A stretch of 64,000 nucleotides of DNA. Source: Branchiostoma lanceolatum. Taxonomy: Eukaryota; Chordata; Leptocardii; Amphioxiformes; Branchiostomatidae. The DNA lies in the NCBI RefSeq assembly GCF_035083965.1, contig NC_089722.1, positions 19,709,142 through 19,773,141 of the forward strand, given 5' to 3'. The notes beneath the pieces were generated by a model. The model was not told the origin of the DNA. It did not search any database and worked only from the letters and a program-made list of their open reading frames with translations. Numbering within the stretch: position 1 is the first letter of the stretch; each line of letters opens with the position of its first letter. The position numbers and the translations under genes are program-made. Shown here piece by piece: positions 1-64,000 of the stretch.

Positions 1-860
1 AGTTTGTCTAAGCCAATAGTCGTGGCCCATGCATGTGTCAGCGTGTCTGTAACAGAAGCCATGGCCCCTGTCGGTGTCAATGCGTCAGTGGCCATAGCTC
101 GTATCCACGTTGACGAGTCAGTAGTAGCCATAGACGGCATCTGTTTCACTGTGGTCACGTCCGTAGCCATTGTATGTGTCTGTGTTTCTGCACTCGAATC
201 AGCTGGCATGTTCGATGCCTTCATTGATGTACCCAAGTCAGTCCTAGTCTTGGCTGCAGTTAGCGTCAACGTGCCCGGTACGGGTGTGATGGTATAGTTT
301 TTCACGGACTGGTCCGCGCCAGTTGTTATTACTTGTGTCTGCGTTGTTGTTTCAATATCACTAGACATAGCGGATGTCTTCATAGTGTCAGAGCCATTGC
401 TAGTCGTAGTCGTTGGTATCGTTGTTAGCGTGTATGTGTCTGGGCCAGCGGCTACAGCCGATGGCTGCGATGATGCGTCTAGGTCAGTTGCAATTGTCCG
501 TGTGTGCGTCGATGTAGCCCAGGCAGCCCTAGTCATTGACAGTGTCTGTTTCGACGTGTTGGAAGGAAAGGTATTGGCCTGGGACCGTGGTGTCTGTGTA
601 GATGCACCCTTCTGTGCTTCTGACAAAAACTTCACTGTATTTGGTCTCTCCGTAGCTCTTTTGACCGTTTTTTCTTCGAACTCGTTTGGTTTCGATGTTG
701 CGGGCGTCCCAGTAACATTTGCGCCTGTTGCTGTTGTCTCATCTGGGAGAAATGTGGTTGAAACTTTATTTCTTGTGTAAGCTTGTTCTGTTGGGGCGAG
801 GTTCATGAATGGCGTTGAAGACGTCAAAGCTACGTGGTTTATAAAGCATCGGTTCGTCAT
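1..860 (-). CDS. Thr/Ser-rich mucin-like open frame, probably the next exon of the Ig gene
   Basis: The minus strand is open from an ATG at 860 to base 1, at least 286 codons, with an in-frame stop just upstream at 890-888. The protein is dominated by Thr, Ser and Ala, with loose repeats around ATD, TQT and MAT, as in O-glycosylated stalks. A phase-1 acceptor is possible at 830/829 and would join exon 5 of the Ig gene in frame, although its pyrimidine tract is poor. If so, the ATG at 860 is not a start and the segment is a stalk below three Ig domains. The frame continues beyond the window edge. Confidence 0.6.
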   Translation of the reverse strand, partial: MTNRCFINHVALTSSTPFMNLAPTEQAYTRNKVSTTFLPDETTATGANVTGTPATSKPNEFEEKTVKRATERPNTVKFLSEAQKGASTQTPRSQANTFPSNTSKQTLSMTRAAWATSTHTRTIATDLDASSQPSAVAAGPDTYTLTTIPTTTTSNGSDTMKTSAMSSDIETTTQTQVITTGADQSVKNYTITPVPGTLTLTAAKTRTDLGTSMKASNMPADSSAETQTHTMATDVTTVKQMPSMATTDSSTWIRAMATDALTPTGAMASVTDTLTHAWATTIGLDK

Positions 861-3800
861 TTTCACAATCAGCTTACTTGTAGTTGATTAATGAAATGGG
901 AGATGGTTATGATTTTTGTAGTAGGTCATGATCAGAAAGTTATTGAGCGCATTTGTTATGTTTTATGCACTGTCAGAAGGTGACCTTTTTTAATATGTTT
1001 ATGACAATATCATTAGTGGATTTCTAAAAAGTTAGAGTCGACTTTTCTAGTCCTTAATTTTGAAATGACATGGAGAGTTATTGCAAGAAACATATGAGTT
1101 TATACAGTTATGTCATTGTATTTTTTATACGCAATGGCTATGTATATATTTGAAATGATAGTTGCAGATCTTTATCTTTATATGACAGCTATGATGAGTA
1201 GGTTAGGTTTTGTGACCTTTAAGTTGCAACGGGATACAAAAATGGAGAGGACAGAAATCGCTCACATAAGACCAAGAATACTCACCATTAAATCTATCAG
1301 CAAGCACGTATAAGTATTGCTAGAAAAGTTGCAACACATTAATCTGACTGGATGTAAGTAAGATTTACCCATGTTGTCACAACGTGTCGTATTTTGCATC
1401 GTATGCACAGTGTCGAATGATAAACAAAGCCAACGTAAGTAACTTTATCTAAAGTTTGAGTCACGAATTTTGTCACTTCTACTACGAATTATATTAGTAT
1501 CTATCAAGGAGGTTTTTGGTATCTATCTAATCAATGGAACTGTAAAGTCATGCTTTATCTTATATCAATGTCTATGTCTATTTATATTATTTTTCATTGA
1601 AAATTGATAAAGAAATCTAAACAAATTAGACTTGAAAAAAAGCCAACGTCACTCAGTCCACACACTCACCTATCACCGTGACGGTAACCTCGACTGTAGC
1701 CCCGGTCACCAGTTGCACCCCTCCAGCGGTTATGTTGGCTACACAGGAGTAAACCCCCTCGTGGCGCCTCTCCGCCACCGGCAGCTTCAGGTGCGCCCCC
1801 TGCCGACTCTGACCCGATGGTAGCACCCACATGACGTCAGCAACCGGCCTGCTCTCTACGTCACACACCAGGATAAGTGGGTCCCCCTTCTGGATTTCCA
1901 GTGGGGATGTGGCATTAATGACTGGCGTGTCAACGTCTGAATGACAAGAAGGAAATTAATTTTGGTCATCAAATTTAAATTGATAAGCTGATTCACGGTT
2001 TCAACTGCTCATTAGCAGTGTGGTACTTTGTAGGTCATGTGTTATTATAAAGGCCCCTGAGATATACATAAGCAAAACACGTTTGGACATAAAAGCAAGC
2101 ATGTTCAAAACAAGAACTGCTGGATTACAATCTCGAAGCCTTTGACCAGTAGCACATTCGCAGTTTAAATCTTGTACCGACTTATTGTTAGATGGGTGCG
2201 ATGTGTTCTAAACGTCCTGGTTGACGAACTTCACATACTATAAAGCAATATAATGTCAGCCATGTTATTCCTAAGCATTTTCCTATGCAGCTCAGCCTCG
2301 CCCGCAGCCTGTACTGTATACCTGATTGGAGGCTCTGCTAGACCGGGCTGAGGTTTCCACTTTTGTGGGCGTGGCCTCTAACCAGCTCTCAGCCAATCAG
2401 AGAGTAGGCTTTTCCTAAAGAAAACATTTTCTCAAATTGTCGATTCTCTGATTTGCTTAGAGCTGGTAACGCCCGCAAAGCTGGAAACCTCAGCCCGGTA
2501 TAGCAGAGCCTCCCAAGACACATTGTGTAGGACGCGAGCGCCGGAGGCTCTGAGAATATTTCTGTCAGTAGAGTGCTTGTGTTGATCGTTTGTGGATGAA
2601 TGCAACAAATGCTTACATGATATGTCAAGAGTGACAGAACAGTTCCTAGACTTAATAGGTTCTGGATGTTCCTCTAGACAGACATACACAGCTCCGCCAT
2701 CTTGTTTGGTGACGTTGAGGTCATAGGTCAACTTGGACCAATCCGCCGTTTTGTTGCCTACTTCCAGGAGGGAGCCATTACTGAGTTGCTGGTACCACTG
2801 CGGTGATGACTCGCGGCCGGAGGTGGAACTGCAGGATAGCGATGCGTTCGTCCCCGCGACAAGGTTGTCCGATGACACCGAACACTCCGGGGGACTTGGG
2901 TTGTCTGTAAAGTAAGAGTTTAAGCTAGTTCACTGTGTGAAGTGTGCATGTGCATGTGATGCACTGTGGATGATATGTCAACAATAGGGGCCTTCAACTT
3001 TGACATATTACTCACAATGCATCACACTGCACACGCGCACTTCAAATTGTGAACCAGCTTATGACTATTGACAATAAGTAACATTTTAAGATAGTTCACT
3101 TCAAAAGAACACAGCAAAACCAAGGATGTATCTCAGCTAAGATGAGTGAAAGGTGCGAACGAGCTGGTCTATCTCAGTTGCAGTCTCCTTGACTGTCGCC
3201 AACGTGTGGCAGGTCCAGTACTACAAGTAATGTTTCGGTCCCAATTGGAAAAAATAGGGGCCCCGCCGGGTAGTTCACGGGCTGTTTTTGTTGCACTTTC
3301 GGGCGTGACCCCTACGTGGCCCCGTGGGACACCCTGCGGCTGCCGGATTTTGGGGCCCGGCCGGGCCCCGCGGTGAATTTAGCTCAGACTTAAATTGAAC
3401 GCGGGGCCCGGTTATAAGTAGACACCGCGAGCAAATTGTGCGAGCACCGAGAGGTAATCCCCCCTCGTACCCGGTTATCCACCGGGACAAATTTGCGATG
3501 TCGCCCGGGGCCCTGCCGGGACTACACACCCGACGGGCACCGGCGCAATTGAAAGAAACGGTTGACTCACCAACGACGAAAACTTCAACGAATGCAGACG
3601 ACTCTCCGGAGTCCGATCCCGACATGTCCGAGACCTCGCACTCGTAGGTGGCGGCATCGCTCTTCTCGACGCCTTTGATCTTCAGCGTGACGTCATCCAC
3701 TATCTCTGCGCGCCCCCTCAGGCTCCCGTAGGCTATGGACGTTAGCACTGATCCTGAAAAATGGTGGACTTGAGGAATCTAGCATATTTGGATTTCCCCA

Positions 3801-5383
3801 TGTGGCGCTATCCAAGTATGTGTCCCTTGTTTTAGGAATGTAGTGTTCTTGTCTCCTAACCTGGGTACTATCCTCCGTAGTAACCGCTGGCTCCATCGTA
3901 ACGTGGTTAGCAAGCGAAACGATTGAGCCAGCGGTTACTACGGAAAATGGCACCCAGGCTACTTGTCTCCACATTTTAGATATGAAATAGTGTTGGTCTA
4001 GTTCTAGGAGTTGCAAGGGGTGACGAGGATAAGCTGCATCAGTAGTTACATCTAGTTCATTTTCCCTTGATAATTCGGCAACGCGGGGACAAATCATCAG
4101 CCTTTGTCGTCATATCCCTATCACAAAAAAAGATGCGCTGGCAGGGTATGACCATCCTTTCGTGAAGTAACGCCGACGGCCCGGGCGAACCGACCTGAAA
4201 TCCGTTCTTTCCCCTGCGCGAAAGCCGACTAGCCGTCAGCCAATAAGATACTGGCCCTCCTGTTGTTGGAAGAGGCTTTAAGAACCAATCACGTTGCCTC
4301 TTGACCGTAGGTGGCGCTGTGATTGCTTGGTGACAGCTGGGCAGCTTATTAGAACTTTCAAAACTTAACATTTCTTGCTTGTTGTTGTACAACATACATG
4401 GTGGTGCCAATATCAGTCATGTTTGAATTGGCATCTCAGACAATGTCCACATTTTCATTATCTGTTACAATATCAAATATATGCGTAAATGATTATCAAC
4501 ACAAAGTCTGATTAGTCAATCACGTTTACAAAAACATAAAAGAACATAAATGTATCATTCAATGAGCAGCTCTTAACAGTTTATATATCCTAAGTTTTCA
4601 AAGGCGTACATTCATATCATCATCATCGAATTTCATAGTCATTGACGTCTAGCGTTACATCAACATTACAGTATTACGCAATATGAATGACATCATGGTA
4701 AACAGTTTTTTTTAAGGATCTATATATATACATGCGAGTTGGACTTAGTTTGCTAGACTTACCCATGACCTGTAACTTGGTGTAGACAGTGTACGTCTCT
4801 CTCCGCCAGGTGAGGATGAACGTAGGTGACGCAGGTGTGAAGGTACAGACCAGGTACCCGTCCTCTCCACTGATGAGCGTAGTCGGGCTCTCCGAGTCAA
4901 CCGTCACCGTTAGACTGTCGCTACCTGAACAAAGAGACGTAAAAGAACCATCCCTCAATAGAGACGGGGGCGCCACAGACTTTCTGTAACTTATGATTCA
5001 CTGCTATCTGCATAACGTGACGTCATCTCAGCGGTGGATTGCTCATTACTTGACAAAGACTGGTGTTGTACAGTCGAAAATTTGGGTATGTCCATTTTTT
5101 TTTTGTGTTGGAAATTACAGTTAAAACTTGTTTCAGAACGTAAAAGAACCGTTCAGCTTTAAATGCAATCTACAAGTATACAAACAGACGATCACTAGGA
5201 AGGGGGCTTCCAGTTTTCTGACGCTGATTTGTGGAACGGCATGACAAGAACTATAAATAAAATACGCACAAAAAAAGGGATTTTGAAAGAAATAGAAAAG
5301 TTTGACCTACCTGAGACAAACAATGCAAACAGCACTGCAAGTATACCTCTTGCCACAGGGGGGGAGAGGCACGCTTTCCACAT
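1..5383 (-). CDS. Ig-superfamily surface protein, split V-type Ig plus two more Ig domains and a Thr-rich region (partial, runs off left edge)
   Basis: Probable exons on the minus strand are 5383-5311, 4924-4763, 3753-3571, 2904-2617, 1936-1670 and then probably 829-1. Every junction seen is AG/GT and phase 1. Exon 1 starts MWKACLSPPV and carries a hydrophobic signal peptide (ILAVLFALFVSG). Exons 2 and 3 together form one V-type Ig: Cys in LVCTF, Trp in ILTWRRE, then DAATYEC in exon 3. Exon 4 is a second Ig domain (LSCSS, PQWYQQ, GGAVYVC). Exon 5 is an I-set-like Ig (LILVCDV, VMWVLP, EGVYSCVAN). N-glycosylation sequons are frequent. About 324 residues are defined before the Thr-rich part. It is probably a secreted or membrane recognition or adhesion molecule. 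No transmembrane segment lies inside the window, so topology is open. The ligand is unknown. The Ig calls are firm; the link to the last exon is less so. Confidence 0.85.
2328..2513. mobile_element. foldback MITE in the Ig gene intron
   Basis: Inverted arms begin GGAGGCTCTGCTA and end in the complement at 2501-2513, and continue with similar sequence to give a near-complete palindrome of about 185 bp. It lies about 100 bp from the 3' edge of the second Ig exon (2617). Confidence 0.75.
3860..3958. mobile_element. short foldback element
   Basis: Inverted arms of about 34 bp (CCTGGGTACTATCC at the left, complement ending CACCCAGG at the right) with two or three mismatches surround a loop of about 30 bp. 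It sits in the intron that follows V-domain exon 2 of the Ig gene. Confidence 0.7.
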
Positions 5384-5439
5384 GTTGGTAACGTTCTGTA
5401 GAAAAGTGAAAATGCTATCACCATTTGTTAACCAAATTA

Positions 5440-5648
5440 TAATACACCTCTGTGTAAGGAGGCTTTGCTGTTGTTTAGTTCCGCTCACTAGACCTCAAAC
5501 AAAACGAAATGTCAAACCCGAAAGTTCCGCTGCAGTACCATAGGAACCTGCTAGGGGGTCCAAAATTTAACCATTCTGTGGTCTCAAGAAGACCTACCCA
5601 CATACTAAGTATCAAACAATCCATCAAGGCATTCTTGAGTTACCGTGT

Positions 5649-5742
<94 letters not shown>

Positions 5743-6620
5743 CGGCGAAGGTAATGACGAAGTCGTGTTACATACAAACTTGTAAACACGGAAGAGGGAA
5801 ACAAAAACATTGGCAAATCTTGCCAGACTTGGCGGACCGAACATGTAACACAGATCTAACAAGAGTTCCGCGACCTCATATCTCCATGAACAAGTCTATT
5901 TATGCAAATGACTTACATAATATACATAATATTTACATAATATATGCTTTATCATAAACACCTTTATCTTACTTAAACATGTTGCAATATTGACAGTCCT
6001 ATAATTTTCACATTTGATGAATTTCGGTGTTTTTGCATTAATTATGCAAATCAGGAATTAATTTGCATAATTGGTATCTGTTGATGCTCCACTTTCCATA
6101 AAGTACATATGTTACATGTATTTGAGTCTTACAATGGAAAGCACAGCAAATATAGATTTCGCTCATTATCTATGCTAATTAAGTCCCAATTAGCATAATT
6201 TGCACTTCATTGTGTATATCTCTGTCTAAGCTACCTACATACTAAATATCATGGAAATCCGTTGTTCCTTTGTTCAGTTATTCTCCTTAGAAGATTTTCA
6301 CAATAACGCCCCTGCAGTTCCAGAGCAAGCTGCTAGGGGGCCCAAACCTACACCACTTCTTAATTACATCACAAGCTATCTCCCACCCAAAAATCAAGAC
6401 CACAGCACGTCCAGGTCAAAAGATAAAAAAATTGAAGTTCTGCTGCAGTACCAAGGTCACATACCAGGGGGCCCAAAATCGACCCTGACCTTTGGCTTCA
6501 CAACACCCGCCCACATACCAAATATCATTGTAATCCATCAGGAGGTTCTTGAGTTATGCTGACTACAAGAGTCCGGAAACACAAACACACACACACACAC
6601 ACAAACACGCCAAAAACGAT
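5440..6620 (-). repeat. dispersed ACCTTCGC-type repeat, two minus-strand copies with embedded (CA)n
   Basis: Two blocks carry the same order as copies at 34.7-36.5, 37.37-37.56, 43.67-43.99 and 44.41-44.71 kb: a CTGCAG-containing segment, a GGGGGCCCAAA-like segment, ATCAAGGCATTCTTGAGTTA, a CA-rich stretch, then GCGAAGGTAAT. The AT-rich part at 5880-6220 repeats ATGCAAAT-like sequence also seen at 35.8-36.3 kb. No coding capacity was seen. Confidence 0.7.
5660..5740. repeat. (CA)n microsatellite
   Basis: About 40 uninterrupted CA units, preceded by a short (TC)n run at 5648-5659. The long frames across it on both strands are artefacts of the dinucleotide. Confidence 0.98.
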
Positions 6621-7084
6621 ATCTCCATTTTTCATGGAGATAATTACCCTAATGAGAAAGTATAAAGCATCATACTTAGCGTCAAGTAGACGCCCACTTT
6701 GCCACTGTCCCAACTTGTCTGATCCACTGAAGGCTCAGTTAGTATCACAGATAAAGTCCGATCTAACTAAAAGAAAGAAGGCAAGACTGACATGAGTAAC
6801 AGTTCCTAATGTAAGTCAATGGTTGAAAATATCTATGACTAAGATGCACACAAAAGGATCGGTTAGCAGTTAGAAGTGAATGCATAATGTATACACACAT
6901 TCCCATGACATTTTAAATATGTTTTTTATCAAAGGTGTCGATCTAATTGGGCTACCAATTTTCACATTTCATTAACGTGCTTAATGCATACAATGATGGT
7001 AATTGACGCGTTACTGACGTATCCTATGGTGTCCAGATAAGCAAAACGGCGAGAACGTAAACCAAATATCAAGATGGCGTCGCG

Positions 7085-7425
7085 GTGGCGTGATGGCAAG
7101 GTGTTTGGCCCAGAACCCAGAGGTCCTGGGTTCAAATCCCCTGACATGCATCCTCTCCTTGGCATTTTACACAAATTTCCTCACCCCACTCAGGTGAAAA
7201 TGAGTACCAAGCTTCGGCTAGGGACGTCCCTTGGGTAGTACGTTAAATGGAGGTCCCGGGTTTGAAAAGAGCCACACCTTGAAGACGTAATAATATAAAA
7301 GATCTAGAACTAATGGAAAAGAGTTGGAGTCTTTCCCGGTGTGGGTGGATCAAATAACTCTGTCTAGATATGCAGCTTGTATTGATCAATACAAATCTGT
7401 TGTGTTCATTGGGTCGGCCGACTAC
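7085..7425 (+). mobile_element. tRNA-derived SINE
   Basis: The head has a tRNA-like box A (TGGCGTGATGGCAAGGTG) and a box B (GGTTCAAATCC) but no matching acceptor stem, so it is not a tRNA gene. The body matches the SINEs at 29.96 and 41.64 kb (gacgtccc, gagccacacct and gtggatca segments). A minus-strand copy follows at once, and a tail of this type lies at 7858-7932. Confidence 0.8.
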
Positions 7426-7574
7426 TCTCTCCTCACAGCCAGGGGCTGAATTGCGAGGAGCTTACAATTGGTGGGGCTAGATCGCAAGGGTCTGGATAGG
7501 AGCGGCTGCCATTCGGCGCGCAGGTGACCTCAATACGATAATTTCCCCATGTGCGGCCATAAGACTGTTGGTTT

Positions 7575-7852
7575 TGAACCACTCGCACCGGGAAGGACTC
7601 CTACTCTTTTCGATAAGTGCGGTGGGTTCTTTAACGTGCCCGAGGTGTGGCTCTCCTCAAACACGGGGCCTCCATTTACGGTCCTATCCGAGGGACGTCC
7701 CTAACCGAAGCTAGGAACTCATTTACACCTGAGTGAAGCTAGGAAAGTCGTGTTTCCCCAGGGCACAACGTTGGGGCGTATCGGTGGTTTCGAACCCGGG
7801 ACCACTCGGTTCTGGGCGAAACGCCCTACCGATTGCGCCACACGATGCTACT
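7575..7852 (-). mobile_element. tRNA-derived SINE, inverted copy
   Basis: Read on the minus strand, the head near 7850 carries box B as GGTTTCGAACCCGGGACC in complement, followed by the same body as the neighbouring plus copy. The segment at 7858-7932, ending in (AAAC)n, is a plus-strand tail, so the two copies are interleaved. Confidence 0.75.
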
Positions 7853-8039
7853 TAGTACGCCATGGGGCGGTTTACCGGGTATGTAATACAAACAAACAAA
7901 CAAACAAACACACAAACAAACAAACGAACAATTAACGTCCTTAATGCATTAAACGTAGGCGCTAGACAGCCATATGGTGACACTCCGTACAGAACATTAA
8001 TATTGAACTGCAAACATATCCACAATCATGTTCACTGTT

Positions 8040-8135
8040 AAGCCCCCGTCACACATAGCATACAATGGCCTCCTGACCTTCTCCAGACCAAGGAGGTCAA
8101 AATCTGTGGTACGGAGTTGGTCGGCGAGATCACCT
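8040..8135 (+). mobile_element. fragment of the GTCACACATAG MITE family
   Basis: Starts CCCCCGTCACACATAGC and continues with the CTTCTCCAGACCA and GTTGGTCGGCGAG segments shared with copies at 23.53, 40.41 and 52.26 kb. Only one end is present. Confidence 0.6.
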
Positions 8136-8266
8136 AGCTACTAAAAAAATGTAATCCGCGACGGCGCCGACTACTAATTTTAAAAAGTCTTCGGAAGGCC
8201 CTGAAAGTGTGCCAGGAGTTTTACATTCCATATTCCTGAAGTCATTTACACATTGTAATGAATATA

Positions 8267-8480
8267 CTGTACATGCAGAAATGTTCGCTGGGATTTGATT
8301 TCGCGGTAGGGAGAAAATGGAATGTTCGCGGTGGTTCTGAGTTCGCGTTTGAAACAATAGTAGCGCTACAGTACTAGTCACACAATGAACAGCTTTTCGC
8401 GGTGATTTTAAGTTCACGGAAAAGAGTTCACCGCGAAAACCGCGAACATGAAACCACCGCAAACATTTTTGCATTTACAC
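8267..8480. mobile_element. MITE, TACTGTAAAT family rich in CGCGAA
   Basis: Imperfect terminal inverted repeats (TACTGTACATGCAGAAATG at the left, complement ending GCATTTACACT at the right) and internal CCGCGAA/TTCGCGG motifs match elements at 45.2 and 49.54 kb. Confidence 0.7.
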
Positions 8481-8625
8481 TTTTTGTCAATACCAGCAAC
8501 ACTCTGGGGTGTGCTTCAATCCCATTTTCACAAGGACAGAAAAAAAAGAACGTAACCAAGCGCTTATGTATCGTATAGGGATTCGTTTTCGTTCAATAAA
8601 AAAAAATGAGCTACGATTCATGTAT

Positions 8626-8816
8626 GAGTTATCTCGTTGATAATTGCCTTGTCCCAGATCAGGATAATTTGTACAGTTGATACCGATAATTGTGATAATT
8701 GCCACACATTAATTTACGCATACTGCTGAGAGTTATCTCGTTGATAATTACCTGTCCCGGATAGGATAATTGTATACTAGTAGCTGATAACGATAATTGT
8801 GATAATTGTCACACAT
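8626..8816. repeat. two tandem copies of an approximately 85-105 bp unit
   Basis: GAGTTATCTCGTTGATAAT starts copies at 8626 and 8730. Both go on to GTCCC, AGGATAATT and CGATAATTGTGATAATTG in the same order. Confidence 0.85.
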
Positions 8817-10553
8817 CAAAAGACATTGTTATCACCAGATGTTATCAATTAGCAATACTCTCGATAACCATAGTAACGTTATGTACGAATGGGGATTCGG
8901 TGAGAAAGCAAATATATACACCACAGACGTCTTCAAAAGTACAAAAGCCTAAGATCGAGTCTTAGAGATCTAGACCATGGCTAACTAACTTTCTTTAAGA
9001 CTTCAAGACGCTAGACGTTTTATGCCGCTCTATACCCAGTCATCACCATTGAAATCTTGGTCAACGACAGAGGGAATAGCATATTAAATGATGAAATCCG
9101 TTCAAATTGTACGTCTTGGAAAGAAGATATAAGTTAGAATAAAAAGTTGAGGTTTATGATATTTCAAAACTGTTCGGTCGATCATTGTTGTTTTTCAATC
9201 TATTAAAAAAATACACTCATATACAACACTAACTCTAGAACCACGCTGCCAAATACAAAACCATAAGTAATTTTACCGACTGATTTTCATCATGTATGAC
9301 TTTCTGATAGCTTACAGTCATAGTTAGCCCTATTCTACGTCTAGTTGATTATTTTTCTTCCCATGATAGTCATTGGCGGTTCACCATTCGTTTGAAACTA
9401 AGAAGCTTTGTATGTCGCCTATAGGCCACAGCATGACTTAGTTTCATCCCAGTTTTCAAATTTATCGGAATAGTTGAAAGTAACACAAGTCTTTAAAAGA
9501 AAGGAAAAAAAGGAAAAAGACTAGACTATCCCCCAAACTACTCCCCGTTGTCTTGTCATTGATAAAACACTGACATGAGAAGAACTTACAATGCAACAAC
9601 GAGTGTAACAGTGCAGTTGAAAGAAAAATATGCACTTGCTTTTGCCGAACCGGATTTCCCTTAATCTTTCTATCAATCCATCTATTCATTCACCCATCCG
9701 TCTATCCTTCCACCTGTCCACAATCTATCCATCTATCTGTATCTTACCCTATCTTTCATTCCTGTACTAACCTGAGTCGTGCGCTCTACATGTGATCGTG
9801 AGTCTACTACCTCAACTACTGGGAAACAGGGGAAAGTATTTGTCGGGCTGTGACTTTAGTGTGTTTGGGATTAAATTTACTATGTTTTCTGAGTTGTAGA
9901 TATCCGCAAAGCAAACCGATTCTGACGCGCTGGCTGCCTAAATTACGTCCATGTAAGCTCGAGTTTTTGTCCCTTCAAATGTCAAACGCGTCAGGGGGCG
10001 ACACAACTCAGTAGCTCGCATTATGTCCCAACTTCGGGAACAAAACCGCCCCACGGATAGATTTACAACATAGCCCACAGATCGTGCCGATGCCCAGGGC
10101 CCCGATTGTCTCGCTAACACAGACTTTACGAGTAGGTTCTTTTTGTACAGGAATTAGCGAACATAAACCCCTCAAGCTGGATATAAAGTCGGGCGATTAA
10201 AGATTAGAAAAACTCTGTTAGTTCGGGAGAGAGAGAGTAGTATATTGTGGGTAATTTGGGTGAAGGGGTCCGCTGCAAATCTCGGGCTTAAGTATATTTG
10301 CACATATGCCTGTCACGTCGGCACCGCAGGGTACCGTACACACACAGATGCAAGGGCGGCCATTGGGCGGCTTTCAGGTCATCCTGCTTTCAGGTTTTCT
10401 TCTAAAATGTAGTGCTAAAGGCCACTGACCGCCGCGAGTCTATCAGGGTAAAGTGTAAGGGTGGTGGGGGTAAGGGTAAGGTTCTATTCCCGAATTTAGG
10501 TACATACACACAAACGTTTTAACATTTAACATCTACTAACCGTAAAAAAAAAA
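8817..10553. other. gene-free stretch
   Basis: No exon or recognisable protein was found on either strand. A degenerate (CTAT/CCAT)n tract lies at 9665-9760, and an A-rich run at 9490-9525. The rest looks like ordinary intergenic DNA. Confidence 0.5.
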
Positions 10554-10731
10554 GATAATCCCACCAGGGTACATAATTTCGCCAAAATTTTTCCAAACAG
10601 ATCTCCAACCCCCATTATAATGCACTCCTGTATATCTAAGCTGTACATACCTGGGGGTGCTGCACTATATAGAGATCTCTCAAAGACACTGTTTTTCAAA
10701 GTGGCGGATTTATGTAACCTGACGGGTTATT
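10554..10731 (+). mobile_element. MITE of the CCACCAGGGTACA family
   Basis: Begins TAATCCCACCAGGGTACAT and ends GGCGGATTTATGTAACCTGA. The two ends are imperfect inverted repeats. The body has GATCTCCAAC, ATAATGCA and GAGATCTCTCAAA. It is homologous over its full length to copies at 22.16, 32.11 and 50.69 kb. Confidence 0.85.
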
Positions 10732-11004
10732 GGTAATGTAGGTTACATGATCAGGCTGTTAGATTTTGGCAACGCTCTGTTGGATTAATGTACAGTGTAT
10801 GACAGAACGTTCAATGCCACTTCTATTCGGGATTGCCAAGCCCTTTTTCACCCGCTTCACCCTTTTCCCAAAGAGACCCCCTTCACCGCAATCACTTTCC
10901 ATATCCTAACGGGCAAACTTCAAGCTAATTCTTTCGAAAGCGTCATTCTCCGCCTCTTTGTATTTTCTTCATATCTAGTAAAATCTAGACACACACCATG
11001 CCAA

Positions 11005-11095
11005 ACTACAGCCTTCACCCGCGCCGCTTGTGGCAAACACTGCAAGAGCAGAGCTGGACTCGCCGCTCACGGACGAGTCCATCGACGCTGAACCG
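11005..11095 (+). pseudogene. possible LINE ORF C-terminal remnant with a C2H2-like knuckle
   Basis: The frame reads AACGKHCKSRAGLAAHGRVH before a stop. The pattern C-x3-C-KSRAGLAAH-x3-H resembles the C-terminal zinc knuckle of some LINE-encoded proteins (C-RSRIGL-SH). No reverse transcriptase was seen upstream. A chance match cannot be excluded. Confidence 0.35.
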
Positions 11096-12149
11096 ATCGT
11101 CCGTCAGGATGAAAAGGAAAAGAAGTAAAATCGTCGCCAACTTAAGGCAACGTGGTAACTTTTGATACAATGGACGTTTGCTGCAAGTTCTTGCCCGTAG
11201 GCTAATTGCAAGTACATTTAACATGAAAAGGACAGACAGACAATGGGGAACAATATGTGACTACTTCAGTCTAACTACCGACACTTAATTCTAACCTATT
11301 GGGTTTGACTTCTTTTTCCGAGACAGTGGGAGACGAATGACCCCATCTTTTCTGTAATATGTGGGTTTTGTGATGTTAAGAGGAGAGTAGTTTTCTTTTT
11401 GTCTGTTAACGTGGAGAAATTAAGATGGAAGTTGGTGGCCTCTTTAAACAGCTCCTTTTGATGATACCTTTTTACGTTCTACGAGATCATTCCGCCATTC
11501 TCGCTGAAAAGTCGTCTGCTGTTTTCGAGTGCATCGCCCTCTTTCTTACCGACAATGAGCCAATTGTAACCGCAAGAAGTAAACGACCAAGCGGCCACCG
11601 GACGTCGTGAAAATAATTTACCAGTTTTTAGTGCTTTAGGAGAAAAGAATTTGCACAAAAAGCGAATGAAGTCCTTGTAGCATGTTATTACGTGATAAAA
11701 CGAGGCGAATTTGGTCAACAACGCTAAATCCGAAAATAGGGTGGATATAGCCTCATCTTTCTAAAAGAACCGCATAATTACATTAACGATTCAGAGGTCT
11801 ATTTTCCAACGGTAGAAAGACTGTCAACTATGGCAATGTTATTGTTAGTTTTGTATGCACAGCGATAGGATAACACAACAGCAGCAAAGCGAACATTATG
11901 TTAAACCCGTATCTAAAAACTTCGGACACGTAATCAAGCGACAAGACTAACTCAGAAGTCAATGTCACGTATAAAGAACTAGCCTCCACCAAGTACAGGA
12001 AAGTTTAACTATCAAATTTATGCGAATACCGGTTTTTATCTAAAGGAGTATCTTTTTATGTACGACTTGACTATGAGTATTTCTTGTGTATCACCTTTTT
12101 TATTATTATTTTGCAATAAAAGAAGAAAGGAGCAGGTCTAAAAGCAAGG

Positions 12150-12530
12150 TCTGTTGTGTGGTAACATTTCTACAGTTGCGACGTGGAAACTATTGGTTGG
12201 TACTAACGTTTCTATCTACATATAGAGTTGCATTTAACACGACGGAAACTAGTTTGTTGGTAAGTTTTCTTTGTACATGTACAGTTGTGACGTTGAAGAA
12301 TCACTTGACACGACGGAAACTATTGGTTGGTAACTTTTCTTTTCTACACGTAGTCACGTAGAGTTGCAACGTTGACGAATCGGAAACTATTTGTTGGTAA
12401 CTTTTCTCTCTACACGTAGTCACGTAGAGTTGCAACGTTGACGAATCGGAAACTATTTGTTGGTAACTTTTCTTTCTATATGTACAGTTGCGACGTTGAC
12501 GAATCGTTCAACGCGACGGAAACTATGCGG
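12150..12530. repeat. minisatellite, about 65 bp unit
   Basis: Five to six head-to-tail units share GTTGCAACGTTGACGAATCG, GGAAACTATT and GTTGGTAACTTTTC. The two central units are nearly identical over about 65 bp. The outer ones are degenerate. Confidence 0.85.
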
Positions 12531-12779
12531 GGTTGTAGGCTCCCTGCCCCCGCTGTGGTGAAGGCCGTGGTGCACAGCGACTCTTCTGTCTCTGTTTGCC
12601 TGACAAATTTCAGGCCACAGTAAGTAAATTTTATGGATGGCATGCCCATTCAAAAATGGGCACAGAAAAAGGGCAAAAAACAACGACATCGGGATGCTTA
12701 AATTTTCATAATAGAGATCATAAACGTTGCAACAAGAATCGAAGCGACAAAACATGCCACTAAGTCGTATTCAAGAAGC

Positions 12780-13200
12780 GGAGAAAGTGGCGCTAGTGTG
12801 GTTGTCTAGTATCACTACAATCACATTCAAGGCTAAAACATTGTAGTCACTTCTACGAGTACACCCATGGCTACGACACTAGTGACGTCACTTCTACAAC
12901 TACAATGAAGGCTACCCAACTAGTGTCACTTTTACAACTTCCAAACTAGTTTCACTTCTACAACTACACTCATAGCTACCACACTAGTGTCTCTATCTAC
13001 ACTCAATGCTACCGCACTGGGATCACTTCTTCAATTGCAACTACCGAACTAGTGTCACTTCTACAACTCCCGAACTAGTTTCACTTCTACAGGTACACTA
13101 ATGGCAACCACACTGGTATCACTTCTACATTTTGCTACACTCAAGGCTACCTCACTAGTATCACTTCTACAACTACACTCAAGGCTACCACACAACATAG
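12780..13200. repeat. degenerate minisatellite, about 45 bp unit
   Basis: Repeated CACTTCTACAACTACACTC, AAGGCTACC and ACACTAGTGT modules in varying order across about 420 bp, with decay between units. Confidence 0.75.
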
Positions 13201-13699
13201 CTTCTCATTTCAGTATTTTCTTGTCACGTTGATACATACCTGGTGGGAGCAACGAAATTTCTTGTTGGTTTTTATTTTTAGAAATCAGACAAAAATCAAT
13301 GCGCGCGTATGCCATCCGTAAAGTTTACTTGCTGTGGCCTTATGTGTGGAGAAGCCAAGGCCACCGGCACTTTCGGGGCACGGTTGCCCGATGATTTTGT
13401 ACAAAAATTCGGGGAAAGACAAAGGAGGGAGCGAGGGTGAGAAATGTAAACAAGCCTCTGTTGTACCGAGTTGAACCTGAAGTTGCACATGGTTTCTAAA
13501 AGCGCCATCAGTGTAGAAACTCGTACGGTTATAGGCGAAGCTGTTTGTGACTCTAGTATTGTTGATTTCTTAATTTTGAAAAAAAAAAGGTGAACGGTTC
13601 TTGGTAGCAAATGTGCTAGATATTGTCAAATCGGCCACCAAATCCGCAGCGTGTTTTTGGCACAATTCTAGACAGATTAGCCAAAGAGGTTCGGTCAAT

Positions 13700-13790
13700 T
13701 AGCCTGGAATCCAAACCTATTATAGCTCCCGAGTCTCCTCTCCGCATTTGCGGAGACTCGGGAGCTATAATAGGTTTGGATTCCAGGCTA
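13700..13790. repeat. near-perfect long hairpin
   Basis: A left arm at 13700-13738 (TAGCCTGGAATCCAAACC...) is repeated exactly as its complement at 13752-13790: 39 paired bases without mismatch around a 13-base loop. No coding role is apparent. Confidence 0.95.
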
Positions 13791-13804
13791 TCGATCAATC
13801 CGCC

Positions 13805-13925
13805 AGGGAAAATCATGTTAAGTGTCTTTCCCGTGGGCACAACGTTGGGGCAAGGTGAGCATCGAACCCGGGACCTATTGGCTCTGAGTCCAACGCCCCA
13901 GCCGTTGCGCTACATCGACGCCACT
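13805..13925 (-). mobile_element. SINE head fragment
   Basis: On the minus strand a tRNA-like head (box B GGGTTCGATGC) is followed by the GGGCACAACGTTGGGGC-type segment also present at 7.76 kb. The body is truncated. An A-rich (AAAC)-like stretch lies at 13950-13990. Confidence 0.65.
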
Positions 13926-14551
13926 TGTTTCTTAATAACATTATCCTTCGACAAACAAAACAAAACAAGCAAACAAACAAAAACAAAACACAGTACAGAA
14001 AGACTGTTGTGCAAAAGATCCCCCTAAAATTTGTTGTTGAGATGAAGTATTAGGCGCGACATTTTCAAAGTCAGTCAGTCTCCCTTAATACATTTGTACC
14101 TACCCACTTAAACAGTTTTGACAACTGAAACTAAATCGTTCAACATACAGGCCTTGCATGTTATCCCAAATCGACGGAATATCTCATATTCCTCCTAATC
14201 GATCGTATATAAGATATGACCGATATATCAAGACAGGTAATTTCCCAAAATTTTGAAATCTGAAATCTTGTAAAATATTTCCAGCCATTTCAGCTGTATT
14301 TTTTGTCCGAATTTCTTAATTGATATGTACATGAAGGTCAGATATTCAGAACTGAGAGCGTTTCTTGCACTCGGGACGTAATTTACAAGTTTACACGTTT
14401 TGCCCACAAAGACAAACTCAAGCCTTAACGCAAACTGCCACTAACAAAGAGGATCGCCATCAATATTGTATCAAAATACAGCACACCACGTTCCCTTTCC
14501 GCACTTTTCAGTAACAAACTTTGTCCCAAATCTGAATTTTCCAAATCCGAT

Positions 14552-14796
14552 TCAAGCCCCCATTCTACTAGACAGCGATCGTGCTACAATCTCGCTGCGA
14601 CCTAGATTGGGTTTGTATTTGTAACCCTTGGTTTCATAAGTGGAACATCATGCAAAATGTGAAAATATGACTGAAAAGACAACAAATTTAAAGCGTACAA
14701 GAAAATCGTTTTTCATACACAAGAAATTCGTCGCGCGATCTGTCAAATTTCAGGTCGCAGCGAGATCGCCGCCCTGGTAGAATGGGGCTCTAACTA
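14552..14796. mobile_element. MITE of the CTCGCTGCG family
   Basis: Inverted ends are AGCCCCCATTCTACTAGACA at the left and the complement of CCTGGTAGAATGGGGCT at the right, with paired CTCGCTGCGACCT and AGGTCGCAGCGAG inside. Related to copies at 17.4, 21.02 and 37.6-38.03 kb. Confidence 0.75.
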
Positions 14797-15698
14797 AGCT
14801 CACGACATGAGAAGGTACCTAGAAACGCGTACGGCTTACTAAATGATTGCCCTACCAGCACATTCAGTGATCTATCATTCTTTAACAACCTTGACTCACC
14901 GAAAGCGCGGCACCGCTACTTCAAGGTCCCGCGATTCTCCCAGCCGTCAGGCCAGCACTTGATTCATGAAAACAAACCCAACAAGAGCAACCCTTGCGTC
15001 GTAAACCACCGACGAAGACACAGCCCGCCACCCGAAATAGAGATGCAAATAAGCTGCTACTTTTAAACAGTAGAACTGGCTACGTCATCGTGTTTGAGCA
15101 ACCGCAGTTTGTATGTCCAAGGCACGACGGTCTTCCGTATTCTTATCATCCCAAGCACGAACTTTCCTCGTCAAAAATAGGGATTTCCACTTGACATTTT
15201 GTGGCATATGGCTACAACAGCAATCCTCTTATTATTGCATGACTGGATGTTCTAATAGTAATACGTTTACGTTAATGTTGGTGCTAGCTTGATTTTCATT
15301 GGAAGATCCTTGCTAGACTGTTGTGAAGAAATGCCTTTTGTTTTCGCCACAACTGACGCAACAGAACTCATGGCACGGTTTCTGAATGAACAATTTGAAG
15401 CGGATACATCTGAGGAATGGGCGGGCTGGCATTTGGCATTTTAGCTTTTCATCTTGTGAACAAAGACGGGGTAATATTTCGCGCTTTCGATGTTCGACAC
15501 GTTTTCCGGCAGAATGAGGCCAGTACAAGTCACATTTCTGGCGTCTTTCATTTGCAGGTAAAAATAAAAGTTTGGTTTATGTGTATGTATGTATGTTCAA
15601 CTCTGTGTGTTTGTTTGTTTGTTTGTTTGTTTGTGTGTGTGTGTTAATATATGTTCATGTGTATGTGCGTGTATGTGTGTGTACCTGTCACTGCACGA

Positions 15699-15876
15699 CA
15701 TGGCCTCGCATCCCGACGGATACGTACAGGGATTCCTCCGGAAATATTCCTAATCCCGGTTCGGATGAAGCGTATCCGTTAGTTATGTTGTATCCGCCTG
15801 TATCCGTCAGTATCCGTCAGTATCCGCCAAAAATACAGAAAAAACCCTGTACATATACGCCAGGATACGAGGCCAT
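15699..15876. mobile_element. short MITE between GT-rich tracts
   Basis: Ends ATGGCCTCGCATCCCGACGG and the complement of CAGGATACGAGGCCAT pair over about 30 bp. The inside holds repeated GTATCCG. It is flanked on both sides by long (GT)n, so it appears to have inserted into a microsatellite. Confidence 0.7.
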
Positions 15877-15877
15877 T

Positions 15878-15941
15878 TCATGCAGTGTGTGTGTATGCGT
15901 GTGTGCGTGTGTGTGTGTGTCTATGTGTGTGAGTTTCCGTG

Positions 15942-15972
<31 letters not shown>

Positions 15973-16095
15973 TTGTGTGCGTGTATGTATGTATGTGTGT
16001 GTTTGTGTGTGTGTGTGTGTTTGTTTATGTGTGTTGAGAGGGTGTGTGCGCGTGTATGTATGTGTGTGTGTGTGTCTGTGCGTGTCTGAGCGTGT
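15878..16095. repeat. imperfect (GT)n microsatellite
   Basis: About 215 bp of GTGT with scattered interruptions. A second GT/TTTG-rich part lies at 15585-15690, on the other side of the MITE. Cys/Val-rich and His/Thr-rich frames here are not genes. Confidence 0.95.
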
Positions 16096-16462
16096 ATCTG
16101 TCTGTCTGTTTCAATAATAATAAAGTACAATCTAACAATCGCATAGAATTACAAAAAACATGCACAAATTTTACGGTCATTTGTGACAATTGAATCGACG
16201 AGAAACAAGGCATTTTTTTCCTCAATCCAGAATGCCCGCAGTGTATGGCTCACAAACATGACTCCTTTCTGGGTCAGTCACTACACTATTTGTCTATGTA
16301 CGGAAGGAAGTCACGGTTGGATTCTCTTGGCCCATTAACCATGTATTACACAGCGCGCACCACTGTTAGATCCCGCCTTCCCGATAAGACGCACATCTAT
16401 CTCACATGCATTCACATCTCCATGGAGCTGAGACTCGTTAGCAGAAGTCTCCCACAGCGGGC

Positions 16463-16602
16463 AGTCTCTAGCCTCTACCAGGCCCCGCGGATGGCTGGAA
16501 AAATAGTAGAAAAAGATCAAATAGAGTGGATAGTATGCTAAGGGAGTCGGCTACGGAGGTAGGGACCATTTGCCATCCGCGGAGCCTGGTAGAGGCTAGA
16601 CA
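16463..16602. mobile_element. foldback element, TAGTCTCTACCAG family
   Basis: GTCTCTAGCCTCTACCAGGC at the left is answered by GCCTGGTAGAGGCTAGACAG at the right. Ends of this type recur at 17.02, 22.63, 57.47 and 62.29 kb. Confidence 0.75.
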
Positions 16603-17017
16603 GTCTCAGCATGCTTTAGTTCCTGTGTGTTTCCTGGCATTAAACGCAGGTTGTAGGAACCCGGGGCCGTCCTAGAAGGCCCACTTTGAGAGGCTAGTGC
16701 TTTACGCACAGAACATTTTGGCACGATTTTCCAAATACATTATGAGGACCATGTCCCGTTTTAAGACCAAGGCGGTCCAAAAGACAGTTCCTTTGATCTT
16801 TGTGCACATTCCTTACAGTGCCATTAGTTTCTCTTTGACCCAATTAACATCATTGATCCAAGCTAACATATCTATAGAGATAGACTATGTTTTCTCAACT
16901 CAATATCCAGAAATGATAACCTAGATTTTGCTGCAGTTTTGGTGCGCGAAAACCTCAGTTCTTTTTCTTGCAAATTCCTATACGAGGAAGCGGAAGCTGG
17001 CATTTATTCCGTTCTAT

Positions 17018-17217
17018 TAGTCCCTACCAGACTAACTACGCCGGCTATAGGGAGACTATTTGCCAGAAGGAAGCTTGGCCACCAGAGGGTTTCATTTGCA
17101 GCCGTGAGGGGGAAATGTTAACCTTAAACACCGTGGAATGACTTTCCTGGGCAATTATTCCTTTTTTTTGCCGAATTCTACGGTCCCTTACCCCCGTAGA
17201 AAGGCCTGTGGAGGCTA
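17018..17217 (+). mobile_element. MITE, TAGTCTCTACCAG family
   Basis: Starts TAGTCCCTACCAGACTAACT and ends AGGCCTGTGGAGGCTA, with the family body (CTATAGGGAGA, TTGGCCACCAGAGG, AATTATTCCTTTTT, CCGAATTCTACG). Confidence 0.75.
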
Positions 17218-17394
17218 CCGTTTTATAGTGTGATGACCATGTTAAGTTTGGCGTTATTTTCCCATATGTACCTTTGTTAAAGGCTGGATACCGGACTGTT
17301 TCCAGGGCCGACATGCTCCTCAGGAAATCCGAGGTAGACCCTGAGGTATGTTGGCCCTGGAGCCGAGGAACTTAACCTAGCCCTAACCTTAATC

Positions 17395-17582
17395 CGAGGG
17401 ATTTGACAACGCGCTCAACGAATTTCATCGAAAACAAATCTTTTTACGCTTTGTGTGTTTTGTCTTTTTAGTCATACCTGTACGTTTTGCATGATATTCT
17501 CATTATAAATTCAAGGTTAACACAGATCCAATTTAGGACGCAGAGAGGCCGCCAGCGTGCCAGTGAGATGGGGGCTTTAAGG
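17395..17582. mobile_element. partial MITE of the CTCGCTGCG family
   Basis: Shares GCGCTCAACGAATTTCATCG, AACAAATCTTTTTACGC, GTCATACCTGTACG and CCAGTGAGATGGGGGCTT with the 21.02 and 37.8 kb copies. One end is missing. Confidence 0.65.
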
Positions 17583-17600
17583 GCATTACTGCCCTGGTGA

Positions 17601-17799
17601 TAGCCTGGATGCCAGAGTGTTTCTAGGACATGCGCCGGCCAATTCCTCGGCTCTAGGGCCAACATGCCCCCAAGGAAATTCTACAACAGGCCCCACACCC
17701 AGCCACCCTGTCTGGTATCCTGGCTACTCCAGTGTCGAAACGTCCTCATACCGAGGAGCTGGCCTGTGTAGCCCTGGAAACAGTCTGGCATCCAGGCTA
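17601..17799. mobile_element. foldback element, TAGCCTGGATGCCAG family
   Basis: TAGCCTGGATGCCAGAGTGT at the left pairs with the complement of CTGGCATCCAGGCTA at the right, and the similarity extends inward over about 50 bp. A related block lies at 17281-17380. Confidence 0.75.
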
Positions 17800-19880
17800 C
17801 CTGTGTTACAGTTACTGTAGTACGTACATTGTGACGTCATGTATGGAGCATACTACCCGTAATACGTCAAGCTGTCACGTTAAAGGGCAATAGGCCATGC
17901 CACATGTGTAAACGTTGTTCCGTTAAGTCAGGGTCAGCAGAAATAGACTTCTCCTAATTGTGTCACATTTCAAACGATTTCACGGCATTTAGCGCCGAAT
18001 GGACGACGACATCGCGATGACGTCACCAGAACAGCTGTCACCTAAGCCCCAGACATTTGCCATTCTTACAAACGGCGCAAAGCCAAAGACACACAAAAAT
18101 ATTTTGCCGTGCCTATTCAATGATATTCAAACTCGAAATAGAGTGCTACTGGTAATAAATGTTCCTTATTACGCGTAATTCATGTACGGCACAAAAAATA
18201 AGGTATATTTAACATTCCGTAAGACTCTCATGTTTGTTATTTTGATACAAAACGTGGGTCTTTTCATTTTCCACTGCCTTCAAAAAAGAAGTCAAACCCA
18301 ACCACAACCATAGTCAACCTTAGTTAACTTAGAACTTTCACAGTAGTCTAGATAACTATCTTTGATTCCCATGTATTTCCATGTACTTGTTTGTCTGCAG
18401 TTAGCCTTCGGGCATGAACTTGCAATAAAGATATTTTCCTTCTTTCGGTGTTTCTCTTTCCTGTATCATACCTTTCCAATATTCCTTGTTTCCGAAAAAA
18501 ACACTACACATGTATAACGTTTTGATATCTTTATATAAACAGAAAAAAAACTAAAAGTATAACATAAGAAAAATATCTGTAAGGTCTATATCATTCTTCA
18601 TACAAAAATCAACATACCGAAGTCACATTCTTTGAGACCAAAGCAGTACAACTATCCGCATGTTTGTTCCGGCGTTGCCTAGCGACAAATCAGTCAAACA
18701 AACTAAACACAAATTGGTCTCTTTTTTCAACAATACATGATAACAAACGCATACGCAGATGTCCCCATTGGATACGCTTAGATACTACATTGGCGTATAA
18801 ACATTAGGATAGATATTGAGCACTGGTATTTTAACAAGGCCCACATGTTGGATCTTTCTATCATTTTCTTGAGCGACACGTATTTAAAAGTTCTTTGATA
18901 TTTGGCTTTGAAAGCCTCTTATTTGTCAATCACCCACGATACTCTATATTTGTACATTACTTGTTCTATGTGTTACACCATATGTATCTTTGTATTGTTG
19001 TCAATAAAGATCTAAAAAAGTATAAACATTGGTGCCTAAACATTGGTGCAAAAATGAAGTTTTAAAGCCAAAATGTCATCATGTTCAAAAGACAGGTATA
19101 TGTTTCGTCCACCTTTACATATTTCAATATGACCCCTAGAATATAGCTAGTCAATACGTGCGTTGAAACCGTTAATGGTGTGCTCATATAAAAAAAAAAT
19201 GCATGACACTATTAATGTGAACAATAATGTGAATAACAACAAAACACGTCTTAGTGGGGGCCCAGTCACCGTTCGTCGTACGAACATCGAACAATCGCCA
19301 AATGTCGGCATTCTTGGGAAAGTCGTGCACGTGTCGTATAAAATTTAGTCTTGTTACCGAAAAGGCTGTCAACGTATTATGTCCTTGTCTACGACATCAA
19401 ATCGTACGACGACCTACGACGGATGTGCCCGGGCCATTAACGAACATGAACTACCTATAGTACAAAAATGTACTTCCTTCAAGACTAGTAAAATATAAGT
19501 TTGTTACAGTTGATACAGCACGTGGCAATGGCGTCATCTATGCGAGAACACTTGTAACAATCCATAACCTACACGAACACAAATCTGTTGTACTAATTTC
19601 TGACACTAAAAGCTCTCTAATAAGATTATGTGATATCATTATAATTCTTGTGGCCTAACTATAGCCAGTAGTCATTGCTGTCCTAATGGCAATAATTTAC
19701 AGACTTCAAAGTCCAATCATATCAACTTTGCTATTCATTTAAGTGCTCGTTAAGTGCATCAGAAAGGTATATATTTTGTATAAACGTCTAGAATTATTGA
19801 ACAATATTTATTATGCTTTAATGTAACCAGGAACTGTTGTATTCTTGTGTCATAGGTGGCATAAGCACTTCAACGTTGAA
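17800..19880. other. gene-free stretch with LINE-like 3' tails
   Basis: No exon was recognised. Blocks ending TTGCAATAAAGATATTTTCC (near 18440) and GTCAATAAAGATCT (near 19010) look like 3' ends of non-LTR retrotransposon copies, as does GCAATAAAATTCTTC near 37300. The rest is unassigned. Confidence 0.45.
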
Positions 19881-19913
19881 TTAGTTCTTTCTTCTTTCTT
19901 TTTTTAAATTTCT

Positions 19914-19919
19914 TTTATT
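19914..19919 (-). promoter_or_regulatory. poly(A) signal of the kringle/lectin/EGF receptor gene
   Basis: AATAAA on the minus strand, 243 bases past the stop codon at 20162. It gives a 3' untranslated region of ordinary length. Good placement, but the hexamer is common in AT-rich DNA. Confidence 0.55.
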
Positions 19920-20161
19920 GCATTTCACAAAATGAACAACACATGATAGAAAACAAGAGAAAAACAAAGTACAGGAATATAACATAAGCCACGGATCCAA
20001 AACAATAAGTAAAGGTGGAACAGAAATGAGCTATAAGTAATATCCATAAAATTAATGATAACAGTATCATTGGCAAAAAAATATAACAAAATCAATATCA
20101 ACCAAAGATTACAGAACAGTTGAATTAGTTCATTAGATATCCGTCCATCCCTCTCCTCCTC

Positions 20162-23100
20162 CTATTTCGTGTCCACCATGGGCATGCCGTTGGCGTTGTT
20201 CTTCTTCTCCCCCGACGCCCTTCGACTGACGGCCGGAGACACACCCTTACGCCGCTTCTTGCGTCTGGAAGTAGAACAAGACGGGCAACGTTTCTTTTAA
20301 TACTTGACTATTGACTATTGACATAACAGAAAGAGGCTATTGCCTGTAAGTTCTGTTTCCAAACAACAGTATAAAATAGATAAATGTCCAGAGTCTATGT
20401 GGGCGCATACTCCAAACACTTCCAGTAGGTGTTTAGTCTGGATTTGAAGGCATTGGCAGTCTCAGCTGCTACCACGTCCGCAGGAAGGCTGTTCCAGAGG
20501 TTGATTGCCCTGACAGTACTTTTAATACTTTCCATACATGTCATCCAGCTCTTTGTCCGTTTCCAAATGTGTTAAAGTAACATTTACTAACGTAAATTCA
20601 CCAGGGTATTCCGCCACCGGTGAAAAGATCTCCAACCCGCCTACCTCCAATATGTTGAAAATCGCTAACTAGCGCTCCTATTAGTAATTAATTATCGCCA
20701 CGCACATAGAAGGCTGCAAAGGAGGCTAGTCAAATATGCAGGGGCTTTATAAGAAGTACGTCTATCTACAGCCTCCTTCACACTTATGCGTATATACAAG
20801 TCCGCCTGATATGAGTTACGTTTTAACATGTTTTTGGTTTAGGTTAAGTTTGCCGCCGAAGAAGTTATTTATTATTTGGTTCGATAACCAGGCTGCACGA
20901 CGGTGCATTAAAGTAGAAAACAACTTCTTTAGCAAACTTTACTAAACCCCAAAATAATGTTAATGCGCAACTCATACGTACTTGAATATACACACACGTG
21001 TGATAGGGCCCAAATGTGTTATGCCCCCCCTCTCACTGGACACGCGGCACGCTGGCGGCATCGCTGCGGCCGATTCGATTAACAAAGCACTCAACGAATT
21101 TCGTGAACAGTACTTGATCTTTTGTTTTGTTGTGACTTGTACTTAGCCAAGATATTTCGTGGCAGAAATGTGCAATAAAGGTCTTCATTCATTCATCGCC
21201 AAAAAACAAATCTTTTTAAGCTTTGTGTTTTTTTGTCTATTTGGTCATACTTGTAAATTTGAATGATACTCCCATTATTAAGTCAAGGGTAACACAAAGT
21301 CCAGTTTAGGACGAAGCGACGCCGCCAGCCTGCCGCGGGTCCAGTGAGAGGGGGGCATAAGACATTAGGGCCCTATCACACTTGTGCGTAATTCAAGAAC
21401 ACAAGAGTTGCGTATTCAAACTTTTTTGGTTTAAGTAAAGTTTGCGGGAAGAAGGGCTTAATGTCTTACTTGAGCGCGGCGATGATGATGCAGGCGAGCG
21501 CGGCGAGCACGATGAGCGGCAGGATGACGGCCAGAGCGATGACCCAGCCGGGCGTGCCGCGGGTAGCTGCAGACGGAGTCAAGAGAGAGAAAACTTTTCA
21601 GAGACTGAATTTCCTAGAGACATCTTCATAGAACACTTCGAGTAACATCATTTTCCAAATGCAACTACGTTGCGTTACATTATGCTTTGGTCCCATTTCC
21701 AATCCGGGGCCCAGCCGGGCAGCTTGTTGGAACTAAATATATGATATAAAAGACAACAAAAGACACAAAACGTACAAGAATTACTCCTAACCATATATTG
21801 TGTATTTTCTTGATATGCATTTTTTCAAAAAGCCCAGCCGGGCCCCGAATTGGAAATGGGACGGAAGCATTAGTGGGTTTGTTGAAAGCAAATTGAAACC
21901 ATCCTTGGGTCAACCTTTGGATGAAATATGTGTTAAGAACAGAAGAAAAAGAATGCAACTAATGTTTTATTCTTTGGCTATCAGAATGAATTGTAGAACT
22001 AGTACCGTTGCAGTTACTATATTCATGACTGTGCTTACTTTGAAAGTTAAGCTCTGTTGATCCTTTGGGAAGGTTTAAAAATACAGCTGCAATATCGGTA
22101 GAAATCTTACGTGAGTTGAGAACTCAGCTTTCCTACGTGCTGTGTATGTAACATCTAAATTCCACCAGGGTACACAATTCCGCCACCCTGAAAAGATACG
22201 TCTAAACAGATATCCAACCCAACGTCCCCCCGTATAATGCAGTCCTGTACTTCTTAACCGTGCAAACCTGGTGTGTGCTGCACTAGAGATCTCTCAAACC
22301 CACTGTTTTTCAAAGTGGCGGATTTATGTAACCCGGCGGATTAATCTTAATGGAGATTGATACCTTATCCCAAGATATTGAGCCAAAGAAGCAAGAGATA
22401 CTAAAACCGTGCGTCGTGCATTAATGCTGCGTGTTAAAGATAGAGAAAGCGCCTACAGGTCTGGCAGTGTCCGCCGGTGAACTCATCTGTGCAGGTACAG
22501 GTGTAGACGTCAATCATGTCCACACAAAGGCCCCCGTGCTGGCAGGGGGAGGAGTCACACTCATTTATGTCTGCAGGGGATGCATAGAGGAGGTCAGCGA
22601 TTGGCCAGCAAATTAACTAAGACGAACATTGATAGCCTCCACCAGGCCTATATATATGCGAGGGTATGGATCGTAGAATTCGACAAGAAGGGGAATAATT
22701 GGCCAGGAGAGTCAGTCCATGAGAAGGTTAACATTTCCCCCTCCGCGTGCAAATGAAAATCTTACGGTGGCCAAACTCTCCTGGCAAATTATTCTCCCTA
22801 TAGCCAGCAACAAGACAATTGCAGCAGGAGGCTTTAAAAAATCACATGCGCAAGAAAGATATAGAACAAAAGATGCAGACGACAAAAGAAAATCTATGAT
22901 AAATCTGTTATAAACAGTTGACCTGAAAATGCACCACCCCCCCAGGTCCCAACTAGTCGATGAAACTGGCCAACTAAATCTATTTCTTTTCTGACATAAC
23001 GCAAAACATGTGTTAGAGATGTTTTCCATTATTAAGTTAACACAAGTTGGACAAAAAAATCCCATTTGATTGTCTGTTTGTTTGTTTGTTAATCATTTGG

Positions 23101-26100
23101 CACCTACCGTCCGAACAGAAGCGTCCAGTATAGCCCACAGGACAGTCGCACTCATACGATCCCAGGTTGTTGTTGCAGGACGCGTTGTTCTCGCAAGGGG
23201 ACGACAGGCACTCGTCGACATCTGAGGAGAACAACAAAACAAGTTCAAGGTAGGAAAGCTCAAAACGACAAGGAGAGACAGCTTCTTCAGGCAATTTCCA
23301 ACCCTCCAACCCCATTTCCAACCCTTCCAAACCTATTTCCAACCCTTCCAAACCTATTTCCAACCCTTCCAAACCCATTTCCAACCTCATTTCCAACCGT
23401 ATCACATTAGATGGAAGTTATCAGGTCGACCGAAACGTGAGATAGTGCATGATTCATATTTGTAGAACTGAGTATACTTTACAATGTGAAGGCAATAGCA
23501 AGTCAAGCTTGACCAGGCGTATCTAAATGCCCTGTTACACATAGCCGACCACGGCCTTCCGACCTTTACCAAATCATGGTTGAGAGTTCGTCGTGAGTTA
23601 TGCAACGGTCCCATTTCCAAAGCGGGGCCCGGTCGGGCTGTTGCGAAAACGAAAAAAAAAGAAATGCATATCAAGAAAATACGCAATGTATGGTTAAGAG
23701 TTTAAGAGTAATCTTTTTACGTTTTGTGTCTTTTGTTGTCTTTTATATTATATCTTCCGTTCCCACAAGCTGCCCGACCGGGCCCCGCTTTGGAAATGGG
23801 ACCGATTGAAAGCTACTCCTAACCCAGCGCCGACTTGGTTGGGGAGTGGACGGGACCAAAGTCATGGGAAGGTCCTTATGTGACAGGTGATAAGAGCCCC
23901 TCCTGCACATAGCCGGCCATGGCTGGCAGTCGATTAGGAGCAAGGTCATGCAGCCACGCTGTGTGGGCCAATCACAAGCTTCCATTCCTACTGGCTGTAC
24001 AAATGACGGTGTGCAGTTGAAAATTGGTTGGCATTCGTGGACGTGGACGCATGTGGGCGGGAGCTAGGTCTGGAATGGGTTGGGACACGGTTGGGGACTG
24101 GTTGGCTGGTGGTGGTGAGTGGAGTCAGCAGTGTGGGTATATACCATCATAAAACAGTTGACCTAAATATGCATTCATCCCTCTCGTCAGGTCCAAATAA
24201 TCAACGAAACTGGCCAACTAAATCTATTTCTTTTCTGACAAACCACGCACAAATGTGTTGGAGACGTTTCCCATTCATGTAGTCTTGCCAAACGTGCTAT
24301 CTGAATAAAGTCTCTTATCACGAATTGCAGATCTTATGTCCCCTTTTTGGTTGTTTGGGTTTATTTGTCTGTTTGTTTGTACGTATAAAAATGAATAGCT
24401 CACCTATGTCACACCTTTCCCCCACCCACCCAGGCTGACAGTGACAGATGAAGCCCGCCCATTGGTCCTCGCAGCTCACGGCGTGCACGCAGGGGTCAGG
24501 GCTACAGTCGTCCGTTTGGGTCAGCGCTAGATGGTTAAACAAAATGATAGTCATTCATTGGACAATATCATATATAGCCACGCTGTCTGGACCAATCAAA
24601 AGCTTCTATTCCTACTGACTATACAACCCTAACGTCGTAGGTCTTGCTGCTTAAATGAAACTGAAATAAAAAGATATTTACTTCGCTTTTCGACAGAAAA
24701 AGACGACGTGACACTGCACTCAGGTTTTTCATAACTTATACCAACATAAAGAGATTTCAACATAAAACTATTTAAGTGTCAGTTTGAAGTAGCTTTATGA
24801 TAATAACGTTAACGACCCACTTCCCTCTGTGTTAATGGAACGCCTGACCAGTGGCATTCAACCAACGGTGTCCTTATGCGTTATGTCACCGTTTAAGACC
24901 TTGCAGCGGGTCATTAACCCTTGATTGACTATTCTCTAGAAACACACATCTAATGCATAGGAATGCATCCAAATTTATAAATGTATACCGTGCAAGTTCT
25001 GAATAACGATATACTCACATATCTCGCAGATATAGTGGCGTTCTACGTCACAGTTACTGACGTTAAAGGTGTGGATCGTGGCGTTGTTCTCGTTCCCATG
25101 GACGAGGTAGCCACACCCCGAGGTCTCGTTCCACAGGTCCAGGTCCCACAGTCCCCAGCCGGGGTCTACAGGTGATACATGTAGGAAAGAAGGTGGCACT
25201 ATTGAGCCTGTATCGAGACTAGCAAGTCATCCTCGCAACAGTGAAAAATGGGACTTTTTACACACAATAGGTGCAAAAAGTTCTTTTTACATACAAAGTT
25301 GGTCTAAATCTAGCCTGACTTAAACATTGTCTTCTGTAAAACTATTTATGATCTAAAATCATTGATAGAAAAGCATACCCGTTGCCATGGCAACTCCATT
25401 ACTCGCTTGGAACGCCCCATGACCTGGCTCGTACTGCAGCCCGATCCAAACGTCCTCCGCCGTGTGGGTGTAGTTCGCGACGAACCGGTAGGTGGAGCTG
25501 TTGGTGACGGCAGCCAGGCGGGCACCTTGGCGTGCGCAGTGGCCCCGGGCGTCGGCGTAACTGTACCGAGCCCCGGTAAACTCCCTGAAACAGGAGCCCT
25601 CGAGCCGAGCCCAGCCTTGTGGACAGGCGTGAAAATCTGTGGGTTGCAAGAGCAAGATTTTCGTTAAAGGAAACTCAAGTAATATTAGGGCCCGAAAATC
25701 GGATTTTGAAAGTCAATTTATTTAGTCATTTCTATACATGATTATACTCGAAATAACTAGTAACTACTAAACTATTGTGTGATTCGTACGAAAAAGCACC
25801 AGCGCAACTTTTTCACTCACTTCGTCTTTTGGCATCTTTTGCTAATACTAACTAAGTAAATGTGCTAAATGATCAGGTCTCGTACCTTTGCAAACTTCGC
25901 CATCCCGATAGGTGCCAAAGTCGCAGTAACAGGAGAATTCCCCGGGGGCGTTGTCACAGAAGAACCCGGCAGGACACGACACGATACCGGACAGGCACTT
26001 GTCAAACACTGCATAGGATATAGACAAAAAAGGTAGTGATATGCAATCCCATAGCCTCTATAAGGCCATAGGTTGATATCCACTGTGTCAAGAGCACGGT

Positions 26101-26411
26101 ATTGGAAGGCGGAAGCCATCCCTCTCCTTCCACTGCAGCTGCCTTTAATCTCCCCAACCGAAGTCAGGTACCCCTTTTTACATCTGAGTGGAGTGAGAAA
26201 GGTTGTGTAAAATGCCCTTCCCAAGGACACAAGAGTGGTGACATGACAGGACTCGAACCAAAGACCTCTGGGTTATGAGCCAAACGACCTGCCGTTACGC
26301 CATACGACCCCGCCCCAAAACATAGACAAACGAGAAATCAAAGATCTCCGTGAAGTATTTAGAGAGATTTCGTAAATTTCTTGACCAGGTATAACACAGC
26401 CATGTTCACTG

Positions 26412-26494
<83 letters not shown>

Positions 26495-29400
26495 AAACAA
26501 TACCTCCGTTGTGACATGAAAATGCAGGTGTTAATGTTGCATCGTTAAAAGAAGATAATTGAACATTATCATAGCTATGGGGCCTACCAGCTATTTTATT
26601 GGTATTCAATTTTTTAGCCTGCCACCAGAAGTTGTTGAGTCAAGATTGGTATCTTTCAAGTTCGGAAGACACAAGGTAACTCTCTACATGATATATCAGC
26701 GATAGAATGTTCAGAATCACTCACGTTTTTTGCAGACAAAGTTGGTAACGGAAAAACAGGATATGTCGTCCCAGTTTCCTAAGAACAAAAAGAAGAACAA
26801 TGGTTGGTAGTACAATGGTAAACTTTCTTCCACCCCAAAGGGCACACAAAATAGTTGATGACAAATGTAAACGAGCAACTTTCCTCAGTTTTTGTTAGTA
26901 AGCCAGAGTTTCGTATTACTCTCTCGTTTAACATTTTCTGAGTTTCAGTCAAGATTCGATACACGTAAGTTGCGTGTATCGAATCTTGAAAATAATCAGT
27001 GGATTTTCACAACCAGAATGTGTCTATGGAGATGCGGAAACCTAAACACTAACACGTCGTTGACCGATACCTCACGAACACCTCACGACACACTCACGAC
27101 GCCTTACGAAACGTTACGATAACATAACGACACGTTGCAATCGCACTGACTGCATTTCTCCACAGAATCGTACACGGAAGGAAACCATAACATTAACATA
27201 CCGTAGAAGGGCACCTCACGAACAAACACGACAAACTCGCGACACCAAATTAAATGTTGCGACAACACGATGTAGAGCTCCAAACTTACCGCCTTTACTT
27301 CCCCCACGCAGCTGTGCGCGCGGATACCATAAACCACAACACTAACACCTCGTTGAACGACATCTCGCGAACAAACAAGACACACTCACGACGCCCTACG
27401 AAACATAACGACAGCGATGCACACTTACCGCCTTTGTTTCTCCACAGGGCTATGCAGGAGACACCGAGGGCGTACCTGGGCTCGCCTGGATGAAACTGCT
27501 TATAGTCCACAGGCGTGCTGTCCTCCCATGTAAACACTCTCTGTACAAACAGAACACCGTCAGTATACTATCGTATTTTATATAGCACAGGGGTCGGCTG
27601 GGTGCCGAATGATTCCGGGCGCCGGGTACTAAGTACGTCAAATCACTTGTAGTGTAGTACGGTAGGTATCTATTTTCGTGTAGATATCAATAATACATAT
27701 ACGAAAATATACCCTGCTACTGAAACAGCAAAGAAACTCGCTGCCCTATGTGCCACTAGGCACTACAAGGGTCTGAACGAACAAAATATACACGTACCCT
27801 GCTACCCTGCGACAGAAATAGCAAGGAAACTTGCTTCCGTATGTGCTACTAGGCACTACAAGGATCTGAACTAACGAGCGAACGAGCTTACCGTGTCTGT
27901 TAGTGCGCACTAGGCACTACAAGGGTCTGAACGAACAAAATATACACGTACCCTGCTACCCTGCGACAGAAATAGCAAGGAAATTTGCTTCCGTATGTGC
28001 TACTAGGCACTAACGTAACATAACCAATTTACGTCCGATTTATTCAAAACGTATTTATCTTAAAACCGCACGGACAGAGCCAAATGTTAAACCCATGGTC
28101 AGAAATATCAGCTCTTTTAAAAAGAAAATGCATGGTCTGTAAGTTTTTCTCCGCCTATTTAACGCCGCGCGAGCATGTATTTATACTTAGGTATATGATG
28201 AAGAATTGTGCTAGGGTAACCCATTATCGTCCACCTCGGTCTTTTCCCTTCTAGCGCTATGCTGGAAAAACATAGACCAGAAAAAATGCACAGTAACTGT
28301 CCAAAGTAGTCTGCAGACAAATGATAATAAAATCACTATGTCTGTCCGGCCACTTGCTTAACGCGATGGAAAAAAATGCTTATTTGTAAATTCCCCCCAC
28401 ATGCGCGGCACGTGGCGATCACGTGGTAAACGCGCGCATGGCCATTATGTTTTGCTGTGCAAAAATTAAAGAGATGGCTAAGGATCATACTTATGATGTT
28501 CTTTATTGCTCATGAGAACAGGCTTTGGCATAATACACCGTGACATGTGGACATGAGCCAAACCGGACGTAAATAGGTTCTGCACGTAAATAGGTCATGT
28601 TACGTTACAAGGATCTGAACTAACGAACGAACGAGCTTACTGTGTTTGTCACGGTCATGCCTATCCATCCACCGTTCGGTTCAGCGACGGTCCAGATGAA
28701 GTCGTTCTCCTCAGCGGAGTGGGCGGAGGTGAGAAACCCGCCCTCCGCCTGGCAGTAGTCGTTAGCGTCTTCGAAGGTCAGCTTAGGATCGGTGACGTAC
28801 TTGTAGAAATACCCGTTGTACTGATGAAACTGGACTGCAGGTAGAGAGTACACATGGTAAAATGTAGCCTAGTGACCATGAACTGAACTGCAGGTAGAGA
28901 GTACAGATTGTAAAATGTAGCCTAGTGACCATGAACTGAACTGCAGGTGGAAAGTACACATGGTAAAATGTATCCTGGTGACCACTAACTGAACTGCAGG
29001 TGTATGGAAACTACACAAGGTAGAATGTTTTCAGTTTACTCTCGAAGTAATTGAGACCAACCCCGATAAAAACATCCCGGCGTTTGCCAATGAACTGGGC
29101 GGGTGGGCATCACTCCCAGTACCGTATAGATATCGGGGGTTACCAGGCTATTAAAATGGCGTCTTTGGTTATTTCCTACAATCATTGTGACGCATCATTA
29201 CAATTTTAGCAATCTAAAAGACGTACCGCTGTAGAAAAAAAAGAAAGAAACACGTCTCCTTGGAGATTATGTAATGAGATTGAAGTGTCTTACATTCGCA
29301 GTGAGAAACGTTGCAGTACTCAAATCGGACGCTAGGGTCCGTGGTGTAGCACCAAGGTCGGTTTTTCCCGTCAGGGTTGCGGCAGAAGTTCTGTTCGAGG

Positions 29401-30421
29401 CCGCTCTGTGGGAAGGCGGCGTGCGTGTAGGGATGGCGGTGGGGGGACTGTGTGTTCCAGGGCTGGCAGGTCAGCCCGCCTTCCGTCACGCTGAGGTTTC
29501 CGCGATAGTCTCCGCCGTTGGTGATGGTGTAATAGCAGTCGGCAGGATGAAAAGCTGAGAAAGCGGAAGAAATACATGAATGAAATACATTTAATATCCA
29601 GAACAGTCCTGTCCTTGGTGCTGAACACCTTCCAACTATGCAACCTTTGCACATGTAGCTGCAAGCGTTGTTTACAGCTATCTGATGAGGACGCCCCTAC
29701 TGTATTAAGTGACAACAGGTTCCACCATGTAGTAAAGGACAACTTCAATATTTATTGCATATTTCTTAATGATCGTTGATAAAATAGTCCTGAAATTACG
29801 CTGACGACTAGGTTGTACATACACGATTTTGGACTGGCACTAAAATGCTTGACGCGTTGCAAGACCAGTGTTTGGGAAGCCACTATACATAAGCTAAGAC
29901 AAAACGTAAATGCCTGGCGCGTCTTGAAGATTCCTCAAAGAGGGTATGCATAATATTAAGGTGGCACGGTGGCTGTTGACTCAGAACCTGGAGGTACTGA
30001 GTTCGAATCCTTGACAGGTCCCGATGTTGTGCCCTTGGGAAAGGCACTTAACACCCAAATTAGCATAGTACCTAGCTTGGGATATGAACGTCCCCCGGAT
30101 AGGACATCAAATTGAGGTCCAATACGTGTTTGAGGAGAGCCACACCTCGGACACGATAAAGAACCCACCACACTTCTCAAAAAGAGTGGGGCTTCATACC
30201 AAAGTGAGTGGATGAAATAAATCTGTCCGGATATGCAGCCTGTACTCTTCAGTACAAACCTGGTGTGTTACGCCATGAGGCAGTTTACCGGATATACAAT
30301 ATAAGCAAGCAAAGTAATAAACAAACAAACAAACAAACAAACAAATCCTACCTCCATTGACTTGATTCGCCGTTAAGAAGAAGATGAAACCGACAAGGAC
30401 AGTACAGACACGGAGTGACAT
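20162..30421 (-). CDS. Kringle / C-type lectin / EGF type I membrane receptor (complete, 589 aa)
   Basis: Thirteen coding exons, minus strand: 30421-30352, 29554-29294, 28834-28641, 27540-27429, 26778-26725, 26008-25886, 25636-25379, 25165-25019, 24526-24404, 23221-23108, 22570-22457, 21566-21470, 20264-20162. They sum to 1770 bases with all phases closing. Domains: signal peptide 1-23; kringle about 30-107 ([28 protein letters not shown]); C-type lectin 1 111-230 ([25 protein letters not shown]); EGF 231-271; C-type lectin 2 272-406 (long form with six Cys, ending [10 protein letters not shown]); EGF 407-447, 448-485 (DVDEC) and 486-523 (DINEC), the last two of calcium-binding type; transmembrane 531-555; tail 556-589, basic next to the membrane (KRKKRRK) with an RRAS phosphosite-like motif. 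Lectin 1 keeps a WDD-like calcium/sugar position but lacks EPN or QPD. Lectin 2 lacks both. It probably binds matrix or glycans at the cell surface; the ligand is unknown. Confidence 0.93.
20290..20535 (-). mobile_element. LINE fragment (CR1/Jockey-like ORF2 C-terminus and 3' end)
   Basis: The minus strand reads [20 protein letters not shown] followed by KSRLNTYW and a stop, the typical C-terminus of CR1/Jockey-clade ORF2 (WN-LP--VV-A---N-FK--L--W). A short 3' part ends in GTCAATAGTCAATAGTC. It is 5'-truncated and lies in the last intron of the receptor gene. Confidence 0.75.
20593..20645 (+). mobile_element. fragment of the CCACCAGGGTACA MITE family
   Basis: TTCACCAGGGTATTCCGCCA and GAAAAGATCTCCAACCC match the left third of the copy at 32.11 kb. 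The remainder is absent. Confidence 0.55.
20771..21012 (+). mobile_element. MITE of the CACACTTGTGCGTA family
   Basis: About 50 bp inverted ends (CACACTTATGCGTATATACA at the left, complement of GTGTGATAGGGC at the right). The body, with GGTTTAGGTTAAGTTTGC and GTAGAAAACAACTTCTTTAG, matches the outer element at 52.93-54.07 kb in opposite orientation. Confidence 0.8.
21022..21364. mobile_element. MITE of the CTCGCTGCG family with an inserted LINE tail
   Basis: Ends CCCCCCTCTCACTGGACACG and the complement of GTCCAGTGAGAGGGGGG. Bases 21102-21198, ending GTGCAATAAAGGTCTTCATTC, interrupt the family sequence between CAACGAATTTC and AACAAATC and look like the 3' end of a LINE. It lies in the last intron of the receptor gene. 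Confidence 0.75.
21367..21457 (+). mobile_element. half copy of the CACACTTGTGCGTA MITE
   Basis: GGGCCCTATCACACTTGTGC through TTTGGTTTAAGTAAAGTTTG, the left half of the family. It stops about 10 bp short of the 5' splice site of the transmembrane exon (21470/21469). Confidence 0.65.
21689..21862. mobile_element. MITE of the GTCCCATTTCCAA family
   Basis: About 30 bp inverted ends: GGTCCCATTTCCAATCCGGG at the left and the complement of CCGAATTGGAAATGGGAC at the right. The inside shares ATGATATAAAAGACAAC and CTTGATATGCATTT with the inverted copy at 23.61 kb. Confidence 0.85.
22157..22345 (+). mobile_element. MITE of the CCACCAGGGTACA family
   Basis: Begins AAATTCCACCAGGGTACAC and ends GTAACCCGGCGGATTAAT. 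It is the best-preserved right end of the family. It lies in the intron after the last EGF exon of the receptor. Confidence 0.85.
22632..22806 (-). mobile_element. MITE, TAGTCTCTACCAG family
   Basis: TAGCCTCCACCAGGCC, GGTATGGATCGTAGAATTC, AATAATTGGCCAG, GGTGGCCAAACTCTCCTGG and CTATAGCC are in the order of the 57.5 kb copy. Confidence 0.65.
22906..23040. repeat. intronic segment duplicated at 24150-24285
   Basis: Both copies carry AACAGTTGACCT, GAAACTGGCCAACTAAATCT and ATTTCTTTTCTGACA in the same order. Each lies roughly 70-120 bp from the 3' edge of an EGF exon of the receptor gene. Confidence 0.8.
23286..23400. repeat. 20 bp minisatellite in the receptor intron
   Basis: Five to six units of TTCCAAACCTATTTCCAACC type, about 65 bp upstream (minus sense) of the EGF exon at 23221. 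Confidence 0.9.
23530..23890. mobile_element. MITE of the GTCACACATAG family, interrupted by another MITE
   Basis: The left end, CCCTGTTACACATAGCCGACC, and the right end, GTCCTTATGTGACAGG in complement, flank the GTCCCATTTCCAA-family element at 23607-23803. A further fragment (GCACATAGCCGGCCATGG) follows at 23905. Confidence 0.65.
23607..23803. mobile_element. MITE of the GTCCCATTTCCAA family (nested)
   Basis: GGTCCCATTTCCAAAGCGGG at the left pairs with the complement of CCGCTTTGGAAATGGGACC at the right. The inside is the reverse orientation of the 21.69 kb copy. Confidence 0.85.
26040..26325 (-). mobile_element. tRNA-derived SINE
   Basis: The minus-strand head near 26320 (ATGGCGTAACGGCAGGTCG, then box B GGTTCGAGTCC) is followed by the family body. 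It lies in the receptor intron between the 26725 and 26008 exon edges. Confidence 0.7.
26410..26493. repeat. (GACA)n microsatellite
   Basis: About 20 uninterrupted GACA units. Confidence 0.98.
26950..26988. repeat. short perfect hairpin
   Basis: CAAGATTCGATACACG and its exact complement CGTGTATCGAATCTTG are separated by 7 bases. It lies in a receptor intron. Confidence 0.9.
27040..27430. repeat. tandem intronic repeat carrying copies of an exon end
   Basis: About three units of roughly 135-140 bp share AACACTAACA, TCACGAACA and CACTCACGACGCC modules. The segment at 27291-27315 duplicates the real end of exon 4 and its donor (27425-27450; CTTACCGCCTTT on the plus strand). Confidence 0.75.
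27768..28013. repeat. near-identical repeat pair flanking a copied donor site
   Basis: 27768-27860 and 27909-28013 are almost identical (GAACGAACAAAATATACACG, GCGACAGAAATAGCAAGG, TGTGCTACTAGGCACT). Between them 27859-27905 matches the exon 3 donor region at 28605-28645. Confidence 0.85.
28831..29030. repeat. four tandem units, each carrying a splice-acceptor-like site
   Basis: A unit of about 55 bp (ACTGCAGGTAGAGAGTACAC, GGTAAAATGTAGCC, TAGTGACCATGAACTG) repeats four times. The first includes the real acceptor of receptor exon 3, at 28835/28834. Confidence 0.9.
29960..30349 (+). mobile_element. tRNA-derived SINE with (AAAC)n tail, next to the exon 1 donor
   Basis: Box A-like GTGGCACGGTGGCTG, box B GAGTTCGAATCC, then body GCCACACCTCGGACACGATAA and GTGGATGAAATAAATCTGTC, ending in (AAAC)n. 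It is the most complete SINE of the window. Its tail stops within about 8 bases of the exon 1 splice donor of the receptor gene. Confidence 0.85.
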
Positions 30422-30702
30422 CGTTCCTCTGTGGGGATGGAATAAAGTGAACAACATGTAACAGCTTGTACTACCCGTGTGGTAAGTATGTAAGCAAAAT
30501 GCTACTGATTGTATTGTACCATGAAGGTCGACCTTGCATTCGGTGTATACAGTACTATGATCATATTTTCGTATTCATTTAAACAACAAAGTACAGCAGT
30601 AACAAAAACAGAAACAAGTACAGTGCAATTGTTTCTTGCCCCCTAAAGTATTATATTCTTCTCTATCTTTGAGCACATATTGTGCATATTGATACTAGTG
30701 TT

Positions 30703-31000
30703 TGTTTTCATATGCATTTTCTACCGATGTTTTCTGTGTATCAACCGCTTGGTCAAAACATGTCCACAATTTCTATGGGTCTTTGTTTGGATTCGCCGGA
30801 AAAAGGCACAACTAAAACGACGTGTGAACTTCCCTGGTGCCTCAATTATATGCATGATCATATGCATGTTCTACCAATGTTTTTCGTGTATCAACCGCTT
30901 GGTAAAAACATGTCTACAATTTCCACGGGTCGTTGTTTGGAATCAGCGGGGGAAGAATTCACAACTACAGCGAGATGTGAAATTCTCTGATGCCTCGAGT
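30703..31000. repeat. tandem duplication of about 150 bp
   Basis: Two copies each contain GTGTATCAACCGCTTGGT, AAAACATGTC, ACAATTTC and TCGTTGTTTGGA-like sequence at a spacing of about 152 bp, with roughly 80-85% identity by eye. It lies upstream of the receptor start. Confidence 0.85.
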
Positions 31001-31293
31001 ATTGTGTACGTACAAGCCCACCCAGTGTTCAAACTTGAGCATGGCACCCCTGTGTATCATATATATCTTGTCTTCATATTGCAATGGAATTAGAATAACA
31101 AAAAGCCCCCAATATTCGATCCTCAGTACTAAGGTACAGATTTTTGATATAAAACAGAACGTTTCTGATTCTACGGTGGTGAAAGGTCCTTCGTCAAAGC
31201 GCTCGGACATTTTTACACAAGAAAGTTGTGGAAAAACGAAAAAACGGGAAATAGTTTCACCAGGCTAGTAAATGAATTCAACATAGTTTTCGT

Positions 31294-31484
31294 TAAGTAC
31301 ACAACCTTGTAATTTTCTCTAGAGACGTTTCGTCAACCTGTATGCTGTCTTTATCAGTGTAAATTACACTTGTCCTACCTGTTTAATAAGGTTAAGTGAC
31401 AGTTAACTGTGCCCTGATGTTGGTGAATTAAACAAATAAGTTGTCGAAACTTCTGTAGAGACGAAAAATAAGGTTGTGTACATA
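31294..31484. mobile_element. foldback element with Penelope-like end motifs
   Basis: GTACACAACCTTGT with CTAGAGACGTTTCG at the left is mirrored by the complement of CTGTAGAGACGAAAAATAAG and GGTTGTGTAC at the right. The GACGAAACGTC and AGACAGCAT motifs recall ends of Penelope-like elements. Confidence 0.55.
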
Positions 31485-31809
31485 AGAAAATTGTCAAAAT
31501 GATTCATAACGTATTTTGAAAGCCCGTCTCAAACATTGATTTTGAGAACTCACCTTATGAGAGTCTTTCCCGAAGATTCTGTACCGAAGTGCTGTCTCTG
31601 TTTTCTACAACTGGCTGTCTGGTTTGTCCCGTTACTATTTTATCGGTTATTTGTTGGAATGATACATGCACACCTGGTATCCAAGAACTTAATTGTCTTT
31701 TGGTCAAACATAAAACTTGGAAATCTGTAACATGCCATAGTGATCGCTAACAGCAACGGATGATGGTAAGATTAGTAGACTTATTAAGTGATTAACACTG
31801 AGATTTACA

Positions 31810-32045
31810 AAATGACGCCAGGATGTTAACGTTGCTAGGCGTGTTCAAAGTCGCGATTTGATGAGTCACAAATGACGGCAAACTTCAAACATCGTTTGTC
31901 ATCACAACGGACGTAGTTGACATCTTCTTATATTCATTTATAGCTGAAGTTTGACATCCATATCAATAATAAAGTTCAGAATGTTGCTAGGTGTGTTTAC
32001 AGTATCAATTCGGTGAGTCATAAATGACGTCAAACTTAAACAAGT
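31810..32045. repeat. duplicated segment
   Basis: GTTGCTAGGCGTGTTCAAAG and GTTGCTAGGTGTGTTTACAG are followed in both copies by TGAGTCA, AAATGACG and CAAACTT. The spacing is about 160 bp. Confidence 0.7.
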
Positions 32046-32108
32046 GTACTTGGTCACAGCGAGGTAGACTCCATAGTGGAATGGGAGTACAAAATCTACT
32101 AAAAAACG

Positions 32109-32297
32109 TAATTCCACCAGGGTACATAATTCCGCCACCCTAAAAAGATACATCCAAACAGATCTCCATTCCATCGTTCCCAGTATAATGCACTCTATAT
32201 CTAAACTGTGCACGTGTATACCTAGCTGGGGGTACTGCACTAGAGATCTCTCAAACCCACTGTTTTTTGGAGGATTTCTGTAACCCGGCCGATTAAT
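32109..32297 (+). mobile_element. MITE of the CCACCAGGGTACA family
   Basis: TAATTCCACCAGGGTACATA at the left and TAACCCGGCCGATTAAT at the right, with full-length homology to the 10.55 and 22.16 kb copies. Confidence 0.85.
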
Positions 32298-33264
32298 GTT
32301 AATGGAGGTTTAGTCGCAACAGCGTTAACAACAGAGGCTACGGGCGATTGAAAGAGAGGTGCAATTTTCGATAAATACAAAAAAAGCAGTGAATTGTTAA
32401 AAGCGCACGAAACCAGCTGTCGATGGGTGCTGTACCGTGGGAATTGATATGAGCTGAAAATTGTCGATTTGTGGAATTCCTGAATACGCTTGGAGACGTT
32501 GAATGTGGGAATAATGTACCGACACAGATGTTATGTACATGTTCTGACAAATCACCTCTTTCAATACACCTGTTTACTAGTTAATTGTGATTTATATTGT
32601 CTTGTACCGACCGAGAGTATTCAAACTGTAGCGCCACAAAGCGGCAAATTGTCAGGATGATTTTATATTTATATTTATAATCCCCCCAGTGTCTCATAAT
32701 CTCATCGTATTTTCGCATGGACATTCTTAGTGCTTTGCAGAAAGGGAAGGAAAATCCAAGAGGTTGGGAATTCTGAAGAAAGAATTCTTGACATCCGTTT
32801 TTGAAAGTCAAAAATACTACAAGAGCCTACGCTGCAGTTCTACACCTGATCGCTTGGTGGTGACTCTGCAAAACGACCGTCAAATTGCAGACGTAGACTC
32901 TGAGAAGACTCTCAGCCTTGACCAGGAGAGTTTCAAAAGGGACACTTTCATTTGGAAGAACTACACATACAGTCGATCTGATTGTAACCGCCCTTTGGCA
33001 TAATACACCAGCTTTCTATATATGTTAGGGTAGAGATTGTGATCTGGCAGATTCGCCGGTTCTACCCGTAAGGATCGAGATCGTAGTCTGTCGACAGAGA
33101 TCGCGATCAGGGTGCTAGGATTGTACTAGCGTGGTCTCCCATTCATAAATCCCGAGTTTCAAGTCACAGTCCACTGCCGTCAAGTGACATATGAATCTAA
33201 GTTGAAAAGTACAGATCATGGTGAAGCATATGTAGTATTTTTGACAAACATTTCAGCCTTAAAC
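32298..33264. other. gene-free stretch
   Basis: No exon or repeat family was recognised. Frames of up to 79 codons here show no domain or splice context. Confidence 0.4.
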
Positions 33265-34650
33265 ACAACATAAAAAAAGATTGCTCTGGGGAGCTTTCGA
33301 GACGAATTCTCTGTCTCTTCGTCAACCCGGTAATAAAGTCAGATCTCGTCTTGGAGTTCTCCTCTTGTCACGTGACTTGATGTTGATTATCACGTGACAA
33401 GAGACAGTCATATACAGGCTTGAGATAGTGACGCCCCCTGTCCCTGTTTAAGGTACTGCGTTGTCTGCGGATTTGGATCGCCTCCCGAACACCTCTAGAA
33501 AACCAGTCGGAGTCCTGATCCAGCACTTTCACATTGTCCCAGTTTATCTTGTCTTTCTGCTTGGCGACGTGTTGCACCACAGGTGATGACACATTGCTGG
33601 GTCTCTTGTGTTCCTGTAGACGGGCGCTCAGTGGTCTCTCCGAATCCCCTACGTATGTTGCAGGACAGTCTGCACAAGGAATGTGGTAAACTGTTCCACT
33701 GCGTTCCAGCTTCTTAATCTTGTCCTTAGGTGCGACAAGATTACGTCTGATGGTGTTGATGGGTTTGAACTGACACTGTATCCCTTTACTTCTGTACAGT
33801 CTCATGAGTGTTTCAGATATGCCTTTGATGTACGGAATGCTGACTGTCCCCCTGCGTATCACTCTTGTCTGGTTGGATGGAGTTCTCTTGCTTCGCTTTT
33901 CTTTGCTTACATGGAACAACCAGTCTGGATAGCCACATGTTGACAGTGCATTGTGTATGTGTTCGATTTCCAGGGTCTTGTCACTTTCCTCTGTGACGAT
34001 CACATTGGCTCGATCGGTAAGGGTTCGCACTACACCTATTTTGTGCTGGAGTGGGTGATGACTTGTGAAGTTCAGATATAAGTCTGTATGTGTTGGTTTC
34101 CGATAGACAGTGGCATAGAGTGTGCCATCAGGCCTTCGGTGGATCATAGTGTCCAGCATCGGTAACTTTCCTTCCGTCTCCCTTTCAATCGTGAACTTGA
34201 TGGCACTGTTAATATTGTTAATGTGAGTAGTGAATTCCTCTATCTTGTCCTTCATCTGAATCACAGACGTGTCATCAACGAAACGACCCCAGAATTTGGG
34301 AGGATTAGGTGCGGTTGAAATCGCCACTTCCTCGAAGTGCTCCATGAAAAGGTTTGCCACTATGGGGGATACAGGCGGCACCTTCCACTTGTTGGTAGTA
34401 AGTACCATTGAAGATGAAGTATGTCGTGGTGAGACAAAAGCGTAGTAGTTCTACCAACAGTGTTACGTTGAGGTTTGTCCTTTCAGAGAGAGTCTCGTCA
34501 TTCTTTAGTCGTTCCTTAATGACGTCAATTGCTTCTTGAATGGGGGTACTTGTGAAGAGTGCAGTGACATCATACGACACCATTTCTTCGTCCTCACCAA
34601 CGGTTAACTCGCTAATCTTATTTACGAAATGTTTAGAATTCTTGATTTAG
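33265..34650 (-). mobile_element. Penelope-like retroelement, 5'-truncated (reverse transcriptase plus GIY-YIG endonuclease)
   Basis: Minus-strand frames encode the palm of a reverse transcriptase (MVSYDVTALFTSTPIQEAI, SPIVANLFMEHFEE, the catalytic RFVDDTSVI, LPMLDTMIHRRPDG, YRKPTHTDLYLN), then a C-terminal GIY-YIG endonuclease with GTVYHIPCADCPATYVGD and RLQEHK, the order typical of Penelope-like elements. The N-terminal part is missing and the remaining reading frame is broken about once, so the copy is dead. The 3' end has GACGAAGAGACAGAG and CGTCTCGAAAGC hairpin motifs before an A/T-rich stop near 33265. It lies in the divergent intergenic region between the receptor and the PX-SH3 gene. 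Confidence 0.9.
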
Positions 34651-34671
34651 TACTGTAGTATATGTAGTATA

Positions 34672-34733
34672 ATTACCTTCGCGACGAATGGTTTCGTCGA
34701 GTAGGTTATTCGACCATTCGTCGCGAAGGTAAT
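34672..34733. repeat. perfect 21 bp inverted repeat
   Basis: ATTACCTTCGCGACGAATGG at the left and its complement ending CGCGAAGGTAAT at the right surround a 20-base loop. It forms the start of the ACCTTCGC-type dispersed repeat that continues to about 36550. Confidence 0.9.
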
Positions 34734-36560
34734 TCGATGATGCTTGTCTGTGTGTCTGTTAGTGAACAGAATAAGTCGAGAACGCCTGGATGGTTTGTTG
34801 TCGTATTTGGTGTGTCGGTGTGTATGTGGGAAATCTCAAGATGATTAGATTTTGGGCGAAGTGTTTTGCATAATTAACGAGAAAAGTGTAAAAATGTGTT
34901 AGATTGTATGCTCATACTATGCTTTCTGGTTGCGACGTGTGGGCTGTATTGTTTCAGGGGATATTGACACGGGTATTGGGTGCAAAGTTGGTCATGAGGG
35001 GTCATGAGGCAGGCAGGAAACGTCAGTTACTGCCAGGGACAAATTGGCTATCAGCCAGCTGTAGGGCAGATACAAGAGATAGACTTGCCCATATAGGCAG
35101 TAATGCTTTAAAGCACTAAAACAAGGGCTCAGAAAAGGATTCACCTTAATTGCAAGCCCCCAAAATTCTTATGCACCAGAAAGCCACATCTGTCTACTTT
35201 AGAATCATGCAAAGAAAATAGACAGTTGACCAGCTCGTTCTCTCGTAACAGCTGACAGACGAAAACAATCGTCAACTTTGACCTACTCCCAGCCTGGAAG
35301 AGTCCACTCGGAGCATGTGAAACCAAACCACAAAGATATCTCCTTACACCAATTAAAAGACTGAAACATACAAATTTTGACCAAAGTTGGATATACACGG
35401 CCTTATATGAGTAAGAACAGTCATTAATGCAGTGCCACAGCATGGGAATACCGAGCATGTCTGTGTGTCTGTTAGTGAACACGATAAGTCGAGAATTCTT
35501 GGAAGGATTGTCTTGGTATTTGGTATGTTGGTAGGTCTCGATGAAACCTGAAAATGATTAGATTTTGGGCCCCCTATCGGCTTGTTACGGTACTGCAGCG
35601 GAACTTCCTGTTATTATATCTCGTGTTGTGGACATGCTATGGAACTGATTTTTGAGTGGTAGATAGCTCGTTGGGCAGAGAGTAAGTGGTATAGGTTTGG
35701 GCCCCCTAGCAAATTTTTTGGAACTGCAGGGGTAGGTTTTGCTTCAGACTTTGAAAGGGAATAACTCAAGAAGGGCTTGATGGAAGGTCATGTTTTTTTG
35801 CATGTACATAGCTTGAGCGATGATGTACATGATTGGATACTTATTATGCAAATCAGTAACTAATTTGCATAATTAATGAGGAAAGTTTATACATTCATCA
35901 ATTTCCATGATAGGACTCGCAAACATGTGACATATGTAACTGAGGAAGAGAGAAATATTAATAGATATCAGCTATGCAAATGAGAACCTCATTTACATAA
36001 TTAATGAGAAAATAATATAACTCGAGATGGGCTTGATGGATGGTCATGATTTTTGGTATGTAGATAGCTTATGTGATGCTTTGTATGATTGGATGATAAT
36101 TATGCAAATCAGATTATAATTAATGAGGCAATTTTAAAAACCTGCTGTGTTCCATGATATGACTATTCAAATATGTGACATTTGTAACTGAGGAAGAGAG
36201 GGATGTCAATAGATAGAAATTATGCAAATGTAGGCCTAATTTGCATAATTCATGAGAAACTACTATCATTCCATACTAGTAAATAACGGCAATTTCATAC
36301 TTGTTGCATTTAGAAGTTGTGTGAATGTGAACACCATTGAATCAAATTATGCTAATAAGGAGCTTATTTGCATTATTGATGAAAAATGTTAGCATAACCT
36401 TCTTTGTTAAGCTCATAATCATAACAAGGAGGTTTGGACAACTTATGTTATTTGGGTGAGGAGGATCAACTGGTATGATTTTTGATTGATGAAAAACACT
36501 CCTAATACGTCAGTCATAAAGGTCAAAATCATTTAGCGAAGGTATGAGGTCGTAGAACTC
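34734..36560 (+). repeat. ACCTTCGC-type dispersed repeat, long copies
   Basis: Two starts (TGTGTGTCTGTTAGTGAACA at 34746 and 35459) are followed by the GGGCCCCCTA and CTGCAGCGGAACTTCC segments. An AT-rich part with repeated ATTATGCAAAT and TTTGCATAATT follows (35830-36400), then GCGAAGGTATGAGGTCGTAG. No ORF with a known domain was found. Confidence 0.7.
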
Positions 36561-37083
36561 TTGTTACAGTAATATTAAAACGTGATATCCTATTACATCT
36601 TAAGTCCAATTAATACTGCTATGTACAAGTTCAATTTCTTCTCGCTTCTTAAGACAGTTGTAGATGAATGAACTTATGATTTGTCTAGATCCATTTTTCT
36701 GTGCTATTCAACTATAAAAAACAAGGAAACTTATCGTGTATATTTCTCTCATTTTTGTATGGTGTATATTATTTATTCAACATCAACAAACCGTTTTAAC
36801 TGTACATGGTATATACATGTATGTTCTCCTTCCTTTTTTTTTATTTCACCGCCCCCCTCCGCAAAGGCCGGGCCAAAGTTCGAGATATTACATGCATAAC
36901 TTATTCATTGTCTGCGCCTTGCATTCATACAACATAGAACATTCTCCATACCCGGGCTCTAACGGTGGGCTGCTCGCTTCTAGTCCTGTGTACATTTTCT
37001 CGGTGTAAAATTTATCGCAGGAAATTTAAGTGAAGAGTTGTGTCACTGTTGTACTGATCGGATGAGGAGAGTGGACTGTAGGC

Positions 37084-40000
37084 ATGCCCGCAGCCAATAG
37101 CAAGCGTCATGTCACAGATGTGACGGCACTAGGCTTACAGAAGCGGTACCTACCCAGGAAACACTACGTGAGTATAACCGTTGTCCTCACTGCTATCCAT
37201 ATATCAGATTAGTTCTTTAAAGCAATACTACTAACTGACATGTATGTACAAGTTATCATACATTATTGTACCTGTAACAACTGTCGCGCAATAAAATTCT
37301 TCTTATTATTATTACAAGCACTTCGATAGAATGCATCCTACAAGGTCGTGTTTGTGTATATTCCGTCTATTGTTACCTTCGCAAAGAAGGTTATGTTTTC
37401 GGTAGCGTTTGTATGTGTGCGTGTATTTGTGTGTGTGTGTGGATTAGCAGCATAACTCGAGAAGGCCTGGAAGGATCGTCTTGACATTTGGAATCTGGTA
37501 GGTCTTGATGAGACTTCGCAATGATTAGATGACGGCCCCCCTAGCGGCTTGTTACGGTATAACAACCAAAATTGGATCCGTGTGACCCGTGATGTTATAA
37601 TTGAAATATGATACAATATGTTAATGCATGCTTTAAAGGACAACAAAACACACCAAGCGCAAACAAATTTGTACTTTATCTGTGAAATTCGTTGAGCGAT
37701 CTGTCAAATCTATCGTCGCTCAGCGGTTGCAGTGAAGTCGCAGCCACTAGTGGAAATGGGCTGTCAGGTCTCGGTCACGATTTTAATGTCTCACTGGACC
37801 CGCGGCACGTTGGCGACCTCGCTGCGTCCTAAATTAGAGTTGTCGTACCCTTGACTTTATAATGGGAATATCATGCAAAACGTACAAGTATGACTAAAAG
37901 AATACAAAACACACAAAGCGTAAAAAGATTCGTTATCATCGATGAAATTCGTTGAGCGCGCTGTCAAATCGCTCGGTCGCAGCGAGGTCGCCAACGTGCC
38001 GCGGGACTTTCTAGTGAGAGGGGGGCTTTAGGATTTCCATCTGGCTGTGACAGAGCCAACCGACGACAATGATCCAAGACAGCCTTAAGGGAGCAAGACG
38101 ACATCTGAGAGCTCGACTATCAGTCCAAGAATTATGTTCCCAGTTTGCAATCGTACGATAAATCTCCAAGCAGATCTACACGGTGCACCGAAAATCGTAT
38201 ATGGTGCACCGTGTAGATCTGCTTAGATTATCGTACAATGATCCAAAGACGATCGTGACCGGACCTTAAGGGGGAGGGGGGAGTCTTCAAACACCGCTTA
38301 TTTTTCAGGGAATAAATCTAAATTTCGTCATTTGTTTTAGCCAGAATAAGTGCAATAAGAAGGTGAGCTCATCTAGGAGAAGGTCGGCTGACACACATTT
38401 TCAACATCTTAAAAAAAAATTGTGTCATTTTCCTACCAAGTGATGTAAAATAGATTGTTCACTTATTACAGAAGCTAATCTAGCTAACCGATTTCATGTT
38501 TTATGACGTCAAAAACACAGAGAAACATGCAGCAAATGTTCTTTTTCACGTTAAGAATTAGTTTTATAAATCTTAAAAACATCATTTTCTGATTTTCCTA
38601 CCAAGTGATGTAAAAATCTATTGGTCACTTATTACAGAAGCCAAGGAGGACCTCCTTGCAGAAGCTGATCAGACTAACCGAGTTACTGTTTTTATGTCAG
38701 AAACACCGAGAAACATATAAGAAATTTTATCTTTCAACAATTAGTCTGGTTGCAATGTAGAACGTGTTGTGAAGGTACGGACGAATTTAGGCGTGGGTGT
38801 TTAGTACTGCGGGGGCGGGGATAGCAACGCACACCAAAACAAAACAGGCAAATAAACCAACAAATAAACAAACAAAAGAATCATTGTAAAAACTACACAA
38901 TATGTTGAAGATTTTTTATCTAGTTCAGACGGCAACAGAGACAATGAAAATTCTATTTATAAAAGTCTGACAAACAAAAAGACAAGTCATATTGTAAAGC
39001 GTACTCAATACGTTTAAGGTTTTCAATTATTTCATGTTGCAACAGTAACAGAAACCAATGAAAAATTATATTTGCAAAAATGTAATATAAATGTTTTGAA
39101 AGCATATTCCTTATGTAATATCTTCACTTCCTGTCCCCTGTCCAAGAATGACCGTATATTGTCTGCGGCTGAATATTAAAATTCATATGCTGACCACCAG
39201 GACTTCATGTGGACATGTGTCGTTTGTTTGGTGGTGGGCTGTTTCTGTTGTTTTGATTTTAGTCGTTTTTTGGTTGTTTGTTAGTTTTGTTGATTGGTGG
39301 TTGGTTGTATGGTGGGTTGGTGTGCCGGTCAGTTCGTGCGGATCAGCTGTGCTTGAGCAGAGAAAAGACAATGTTTATATGTCTATATGTCTCATAATGT
39401 CTATATGTCTCATAATTACCTCAGTGAAACGAGAGGTATCGCTTTTGGTGATTGTTTGTCTTTTTATTGTTTCCACATTTATTTCCATATGGTAGGCACG
39501 TCTGGTACTGACAGGAAGCTAGGTCAAGGGTCCCAGAATAGTTATCAAAGGTTGTCTTATTTTCTGTCTTCAATTTGCTGCTATATGTATGTTTTTTGCC
39601 CTAGGCCATGTTGATTTGATTATATGGATGACATCCTCTGGGAATCCCAAAACTGATGCGAGTGTGCGAATACAAACGTTGAAAAAAAGTGCCTTCATTA
39701 TGAAATCTACGTGATAAGGAAGGTTGAACAAATGACTAAACACACAGAGAACAGTATGCCACATCATAGATTCTTCATTTTTGGTCTTTCATGTCCATTT
39801 CTTTGAGTTTGGCATTCTAGACATTAGTATCTGTTTTCCGAAATACCTTTTTGCAATTAACAGCATGTATTTACCCATTTTGTAGCTGCGTTGCGCGAAT
39901 TACAGTATGGTAGAATTTTTTTCCGAAATGGACGAAGATTAAAGCGCGCTCGGTTGTCATCCATATAATCAAATCAACATGGCCTTATGGGAGTCAATGG

Positions 40001-41146
40001 GACAATACATAGCCAGAATCAGAAACTCACAATAATGAATAGATCAAGAAATTTACAGAAACTCTTACACATCGTATGACATCATCGATCTCTTGTTTGT
40101 ACCTGTGACATCCAGGCTTACGTACTGAGAGTCACGTGGTCTGAGGGAAGTGAACACGTGATCTATCGGCGATTTTCCGTTGTACACGATTTCCACGTAA
40201 GTAAAAACAAACCAACAGACACGCCAAAAATAGTTACTCAAGCAACTGGATACAATTTTGAAACAGTCAGACGTTTTAGACAGCATCCGCTGTTTTTCGT
40301 CAGTGACTAAGATCTGGCGCGTTATCCCAAGTGCCTGAAAGTTCGACGCGTAGACCTCCTTTCCTGTTAAAACAAACAGACATTTATTTCATAGAAGTTC
40401 ATATCAGTTGACCCCCTGTCACACACTCAGGACCTTAACACGACGCTGGGTTGGGAGTAGTCTGGAATCTGTCCTATTCTAGTTCGCTCCTCTGATTGCA
40501 TCAAATCAGAATATGACCCTCCAGATTTTTCAAAATGTATAGTTGGCTGACGTTGATGACTCTTGAATACTAGTAGGCATTCTCGCCGACCAACTCCCAA
40601 CCATTGATGACCTTACCTACGACTAACTCCCAACCACAGTCTGGAGAATGTCGGGGGGTCATGGTCGGCTATGTGTGACAGGTTAACACTGTGCTGAAGT
40701 GCAGCCTCTGTGGCGTCTTTTGACTTAGTAATGCACTGTGTGTCATATGTCAAAGTTACCTTTCCAAATTTGAAGTCGCAAGCCCCTGTTCATCCTTAAC
40801 GTATTGGCAGGAGCCTTCCGACTTAAAATTAGTAAAGCTTATATTCGTAACAGGACTATTAAGGCCTAATTACTTCATAATGTCATTTCAGAATGAGCTG
40901 GAAGAAATGTTCCCATTGGAGGCTGGTGTCATCGATGAAAAGGAACGTATCCTTCCGCGTCTGCCTGGTAAGTAGTGCCAAATCGTGCACAGTTCGACAT
41001 GAATTCATAAATATATATTCATATATTAATATGTTTATACTGTATATAGAACGGAATATAAGGTACTTTGAATGGGATATATATACATGCATATTGAATA
41101 AGATATCAGGTCAAGGAACGTCTATTAATCATGAGTATATGTATGA

Positions 41147-41186
<40 letters not shown>

Positions 41187-44100
41187 ATTGTGTTGGGCGG
41201 GTGTGTGGGTGTGTGTTTGGGTGCGCACGCTTGTGCGGGTGGGTGGGTTTTGGGTGGGTGGGTGGGTGGTTGTATGTATGATGTATGTATGTATGTATGT
41301 ATGTACTGGTACAAAGATACAGCCAGGTCCTGACGTGCTATTGATGTGATCATGCTTCTGTAGGAAGAATCCTTTTAGGCAGAACACGGACACAGAAAAT
41401 CGCAGAGAAGCGTCTTCTTCACGTGGGGAAATTCTGCAGGGTAAGAACAGATTTTACTGCATTGTACCTTTGGGCCACGGTACTGATGTCTTTTGTTTGA
41501 TTTGCATGTACGGTTAACCGTTTTTAGTGTAACACACCAATTGTGTACAGTACGAACAAGCTGCATGAGGTTGGACTCAGTCTGTAAGATTTGATTCAAT
41601 CATAACGGGATGAACCCATAATACGTGCACTGTGATTTTTTTAAGGTGCTCGAAATGTGGCTCCTCTCAAACACGGGGCCTCCGGCTTTACGTCACTCCC
41701 TAGTGGACGTCTCTAGCCGAAGCTTGATACTCATTTTCACCTAACTCGAGTGATAGAAATAGGTGTAAAGTGCATTTCCCAAGAGCACAACATTGGAACC
41801 TCCTAGGTATTCGAACCCGGTACGTAGTGTGTTGGGTGAGCGACAACAATCGGGATTCGAACTCGCGACCTCTTGGTCCAATGCAGAATAAATCACCCCT
41901 TGACCACGGGACCTCGCTACAGTGTCTTCTTTCTCCCCACATTATAGGAACTGATCGCCCTCCCACCGAGGATATCAAGATGCAAATTCGTCCTGCGGTT
42001 CTTCGAAGCCAAAAGAGAAGACATCAATCCGCCCTCAGAAGAGTGAGTCAATGTTTATACCTTGCAAAAAGTCATTAGCATAGATACGTTTATTTTTGGG
42101 CGTCATGTTTTCTTTTGGGACAAAGCATCACGGGAAAGTAAGAATATTTGACTTTGACCTTTACCCTTATTTCATCTATGGAAACGCATTTCTTTTTTAA
42201 GCTCTTAGACAGTGCTTTGTACTCCGTAAAGCAATACTCAAGAAGTGAGAAAAATGGTTAACAGTTACCATTCTAAAGGAGATCGCTAAGCTTGATAGAA
42301 AACAAATATTTAAGATCAGTTCAAACGTATTTTTCAAGGATTACACTTAAAGTATGCTTATATGTTATGAATTGCCACTCTCTAATTTACTTTTTGTAAT
42401 ATTTACCAGAGTTAGAATATCATCTTCATACTACATTTACCGTTTTATTTTCGTAAAGCGTACGTTAAGTGGCACTCATGTAAGCAACCTTTAAAGTACA
42501 CAGTCATGTACTTTTCTCTCTCTGTAGAGCACTGAAAAAGCCGGCCCTTAACTTGGCCCGCCTGTCAAAGTGTCAATCAAAACAGCAAGAAATCGTGGCT
42601 GCAGCTGAGACCACTGAAAATACGGACCCACCGACGCCCATCGAAGTGTCCAGCCCGCTAGCCCTGGAACCCTACAGGACCATCGCTGCGTACGAGCGCC
42701 GGGGAGACAACGAAATCAGCTTCGAGGCCGGCCTGCAAATAGATGTGATGGAAAAGAGTCGGAACGGTACATGTTTGATATGATATTTTTTGTACTTCCA
42801 TATCACACAAATCCACAGCAACACTGTAGTGGAATTTTAGATTGAGAGCATTGTTGACAATACGGGTCGACGGAAGGCCTTTCAGTACCTCGGAGAGACT
42901 TTAACCTTCTCTCTGCTAAGTAGCCTTTTGGCATCGAATTTGTATTGTTTATGGGGTTAAACAGCGGCATAAAGGTTAACCACAAATCACTGTGCAACGT
43001 TTACCTCCCTTTTCAGGCGATTTTGTTGACATGAATTCTAAACGCTTACACCGTTGTTTTGTACAGGATGGTGGTTTATTTGCATAGATGACGACCAAGG
43101 CTGGGCGCCTGCGTCATACTTGGAACCGCTCACTCTGTCCGTGGGGACCGAACAAGAGGGGAAGGCAGGGAACGGTGAGTAGTAGATACTGATAAAACAG
43201 GAGCATGTCATTGAGGAGTGAGATGCAGCTAGCCTTTTTTTTTGTTTTCAATACACCGTAGGTGTGACAGGGTCCCTTCGTTTATTACAATGGTTTGAAA
43301 TAGATGATATTGTAGTGAAAAAATTTTGATTCAACAACAGCAGCAAGAAACCTTTGCCGTCGTGGCATATCTCTCGACCACAGTAAAAGGCTGAATACAA
43401 AGAGAAATCATTCATTTTTCTTTGTTTCAAATAAGCATGCATGCAAACTAGCACATGAGTAAAGAAATACTACATAAGGTGTTATTCTTTTGAAAAAATA
43501 AACACTCTAGTTGACATGTGATGTTTTCCGATCTAGGTAAGAAGTATATAGCGACCCATGAGTATCGTGCGCAAGAGGAGGATGAACTAGACTTGGACAA
43601 AGGCACTGTTGTGGAGCTACTGACGGAATATCAGGATGGCTGGTGGCTAGTCAGGTATTTTCCCATCATTACCTTCGCCTAGAGGGTTCTGTTTCGGTCA
43701 GCGTTTGTGTGTGTGTGTCCTTCCTACCTTCAGTCTGTCAACGCAATAACTCAGGAATGCCTAAATGGACTGTCTTTATACTTAGTAGGTGGGTAGGCCT
43801 TCTTAAGACCTCGAAATGATTTGATTATGGGCCCCCTAGCGGCTTGCTATGGTACTGCAGGAGAACTTTCGGTTTTGATATCTCGTGTTCTGGACACGCT
43901 ATGCCTATGGTCGTGATATTTTAGTGGCAGATAGCTATTGGGAGGGAGAGTAAGTCATGTACGTTTGGGAACTCTATGGCTAGTTTATTTATGAACTAGT
44001 TCCCGCCAGATTGTGCTCTCGCGAGGTCTCTTTTACCTTTTTAAGGCAATGTTTTGTTTAATTGTGTCTTACAGAAAATTTCCTTGCACTTTCATAATAC

Positions 44101-47100
44101 AAGGAGTTGTTTCGAGGTTAAATAACTGTCGCTGCTGCAGCGGGAAGAATGTGGTCCCAAACGTGACTAAGCTTATATCCCCCCTCACCACGGTTCATAA
44201 CTGGAGTAGATTTTCTGATCCATACAGCCTCCTTAATACAGCTAGTCCACATGCTGGCCTCTCTGTTTATCACCTTGGCCGGTCCGCGGTCCGAGTCTTT
44301 TACACAGTCGTTGAACAATGTATGTAACATGGTATTTTACAAAGCTACAAACAGGACATTCATGATTGGGGATTGCTGTATCGCATGTTCTGATGCCATA
44401 ATGCCCATATTTACCTTCGCCGAGAAGGTTATGTTTTGCACAGCGTTCGTGTTGTGTGTGTGTGTGTCTGTGAATGAATGAATGAATGAATGTGTCTGTG
44501 TGTGTGTGTCTGTGAACACGATAACTCAAGAATGCCTAAATGGATTGACTTCATATTTTCTAGGTGGGTAGGTCATGGTAAGACCTCGAAATGATTTGAT
44601 TTTGTGCCCCCTAGCAACCTTCTATAGTATTGCAGCGGAACTTCCGTTTTTGATATCTCGTGTTCTAAACATGCTATGGTCATGATATTTGAGTGGTAGA
44701 TAACTCTTGTTTATCATACATTTTCCCGCGGTAGGTACAACGGTAAGGAGGGTTACACGCCCTGTGTGTTCCTGACGCCCCTAGCGGATCCCATCATTAA
44801 TGTTAAGGTGTGGAAGAACCCGAACCGTCTGTCTCTGGCGCAGGGGGAGAAACAGGCTCTACTGTCGGAGACGCCAAACCTGTCAGCTGGGACCCCCATA
44901 CAGCCAATAAGGTCTGTCAACTATCGCTTATAATCAATCAATCAATCAATCAATCGATCGACCAACCAACCAACCAACCAACCAACCAACCAATCAATCA
45001 ATCAATTAATCAATTAATCGATATTTTTCTATTTTTCTTACACATGTCTGAATCATGTTGACTTGACATTCATGGAAGAAAAGAACTTGCAATTGATAGA
45101 AATGTTTTAAGATTCATAGACATTGAGATGTGGAATAATGAGCTTGAATTCGAAATGTTTACGGATATTCACTATAAAATATAGTGCGGTGTTACTATCA
45201 CTACACTAGGACTATAAACTGTGAATCATGAAATGTTCACGGTGGTTTAGGTTTTGCTGCTTTCGTAGTGCCCACCGCGAAAATATGCATTTTCAGTGTA
45301 TTGCTACTGTGATACAGAATTGTTTCAACAGCGAACTTAAAACACCGCGAAAATCCCATTTTACCGCGAAGGCAAGTCCCCGCGAAAACAAATGAATTCA
45401 AACATTTACAGAAAGGGCTACTAGAATATTCTTCAACCAGTCACTTTTGAAAGGTAACAAAACACGTACCTCCAATTTTTCGAAGTCCACTGTACGTCTT
45501 GATCACGGAGCATTTTACAGAAAGGTCTTATAAAAGCTATATGCAATGTCATGATTTCTTTTCTTGGCCACGCCTAAGAGGCGAGTCAAATTGTATACTA
45601 TCGTTTAAACTTTCCATAGGTCAACCTTCTACGGTCTGGAAGGATTACGTCATCAGTTGAGCGTTCTTACCCAGAATTCCACGGAGAACAACAGCACGAC
45701 GGAAGAAGAACAGCCGAACACAGACCCTTCCGACGACTCTTTCGAGAGTGACTGGGGAGACGACTTCGGTAGGGAACCACAGCCAAACACACACAGTTTC
45801 AGTTTATTCGATTAAAAATACATCGTAGCCCTTGGGGCTAAATTGCGTATTTCATAACAATTAAAAATCAGTCGGAATCACAAGTACTGTCCTTAAAATC
45901 AACATCAGCGGAACAAATTCTATACAAATATACATTACAATAGACTATATCTTACAGCTGATCTGTAATCTCCAAGCAGATCTAAGGGTGACAAAGACCG
46001 TATCCAACCCTTGGGTGGCTATGTAAACTCCTTTTGCCAGATACTGTTTCTGCCACTTTAGATCTGCGTGGAGATTAGCTGATCGGATCTAAACATTAAA
46101 AACTAAACTGCTGGTATAATCGTTAAGAAACTATATACATCTTACAATAACCTTGAAAATAAATAACACTGATGCTTTGGAAACCACTGAGGGCAACACC
46201 CTTCGACTGTAACTAAATGTGCCTAGAATTATTTTCCTATTAACATAGAAGTTAAAGATTTGTTAATAAGGAGGGAAAAGCTTGGAAAATCGTCGGAGTA
46301 GTACAAATTTAGGAACTTCGGGCTGCAAAATTTCACTTCTCTTTTAACTCTTTAATGATAGCGTGTGTGTTTTACCGGAAAAAAACAAACTTAATCTCTT
46401 CGGCGAGAGTGTCGAGAGAACTTTCTTTCATTGTTGGACTTGTCTTCGCCAGACGCCACGGACTCGGAGTCGGCCGAGCCGGAGCAGTACCGCGCCATCG
46501 CCGCCTACCAGTCCATGGACGACACGGAGATCAGTCTGGAGGCAGGGGACACTGTCGACGTCATCAAGAAAAACGAAAACGGTAGCACTTCTATTCCAGA
46601 TTTGATTATAGCATAAAGTCTTTACCCTTGCAGATGTAATGCTACAGGCAATATTGTTGGTGATCTAGAAGGCATGAAAACTACTATAAAAAATGTTTTG
46701 TATTATCTTTGTGTTTATCAGGTTGGTGGTATGTGACGTGTAAGGGTCAGTCTGGCTGGGCTCCGGCCTCTTACCTGGAACCAGTGGACCACTGCCCGGA
46801 AAAGGACGAAATAGCCCTCGGAGAAGGTACCTAGTATTCATTGTCTTGCCATGTACTAGTATGTCAATATCGTTTTACTGTATCAACTGCAGTCTGAAGA
46901 CAAATCGGTAGATGGCGTGCGTGACTGTACGATCCTGACTTTTGTTTTGTTGAAACATGACCATAGGCGAGCGGTACATCAGCAAGTTTGACTACCACGC
47001 CGAGAACGAAGACGAGGTGGATTTCGAGCGGGGAGAGACCCTGGTGGTCCTCAGGAAATATCTGGACGGCTGGTGGCTCGTCAAGTAAGTTGCTCATTTT

Positions 47101-50100
47101 AGTAAAAGAATGAAAGAAGGGGGGAAGGAAATTCTGAACGTGACATCATATATTGATAGGTATAAAGGAATGATTGATTGAGTGCTAACGTTCAACGTTC
47201 TATTCCTACACTTAATTTTCGGTTTTATGATTCTCAACAAATTTCATCAACGAGACAATCAATGTTCAATCATTTGTATAGTTGAAAAATACATATTCAT
47301 CCGTAACCATGGTAGCTATTCTGTATGATTTCAGATTTAATGACAAGGAAGGATTCGCACCATCCACCTACCTGGCGAAAGAAGACGTAGGGCAGAGTCT
47401 AGAGTATCCTTACGGAGGGCCTGCGGTGAGATATGTATAAATAACTATGAACCGTAATGAGGGGTTTGGGACCGCATTCTTCACACTGCAGCAGCGACAC
47501 CTAGCTGCAGTGCGAAGTGGAACTGTTAGTATTGCCCAGATGAAGCTGTTAGACGGTCACAGAAACGTTGGCAGGAGATTATGTACTGGTTATGTTTAAA
47601 GAACTTTGTTGTGCAATGATTAACCGACCTGCCCAAACTATTCATGATCACTAGTACATACCATTTAGTTTTAGGTTTATTTCTATGTATCAGTAATTAG
47701 CAGTTTTACATCCTGTTTCTGAAAAAAGAGACAATTTGAAGTACAAAATTAAGAATAACCTGCTAGATAACAAGACTGTCAAAGTCTTAGCATCTACTTC
47801 CTATAATGAATACTGCTCTAAGTTACATTTTCTTTGTCATGTAAGGAGGGAACAAATGCACAGACGAGTGACGAGGAAACACAGATTGCAGAGAAAGCTC
47901 CGCCGCCAAGACGGTAATAGATAACTTTTATACATTACATGTTGTGACTGGCGCTAACATTAACGGTGTCAAGCCAGATTTCTTCCCCTGCAAAATATCT
48001 GCCCCATCATGTCATGATTTTTATAGTGAGATTTTATTGATACTTTGTAGGGCTTAGACCTCATGAAAAAGAGGTTTTGTGTCTCAGTGACCAAGCGACC
48101 TTTGCTAATATAACTCATGACCCTAACACTAACCCTTTCTTAACTCTACGCACGCAAATAACCTACGGAGCAAAAATCGGGCGGAGCAGAAATTTGACGC
48201 GACACCGGCCTAGCCGTGCCATTCTACTCATTCTGACCCCGTTCACACTCATTTTTTTCAATCGCGATTGAAGTATAATCGCGATTGTTCGATCCGATCG
48301 CGATTGAACGCAAAGAAACTTTTGCGTTCACACTGCTTTTCGCCAAGTGGATTAAAGTACGCCGTGATCCGATCGCGATTGAAGCATGATTGAAGCATGC
48401 TATCGGCGATCATCTTGTAAATGTTGTTGTTGTCCTTGTTGTCCTTGTTTTGTGTCTATTTTTCCGCTAGACATTGTCACTTGGTGCGGTAAATGTCCCT
48501 CTTTCGGTGACATTTCCCCAGTTTGGCCTGCACCTCCTCTCTCCCCCAGATTGCGATGAGGACCCTGGTCTCCTCATCGCGCCATCTGCCACCAGCTGAA
48601 GTTGCTGACGGAGTTTTATTCTTCTTCTTGGGCATTGTTGACGAAAAGTTGTTGTTGTTGTTGTAAAAGAGCGATCTGACGTGCGGATTGGGTTTGTTTT
48701 CCCGCGCGATGCGAACTATGACCCCACGTACCCGCATGTATGACCTCCCACCCCCGGAACCAGCCGAAATCTCCGCCGATCGCGATGGAATGAATCGTAG
48801 TTGTGTTCACACTCCAAATTTGATAGGATTGGATTGGATCCGATCGCGATTAATCCAATCAAACTACCTCCGGAGGTAGTTACAATCCAATCGCGATTGG
48901 ATCGTTTTGGATCGTTCCAATCGCGATTGGGAGCGTTCACACTGAAAAAATCAATCGCGATCGGATCGATTCAATCGCGATTATACTTCAATCGCGATTG
49001 AAAAAGATGAGTGTGAACGGGGTCATATTTGTAGAAATTATAACGGCAGGAAAATGTATAAGCAAACGCAACAGTCGTTACTTACTCAGCCTATGTAAGG
49101 GGTGTTAAAAGCCTGCTAAGCAAGGCTATATTGTGTTCAAATGATAAGGTAACTGCAGTTCGCCAAAAATAATTACTCAAGCAACTGTATAAAATTTTGA
49201 AACAGTCAGACGTTTCAGACAGCACCCACTGTCTTTCGTCAGTGACTAACGATAGGACTGAGAACACCAGGTTTTATACCAGAACTCTGAATAATTATGC
49301 TTGAGTAATTATTTTTGGCGTATCTTACTACCTGGATGTCTAACTTTCATCAACGTAACTGCAGTTCTTTCATCAGACACAAGAGAGCGCTTTTTACCGT
49401 GTTATGCACAGGTGCACTATTTCTGTGGCTGACTCCATGTACCCATCGTTCCGCCGCGTGGCGCTGGAGAGGGTGAAGAGTGGGGAGTGCGGAAGCCCGT
49501 CACCCGAAGATGACGCAGCCGTTTCCTCCTGCTTAGGTACTGTAAATCTTTAAATGTTTGCGCTGCTTTTATCTTTTTTCAAGAATATGCGTTTCCAATG
49601 CATTAAGTGTTCTACAGAAATGTTACAACCGCGAATTTAGTAAACATCGAAAACCTCCCATTCCCTTCGTATTCTACCGCGAAATTAAGTCACCGCGAAA
49701 ATATACGAGTTTACAGTATGTCTGAAATGTCTTTTGCATTTGGGCTGTTTCATTTTGGGGGTTTAAGGGGTGGTCAGATAGAAGAAAGTTTTCTTGTTGC
49801 CCGTCACTTCCAATCTCTCTTTGAATTACTTTATTGTTGCTGACTCTTTTTCCTTTGATTTAAGTTTCTATATCCTCTATCTTGTTGTTAACTTTTCCTT
49901 ACAAATTAACGTTTTTTAGTAAAAAAGAACATGAAAATAGAATACTTTCCAAATTTTTGGTAGGCGACAACTGGCAGTTGAAGAGCCGGGATCCCCGTGA
50001 CATCCTAATGCGTAACCTGCCACCCCCTCCGTCGGAGAGTGGAAGCATCCACGGCGGGAAACAAACCCTGAAGAGAATGACATCTGCTGAAGAAGGTATG

Positions 50101-52861
50101 GCTGAAGGAGTTGAAATGAAGTGTATGTGTGAATTTCTTGTTTTACTAATCATAGTGAATTTCTCGTTGATTCTGTCTTTGCATTTTCCCTCTGACTGAT
50201 AAGGAAACAAATGTGGAGATGCATATATGTATATTTATGTATGGGCCTGATACGGGTGTTCCGGACCGTGTGATAATTATCCATATATAACAAGAAATTG
50301 TTGACGGCATAGCTGTGGGTCAAACTAGAAAACAACTTCTTCCCCGCAAACTCTACCTATTGTAAGCAAAAAATGTCAATACGCAACTCACACGCACAAC
50401 TTACATGCAAGTTAACCTATCTATCTTACATTGTACAGCTAGAAACAGAAGTTCTTAAGATCATTTTTGATGATTCCAGAAGCGAGACGAAGGAACTTGG
50501 AGACGGAGACGTACCGGGCCGTCGGTGCTTACGAGAAAACGTGCGAGAAAGAAGTCAGCTTCACTGCCGGAGCGACAGTACACGTCATTCACAAAAATGA
50601 AAACGGTAAAGCCACAATACCGCTAAAGAACAACACAAAATTGATTAAGACTTTTTTGTAATTATCGTAACATACCCTTCATTGACACTAATCCGCCAGG
50701 TTACATGAATCCGTTACTTTGAAAAACATTGGGTTTGAAACATCTCTAGCGCAGCACCTCCCAGTTTAGATAATCACAAGTGCATTATACTGGGAGACGT
50801 TGGGTTGGAGATCTGTTTAGACGCATCTTTTCATGGTGGCAGAATTATGTACCCTAGTGGAATTATGTTAGTAGATGCTATTTTTATCCATACTTGACTT
50901 CAGTTTTCGAATCCATTTTCATGCTTCTCCATACACAGGAAATTAGTAGCTCTTCGTTCGATGCGTTTCGTCCATCTAGTTTCCAAAAAACAAACGAGAC
51001 TTTACCGCGTTTTAAACTAAATGTCCTATCAGCATAGCCGCGCATTTGCAATATGTCGAATTGATATAACTTTTCGATATCATACAGATATGCATATCCT
51101 AACCGTAGTAATGATCCTGTTGAATGGTTGATATGGCCTTAACGGTATTGCATTTATATAATAGCTTTACAGTATTATCGATATCTGTATATATACGTAT
51201 CAGCAATTTTGATACAATATATTTCGGAACGCTAGGGTGGTGGTACGTGTGGATAGGTAAAGACGAGGGCTGGGCGCCGGGGTCCTACCTGGAGCCGATC
51301 GACCACGACCCGCAGAGGGACACGGTCTTCATGGAGGGTCAATCCTCTGCCTACATCACCACGCATGCGTACACCCCGCAGATGGAGGATGAGTTGCAGT
51401 TCGAGAAGGGTCAAAGGGTAGAGGTCATCATGAAGAACCTGGATGGCTGGTGGCTTGTCAGGTCAGTAGATACAATAAACTTAAAGCATTTTTGATTATT
51501 TTGTTTTCGCCTGCGTCCATGGGCGCCGCCATGTTGGATTTTGACGTCATGGAGGCGCCATCTTGTTTCCGGTTGGAATGTGCCGTTGGAAAGAGTTAGA
51601 TTGCGTCATGGCGAATAGCATTTGGTGCATAAGGGGCGACTTTCTTCTTTTTTTATCCATCATAATCTACAGATTCTACGCAGGAGATTTTGACATAACT
51701 TTGTATTTTTCTTGTTATTCTACGTGAATTTGTAAAGTTAGCAGCGTGTCGTTGTAGTCTTGGTAAATGTAATAGTCATCCGGCAGTCGATCAATATTTG
51801 TCTTTAAAATTTATGTATGACATATCTTTTATCATAGTTAGACTTTTGAATCGATTGATTGAATGTGAGTGCACCTTTAGTATATGTTCTCTTTCAGACC
51901 ATAAGTCTCTATTCACTCTTTGACTATGTAGCACTTGAAAAGAAATAACCATGGTGCAACATAGACAATTGTATGTTTCCCACAGTATCGCTGAGAAGCA
52001 AGGCTTTGCTCCTGCTACCTACCTGAAGAAGGTGAATAAGGTGTCCCGTCGGTACAAGAAGACCCCGGGGAGACCCAGCAGTAGACCCAGTAGCACCTCC
52101 AGTAATAATCAAGAAGAAGAGATGAAGTTTCTTGGGTTACATGATATCAGCTTCATCCTACCGGAGCAGCTAGAACACGCAGCGCCTCCGAGAAGGTACG
52201 GAAGAAACAAACAAACAAACAAACAACAAACATTGTATTACACTCTTAAACAAACCCGTAAGCCCCTGTCACACAGAGCCGACCATGGTCCCCCGACCTT
52301 CTCCAGACCATGGTTGGGAGTTAGTAGTGAGCAGTTGGGACTTGGTCAGCGAGGTCGCGTCCTACTAAACGTCGTCTGCGTCAGGAGAGTTTGTCCACCA
52401 TAGGGTTTCTTCGGCTGGTGTGACTTCCCGCTTACTGACTCTCCTGGCCAGTTGTTTACCCTATTTTGGCCACATTATACTCTCCGTACCCCCGTAGGAA
52501 CGCCTGTTGGACGCTATGGATACATCCCTGTTGTGCACTTTTACAAAACAAAACAAAATCGAAGAAGAAGTAGAGTCGTAAGTTTGCGGAGAAGACAGAT
52601 ACTGCATCGAGCGTTGAATAGGCAAAACGAAAATATACCTGTGTTTAGATGTTGATATGTTGATATGCGCATGATTTTGTTATATAAAAAAGGCGATGTA
52701 TATAAAAAAATTTCAACCTAAGAATGCTGATTAAGAAAACTTGTTCTTTCGTTAGGTGTTCCATTATGGAGGTGGTGGAGAGTCGTCACAAGAAGCCGTC
52801 CAACCGCCGATCGGGGGTCAGATCGCTCTACATACAGGACCCGATCCCGGAGGATCCGTGA
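37084..52861 (+). CDS. SH3PXD2-like: PX and six-SH3 adaptor of the p47phox/Tks (SH3PXD2) family, complete, 879 aa
   Basis: Twenty-one coding exons: 37084-37167, 40116-40196, 40892-40967, 41364-41440, 41948-42042, 42528-42766, 43067-43174, 43537-43654, 44735-44911, 45620-45768, 46453-46581, 46722-46826, 46967-47084, 47335-47425, 47846-47913, 49412-49536, 49964-50095, 50480-50605, 51236-51461, 51986-52195, 52756-52861. They sum to 2640 bases and all phases close. The first ATG has an upstream in-frame TGA. PX domain at about 10-135 ([43 protein letters not shown]). SH3 domains at about 187-240, 257-307, 414-467, 483-533, 669-722 and 739-790, each with GWW and a final PxxY/F. They alternate an A type (GW-P-SYLEP) and a B type (DGWWLV). 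A polybasic Ser/Arg-rich stretch follows SH3-6. By family it should bind phosphoinositides and Pro-rich partners in NADPH-oxidase or podosome-type assembly; the exact role is inferred. p47phox has two SH3 domains, Tks4 four and Tks5 five. Confidence 0.95.
37370..37560 (+). repeat. ACCTTCGC-type dispersed repeat
   Basis: TACCTTCGCAAAGAAGGTTATG, a GT-rich part, ACTCGAGAAGGCCTGGAAGG and GGCTTGTTACGGTA are in family order. It lies in intron 1 of the PX-SH3 gene. A LINE-like tail lies just before it, at 37200-37320. Confidence 0.7.
37600..38032. mobile_element. two adjoining MITEs of the CTCGCTGCG family
   Basis: A partial copy (to about 37760) and a full one (37785-38032) share AACAAAACACACCAAGCG, GTGAAATTCGTTGAGCG and CGCGGCACGTTGGCGACCTC. 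The full copy has inverted ends. Confidence 0.7.
38151..38235. repeat. palindrome with a 22 bp perfect inner arm
   Basis: AAGCAGATCTACACGGTGCA... at 38168-38189 is answered exactly at 38203-38224. The outer arms continue with mismatches to the TCGTACGATAAAT and ATTATCGTACAAT ends. A related element with the same AAGCAGATCT core lies at 45967-46085. Confidence 0.85.
38395..38735. repeat. tandem duplication of about 175 bp
   Basis: Both copies contain TTTCCTACCAAGTGATGTAA, CACTTATTACAGAAGC, CTAACCGA and CAGAGAAACAT-like sequence in order. A similar but looser pair lies at 38884-39090. Confidence 0.85.
39602..39987. mobile_element. MITE of the TAGGCCATGTTGATTTGA family
   Basis: The 33 bp ends (TAGGCCATGTTGATTTGATT at the left) are almost exact inverted repeats. 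It is 386 bp long and homologous in inverted orientation to the element at 60563-60952. It lies 130 bp before exon 2 of the PX-SH3 gene. Confidence 0.9.
40222..40310 (+). mobile_element. fragment of the CGCCAAAAATA element
   Basis: CGCCAAAAATAGTTACTCAA and AAACAGTCAGACGTTTTAGA match the left half of the complete 160 bp element at 49161-49320. It begins 26 bp after exon 2 of the PX-SH3 gene. Confidence 0.8.
40412..40686. mobile_element. MITE of the GTCACACATAG family
   Basis: CCCCTGTCACACACTC at the left and the complement of GGCTATGTGTGACAGG at the right. Internal CTCCCAACC and GTTGGGAG motifs pair. It lies in intron 2 of the PX-SH3 gene. Confidence 0.75.
41146..41310. repeat. (GT)n, (GTGG)n and (GTAT)n microsatellite
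   Basis: A compound simple repeat in intron 3 of the PX-SH3 gene. The long frames over it are artefacts. Confidence 0.95.
41640..41930 (-). mobile_element. tRNA-derived SINE copies just upstream of exon 5
   Basis: On the minus strand two box B-like motifs are seen (GAGTTCGAATCCC near 41860 and GGGTTCGAATACC near 41815), followed by the family body ending in GAGCCACATTTCGAGCACC. The head lies within about 20 bp of the acceptor at 41948. Confidence 0.75.
43670..43990 (+). repeat. ACCTTCGC-type dispersed repeat
   Basis: TTACCTTCGCCTAGAGGGTT, GT-rich part, CGCAATAACTCAGGAATGCC, GGGCCCCCTAGCGGCTTGC and CTGCAGGAGAACTTTC. It lies in the PX-SH3 gene intron after exon 8. The next copy is at 44410-44710 in the same intron. 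Confidence 0.8.
44410..44710 (+). repeat. ACCTTCGC-type dispersed repeat
   Basis: TTACCTTCGCCGAGAAGGTT, GT-rich and (GAAT)n part, GATAACTCAAGAATGCC, GTGCCCCCTAGCAACC and CAGCGGAACTTCC. It ends about 25 bp before exon 9. Confidence 0.8.
44930..45020. repeat. (AATC)n/(AACC)n microsatellite
   Basis: Tetranucleotide run TCAATCAATC..., ACCAACCAACC... and back to AATC, directly after exon 9 of the PX-SH3 gene. Confidence 0.95.
45210..45415. mobile_element. MITE, TACTGTAAAT family rich in CGCGAA
   Basis: AACTGTGAATCATGAAATG at the left pairs with the complement of CAAACATTTACAG at the right, with CACCGCGAAAATATGC and TTTACCGCGAAGGCAAG inside. Confidence 0.7.
45967..46085. mobile_element. short inverted-repeat element with AAGCAGATCT core
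   Basis: TAATCTCCAAGCAGATCTAA at the left and the complement of TTAGATCTGCGTGGAGATTA at the right. Related to the palindrome at 38151. Confidence 0.75.
48234..49025 (-). mobile_element. 792 bp DNA element with 70 bp inverted ends, ATCGCGAT repeats and half a Myb-like domain
   Basis: TGACCCCGTTCACACTCAT at the left and its complement at the right start inverted repeats of about 70 bp with few mismatches. The core palindrome ATCGCGAT occurs eleven times. The minus-strand frame 48737-48477 contains [16 protein letters not shown] followed by [15 protein letters not shown] and [14 protein letters not shown], matching the first half of a trihelix Myb/SANT-like DNA-binding domain, then a stop. Such domains occur in Harbinger-type transposon partner proteins. 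No transposase was seen, so it is non-autonomous. It lies in the PX-SH3 gene intron after exon 15. Confidence 0.8.
49161..49320 (+). mobile_element. 160 bp element with 22 bp perfect inverted ends
   Basis: CGCCAAAAATAATTACTCAA at the left is repeated exactly as the complement at the right end. The inside has ACAGTCAGACGTTTCAGACA and CTGTCTTTCGTCAGTGACTA, which recall Penelope-like end hairpins. A partial second copy is at 40222. Confidence 0.85.
49538..49718. mobile_element. MITE, TACTGTAAAT family, abutting the exon 16 donor
   Basis: Ends TACTGTAAATCTTTAAATG at the left and the complement of GTTTACAGTA at the right. ACCGCGAAATTAAG and CACCGCGAAAAT lie inside. Its first base is the T of the GT donor of PX-SH3 exon 16. 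Confidence 0.75.
50688..50866 (-). mobile_element. MITE of the CCACCAGGGTACA family
   Basis: In complement to the others: starts CTAATCCGCCAGGTTACAT, ends TACCCTAGTGGAATTA. It lies in the PX-SH3 gene intron after exon 18. Confidence 0.85.
52264..52395 (+). mobile_element. fragment of the GTCACACATAG MITE family
   Basis: CCCCTGTCACACAGAGCCGA, CCATGGT, CCGACCTTCTCCAGACCATG and TTGGTCAGCGAGGTCG match the 8.04 kb fragment and the left ends at 23.5 and 40.4 kb. It lies in the last PX-SH3 intron. Confidence 0.7.
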
Positions 52862-52933
52862 TCAAGATCAAATCTCACTCAATAATGTTAGATCCCTGTC
52901 AATATGTGATGAAGATCAAATCTCACTCGATTT

Positions 52934-54067
52934 TAGGGCCCTGTCACACTTGTGCGTATATTCAAGTGCGCATGAGTTGCGTATTAACGCTTTTTGGTCT
53001 GCAGGGACAAAGTTGTTTTCTACTTTGACCCACCGTTGTGCAGCCTAGTGATCGAACCTAAGAAATCACTTATTCGGCTGTAAACTTAACCTAAACCAAA
53101 AACTATCCAGACTGGGGGGGGGGCTAAAAGTGCCCGCGGCAACTTTGACATCGTATTACTGCCAAACGATGTATGCTACGACTACCAAACTTGGTGACTT
53201 TTCCTAAAATTTTGTTGGGAACAATTTTATACTAATGGTTAAAGTTTATCATTTTTCATGTTGCCATGGCAACCGGTTTCTGACAGGCATTTTATGCAAA
53301 AATCATTAATTTTTTGAAAACAATGATATTTCTCAGGTTTTCTTGCACAACTACACTAGTTTTCCTACATGTATAACATTATATGTAATTAGATGTAACT
53401 TTCCTGATTTAATATTCATAATTTATGCTAATTTTATGACGTAATCAGTCAAAATCCAAGATGGCGGACTATATCACTATTTCAGGTATCAGCAGGCTTT
53501 TTTGCCTTTAAAATCGCCAATACCTGACATTTTCTTTATCAGAAACATTTAGATTAACGTTTCTAGTCTATTTTCAGTGTCCTTTGGGGTCATAAGTGGA
53601 AAAAAAGAATTTCTAAAAATTTCAAAATGGCCGATCCAAGATGGCGGATCCCAAGGGATCGCTAACAACACATGACGTCACTCTATGGCGTCATTTTGAC
53701 GTCAACGTACTTACCATTGACGTTGTATGCCTTGCATACCTTAAAATGAATAATACAAACCGTTTTGTTTAATACCTTTAGATATTTAGGGAATTCCCTA
53801 TTTAGCCAATAAAATCACATCGATGACGTCATAATTACGTCATATTACGTCACAACGTCACCAAAATTACAGGAATGATAAAACTTGACGTGAATATCAC
53901 TCCCTGCAAATTTGGTGATGATACATCATACCGTTCGGAAATTATGAGGGGGGGGGCCGAATCAGCCCCCCCCCAGTCCTAGATATACCAAAAAAGCCCA
54001 GTCTGGATAGGGTTAATACGCAACTCATGCGGACTTGTATATACGCACAAGTGTGACAGGGGCTTTA
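52934..54067 (-). mobile_element. MITE of the CACACTTGTGCGTA family with a second element nested inside
   Basis: About 55 bp inverted ends: AGGGCCCTGTCACACTTGTG at the left and the complement of CACAAGTGTGACAGGGGCT at the right. The flanks match the 241 bp copy at 20771. Bases of about 53103-54011, bounded by CTATCCAGACTGGGGGG and the complement of CCAGTCTGGATAG, interrupt it as a separate 0.9 kb element. No ORF was recognised in the inner element. Confidence 0.8.
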
Positions 54068-54217
54068 GATCCATGTCAATACGTGATCATGGTGACATCA
54101 CACTCAATATCAGTAGATCCCTGTCAATTGGACATCATGGTCTAATCTCATTCAATACTAGATTCCTGTCAAAACTTGATCATTATAAAATCTCGCTCAA
54201 TACTAGATCCTTGTCAA

Positions 54218-54340
54218 AGACCAGATTGTGAAGGACACTGGGTTAAACATTCGGGAAGCAGAGGCTAGGGCAAGGGACAGGACTTCTTGGAGGATCCACC
54301 TGGAAAGCAAGGGGCCAATTTATGGCCTGTGCACGTAGGC
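54218..54340 (+). pseudogene. LINE ORF C-terminal remnant
   Basis: The frame reads DTGLNIREAEARARDRTSW, then RIHLESKGPIYGLC and a stop. The DRTSWR- core resembles the A-DRxxWR- C-terminus of several LINE ORF2 proteins. It is a short fragment inserted within the minisatellite. Confidence 0.45.
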
Positions 54341-54540
54341 CGGCAGGAGGAAATCTCACTCAATTCTAGATCCCTGTCAAACCGTGATAATGGTCAAATC
54401 TCACTCAATACTAGATATATGTCTAAACGTACTCATGATCAAATCTCACTCAAAACAAGATACATGTCTGTGATTATGGTCAAATATTACTCAATTCTAA
54501 ATCCCTGTCTGTGATTTAATGGTCAAATCACACACTTTGA

Positions 54541-56674
54541 TATTTACGTAATTGTAGCCATAACAGTTATTCACTTTTTAGGCTAAACTAAATGTTGTCC
54601 TTGTAAACAACTTGTGACAAGTTTAAGTTTAAGTGTATCAACAACATTTATATAGAGAGAGCGTACGCACAAGACTGACGACACAATTGAAAAGTTACAT
54701 ACAAACGTTTGCAGTAGAAAGTCATGACTAAGTTTCCACCGGACCGAACTTACTGCATGTAAGCAAGAAACTGAAGTTGATGTACGGATGTAGTAGGTTT
54801 ATAACTCATTTTGTAACTCATACCGAATTAGTTGCTGTAAGTTTCACTGTTATAACAAGCTCCTACAAAGGTTGAACCCCTACAAAATTGCTGAAATGCA
54901 GGCACTTTGTTTTAACAAAGTTGACACAGCGACCAGTTGTCGTAAAACTTAACTCCTTCAAAATTGTGACTGATCACAAGAACGTCAACATACGCTCTAC
55001 ACTACAGTATATAAACTAAATCCTAAAAATTCGGAAACTTAGAACTTGGTCGAACATATCTATTTAAATACGGTATCATTTGCGTTGTATTATATATCAT
55101 TGAAAAACTTGTTTATTATCCGTCAAAATAATATTCAGGTTGTTATGATCTGATTAATGATACCAGCGCTGAATTTGTGAGTAGGTCGCGAAAGAAATGT
55201 GCTGAAAATGCCCTTGCTCATTTGTCCGTAGGTTTTAATGAATAGACTATGCTTTATCTTCGGAAAGCTGGTGTTTTCCTATAAAATGATGCCGAAAACA
55301 AATGGTGAAATTCTCCTGCCAACGTCAGGCGCCCTGTACGTTGACAGGAGGGTTTCTGCACGTTTGTTCTGTGACACACTCGCCCCGTCAGCTCTGGAGT
55401 TCAACTTTTAGGATCATGGCCAATTTGGCATCATTGTTAAGTGTAATGAATAAGCTTTCCAATGATGTATGATACTATACAATTGATTAAGTAGCACTCG
55501 AGAAATGAGGGATCAAATCTAAGTTTCCGAACGTTCTGTGCTGAGTGCATTTCGTTTTTATTTATAAAAGGGTTTGGAACCGGACATTCGAACATGATTA
55601 GTGTACAGACGTCATAGTTTACTGTGTTGACGTCACAATTATATGTGCACTGTAAATATGCCAACGGAATGAAAATACAATGTATGTCTTTGGGCGTGCA
55701 TGTTTGCTTAGCTTCTAAAGAAGCCATCTTTGCAGATTAGGATTGGGCGTGTCGTAAAGTCATACATGGGGATGTAGTTTAAAACGGGGGGTGGGGTCAA
55801 AACGGGGTCATATTTGGCCCGAGGATGTTTCCGTCTAGTGAAATCCTTTTACCGCTTCTGACTATACAATGTACAACAGCCTCAAAGAACTTAAGAAGAT
55901 CATTTATGTACAAATGTGTATATCGAGTTCTATTTTGCTTTGTCAGCAAAAGCTTTTGAAATGTCCTTGCCGAATGGGCTGATATGAATATTTAATATTG
56001 ATAACAAGATTTTGAAGCGCCACCTTGAAATAAACCGGACTGAAGACAAAACGAATTCCACACCGATTCTTTGTGTTTTATTATTCCCAAAATATGATAA
56101 ACTTATTTTTTAAGATATCATTTCGTGGGTTACTGACCAGATACAAGTGCAACCATGTATTTCTGTTATAACAAGCATCAGACGTATTGACTGATGTAAT
56201 TATAAAATTTAGGTCACTTTTGTATCCAAAGCAAAGACGAACAAAAGAAAAGCCCTCAGGGGACGGTGTCAGCTGTCAGGTCAGTCCATCTCGGTTTTCC
56301 CGGGAGCATCTCAAAGATAAGCCTCCATTCCTTAAAAATTTAACGATCTAAGAGAGACAACGGCAAACTATTGGATAAGATATAAGCGATCATTCTGTTA
56401 TGTTTAATGAAAAAAAATTGTTATACACAAGCTGACTGTTAAACACATTCACGACGCCCGTAACTGTTTTGGAAAATAAACGCCACACCTACCATCGCTA
56501 TGAAAACATTTCTTTTGAAACCACCCGTAAAGCAAGCCGATGACACGAACCCTTCGCGATCCAATGAATGACCCTGTATGGGCGAGAGGATACGTAACGG
56601 TTCTTTAAATCGACAGTGACAAGATCGGAAGGTTGGGGTGAAGGTGGTCATCTTTAGGGCACTTTTCTTTCAAG
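54541..56674. other. gene-free stretch, possibly including 3' flank of the PX-SH3 gene
   Basis: No exon was recognised. An AATAAA lies at 56029-56034, 3.2 kb after the PX-SH3 stop; it could end a very long 3' untranslated region, but nothing else supports that. The last 30 bases run into the sialyltransferase start. Confidence 0.35.
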
Positions 56675-59600
56675 ATGTCTGTTCAGGCGACTTGTAAGAC
56701 GCTGTCTGCCGGAGGAATAGTGATTCTCTTTCTTATGAATGTTATGATGAGTTACATGGTGTGGATGGACCGTAATACGTTCTCTCAGCAATACGTCCGT
56801 AGCAACCGACAACTCATCGACGACTTTCAACACTATACACCGCAAAGGTATGTAACAGTTAATACTAATCTTTGTACGTAAGATGCGTGCTTTTCTTTGT
56901 AAGAGAATAAAACATAAAATGTCGTAATGTGAAGTCTAAAACTTGCTACATGTTGGGTTTTAAAGAATTTGAATACTAACGGTCAGACGGTCATCGATGC
57001 GTGTCCGTGCCAGGCCAGTGGTCAGTGTGTGCCTAACCTAATTCCACTGACCTCAATTATCTTCACTGAGCACTCACCTCTTCCAAAGGGGCCACTTCTC
57101 CTTTTACACCTGTCGGTTCAAATGTATTTTTTAAGAAAACATTTCGGGTGATTACTTTCGCTAATTATTTCCATTTCATCGGTTTATTGGGAAAAATCAA
57201 TTTCCGGATGGCTGGCATGCCTCGTTACGTTGGGATGTTTGCGGACTCATCGAAAAAAAATGTGTTCTAAAAACGCAATAGTCATTCTTGTTAGCTTCTC
57301 AAGTCAGGCATGATGTGATGACTGGTTTGCTCCGCCCGATGCGCTTGAACAGTCGGCCGGTGTCCTTGCTTTGTTGGTAAAGGGCTTGGTCAAATACGTC
57401 ACACAATCGTCGATCGTACGATCTCTAACTGAGGGCGTCATTCTTGAGATAGTCGTGCATTTGTCCTAGTCTCTACCAGACTAACTAGCCTCCACCAGGC
57501 CCTCCCAGGGGTATGGATGGTAGAATTCGTGTGAAAAAGGAATAATTAGCCTTTCACATTTCGGAGCCTGCAAATGAAACCCTGGCAAATATTCTGCCTA
57601 TAGGCGGCGTAGTTAGTCTGGTAGAGACTACAAACTTACTACGCCAGATGTAGAGGGAATATTTGCCAGGGAAGTTTGGCCACCAGAGGTTTACATTTGC
57701 AAGCGTAATATATACCTTACCATGGACTGACTCTACTGGCCAATTATTCCTTCTTTTTCTTCCAAATTCTACGATCCATACCCCCGTAGGAAGGCCGGGT
57801 GGATGTGTCCTACAAAATTAAGCTGTCTTATTATAGAAAAGGCTGACATATATAGCCTTGCCGGTGGCTGCATTGGTTCTGTCACAACCTGCTTGGAGAT
57901 TCTACGGCATCAGAACGAATGTGACAGCGCAGTAACGTTATAGGTTAATGAACCCAGAAATGTTGGACCAACGAAGAGCAGAAAGACAGAATTGTGAATT
58001 CAAAATCCAACGGCTTTTTTACAGCATAGCTTCAGAGAAATTCATGATCGTGATATGTGACACTTAGATAGCGATGACTATTGTAGGATGCATATTACGC
58101 ATATTAGATACTTCGGAGTGTTTGCATTATTAATAACATAATATTATCCTGTGTTGGGAGATTGGGTTTTTGTGTAAGGGGTGTGGTCTCACTGTAACGC
58201 AAACAAGAATGCCCACAGGCCATTCTCTTGAAATTAGTTGTTTTCAAAGAATTCGACTAGAAAAGAGCAGCCCAAATTATGTTCGATCGTAGAACCCTGT
58301 GTAGGTGTCATTCACCGGGGAAAAAAAATAATTTTTCAATGAATGGCACCCACACAGGGCTTTTATTTCACATGGATTTTCATTCTGACGTCTACATGTT
58401 TCCAAGAAAAACATTCGTATATATAACTGCAAAAACACAGCCAAACAGACAGACGAAAAACAGGACCTCCACCGTGAATTAGTAGCCTCTTCCATTGACC
58501 CCATGACCTGAGCTGTCATGTCTGATTAACGACTAGTTTTACCACCTCTAATTTCTGCCATTCCGACAAGTCTGACCATTGTCACCTTCCCACTACTGCC
58601 ACTCTGCTGGCAGTGTATTGAAATAACTAAGGAATAACTATGGGCACACACAAACACAAACAAACATACGAAAACTCTGTACACAGTGCCCCACCTGAAT
58701 GAAAACATAGCACGGTCCCAAAGTACTACTCTCCAAGCAGAGGAGTGGGTCTGGTTGGTTTTTGACGTGTTTTATACGTTTTTGTCGGGCTTTCTATTTT
58801 GTCATGTTATTTTTTGTCTTTGTGAAGGTCGCTCTATACTTGCCGGATGAGTGATAATCCGGCGCAGTAAAATTGTTACCACTAATGATAATTCATTGTT
58901 CTCGGGGAGGAGTACTGCCACCTCTCTTCAATGGAAGTAAATAGGTTTGCCCCGCCCCAGGGTCAGTGCCGGCAGAGGTGTGGGTTATAGAGACAAACAA
59001 AAACATGACAAAGTAGAAAGCCCGACAAAAACGCCTAAAACAGGTAAAAAAAACCCAGCCGGACCCACTCCTATGCTTGGAGAGTACCAAAGTACTGTTC
59101 TGTTGATACAATAAGCCTATTACATGTATCATGCCTTTTGGATGCGTGTTACTTTTCATATGATGTTAAGCCGCAGACAAAAGTGTCTTTCAAAAGCGAC
59201 ATTTACCATAAACTACAAAACGGGACACACCCAAGCAACTATGGTACTGTATTTGCAATTGATTTGTATCATACTACATGCAATAAAAGCTAACTGCATG
59301 GGTTTGATGTAAACAAAAATGAATACCAGAAATAAAACTCTAATACACATGTTCATATCTACACAGAATCGCTGCCGGATTGCATTCTCTACCCTGACTT
59401 CCTTCAAGAGACTCTTATTAATCAAAGTAACAGAAATCAGAAGTGACCAAAACCGACGGACACGAACAATATGCCAGCTCTCACTCTCAAGTCTCATGTA
59501 GTTACTGCTTACTTGCTTCTGTCGAGACCTTCCAGTCATGAGTCGAGATGGCAGCCCAAGTGTTTCGGTCCTTACCATTTATGTGTAATTTGTGTATCGA

Positions 59601-62275
59601 TTTATTAGGAATTTAGATCATGTAAACTGTATCCTTTTATATATCTTGCCTGACCCTTACATCTTCCCTCATGACCTCAATGAAAAGCGGTCTGCAGGCC
59701 GATTTGAGTTTCTCATGAATGAACAAAGGATCAAAGAAAAAAAACCTAACATAAACATCTTTCTTTTCCAGTACCGAGAATTTGGTGGACACGACTTTGA
59801 TGACGACAAGGCGGTCCGGTAGCCTACGTACAATCAAGTCTGAACAGACAGCTATCCTCAGCGGAAACAAATCCAGGGAAAGTCTAATAAACTCTGTGTC
59901 TACAAATATTTCTGTCAAAGAGGCCCCAGCGCCTAAGAGAAAAGTCAAAAGAATAGTTAAGAAAAAAGTTATCAAAGTACGTAAGAAAAAGCGCAAGACT
60001 CCGGAGGTACCGAAAAAGGAGATCGAGACAAGCAATGATACAAGAAACTTTACGGATGCGCAAAGTTTACATAAACCTTTAGATAGCCTGGAAAAAACAG
60101 CGATTAATAAATCCATTGTAGAAGAAATACCAAAATTAGTATCATTATTACGTGCGGAGAACGCTACAAATCACACTTCTTTCGCATCGCCCGATGTGGT
60201 GAAACAAAGTCCGGATGTTGGGACAAATTTGACCAAACCTGAGACAGCAAAAGCACCTCCGAAGCCGAAGAAGAGAGTCAGGAAAGTTATCCGAGTCGTC
60301 AAACGTGTAAGGAAGCCGAAGACAGTTGCCCAAGGCAAGAAACCTGAGTTGACTTTCCTCACAGAGAGATTTCAAGCTCTCAATAGTTCAACACTGGTGC
60401 CAGGGTATTACAACAGCACAGAGGTCGAGAAAATGAGGCAAGTTTTTTGGTTTGTTTTCAATTTATTTGAATACATGCTAGCATGCTATTAGGTTCCTGC
60501 GCTAAATGAATTTGACATCTTTTTGAATGTTTATTTCGATGTGTGAGTTTTTAGCTTAGTGTTAGGCCATGTTGATTTGATTATATGGATGACATCCGCG
60601 CGCGCATCAATAAAAAATAGAGAAACATTTTCGGCTATGCTGTAAATCGTGAAAAGCAGATGCAAAATAAATACATGCTGTAAATTGAAAAAAAAAATTA
60701 GAAAACGGATACTAATGTCGTAGAATGCTTAAGTTGATTCCAAAGTCAAAGAAGAAGTTTTGAAGGAAAATGAGGAATCTATATTTCGGTATACCATACT
60801 CTGTGTTTAGATTTGTTCATCCTTCCTGAACACGTAAATGTCATAATGAAGGCAACTTTTTTTTAGGCGAAACTTTTTTTTCTTCGCACGCTCGCATCAG
60901 TTTTGGAGTCCCCATAGAATGTCATCCATATAATCAAATCAACACGGCCTTACACAGAATGTAAGTGACTGGGTTTTGTATCTAACTAACAGAATGACAT
61001 TGTTCACTTTCCAGAAAACACGTCTTGAAGTTTTACAGCCCGGAAAAACACTTAACGATGACGACATCTAACCTACGAGTTGGCCAGCACGTGAAGTACG
61101 AAACTGGGGGAGGTTATTTCAACGTCACCGAGAACTTCTTCAAGGTCACCCCTACAGAGTCTCCACTACAGGGCCGCCATTTTAACTCGTGCGCAGTCGT
61201 AGGGAATTCTGGGATCGTTTTGAACAGTAAATGTGGTCCACAAATCGATTCCATGGATTTCGTCATCCGGTGCAATCTACCTCCAATCACAGGTTACGAA
61301 AAAGACGTCGGCTCGAAAGCAAACTTCACCACGATGAATCCATCGGTGATTCCATGGTACTATAGAAAATGGCTGAGAAACAAAAAGGACCACGAACGTT
61401 TGTTGCGTCGTTTGAGGCAGATTGGGGACCAAATCTTGTACGTTCCCGCTTTTACAAATGCCGGTGGAGGTCACGTGAACGTTGTTGCTAGGTTCATGCT
61501 GCAATACAATCTTCAGATAAAGACAGCGTTTCCGCCTGCCGGGATCAACAATGTCGTCAAATCGTAAGTTAGCGTTCCTTTTATCATGTTTAACCATTCT
61601 TCTTCTTCTATTCCAAACAAATAAGGTCCTGAAGGGGATATAGGACTTCAAAACGGGGTCAAATCTATAGGGGCCAAACGAGAAATCTATCTCGTCTTTG
61701 CCACTGTTGCCTTCTGTCCAGCCCAGCCACAGGTTACATTTTATTGCCCCAGTTTTTCCTCAAGGAAATTCCATTAGAGGCAAAATCCTATGCATACCTC
61801 TGGGGCGCCAAAATGGTAGCCTGGCACTCTGAGTAGCAAGGCATGGTAGACAGCCCACTATTTTCCGTAACCCCCGCAATTTCTCTGCTAGTATCCGCCT
61901 AGTATGCTACCAGTAAACTCAGAGTAGCATTCGAGTTTACTGATATATTTCGAGTAAACTGTGTATACTCGTCTGGTATCCTTACACTTTTTGTCCTAAT
62001 ATTTCAGAATCTGGAAAAACTCGCAGTTCAAACTCCACCGCCCTTCCACGGGTGCCCACATGTACGCGCTGGCTGCTACGATATGTGACAGAATACACAT
62101 GTACGGGTTCTACCCCTTCAGCACAGACCCCTTCGGAACGAACCTCAGGTACCACTACTACGAGAAGAGAAAGATGGTCAAAGTTGGCACTCACAACATG
62201 CCCGAGGAGTTCAGGGCGTTGCAGATGCTCCACCAGCGGGGCGCACTGGTACTGCATACAGAACCCTGCCAGTGA
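56675..62275 (+). CDS. ST8SIA-like: Alpha-2,8-sialyltransferase, ST8Sia family (GT29), type II Golgi protein, complete, 551 aa
   Basis: Four coding exons: 56675-56847, 59772-60437, 61015-61563, 62008-62275 (1656 bases, phases close). Residues 1-12 are cytoplasmic, about 13-31 a signal anchor (GGIVILFLMNVMMSYMVW). Residues 58-279 (exon 2) form a very long stem with two strongly basic blocks (KRKVKRIVKKKVIKVRKKK and KPKKRVRKVIRVVKRVRK) and several N-glycosylation sequons. The catalytic domain has sialylmotif L at about 337-384 (CAVVGNSGIVLNSKCG, DFVIRCNLPP, TTMNPSVI), motif S at about 473-500 (HRPSTGAHMYALAATICDRI), motif III HYYE at 512-515, motif VS around H525-E530 and the penultimate Cys550 usual in ST8Sia enzymes. 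It should add alpha-2,8-linked sialic acid to glycans in the Golgi. Acceptor type is not decided by sequence alone. The intron after 60437 has a GC donor (AG/GCAAGT), required to keep frame. A pyrimidine tract and AAG directly before the ATG may be a 5' untranslated exon boundary. Confidence 0.95.
57467..57805. mobile_element. two TAGTCTCTACCAG-family MITEs, head to head
   Basis: TAGTCTCTACCAGACTAACT at 57467 is mirrored exactly by the complement ending at about 57637, giving one foldback. A second copy follows to 57805 (GAGGGAATATTTGCCAGG, TTGGCCACCAGAGG, CCGTAGGAAGGCC). Both are in intron 1 of the sialyltransferase. Confidence 0.75.
58294..58359. repeat. short foldback
   Basis: CCCTGTGTAGGTGTCATTCA and TGAATGGCACCCACACAGGG pair with two mismatches around an A/T-rich loop of 26 bases. 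Confidence 0.85.
58727..59087. mobile_element. MITE with about 85 bp inverted ends
   Basis: TACTCTCCAAGCAGAGGAGT at the left and the complement of CTCCTATGCTTGGAGAGTA at the right. The pairing continues through GTTTTTGTCGGGCTTTCTA and TTTGTCATGTT. It lies in intron 1 of the sialyltransferase. Confidence 0.85.
60563..60952. mobile_element. MITE of the TAGGCCATGTTGATTTGA family
   Basis: It is 390 bp long with 33 bp inverted ends. The interior is homologous to the inverse of the 39602-39987 element (ACTGATGCGAG, CTTCATTATGA, CAGCATGTATTTA). It fills most of the 577 bp GC-AG intron of the sialyltransferase. Confidence 0.9.
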
Positions 62276-62289
62276 CTCATGTACTTTTA

Positions 62290-62482
62290 TAGTCTCTACC
62301 AGACTAAACCGCTCCGGCTATAGGGAGAACATTCGCCGGGGGACTTTGGCCATGGAGGGTTTCATTCTAGGGTTGCATATTTGACCCTCTCTCCGCAGCC
62401 GACTCCCTTCATACAATTGACTCTATTTGGACAATTTCTACTATTTTCCCAGGGACCCGCGAAGGCTGGTACAGCCTAGTAC
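62290..62482 (+). mobile_element. MITE, TAGTCTCTACCAG family
   Basis: TAGTCTCTACCAGACTAAAC, GCTATAGGGAGAACATTCG, TTTGGCCATGGAGGGTTTC and an end GAAGGCTGGTACAGCCTAGT. It begins 15 bases after the sialyltransferase stop, so it is likely part of its 3' untranslated region. Confidence 0.7.
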
Positions 62483-62886
62483 TTTTCCATGAATGTTGAA
62501 AAATGTTAACTTCAAAACCGCACTTTCAAGCTAAATAGGAAGACAAGTGCTACTTGAAATGTGGCACTACTTTACTTGAAGCACGAGCTAGGGACACTTA
62601 TGTGATATGCTGGACCACTAAAATGTAAATTATTTTCAATGCGTTATTTCGGTTTCGAGATAGCGAAACCTATGTTACACTCGTTCTCATCAACGGGCGC
62701 CGCAATCTTGGGATTCTGAAACCTTCCGGCAGCCATCTTGTTTCCGGTCTAGTTTTATCATCCTTCCCCGGGGAACGCGTATCTCCGTACCACGGATTCT
62801 TACGGGTTTGGGTTTAATGATTCTAAGATATCCACATAGTGGAGAGTATCTGTCCCGTTTACATACCCTGTTTATTTACAGGAGTG

Positions 62887-62892
62887 AATAAA
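62887..62892 (+). promoter_or_regulatory. candidate poly(A) signal of the sialyltransferase gene
   Basis: AATAAA 612 bases after the stop codon, the first good hexamer on this strand downstream. No transcript evidence. Confidence 0.45.
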
Positions 62893-63349
62893 CCAATAAT
62901 AGTCACAAAAGTGTCAATATATGTGCAATATCAATTGACATTGTAATCTACAAGACGTGCTTATATCATCGAATAGAAGAGCTCAAAGAATCACGGAGAA
63001 GGCGTGTGCTGAAAATGCATATGTCGATGCAATTTTACCAATGGAAAATACATTTTTGAACTACAGTCTACCGGTCGGTGTTACGGTTATATATAATTAA
63101 CATGGCTGAAAATGTGCGATGCATATCAATACATTTATGTTGAATTTGTGAGTAACTGCGTCATGTACAAATCAAATGCTTACACCAGAATAACTACAAA
63201 TCCTTGTAATCTCCAACAGTCACGCGGTACCTAAGGAATGGTGTAATTGCATAGGTGGTATGAGCATCTCACAAAAACAACCCTCTCTCTATATATATAT
63301 ATAGCTAGATCATGTTTCAGGGTAACGTAAGCAAGTGAGTTTTTAAAGG

Positions 63350-63680
63350 AGACCCAAGCAATAGTAGGGCCCGAAATCGGATTTTCAGAATCAATTTATG
63401 TAGTCATTTTTATACATGATTAGTTCAAACAACACTATCACAATGTATAGCGACGTCTACATTGTTTGTATAATGCAAAAATACGACGCCGTTGTGATGG
63501 GAGAACTCACCGAAAATCGTCGCCAGGGTTTTTGTTGGCTCACGGAAGGAATCATCGTACGGCACGTTTTTGCGTGGTTTTAAAATGCTCAAATTAGTAC
63601 GCAAATGTGCTAAATATAACATTTCGGCATCTTTTTATTTGCATATTTTGGGCCCTGATATTGTTTTGGTTGCCTTTGAT
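63350..63680. mobile_element. MITE of the TAGGGCCCGAAA family
   Basis: GACCCAAGCAATAGTAGGGC at the left pairs loosely with the complement of GGGCCCTGATATTGTTTTGG at the right. The left part matches the segment at 25664-25760 in a receptor intron (AGGGCCCGAAAATCGGATTT, TTAGTCATTTCTATACATGA). Confidence 0.6.
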
Positions 63681-64000
63681 ATGCAGGAAGATCCGATTTT
63701 TTTACTTCAGACTTTTCTTTATTTTTGCTGATACAAAAACAAATTGATGCACAGACAAGAGCAGACGGCACACACAGAGCCCTCGCCCACACTTGAAATT
63801 AAGTTGCTCTCCATTGAATGCTTTGAATGCAATTAAGGACTACGATAAAAGAAAATTGTATTTTCTAGTACTATGCCATCTTAAAGTCTTTCCCATGGGA
63901 ACGATGCGGATAAAATTGAGTTTTTTTGTGCTGTAATCTAAATGAATTATTGATGATATATGATTCTCTTTAGTTGGAAACTGAAAAGGCATCCCAAAGT

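Follow-up and report, generated by a model that had tools for sequence, protein, structure and literature searches.

The window, the whole 64-kb (64,000-nucleotide) stretch of Branchiostoma lanceolatum DNA analyzed here, carries on its minus strand, from 30421 to 20162, a gene whose 13 exons splice in frame into a coding sequence of 589 residues plus a stop codon. Exon ends were set by eye and joined by script, and this in-frame joining reproduced the exon count, protein length, strand, and module order given in an earlier note on this DNA. From N to C terminus, the predicted protein consists of a signal peptide, a kringle, a first C-type lectin domain (CTLD1), EGF1, a second C-type lectin domain (CTLD2), EGF2, EGF3, EGF4, a transmembrane (TM) helix, and a basic tail. 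The exons and what they encode are as follows:

Exon 1, 30352..30421, minus strand: start codon and signal peptide.
Exon 2, 29294..29554, minus strand: the entire kringle, in a symmetric 1-1 exon of 261 bases with 6 Cys, matched on its own by Pfam PF00051 (1.3e-28) and by PDB kringles.
Exon 3, 28641..28834, minus strand: first part of CTLD1, with Pfam PF00059 (9e-18) running over exons 3-5.
Exon 4, 27429..27540, minus strand: middle of CTLD1, with a GEPR motif.
Exon 5, 26725..26778, minus strand: end of CTLD1, with a WDD motif.
Exon 6, 25886..26008, minus strand: EGF1, with 6 Cys, under the Pfam cut-off.
Exon 7, 25379..25636, minus strand: first part of CTLD2, a six-cysteine form, with Pfam PF00059 (1.4e-13) running over exons 7-8.
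Exon 8, 25019..25165, minus strand: end of CTLD2.
Exon 9, 24404..24526, minus strand: EGF2, Pfam PF00008 (1.7e-07).
Exon 10, 23108..23221, minus strand: EGF3, Pfam PF07645 (1.6e-09), passing the calcium-binding EGF model.
Exon 11, 22457..22570, minus strand: EGF4, Pfam PF00008 (1.2e-08).
Exon 12, 21470..21566, minus strand: transmembrane helix, with hydropathy of up to 3.15 over 19 residues.
Exon 13, 20162..20264, minus strand: basic cytoplasmic tail and stop codon.

An extra in-frame ATG occurs at 30457, 36 bases ahead of the modeled start of exon 1. A good 3' splice site (8.2 bits, first base 30428) lies immediately before that same modeled start, so that an untranslated exon may exist farther upstream. 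Third codon positions in the gene have a GC content of 0.74, versus 0.42 in its introns.

Splice sites were scored with generic matrices, taking as candidates the GT and AG dinucleotides in each exon's open frame from 20 nt inside the modeled exon outward. In this test, which is only partly blind because its bounds were taken from the gene model, 23 of the 24 modeled sites came first within their open frame, and the remaining one, the exon 8 acceptor, came second; three of the 24 (exon 9 acceptor, exon 11 donor, and exon 12 donor) had no competitor. The best-scoring sites agreed in phase at all 12 junctions. Ten of the 12 introns are in phase 1, with one each in phase 0 and phase 2, and every one of the eight introns at module borders (1, 2, 5, 6, 8, 9, 10, and 11) is phase 1, bearing out the earlier description of nearly all domain borders as phase 1, a sign of exon shuffling. 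Eight of the 13 exons, the kringle exon among them, are symmetric 1-1. The assembly of this gene by exon shuffling is thus well supported by its phase-1 module borders.

The repeated acceptors ahead of exon 3 fell outside the splice test above and were tested on their own. They arise from a 53-bp tandem repeat of 3.3 copies (28828..29001, minus strand) that spans the boundary between intron 2 and exon 3 and multiplies the 3' splice site of this exon. Its CTGCAG sites, at 28993, 28940, 28887, and 28834, are spaced 53 bases apart, the last three scoring 7.7 bits each and the first 5.4. Only the nearest (28834) yields a stop-free exon 3; a longer exon 3 was rejected because stop codons interrupt the exon made from any of the three upstream sites, the farthest (28993) being in frame and still running into one. 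Splicing of exon 3 would need a choice among three equal sites, or would yield noncoding forms. Another tandem repeat, with a 21-bp unit, occupies 23294-23398 in intron 9, directly upstream of exon 10.

A Pfam scan of the full protein returned Kringle (8e-27), Lectin_C (3.3e-31, two stretches), EGF (1.3e-15, three stretches), and EGF_CA (1.3e-11), and one kringle, two CTLDs, and three EGF domains lie above the cut-off. The kringle scores 99.6 bits (cut-off 34.3) with six cysteines and covers positions 4-79 of the 79 in its profile, while the lectin domains score 65.4 and 52.0 bits (cut-off 22.6) and cover positions 2-107 and 2-106 of 107; the kringle and two CTLDs previously proposed are present as complete domains, CTLD1 being split over three exons and CTLD2 over two. 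The proposal of four EGF domains holds outright for three. The fourth, EGF1, is below threshold (20.7 bits against 27 for EGF_CA and 17.6 against 28.5 for EGF_3), yet has the six cysteines. With the calcium-binding EGF model (cut-off 27 bits), EGF3 passes at 38.3 bits and EGF4 falls below at 19.5; Notch and Delta repeats are the nearest matches of EGF2-4 among the best 60 of 96. Each extracellular module has an even number of cysteines (6/4/6/6/6/6/6, in order), and five of the eight N-glycosylation sequons lie within CTLD2. At the level of sequence, these matches already settle the module folds. The scan detected no protease or protease-like domain in the full protein, and no NCBIfam family, from a library oriented toward prokaryotes, matched at E 0.001.

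The signal peptide and transmembrane helix stand out as clear hydrophobic stretches, called from hydropathy alone rather than with a dedicated predictor, and agree with the earlier prediction of a type I membrane protein. Beyond the helix lies a cytoplasmic tail of 34 residues, with 12 K/R, 2 D/E, and the cluster KRKKRRK. It has no tyrosine and hence no tyrosine-based signaling motif.

The residues expected to contact ligands depart from the textbook patterns in both types of binding module. Lysine-binding kringles carry an acidic pair, D55/D57, and plasminogen K3 is not known to bind lysine, a lack ascribed to the Lys in its NPDGK. Aligned with PDB kringles (best 60 of 91 matches), the kringle described here also reads NPDGK, where the plasminogen kringles read NPDND (K1), NPDRE (K2), NPDGK (K3), NPDAD (K4), and NPDGD (K5); the second acid of the pair is thus replaced by Lys, as in K3. 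The second kringle of the solved HGF chain 4iua likewise reads NPDGK in this alignment (again among the best 60 of 91), which, judged by sequence, may mean that the missing acid does not decide ligand binding in general. In CTLDs, Ca2+-dependent sugar binding goes with the motifs EPN or QPD, plus WND. CTLD1 has EPR and WDD where EPN and WND are expected, keeping the EP and D of the site, and CTLD2 has no equivalents even of these. Neither CTLD has EPN or QPD at the sugar site, or WND; the protein's single EPN (residue 162) falls elsewhere in CTLD1, away from the sugar site. With a kringle that lacks one acid of the lysine pair and CTLDs that lack the full sugar motif, protein ligands appear likelier than sugars.

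Group XIV receptors are type I proteins with the order CTLD, EGF, TM, short tail. The CTLD-EGF-TM arrangement is present here, but with a kringle at the N terminus and two CTLDs with an EGF domain between them, where group XIV members have one CTLD, no kringle, and, in most cases, a sushi-like domain. A full-length Pfam scan at E 0.1 found no sushi domain in this protein. The members (thrombomodulin, CD93, CLEC14A, and CD248) are described in passages of PMC6852297 as transmembrane glycoproteins with a CTLD and EGF repeats, and the sushi-like domain is reported to have been lost on the thrombomodulin line (PMC9167495). From its sequence, the lancelet protein would work most like thrombomodulin or CD93, although we do not assign it to their family.

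The nearest PDB chains of CTLD1, by contrast, belong to the mannose receptor family (MRC1, E 3.8e-33; LY75, 4.9e-29; among the best 60 of 157). CTLD2 matches that family more weakly: its top match among the best 60 of 121 is LY75 (1.3e-14), a value that adds up repeats each too weak to pass by itself, followed by the single-domain chains aggrecan (9.6e-08) and CD69 (1.3e-07). Members of this family (MRC1, MRC2, LY75, and PLA2R1) have a ricin-type domain, an FnII domain ahead of the CTLDs, eight or ten tandem CTLDs, and no EGF. The protein studied here instead has two CTLDs parted by an EGF domain and a kringle in place of FnII, and a Pfam scan at E 0.1 found no ricin or fn2 domain; a mannose receptor identity was rejected on this disagreement in architecture. 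FnII and kringle belong to one clan, going by the clan name in PMC8409312.

Kringles and CTLDs occur in several other settings. Among the best 60 of 91 matches, the nearest solved kringle sequences are those of plasminogen and HGF, which differ in having a protease or protease-like domain. The limpet protein P-vulgata_14 carries a kringle and a C-type lectin-like domain on one chain, so that this pairing, which bears on the earlier suggestion of a lineage-specific receptor, is already in print, but the limpet protein is secreted and is listed with peptidase M12A, ApeC, CUB, two sushi, and ShKT domains, EGF not being among those listed (PMC7333891). Amphioxus adhesion GPCRs are membrane receptors with kringle, somatomedin B, or Lectin_C N-termini; they are G protein-coupled, and the relevant passages report no single receptor with both kringle and Lectin_C (PMC2246102). 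The flatworm Tmed-krg1 is a predicted membrane-bound kringle protein required for adhesion, although it has six kringles and no CTLD is named in the corresponding text (PMC9229212). No paper on a kringle, two CTLDs, EGF, and TM in one protein was found in the literature searched (mostly open access), and the passages retrieved fit the earlier statement that this is not a standard vertebrate architecture. Viral contigs, searched separately for sequences related to the kringle exon, gave 8 pattern matches, none of them confirmed.

Our overall best reading, which we consider probable, is that a single gene built from shuffled phase-1 modules encodes a type I adhesion or recognition receptor that captures protein or glycoprotein ligands. 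The kringle and CTLD1, followed by an EGF hinge and CTLD2, would form a protein-binding head, with the other three EGF domains as its stalk. Neither canonical lysine binding by the kringle nor the typical Ca2+-dependent binding of mannose or galactose by the CTLDs would be involved, the most likely ligands being proteins or glycoproteins bound for adhesion or recognition. The short, strongly basic tail would be placed at the border between membrane and cytoskeleton, where its basic cluster might, by analogy, couple to ERM proteins. Such a receptor would have no tyrosine-based signal of its own, and it is the lack of tyrosine in the tail that makes us lean towards adhesion or ligand capture. 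A possible role in defence or adhesion had been suggested before; motifs, modules, and tail together point to an adhesion/recognition receptor rather than to a classic lectin or a self-contained signaling receptor.

The 13 exons very probably belong to one gene. Joins at introns 3, 4, and 7 are independently supported by the lectin domains that run across them, and the joins from module to module are supported by splice signals and phase. A quite improbable alternative is that two or more same-strand neighbors have been falsely joined, such as a gene for a kringle protein and one for a CTLD-EGF receptor. An error of this kind is on record for a predicted lancelet Lectin_C + fn2 fusion that ESTs resolved into two genes (PMC4967905), and the symmetric kringle exon would keep the frame whether or not it belonged. 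AATAAA occurs in seven of the 12 introns (1, 3, 5, 6, 9, 11, and 12), which makes termination inside the gene possible; in all, the gene strand has 10 such signals in 14 kb (two of them past the stop codon) versus 5.7 expected. Against false joining, intron 2, between kringle and CTLD1, is 459 bases long, contains neither AATAAA nor ATTAAA, and is flanked by good splice sites (7.7 and 7.7 bits). Furthermore, when the minus strand was scanned across the full window for signal-peptide-like first exons, 16 candidates combined an ATG with a hydrophobic run and a donor. Of these, all seven within 20.0-31.5 kb belong either to exon 1 or to the in-frame ATG that precedes it by 36 bases; no second signal-peptide exon for a downstream gene appeared in this fixed-threshold scan, which misses weak or intron-split signal peptides. 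It is also unlikely that the kringle is an alternative cassette in a gene that mainly makes a CTLD-EGF receptor, with the kringle-bearing form minor. Skipping exon 2 would preserve the frame, as exons 1 and 3 are phase-compatible, and the repeat around the exon 3 acceptor, with its three equal sites, could disturb splicing; but both splice sites of exon 2 rank first in frame (10.7 and 7.7 bits), and the upstream duplicate acceptors lead only to stop-containing exons.

Accepting the one-gene model, the receptor could still serve another function. A role in defence, in which the protein would signal as a pattern-recognition lectin on Ca2+-dependent binding of microbial sugars, would suit the strikingly many multidomain CTLD genes reported for B. 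floridae, given as 300 (PMC10140915), as well as the reported enrichment of the C-type lectin domain among lancelet dispensable genes (PMC12373286), and CTLD1 does retain part of the sugar site. The missing sugar motifs in both CTLDs and the tyrosine-free tail nevertheless make this an unlikely function. We hold it similarly doubtful that the protein represents an undescribed receptor family in which a non-lysine-binding kringle was recruited as a recognition module beside two CTLDs, the kringle-CTLD pairing within one chain regulating ligand binding. The pairing would mirror separate vertebrate partners, plasminogen kringles and the thrombomodulin CTLD, the latter being reported to bind plasminogen kringle 1-5 (PMC6852297). 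An adhesion/recognition receptor for protein ligands remains our preferred reading.

Taken singly, the parts of the protein are ordinary; what looks unusual is how they are combined. The gene offers a way to test the disputed question of whether novel domain combinations predicted for lancelets are real or gene-prediction errors. Signs of such error were sought in the form of a second signal peptide, a poly(A) signal separating the kringle from the lectin part, and incomplete domains, and none was found. If transcripts confirm the model, the gene would add a kringle to a CTLD-EGF receptor plan, and the product would be a natural protein for probing kringle-CTLD contacts.

A tandem array of paralogues was considered and rejected, as a tblastn search of the window with the protein returned its own exons, EGF-EGF cross-matches (E 8e-4 to 0.034), and chance matches (E at least 0.24). 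Rfam (gathering score) and ARAGORN found nothing over the window. Two overlapping open frames at 33371-34646 (minus strand) resemble by eye a Penelope-type retroelement (reverse transcriptase and GIY-YIG); Pfam was empty for both at E 0.01, and the PDB at E 1 gave one unrelated weak match for the longer frame. A 248-bp tandem unit in two copies (77% matches) lies at 35761-36266, and weak immunoglobulin-domain exons (Ig_3 and V-set, under the cut-off) lie on the minus strand at 2435-2929 and 3278-3778. On the plus strand, two similar sets of SH3 exons like those of p47phox (NCF1)/SH3PXD2A (46395-46831 and 50443-51492, some pieces under the Pfam cut-off) mark a multi-SH3 adaptor gene, perhaps internally duplicated. 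Exons of an alpha-2,8-sialyltransferase-like gene, a kind of gene consistent with a deuterostome source though no proof of one, occupy 60998-61564 and 62000-62272 of the plus strand, with Pfam Glyco_transf_29 and, as the best PDB match, the alpha-2,8-sialyltransferase 5bo6 (E 1.7e-34).
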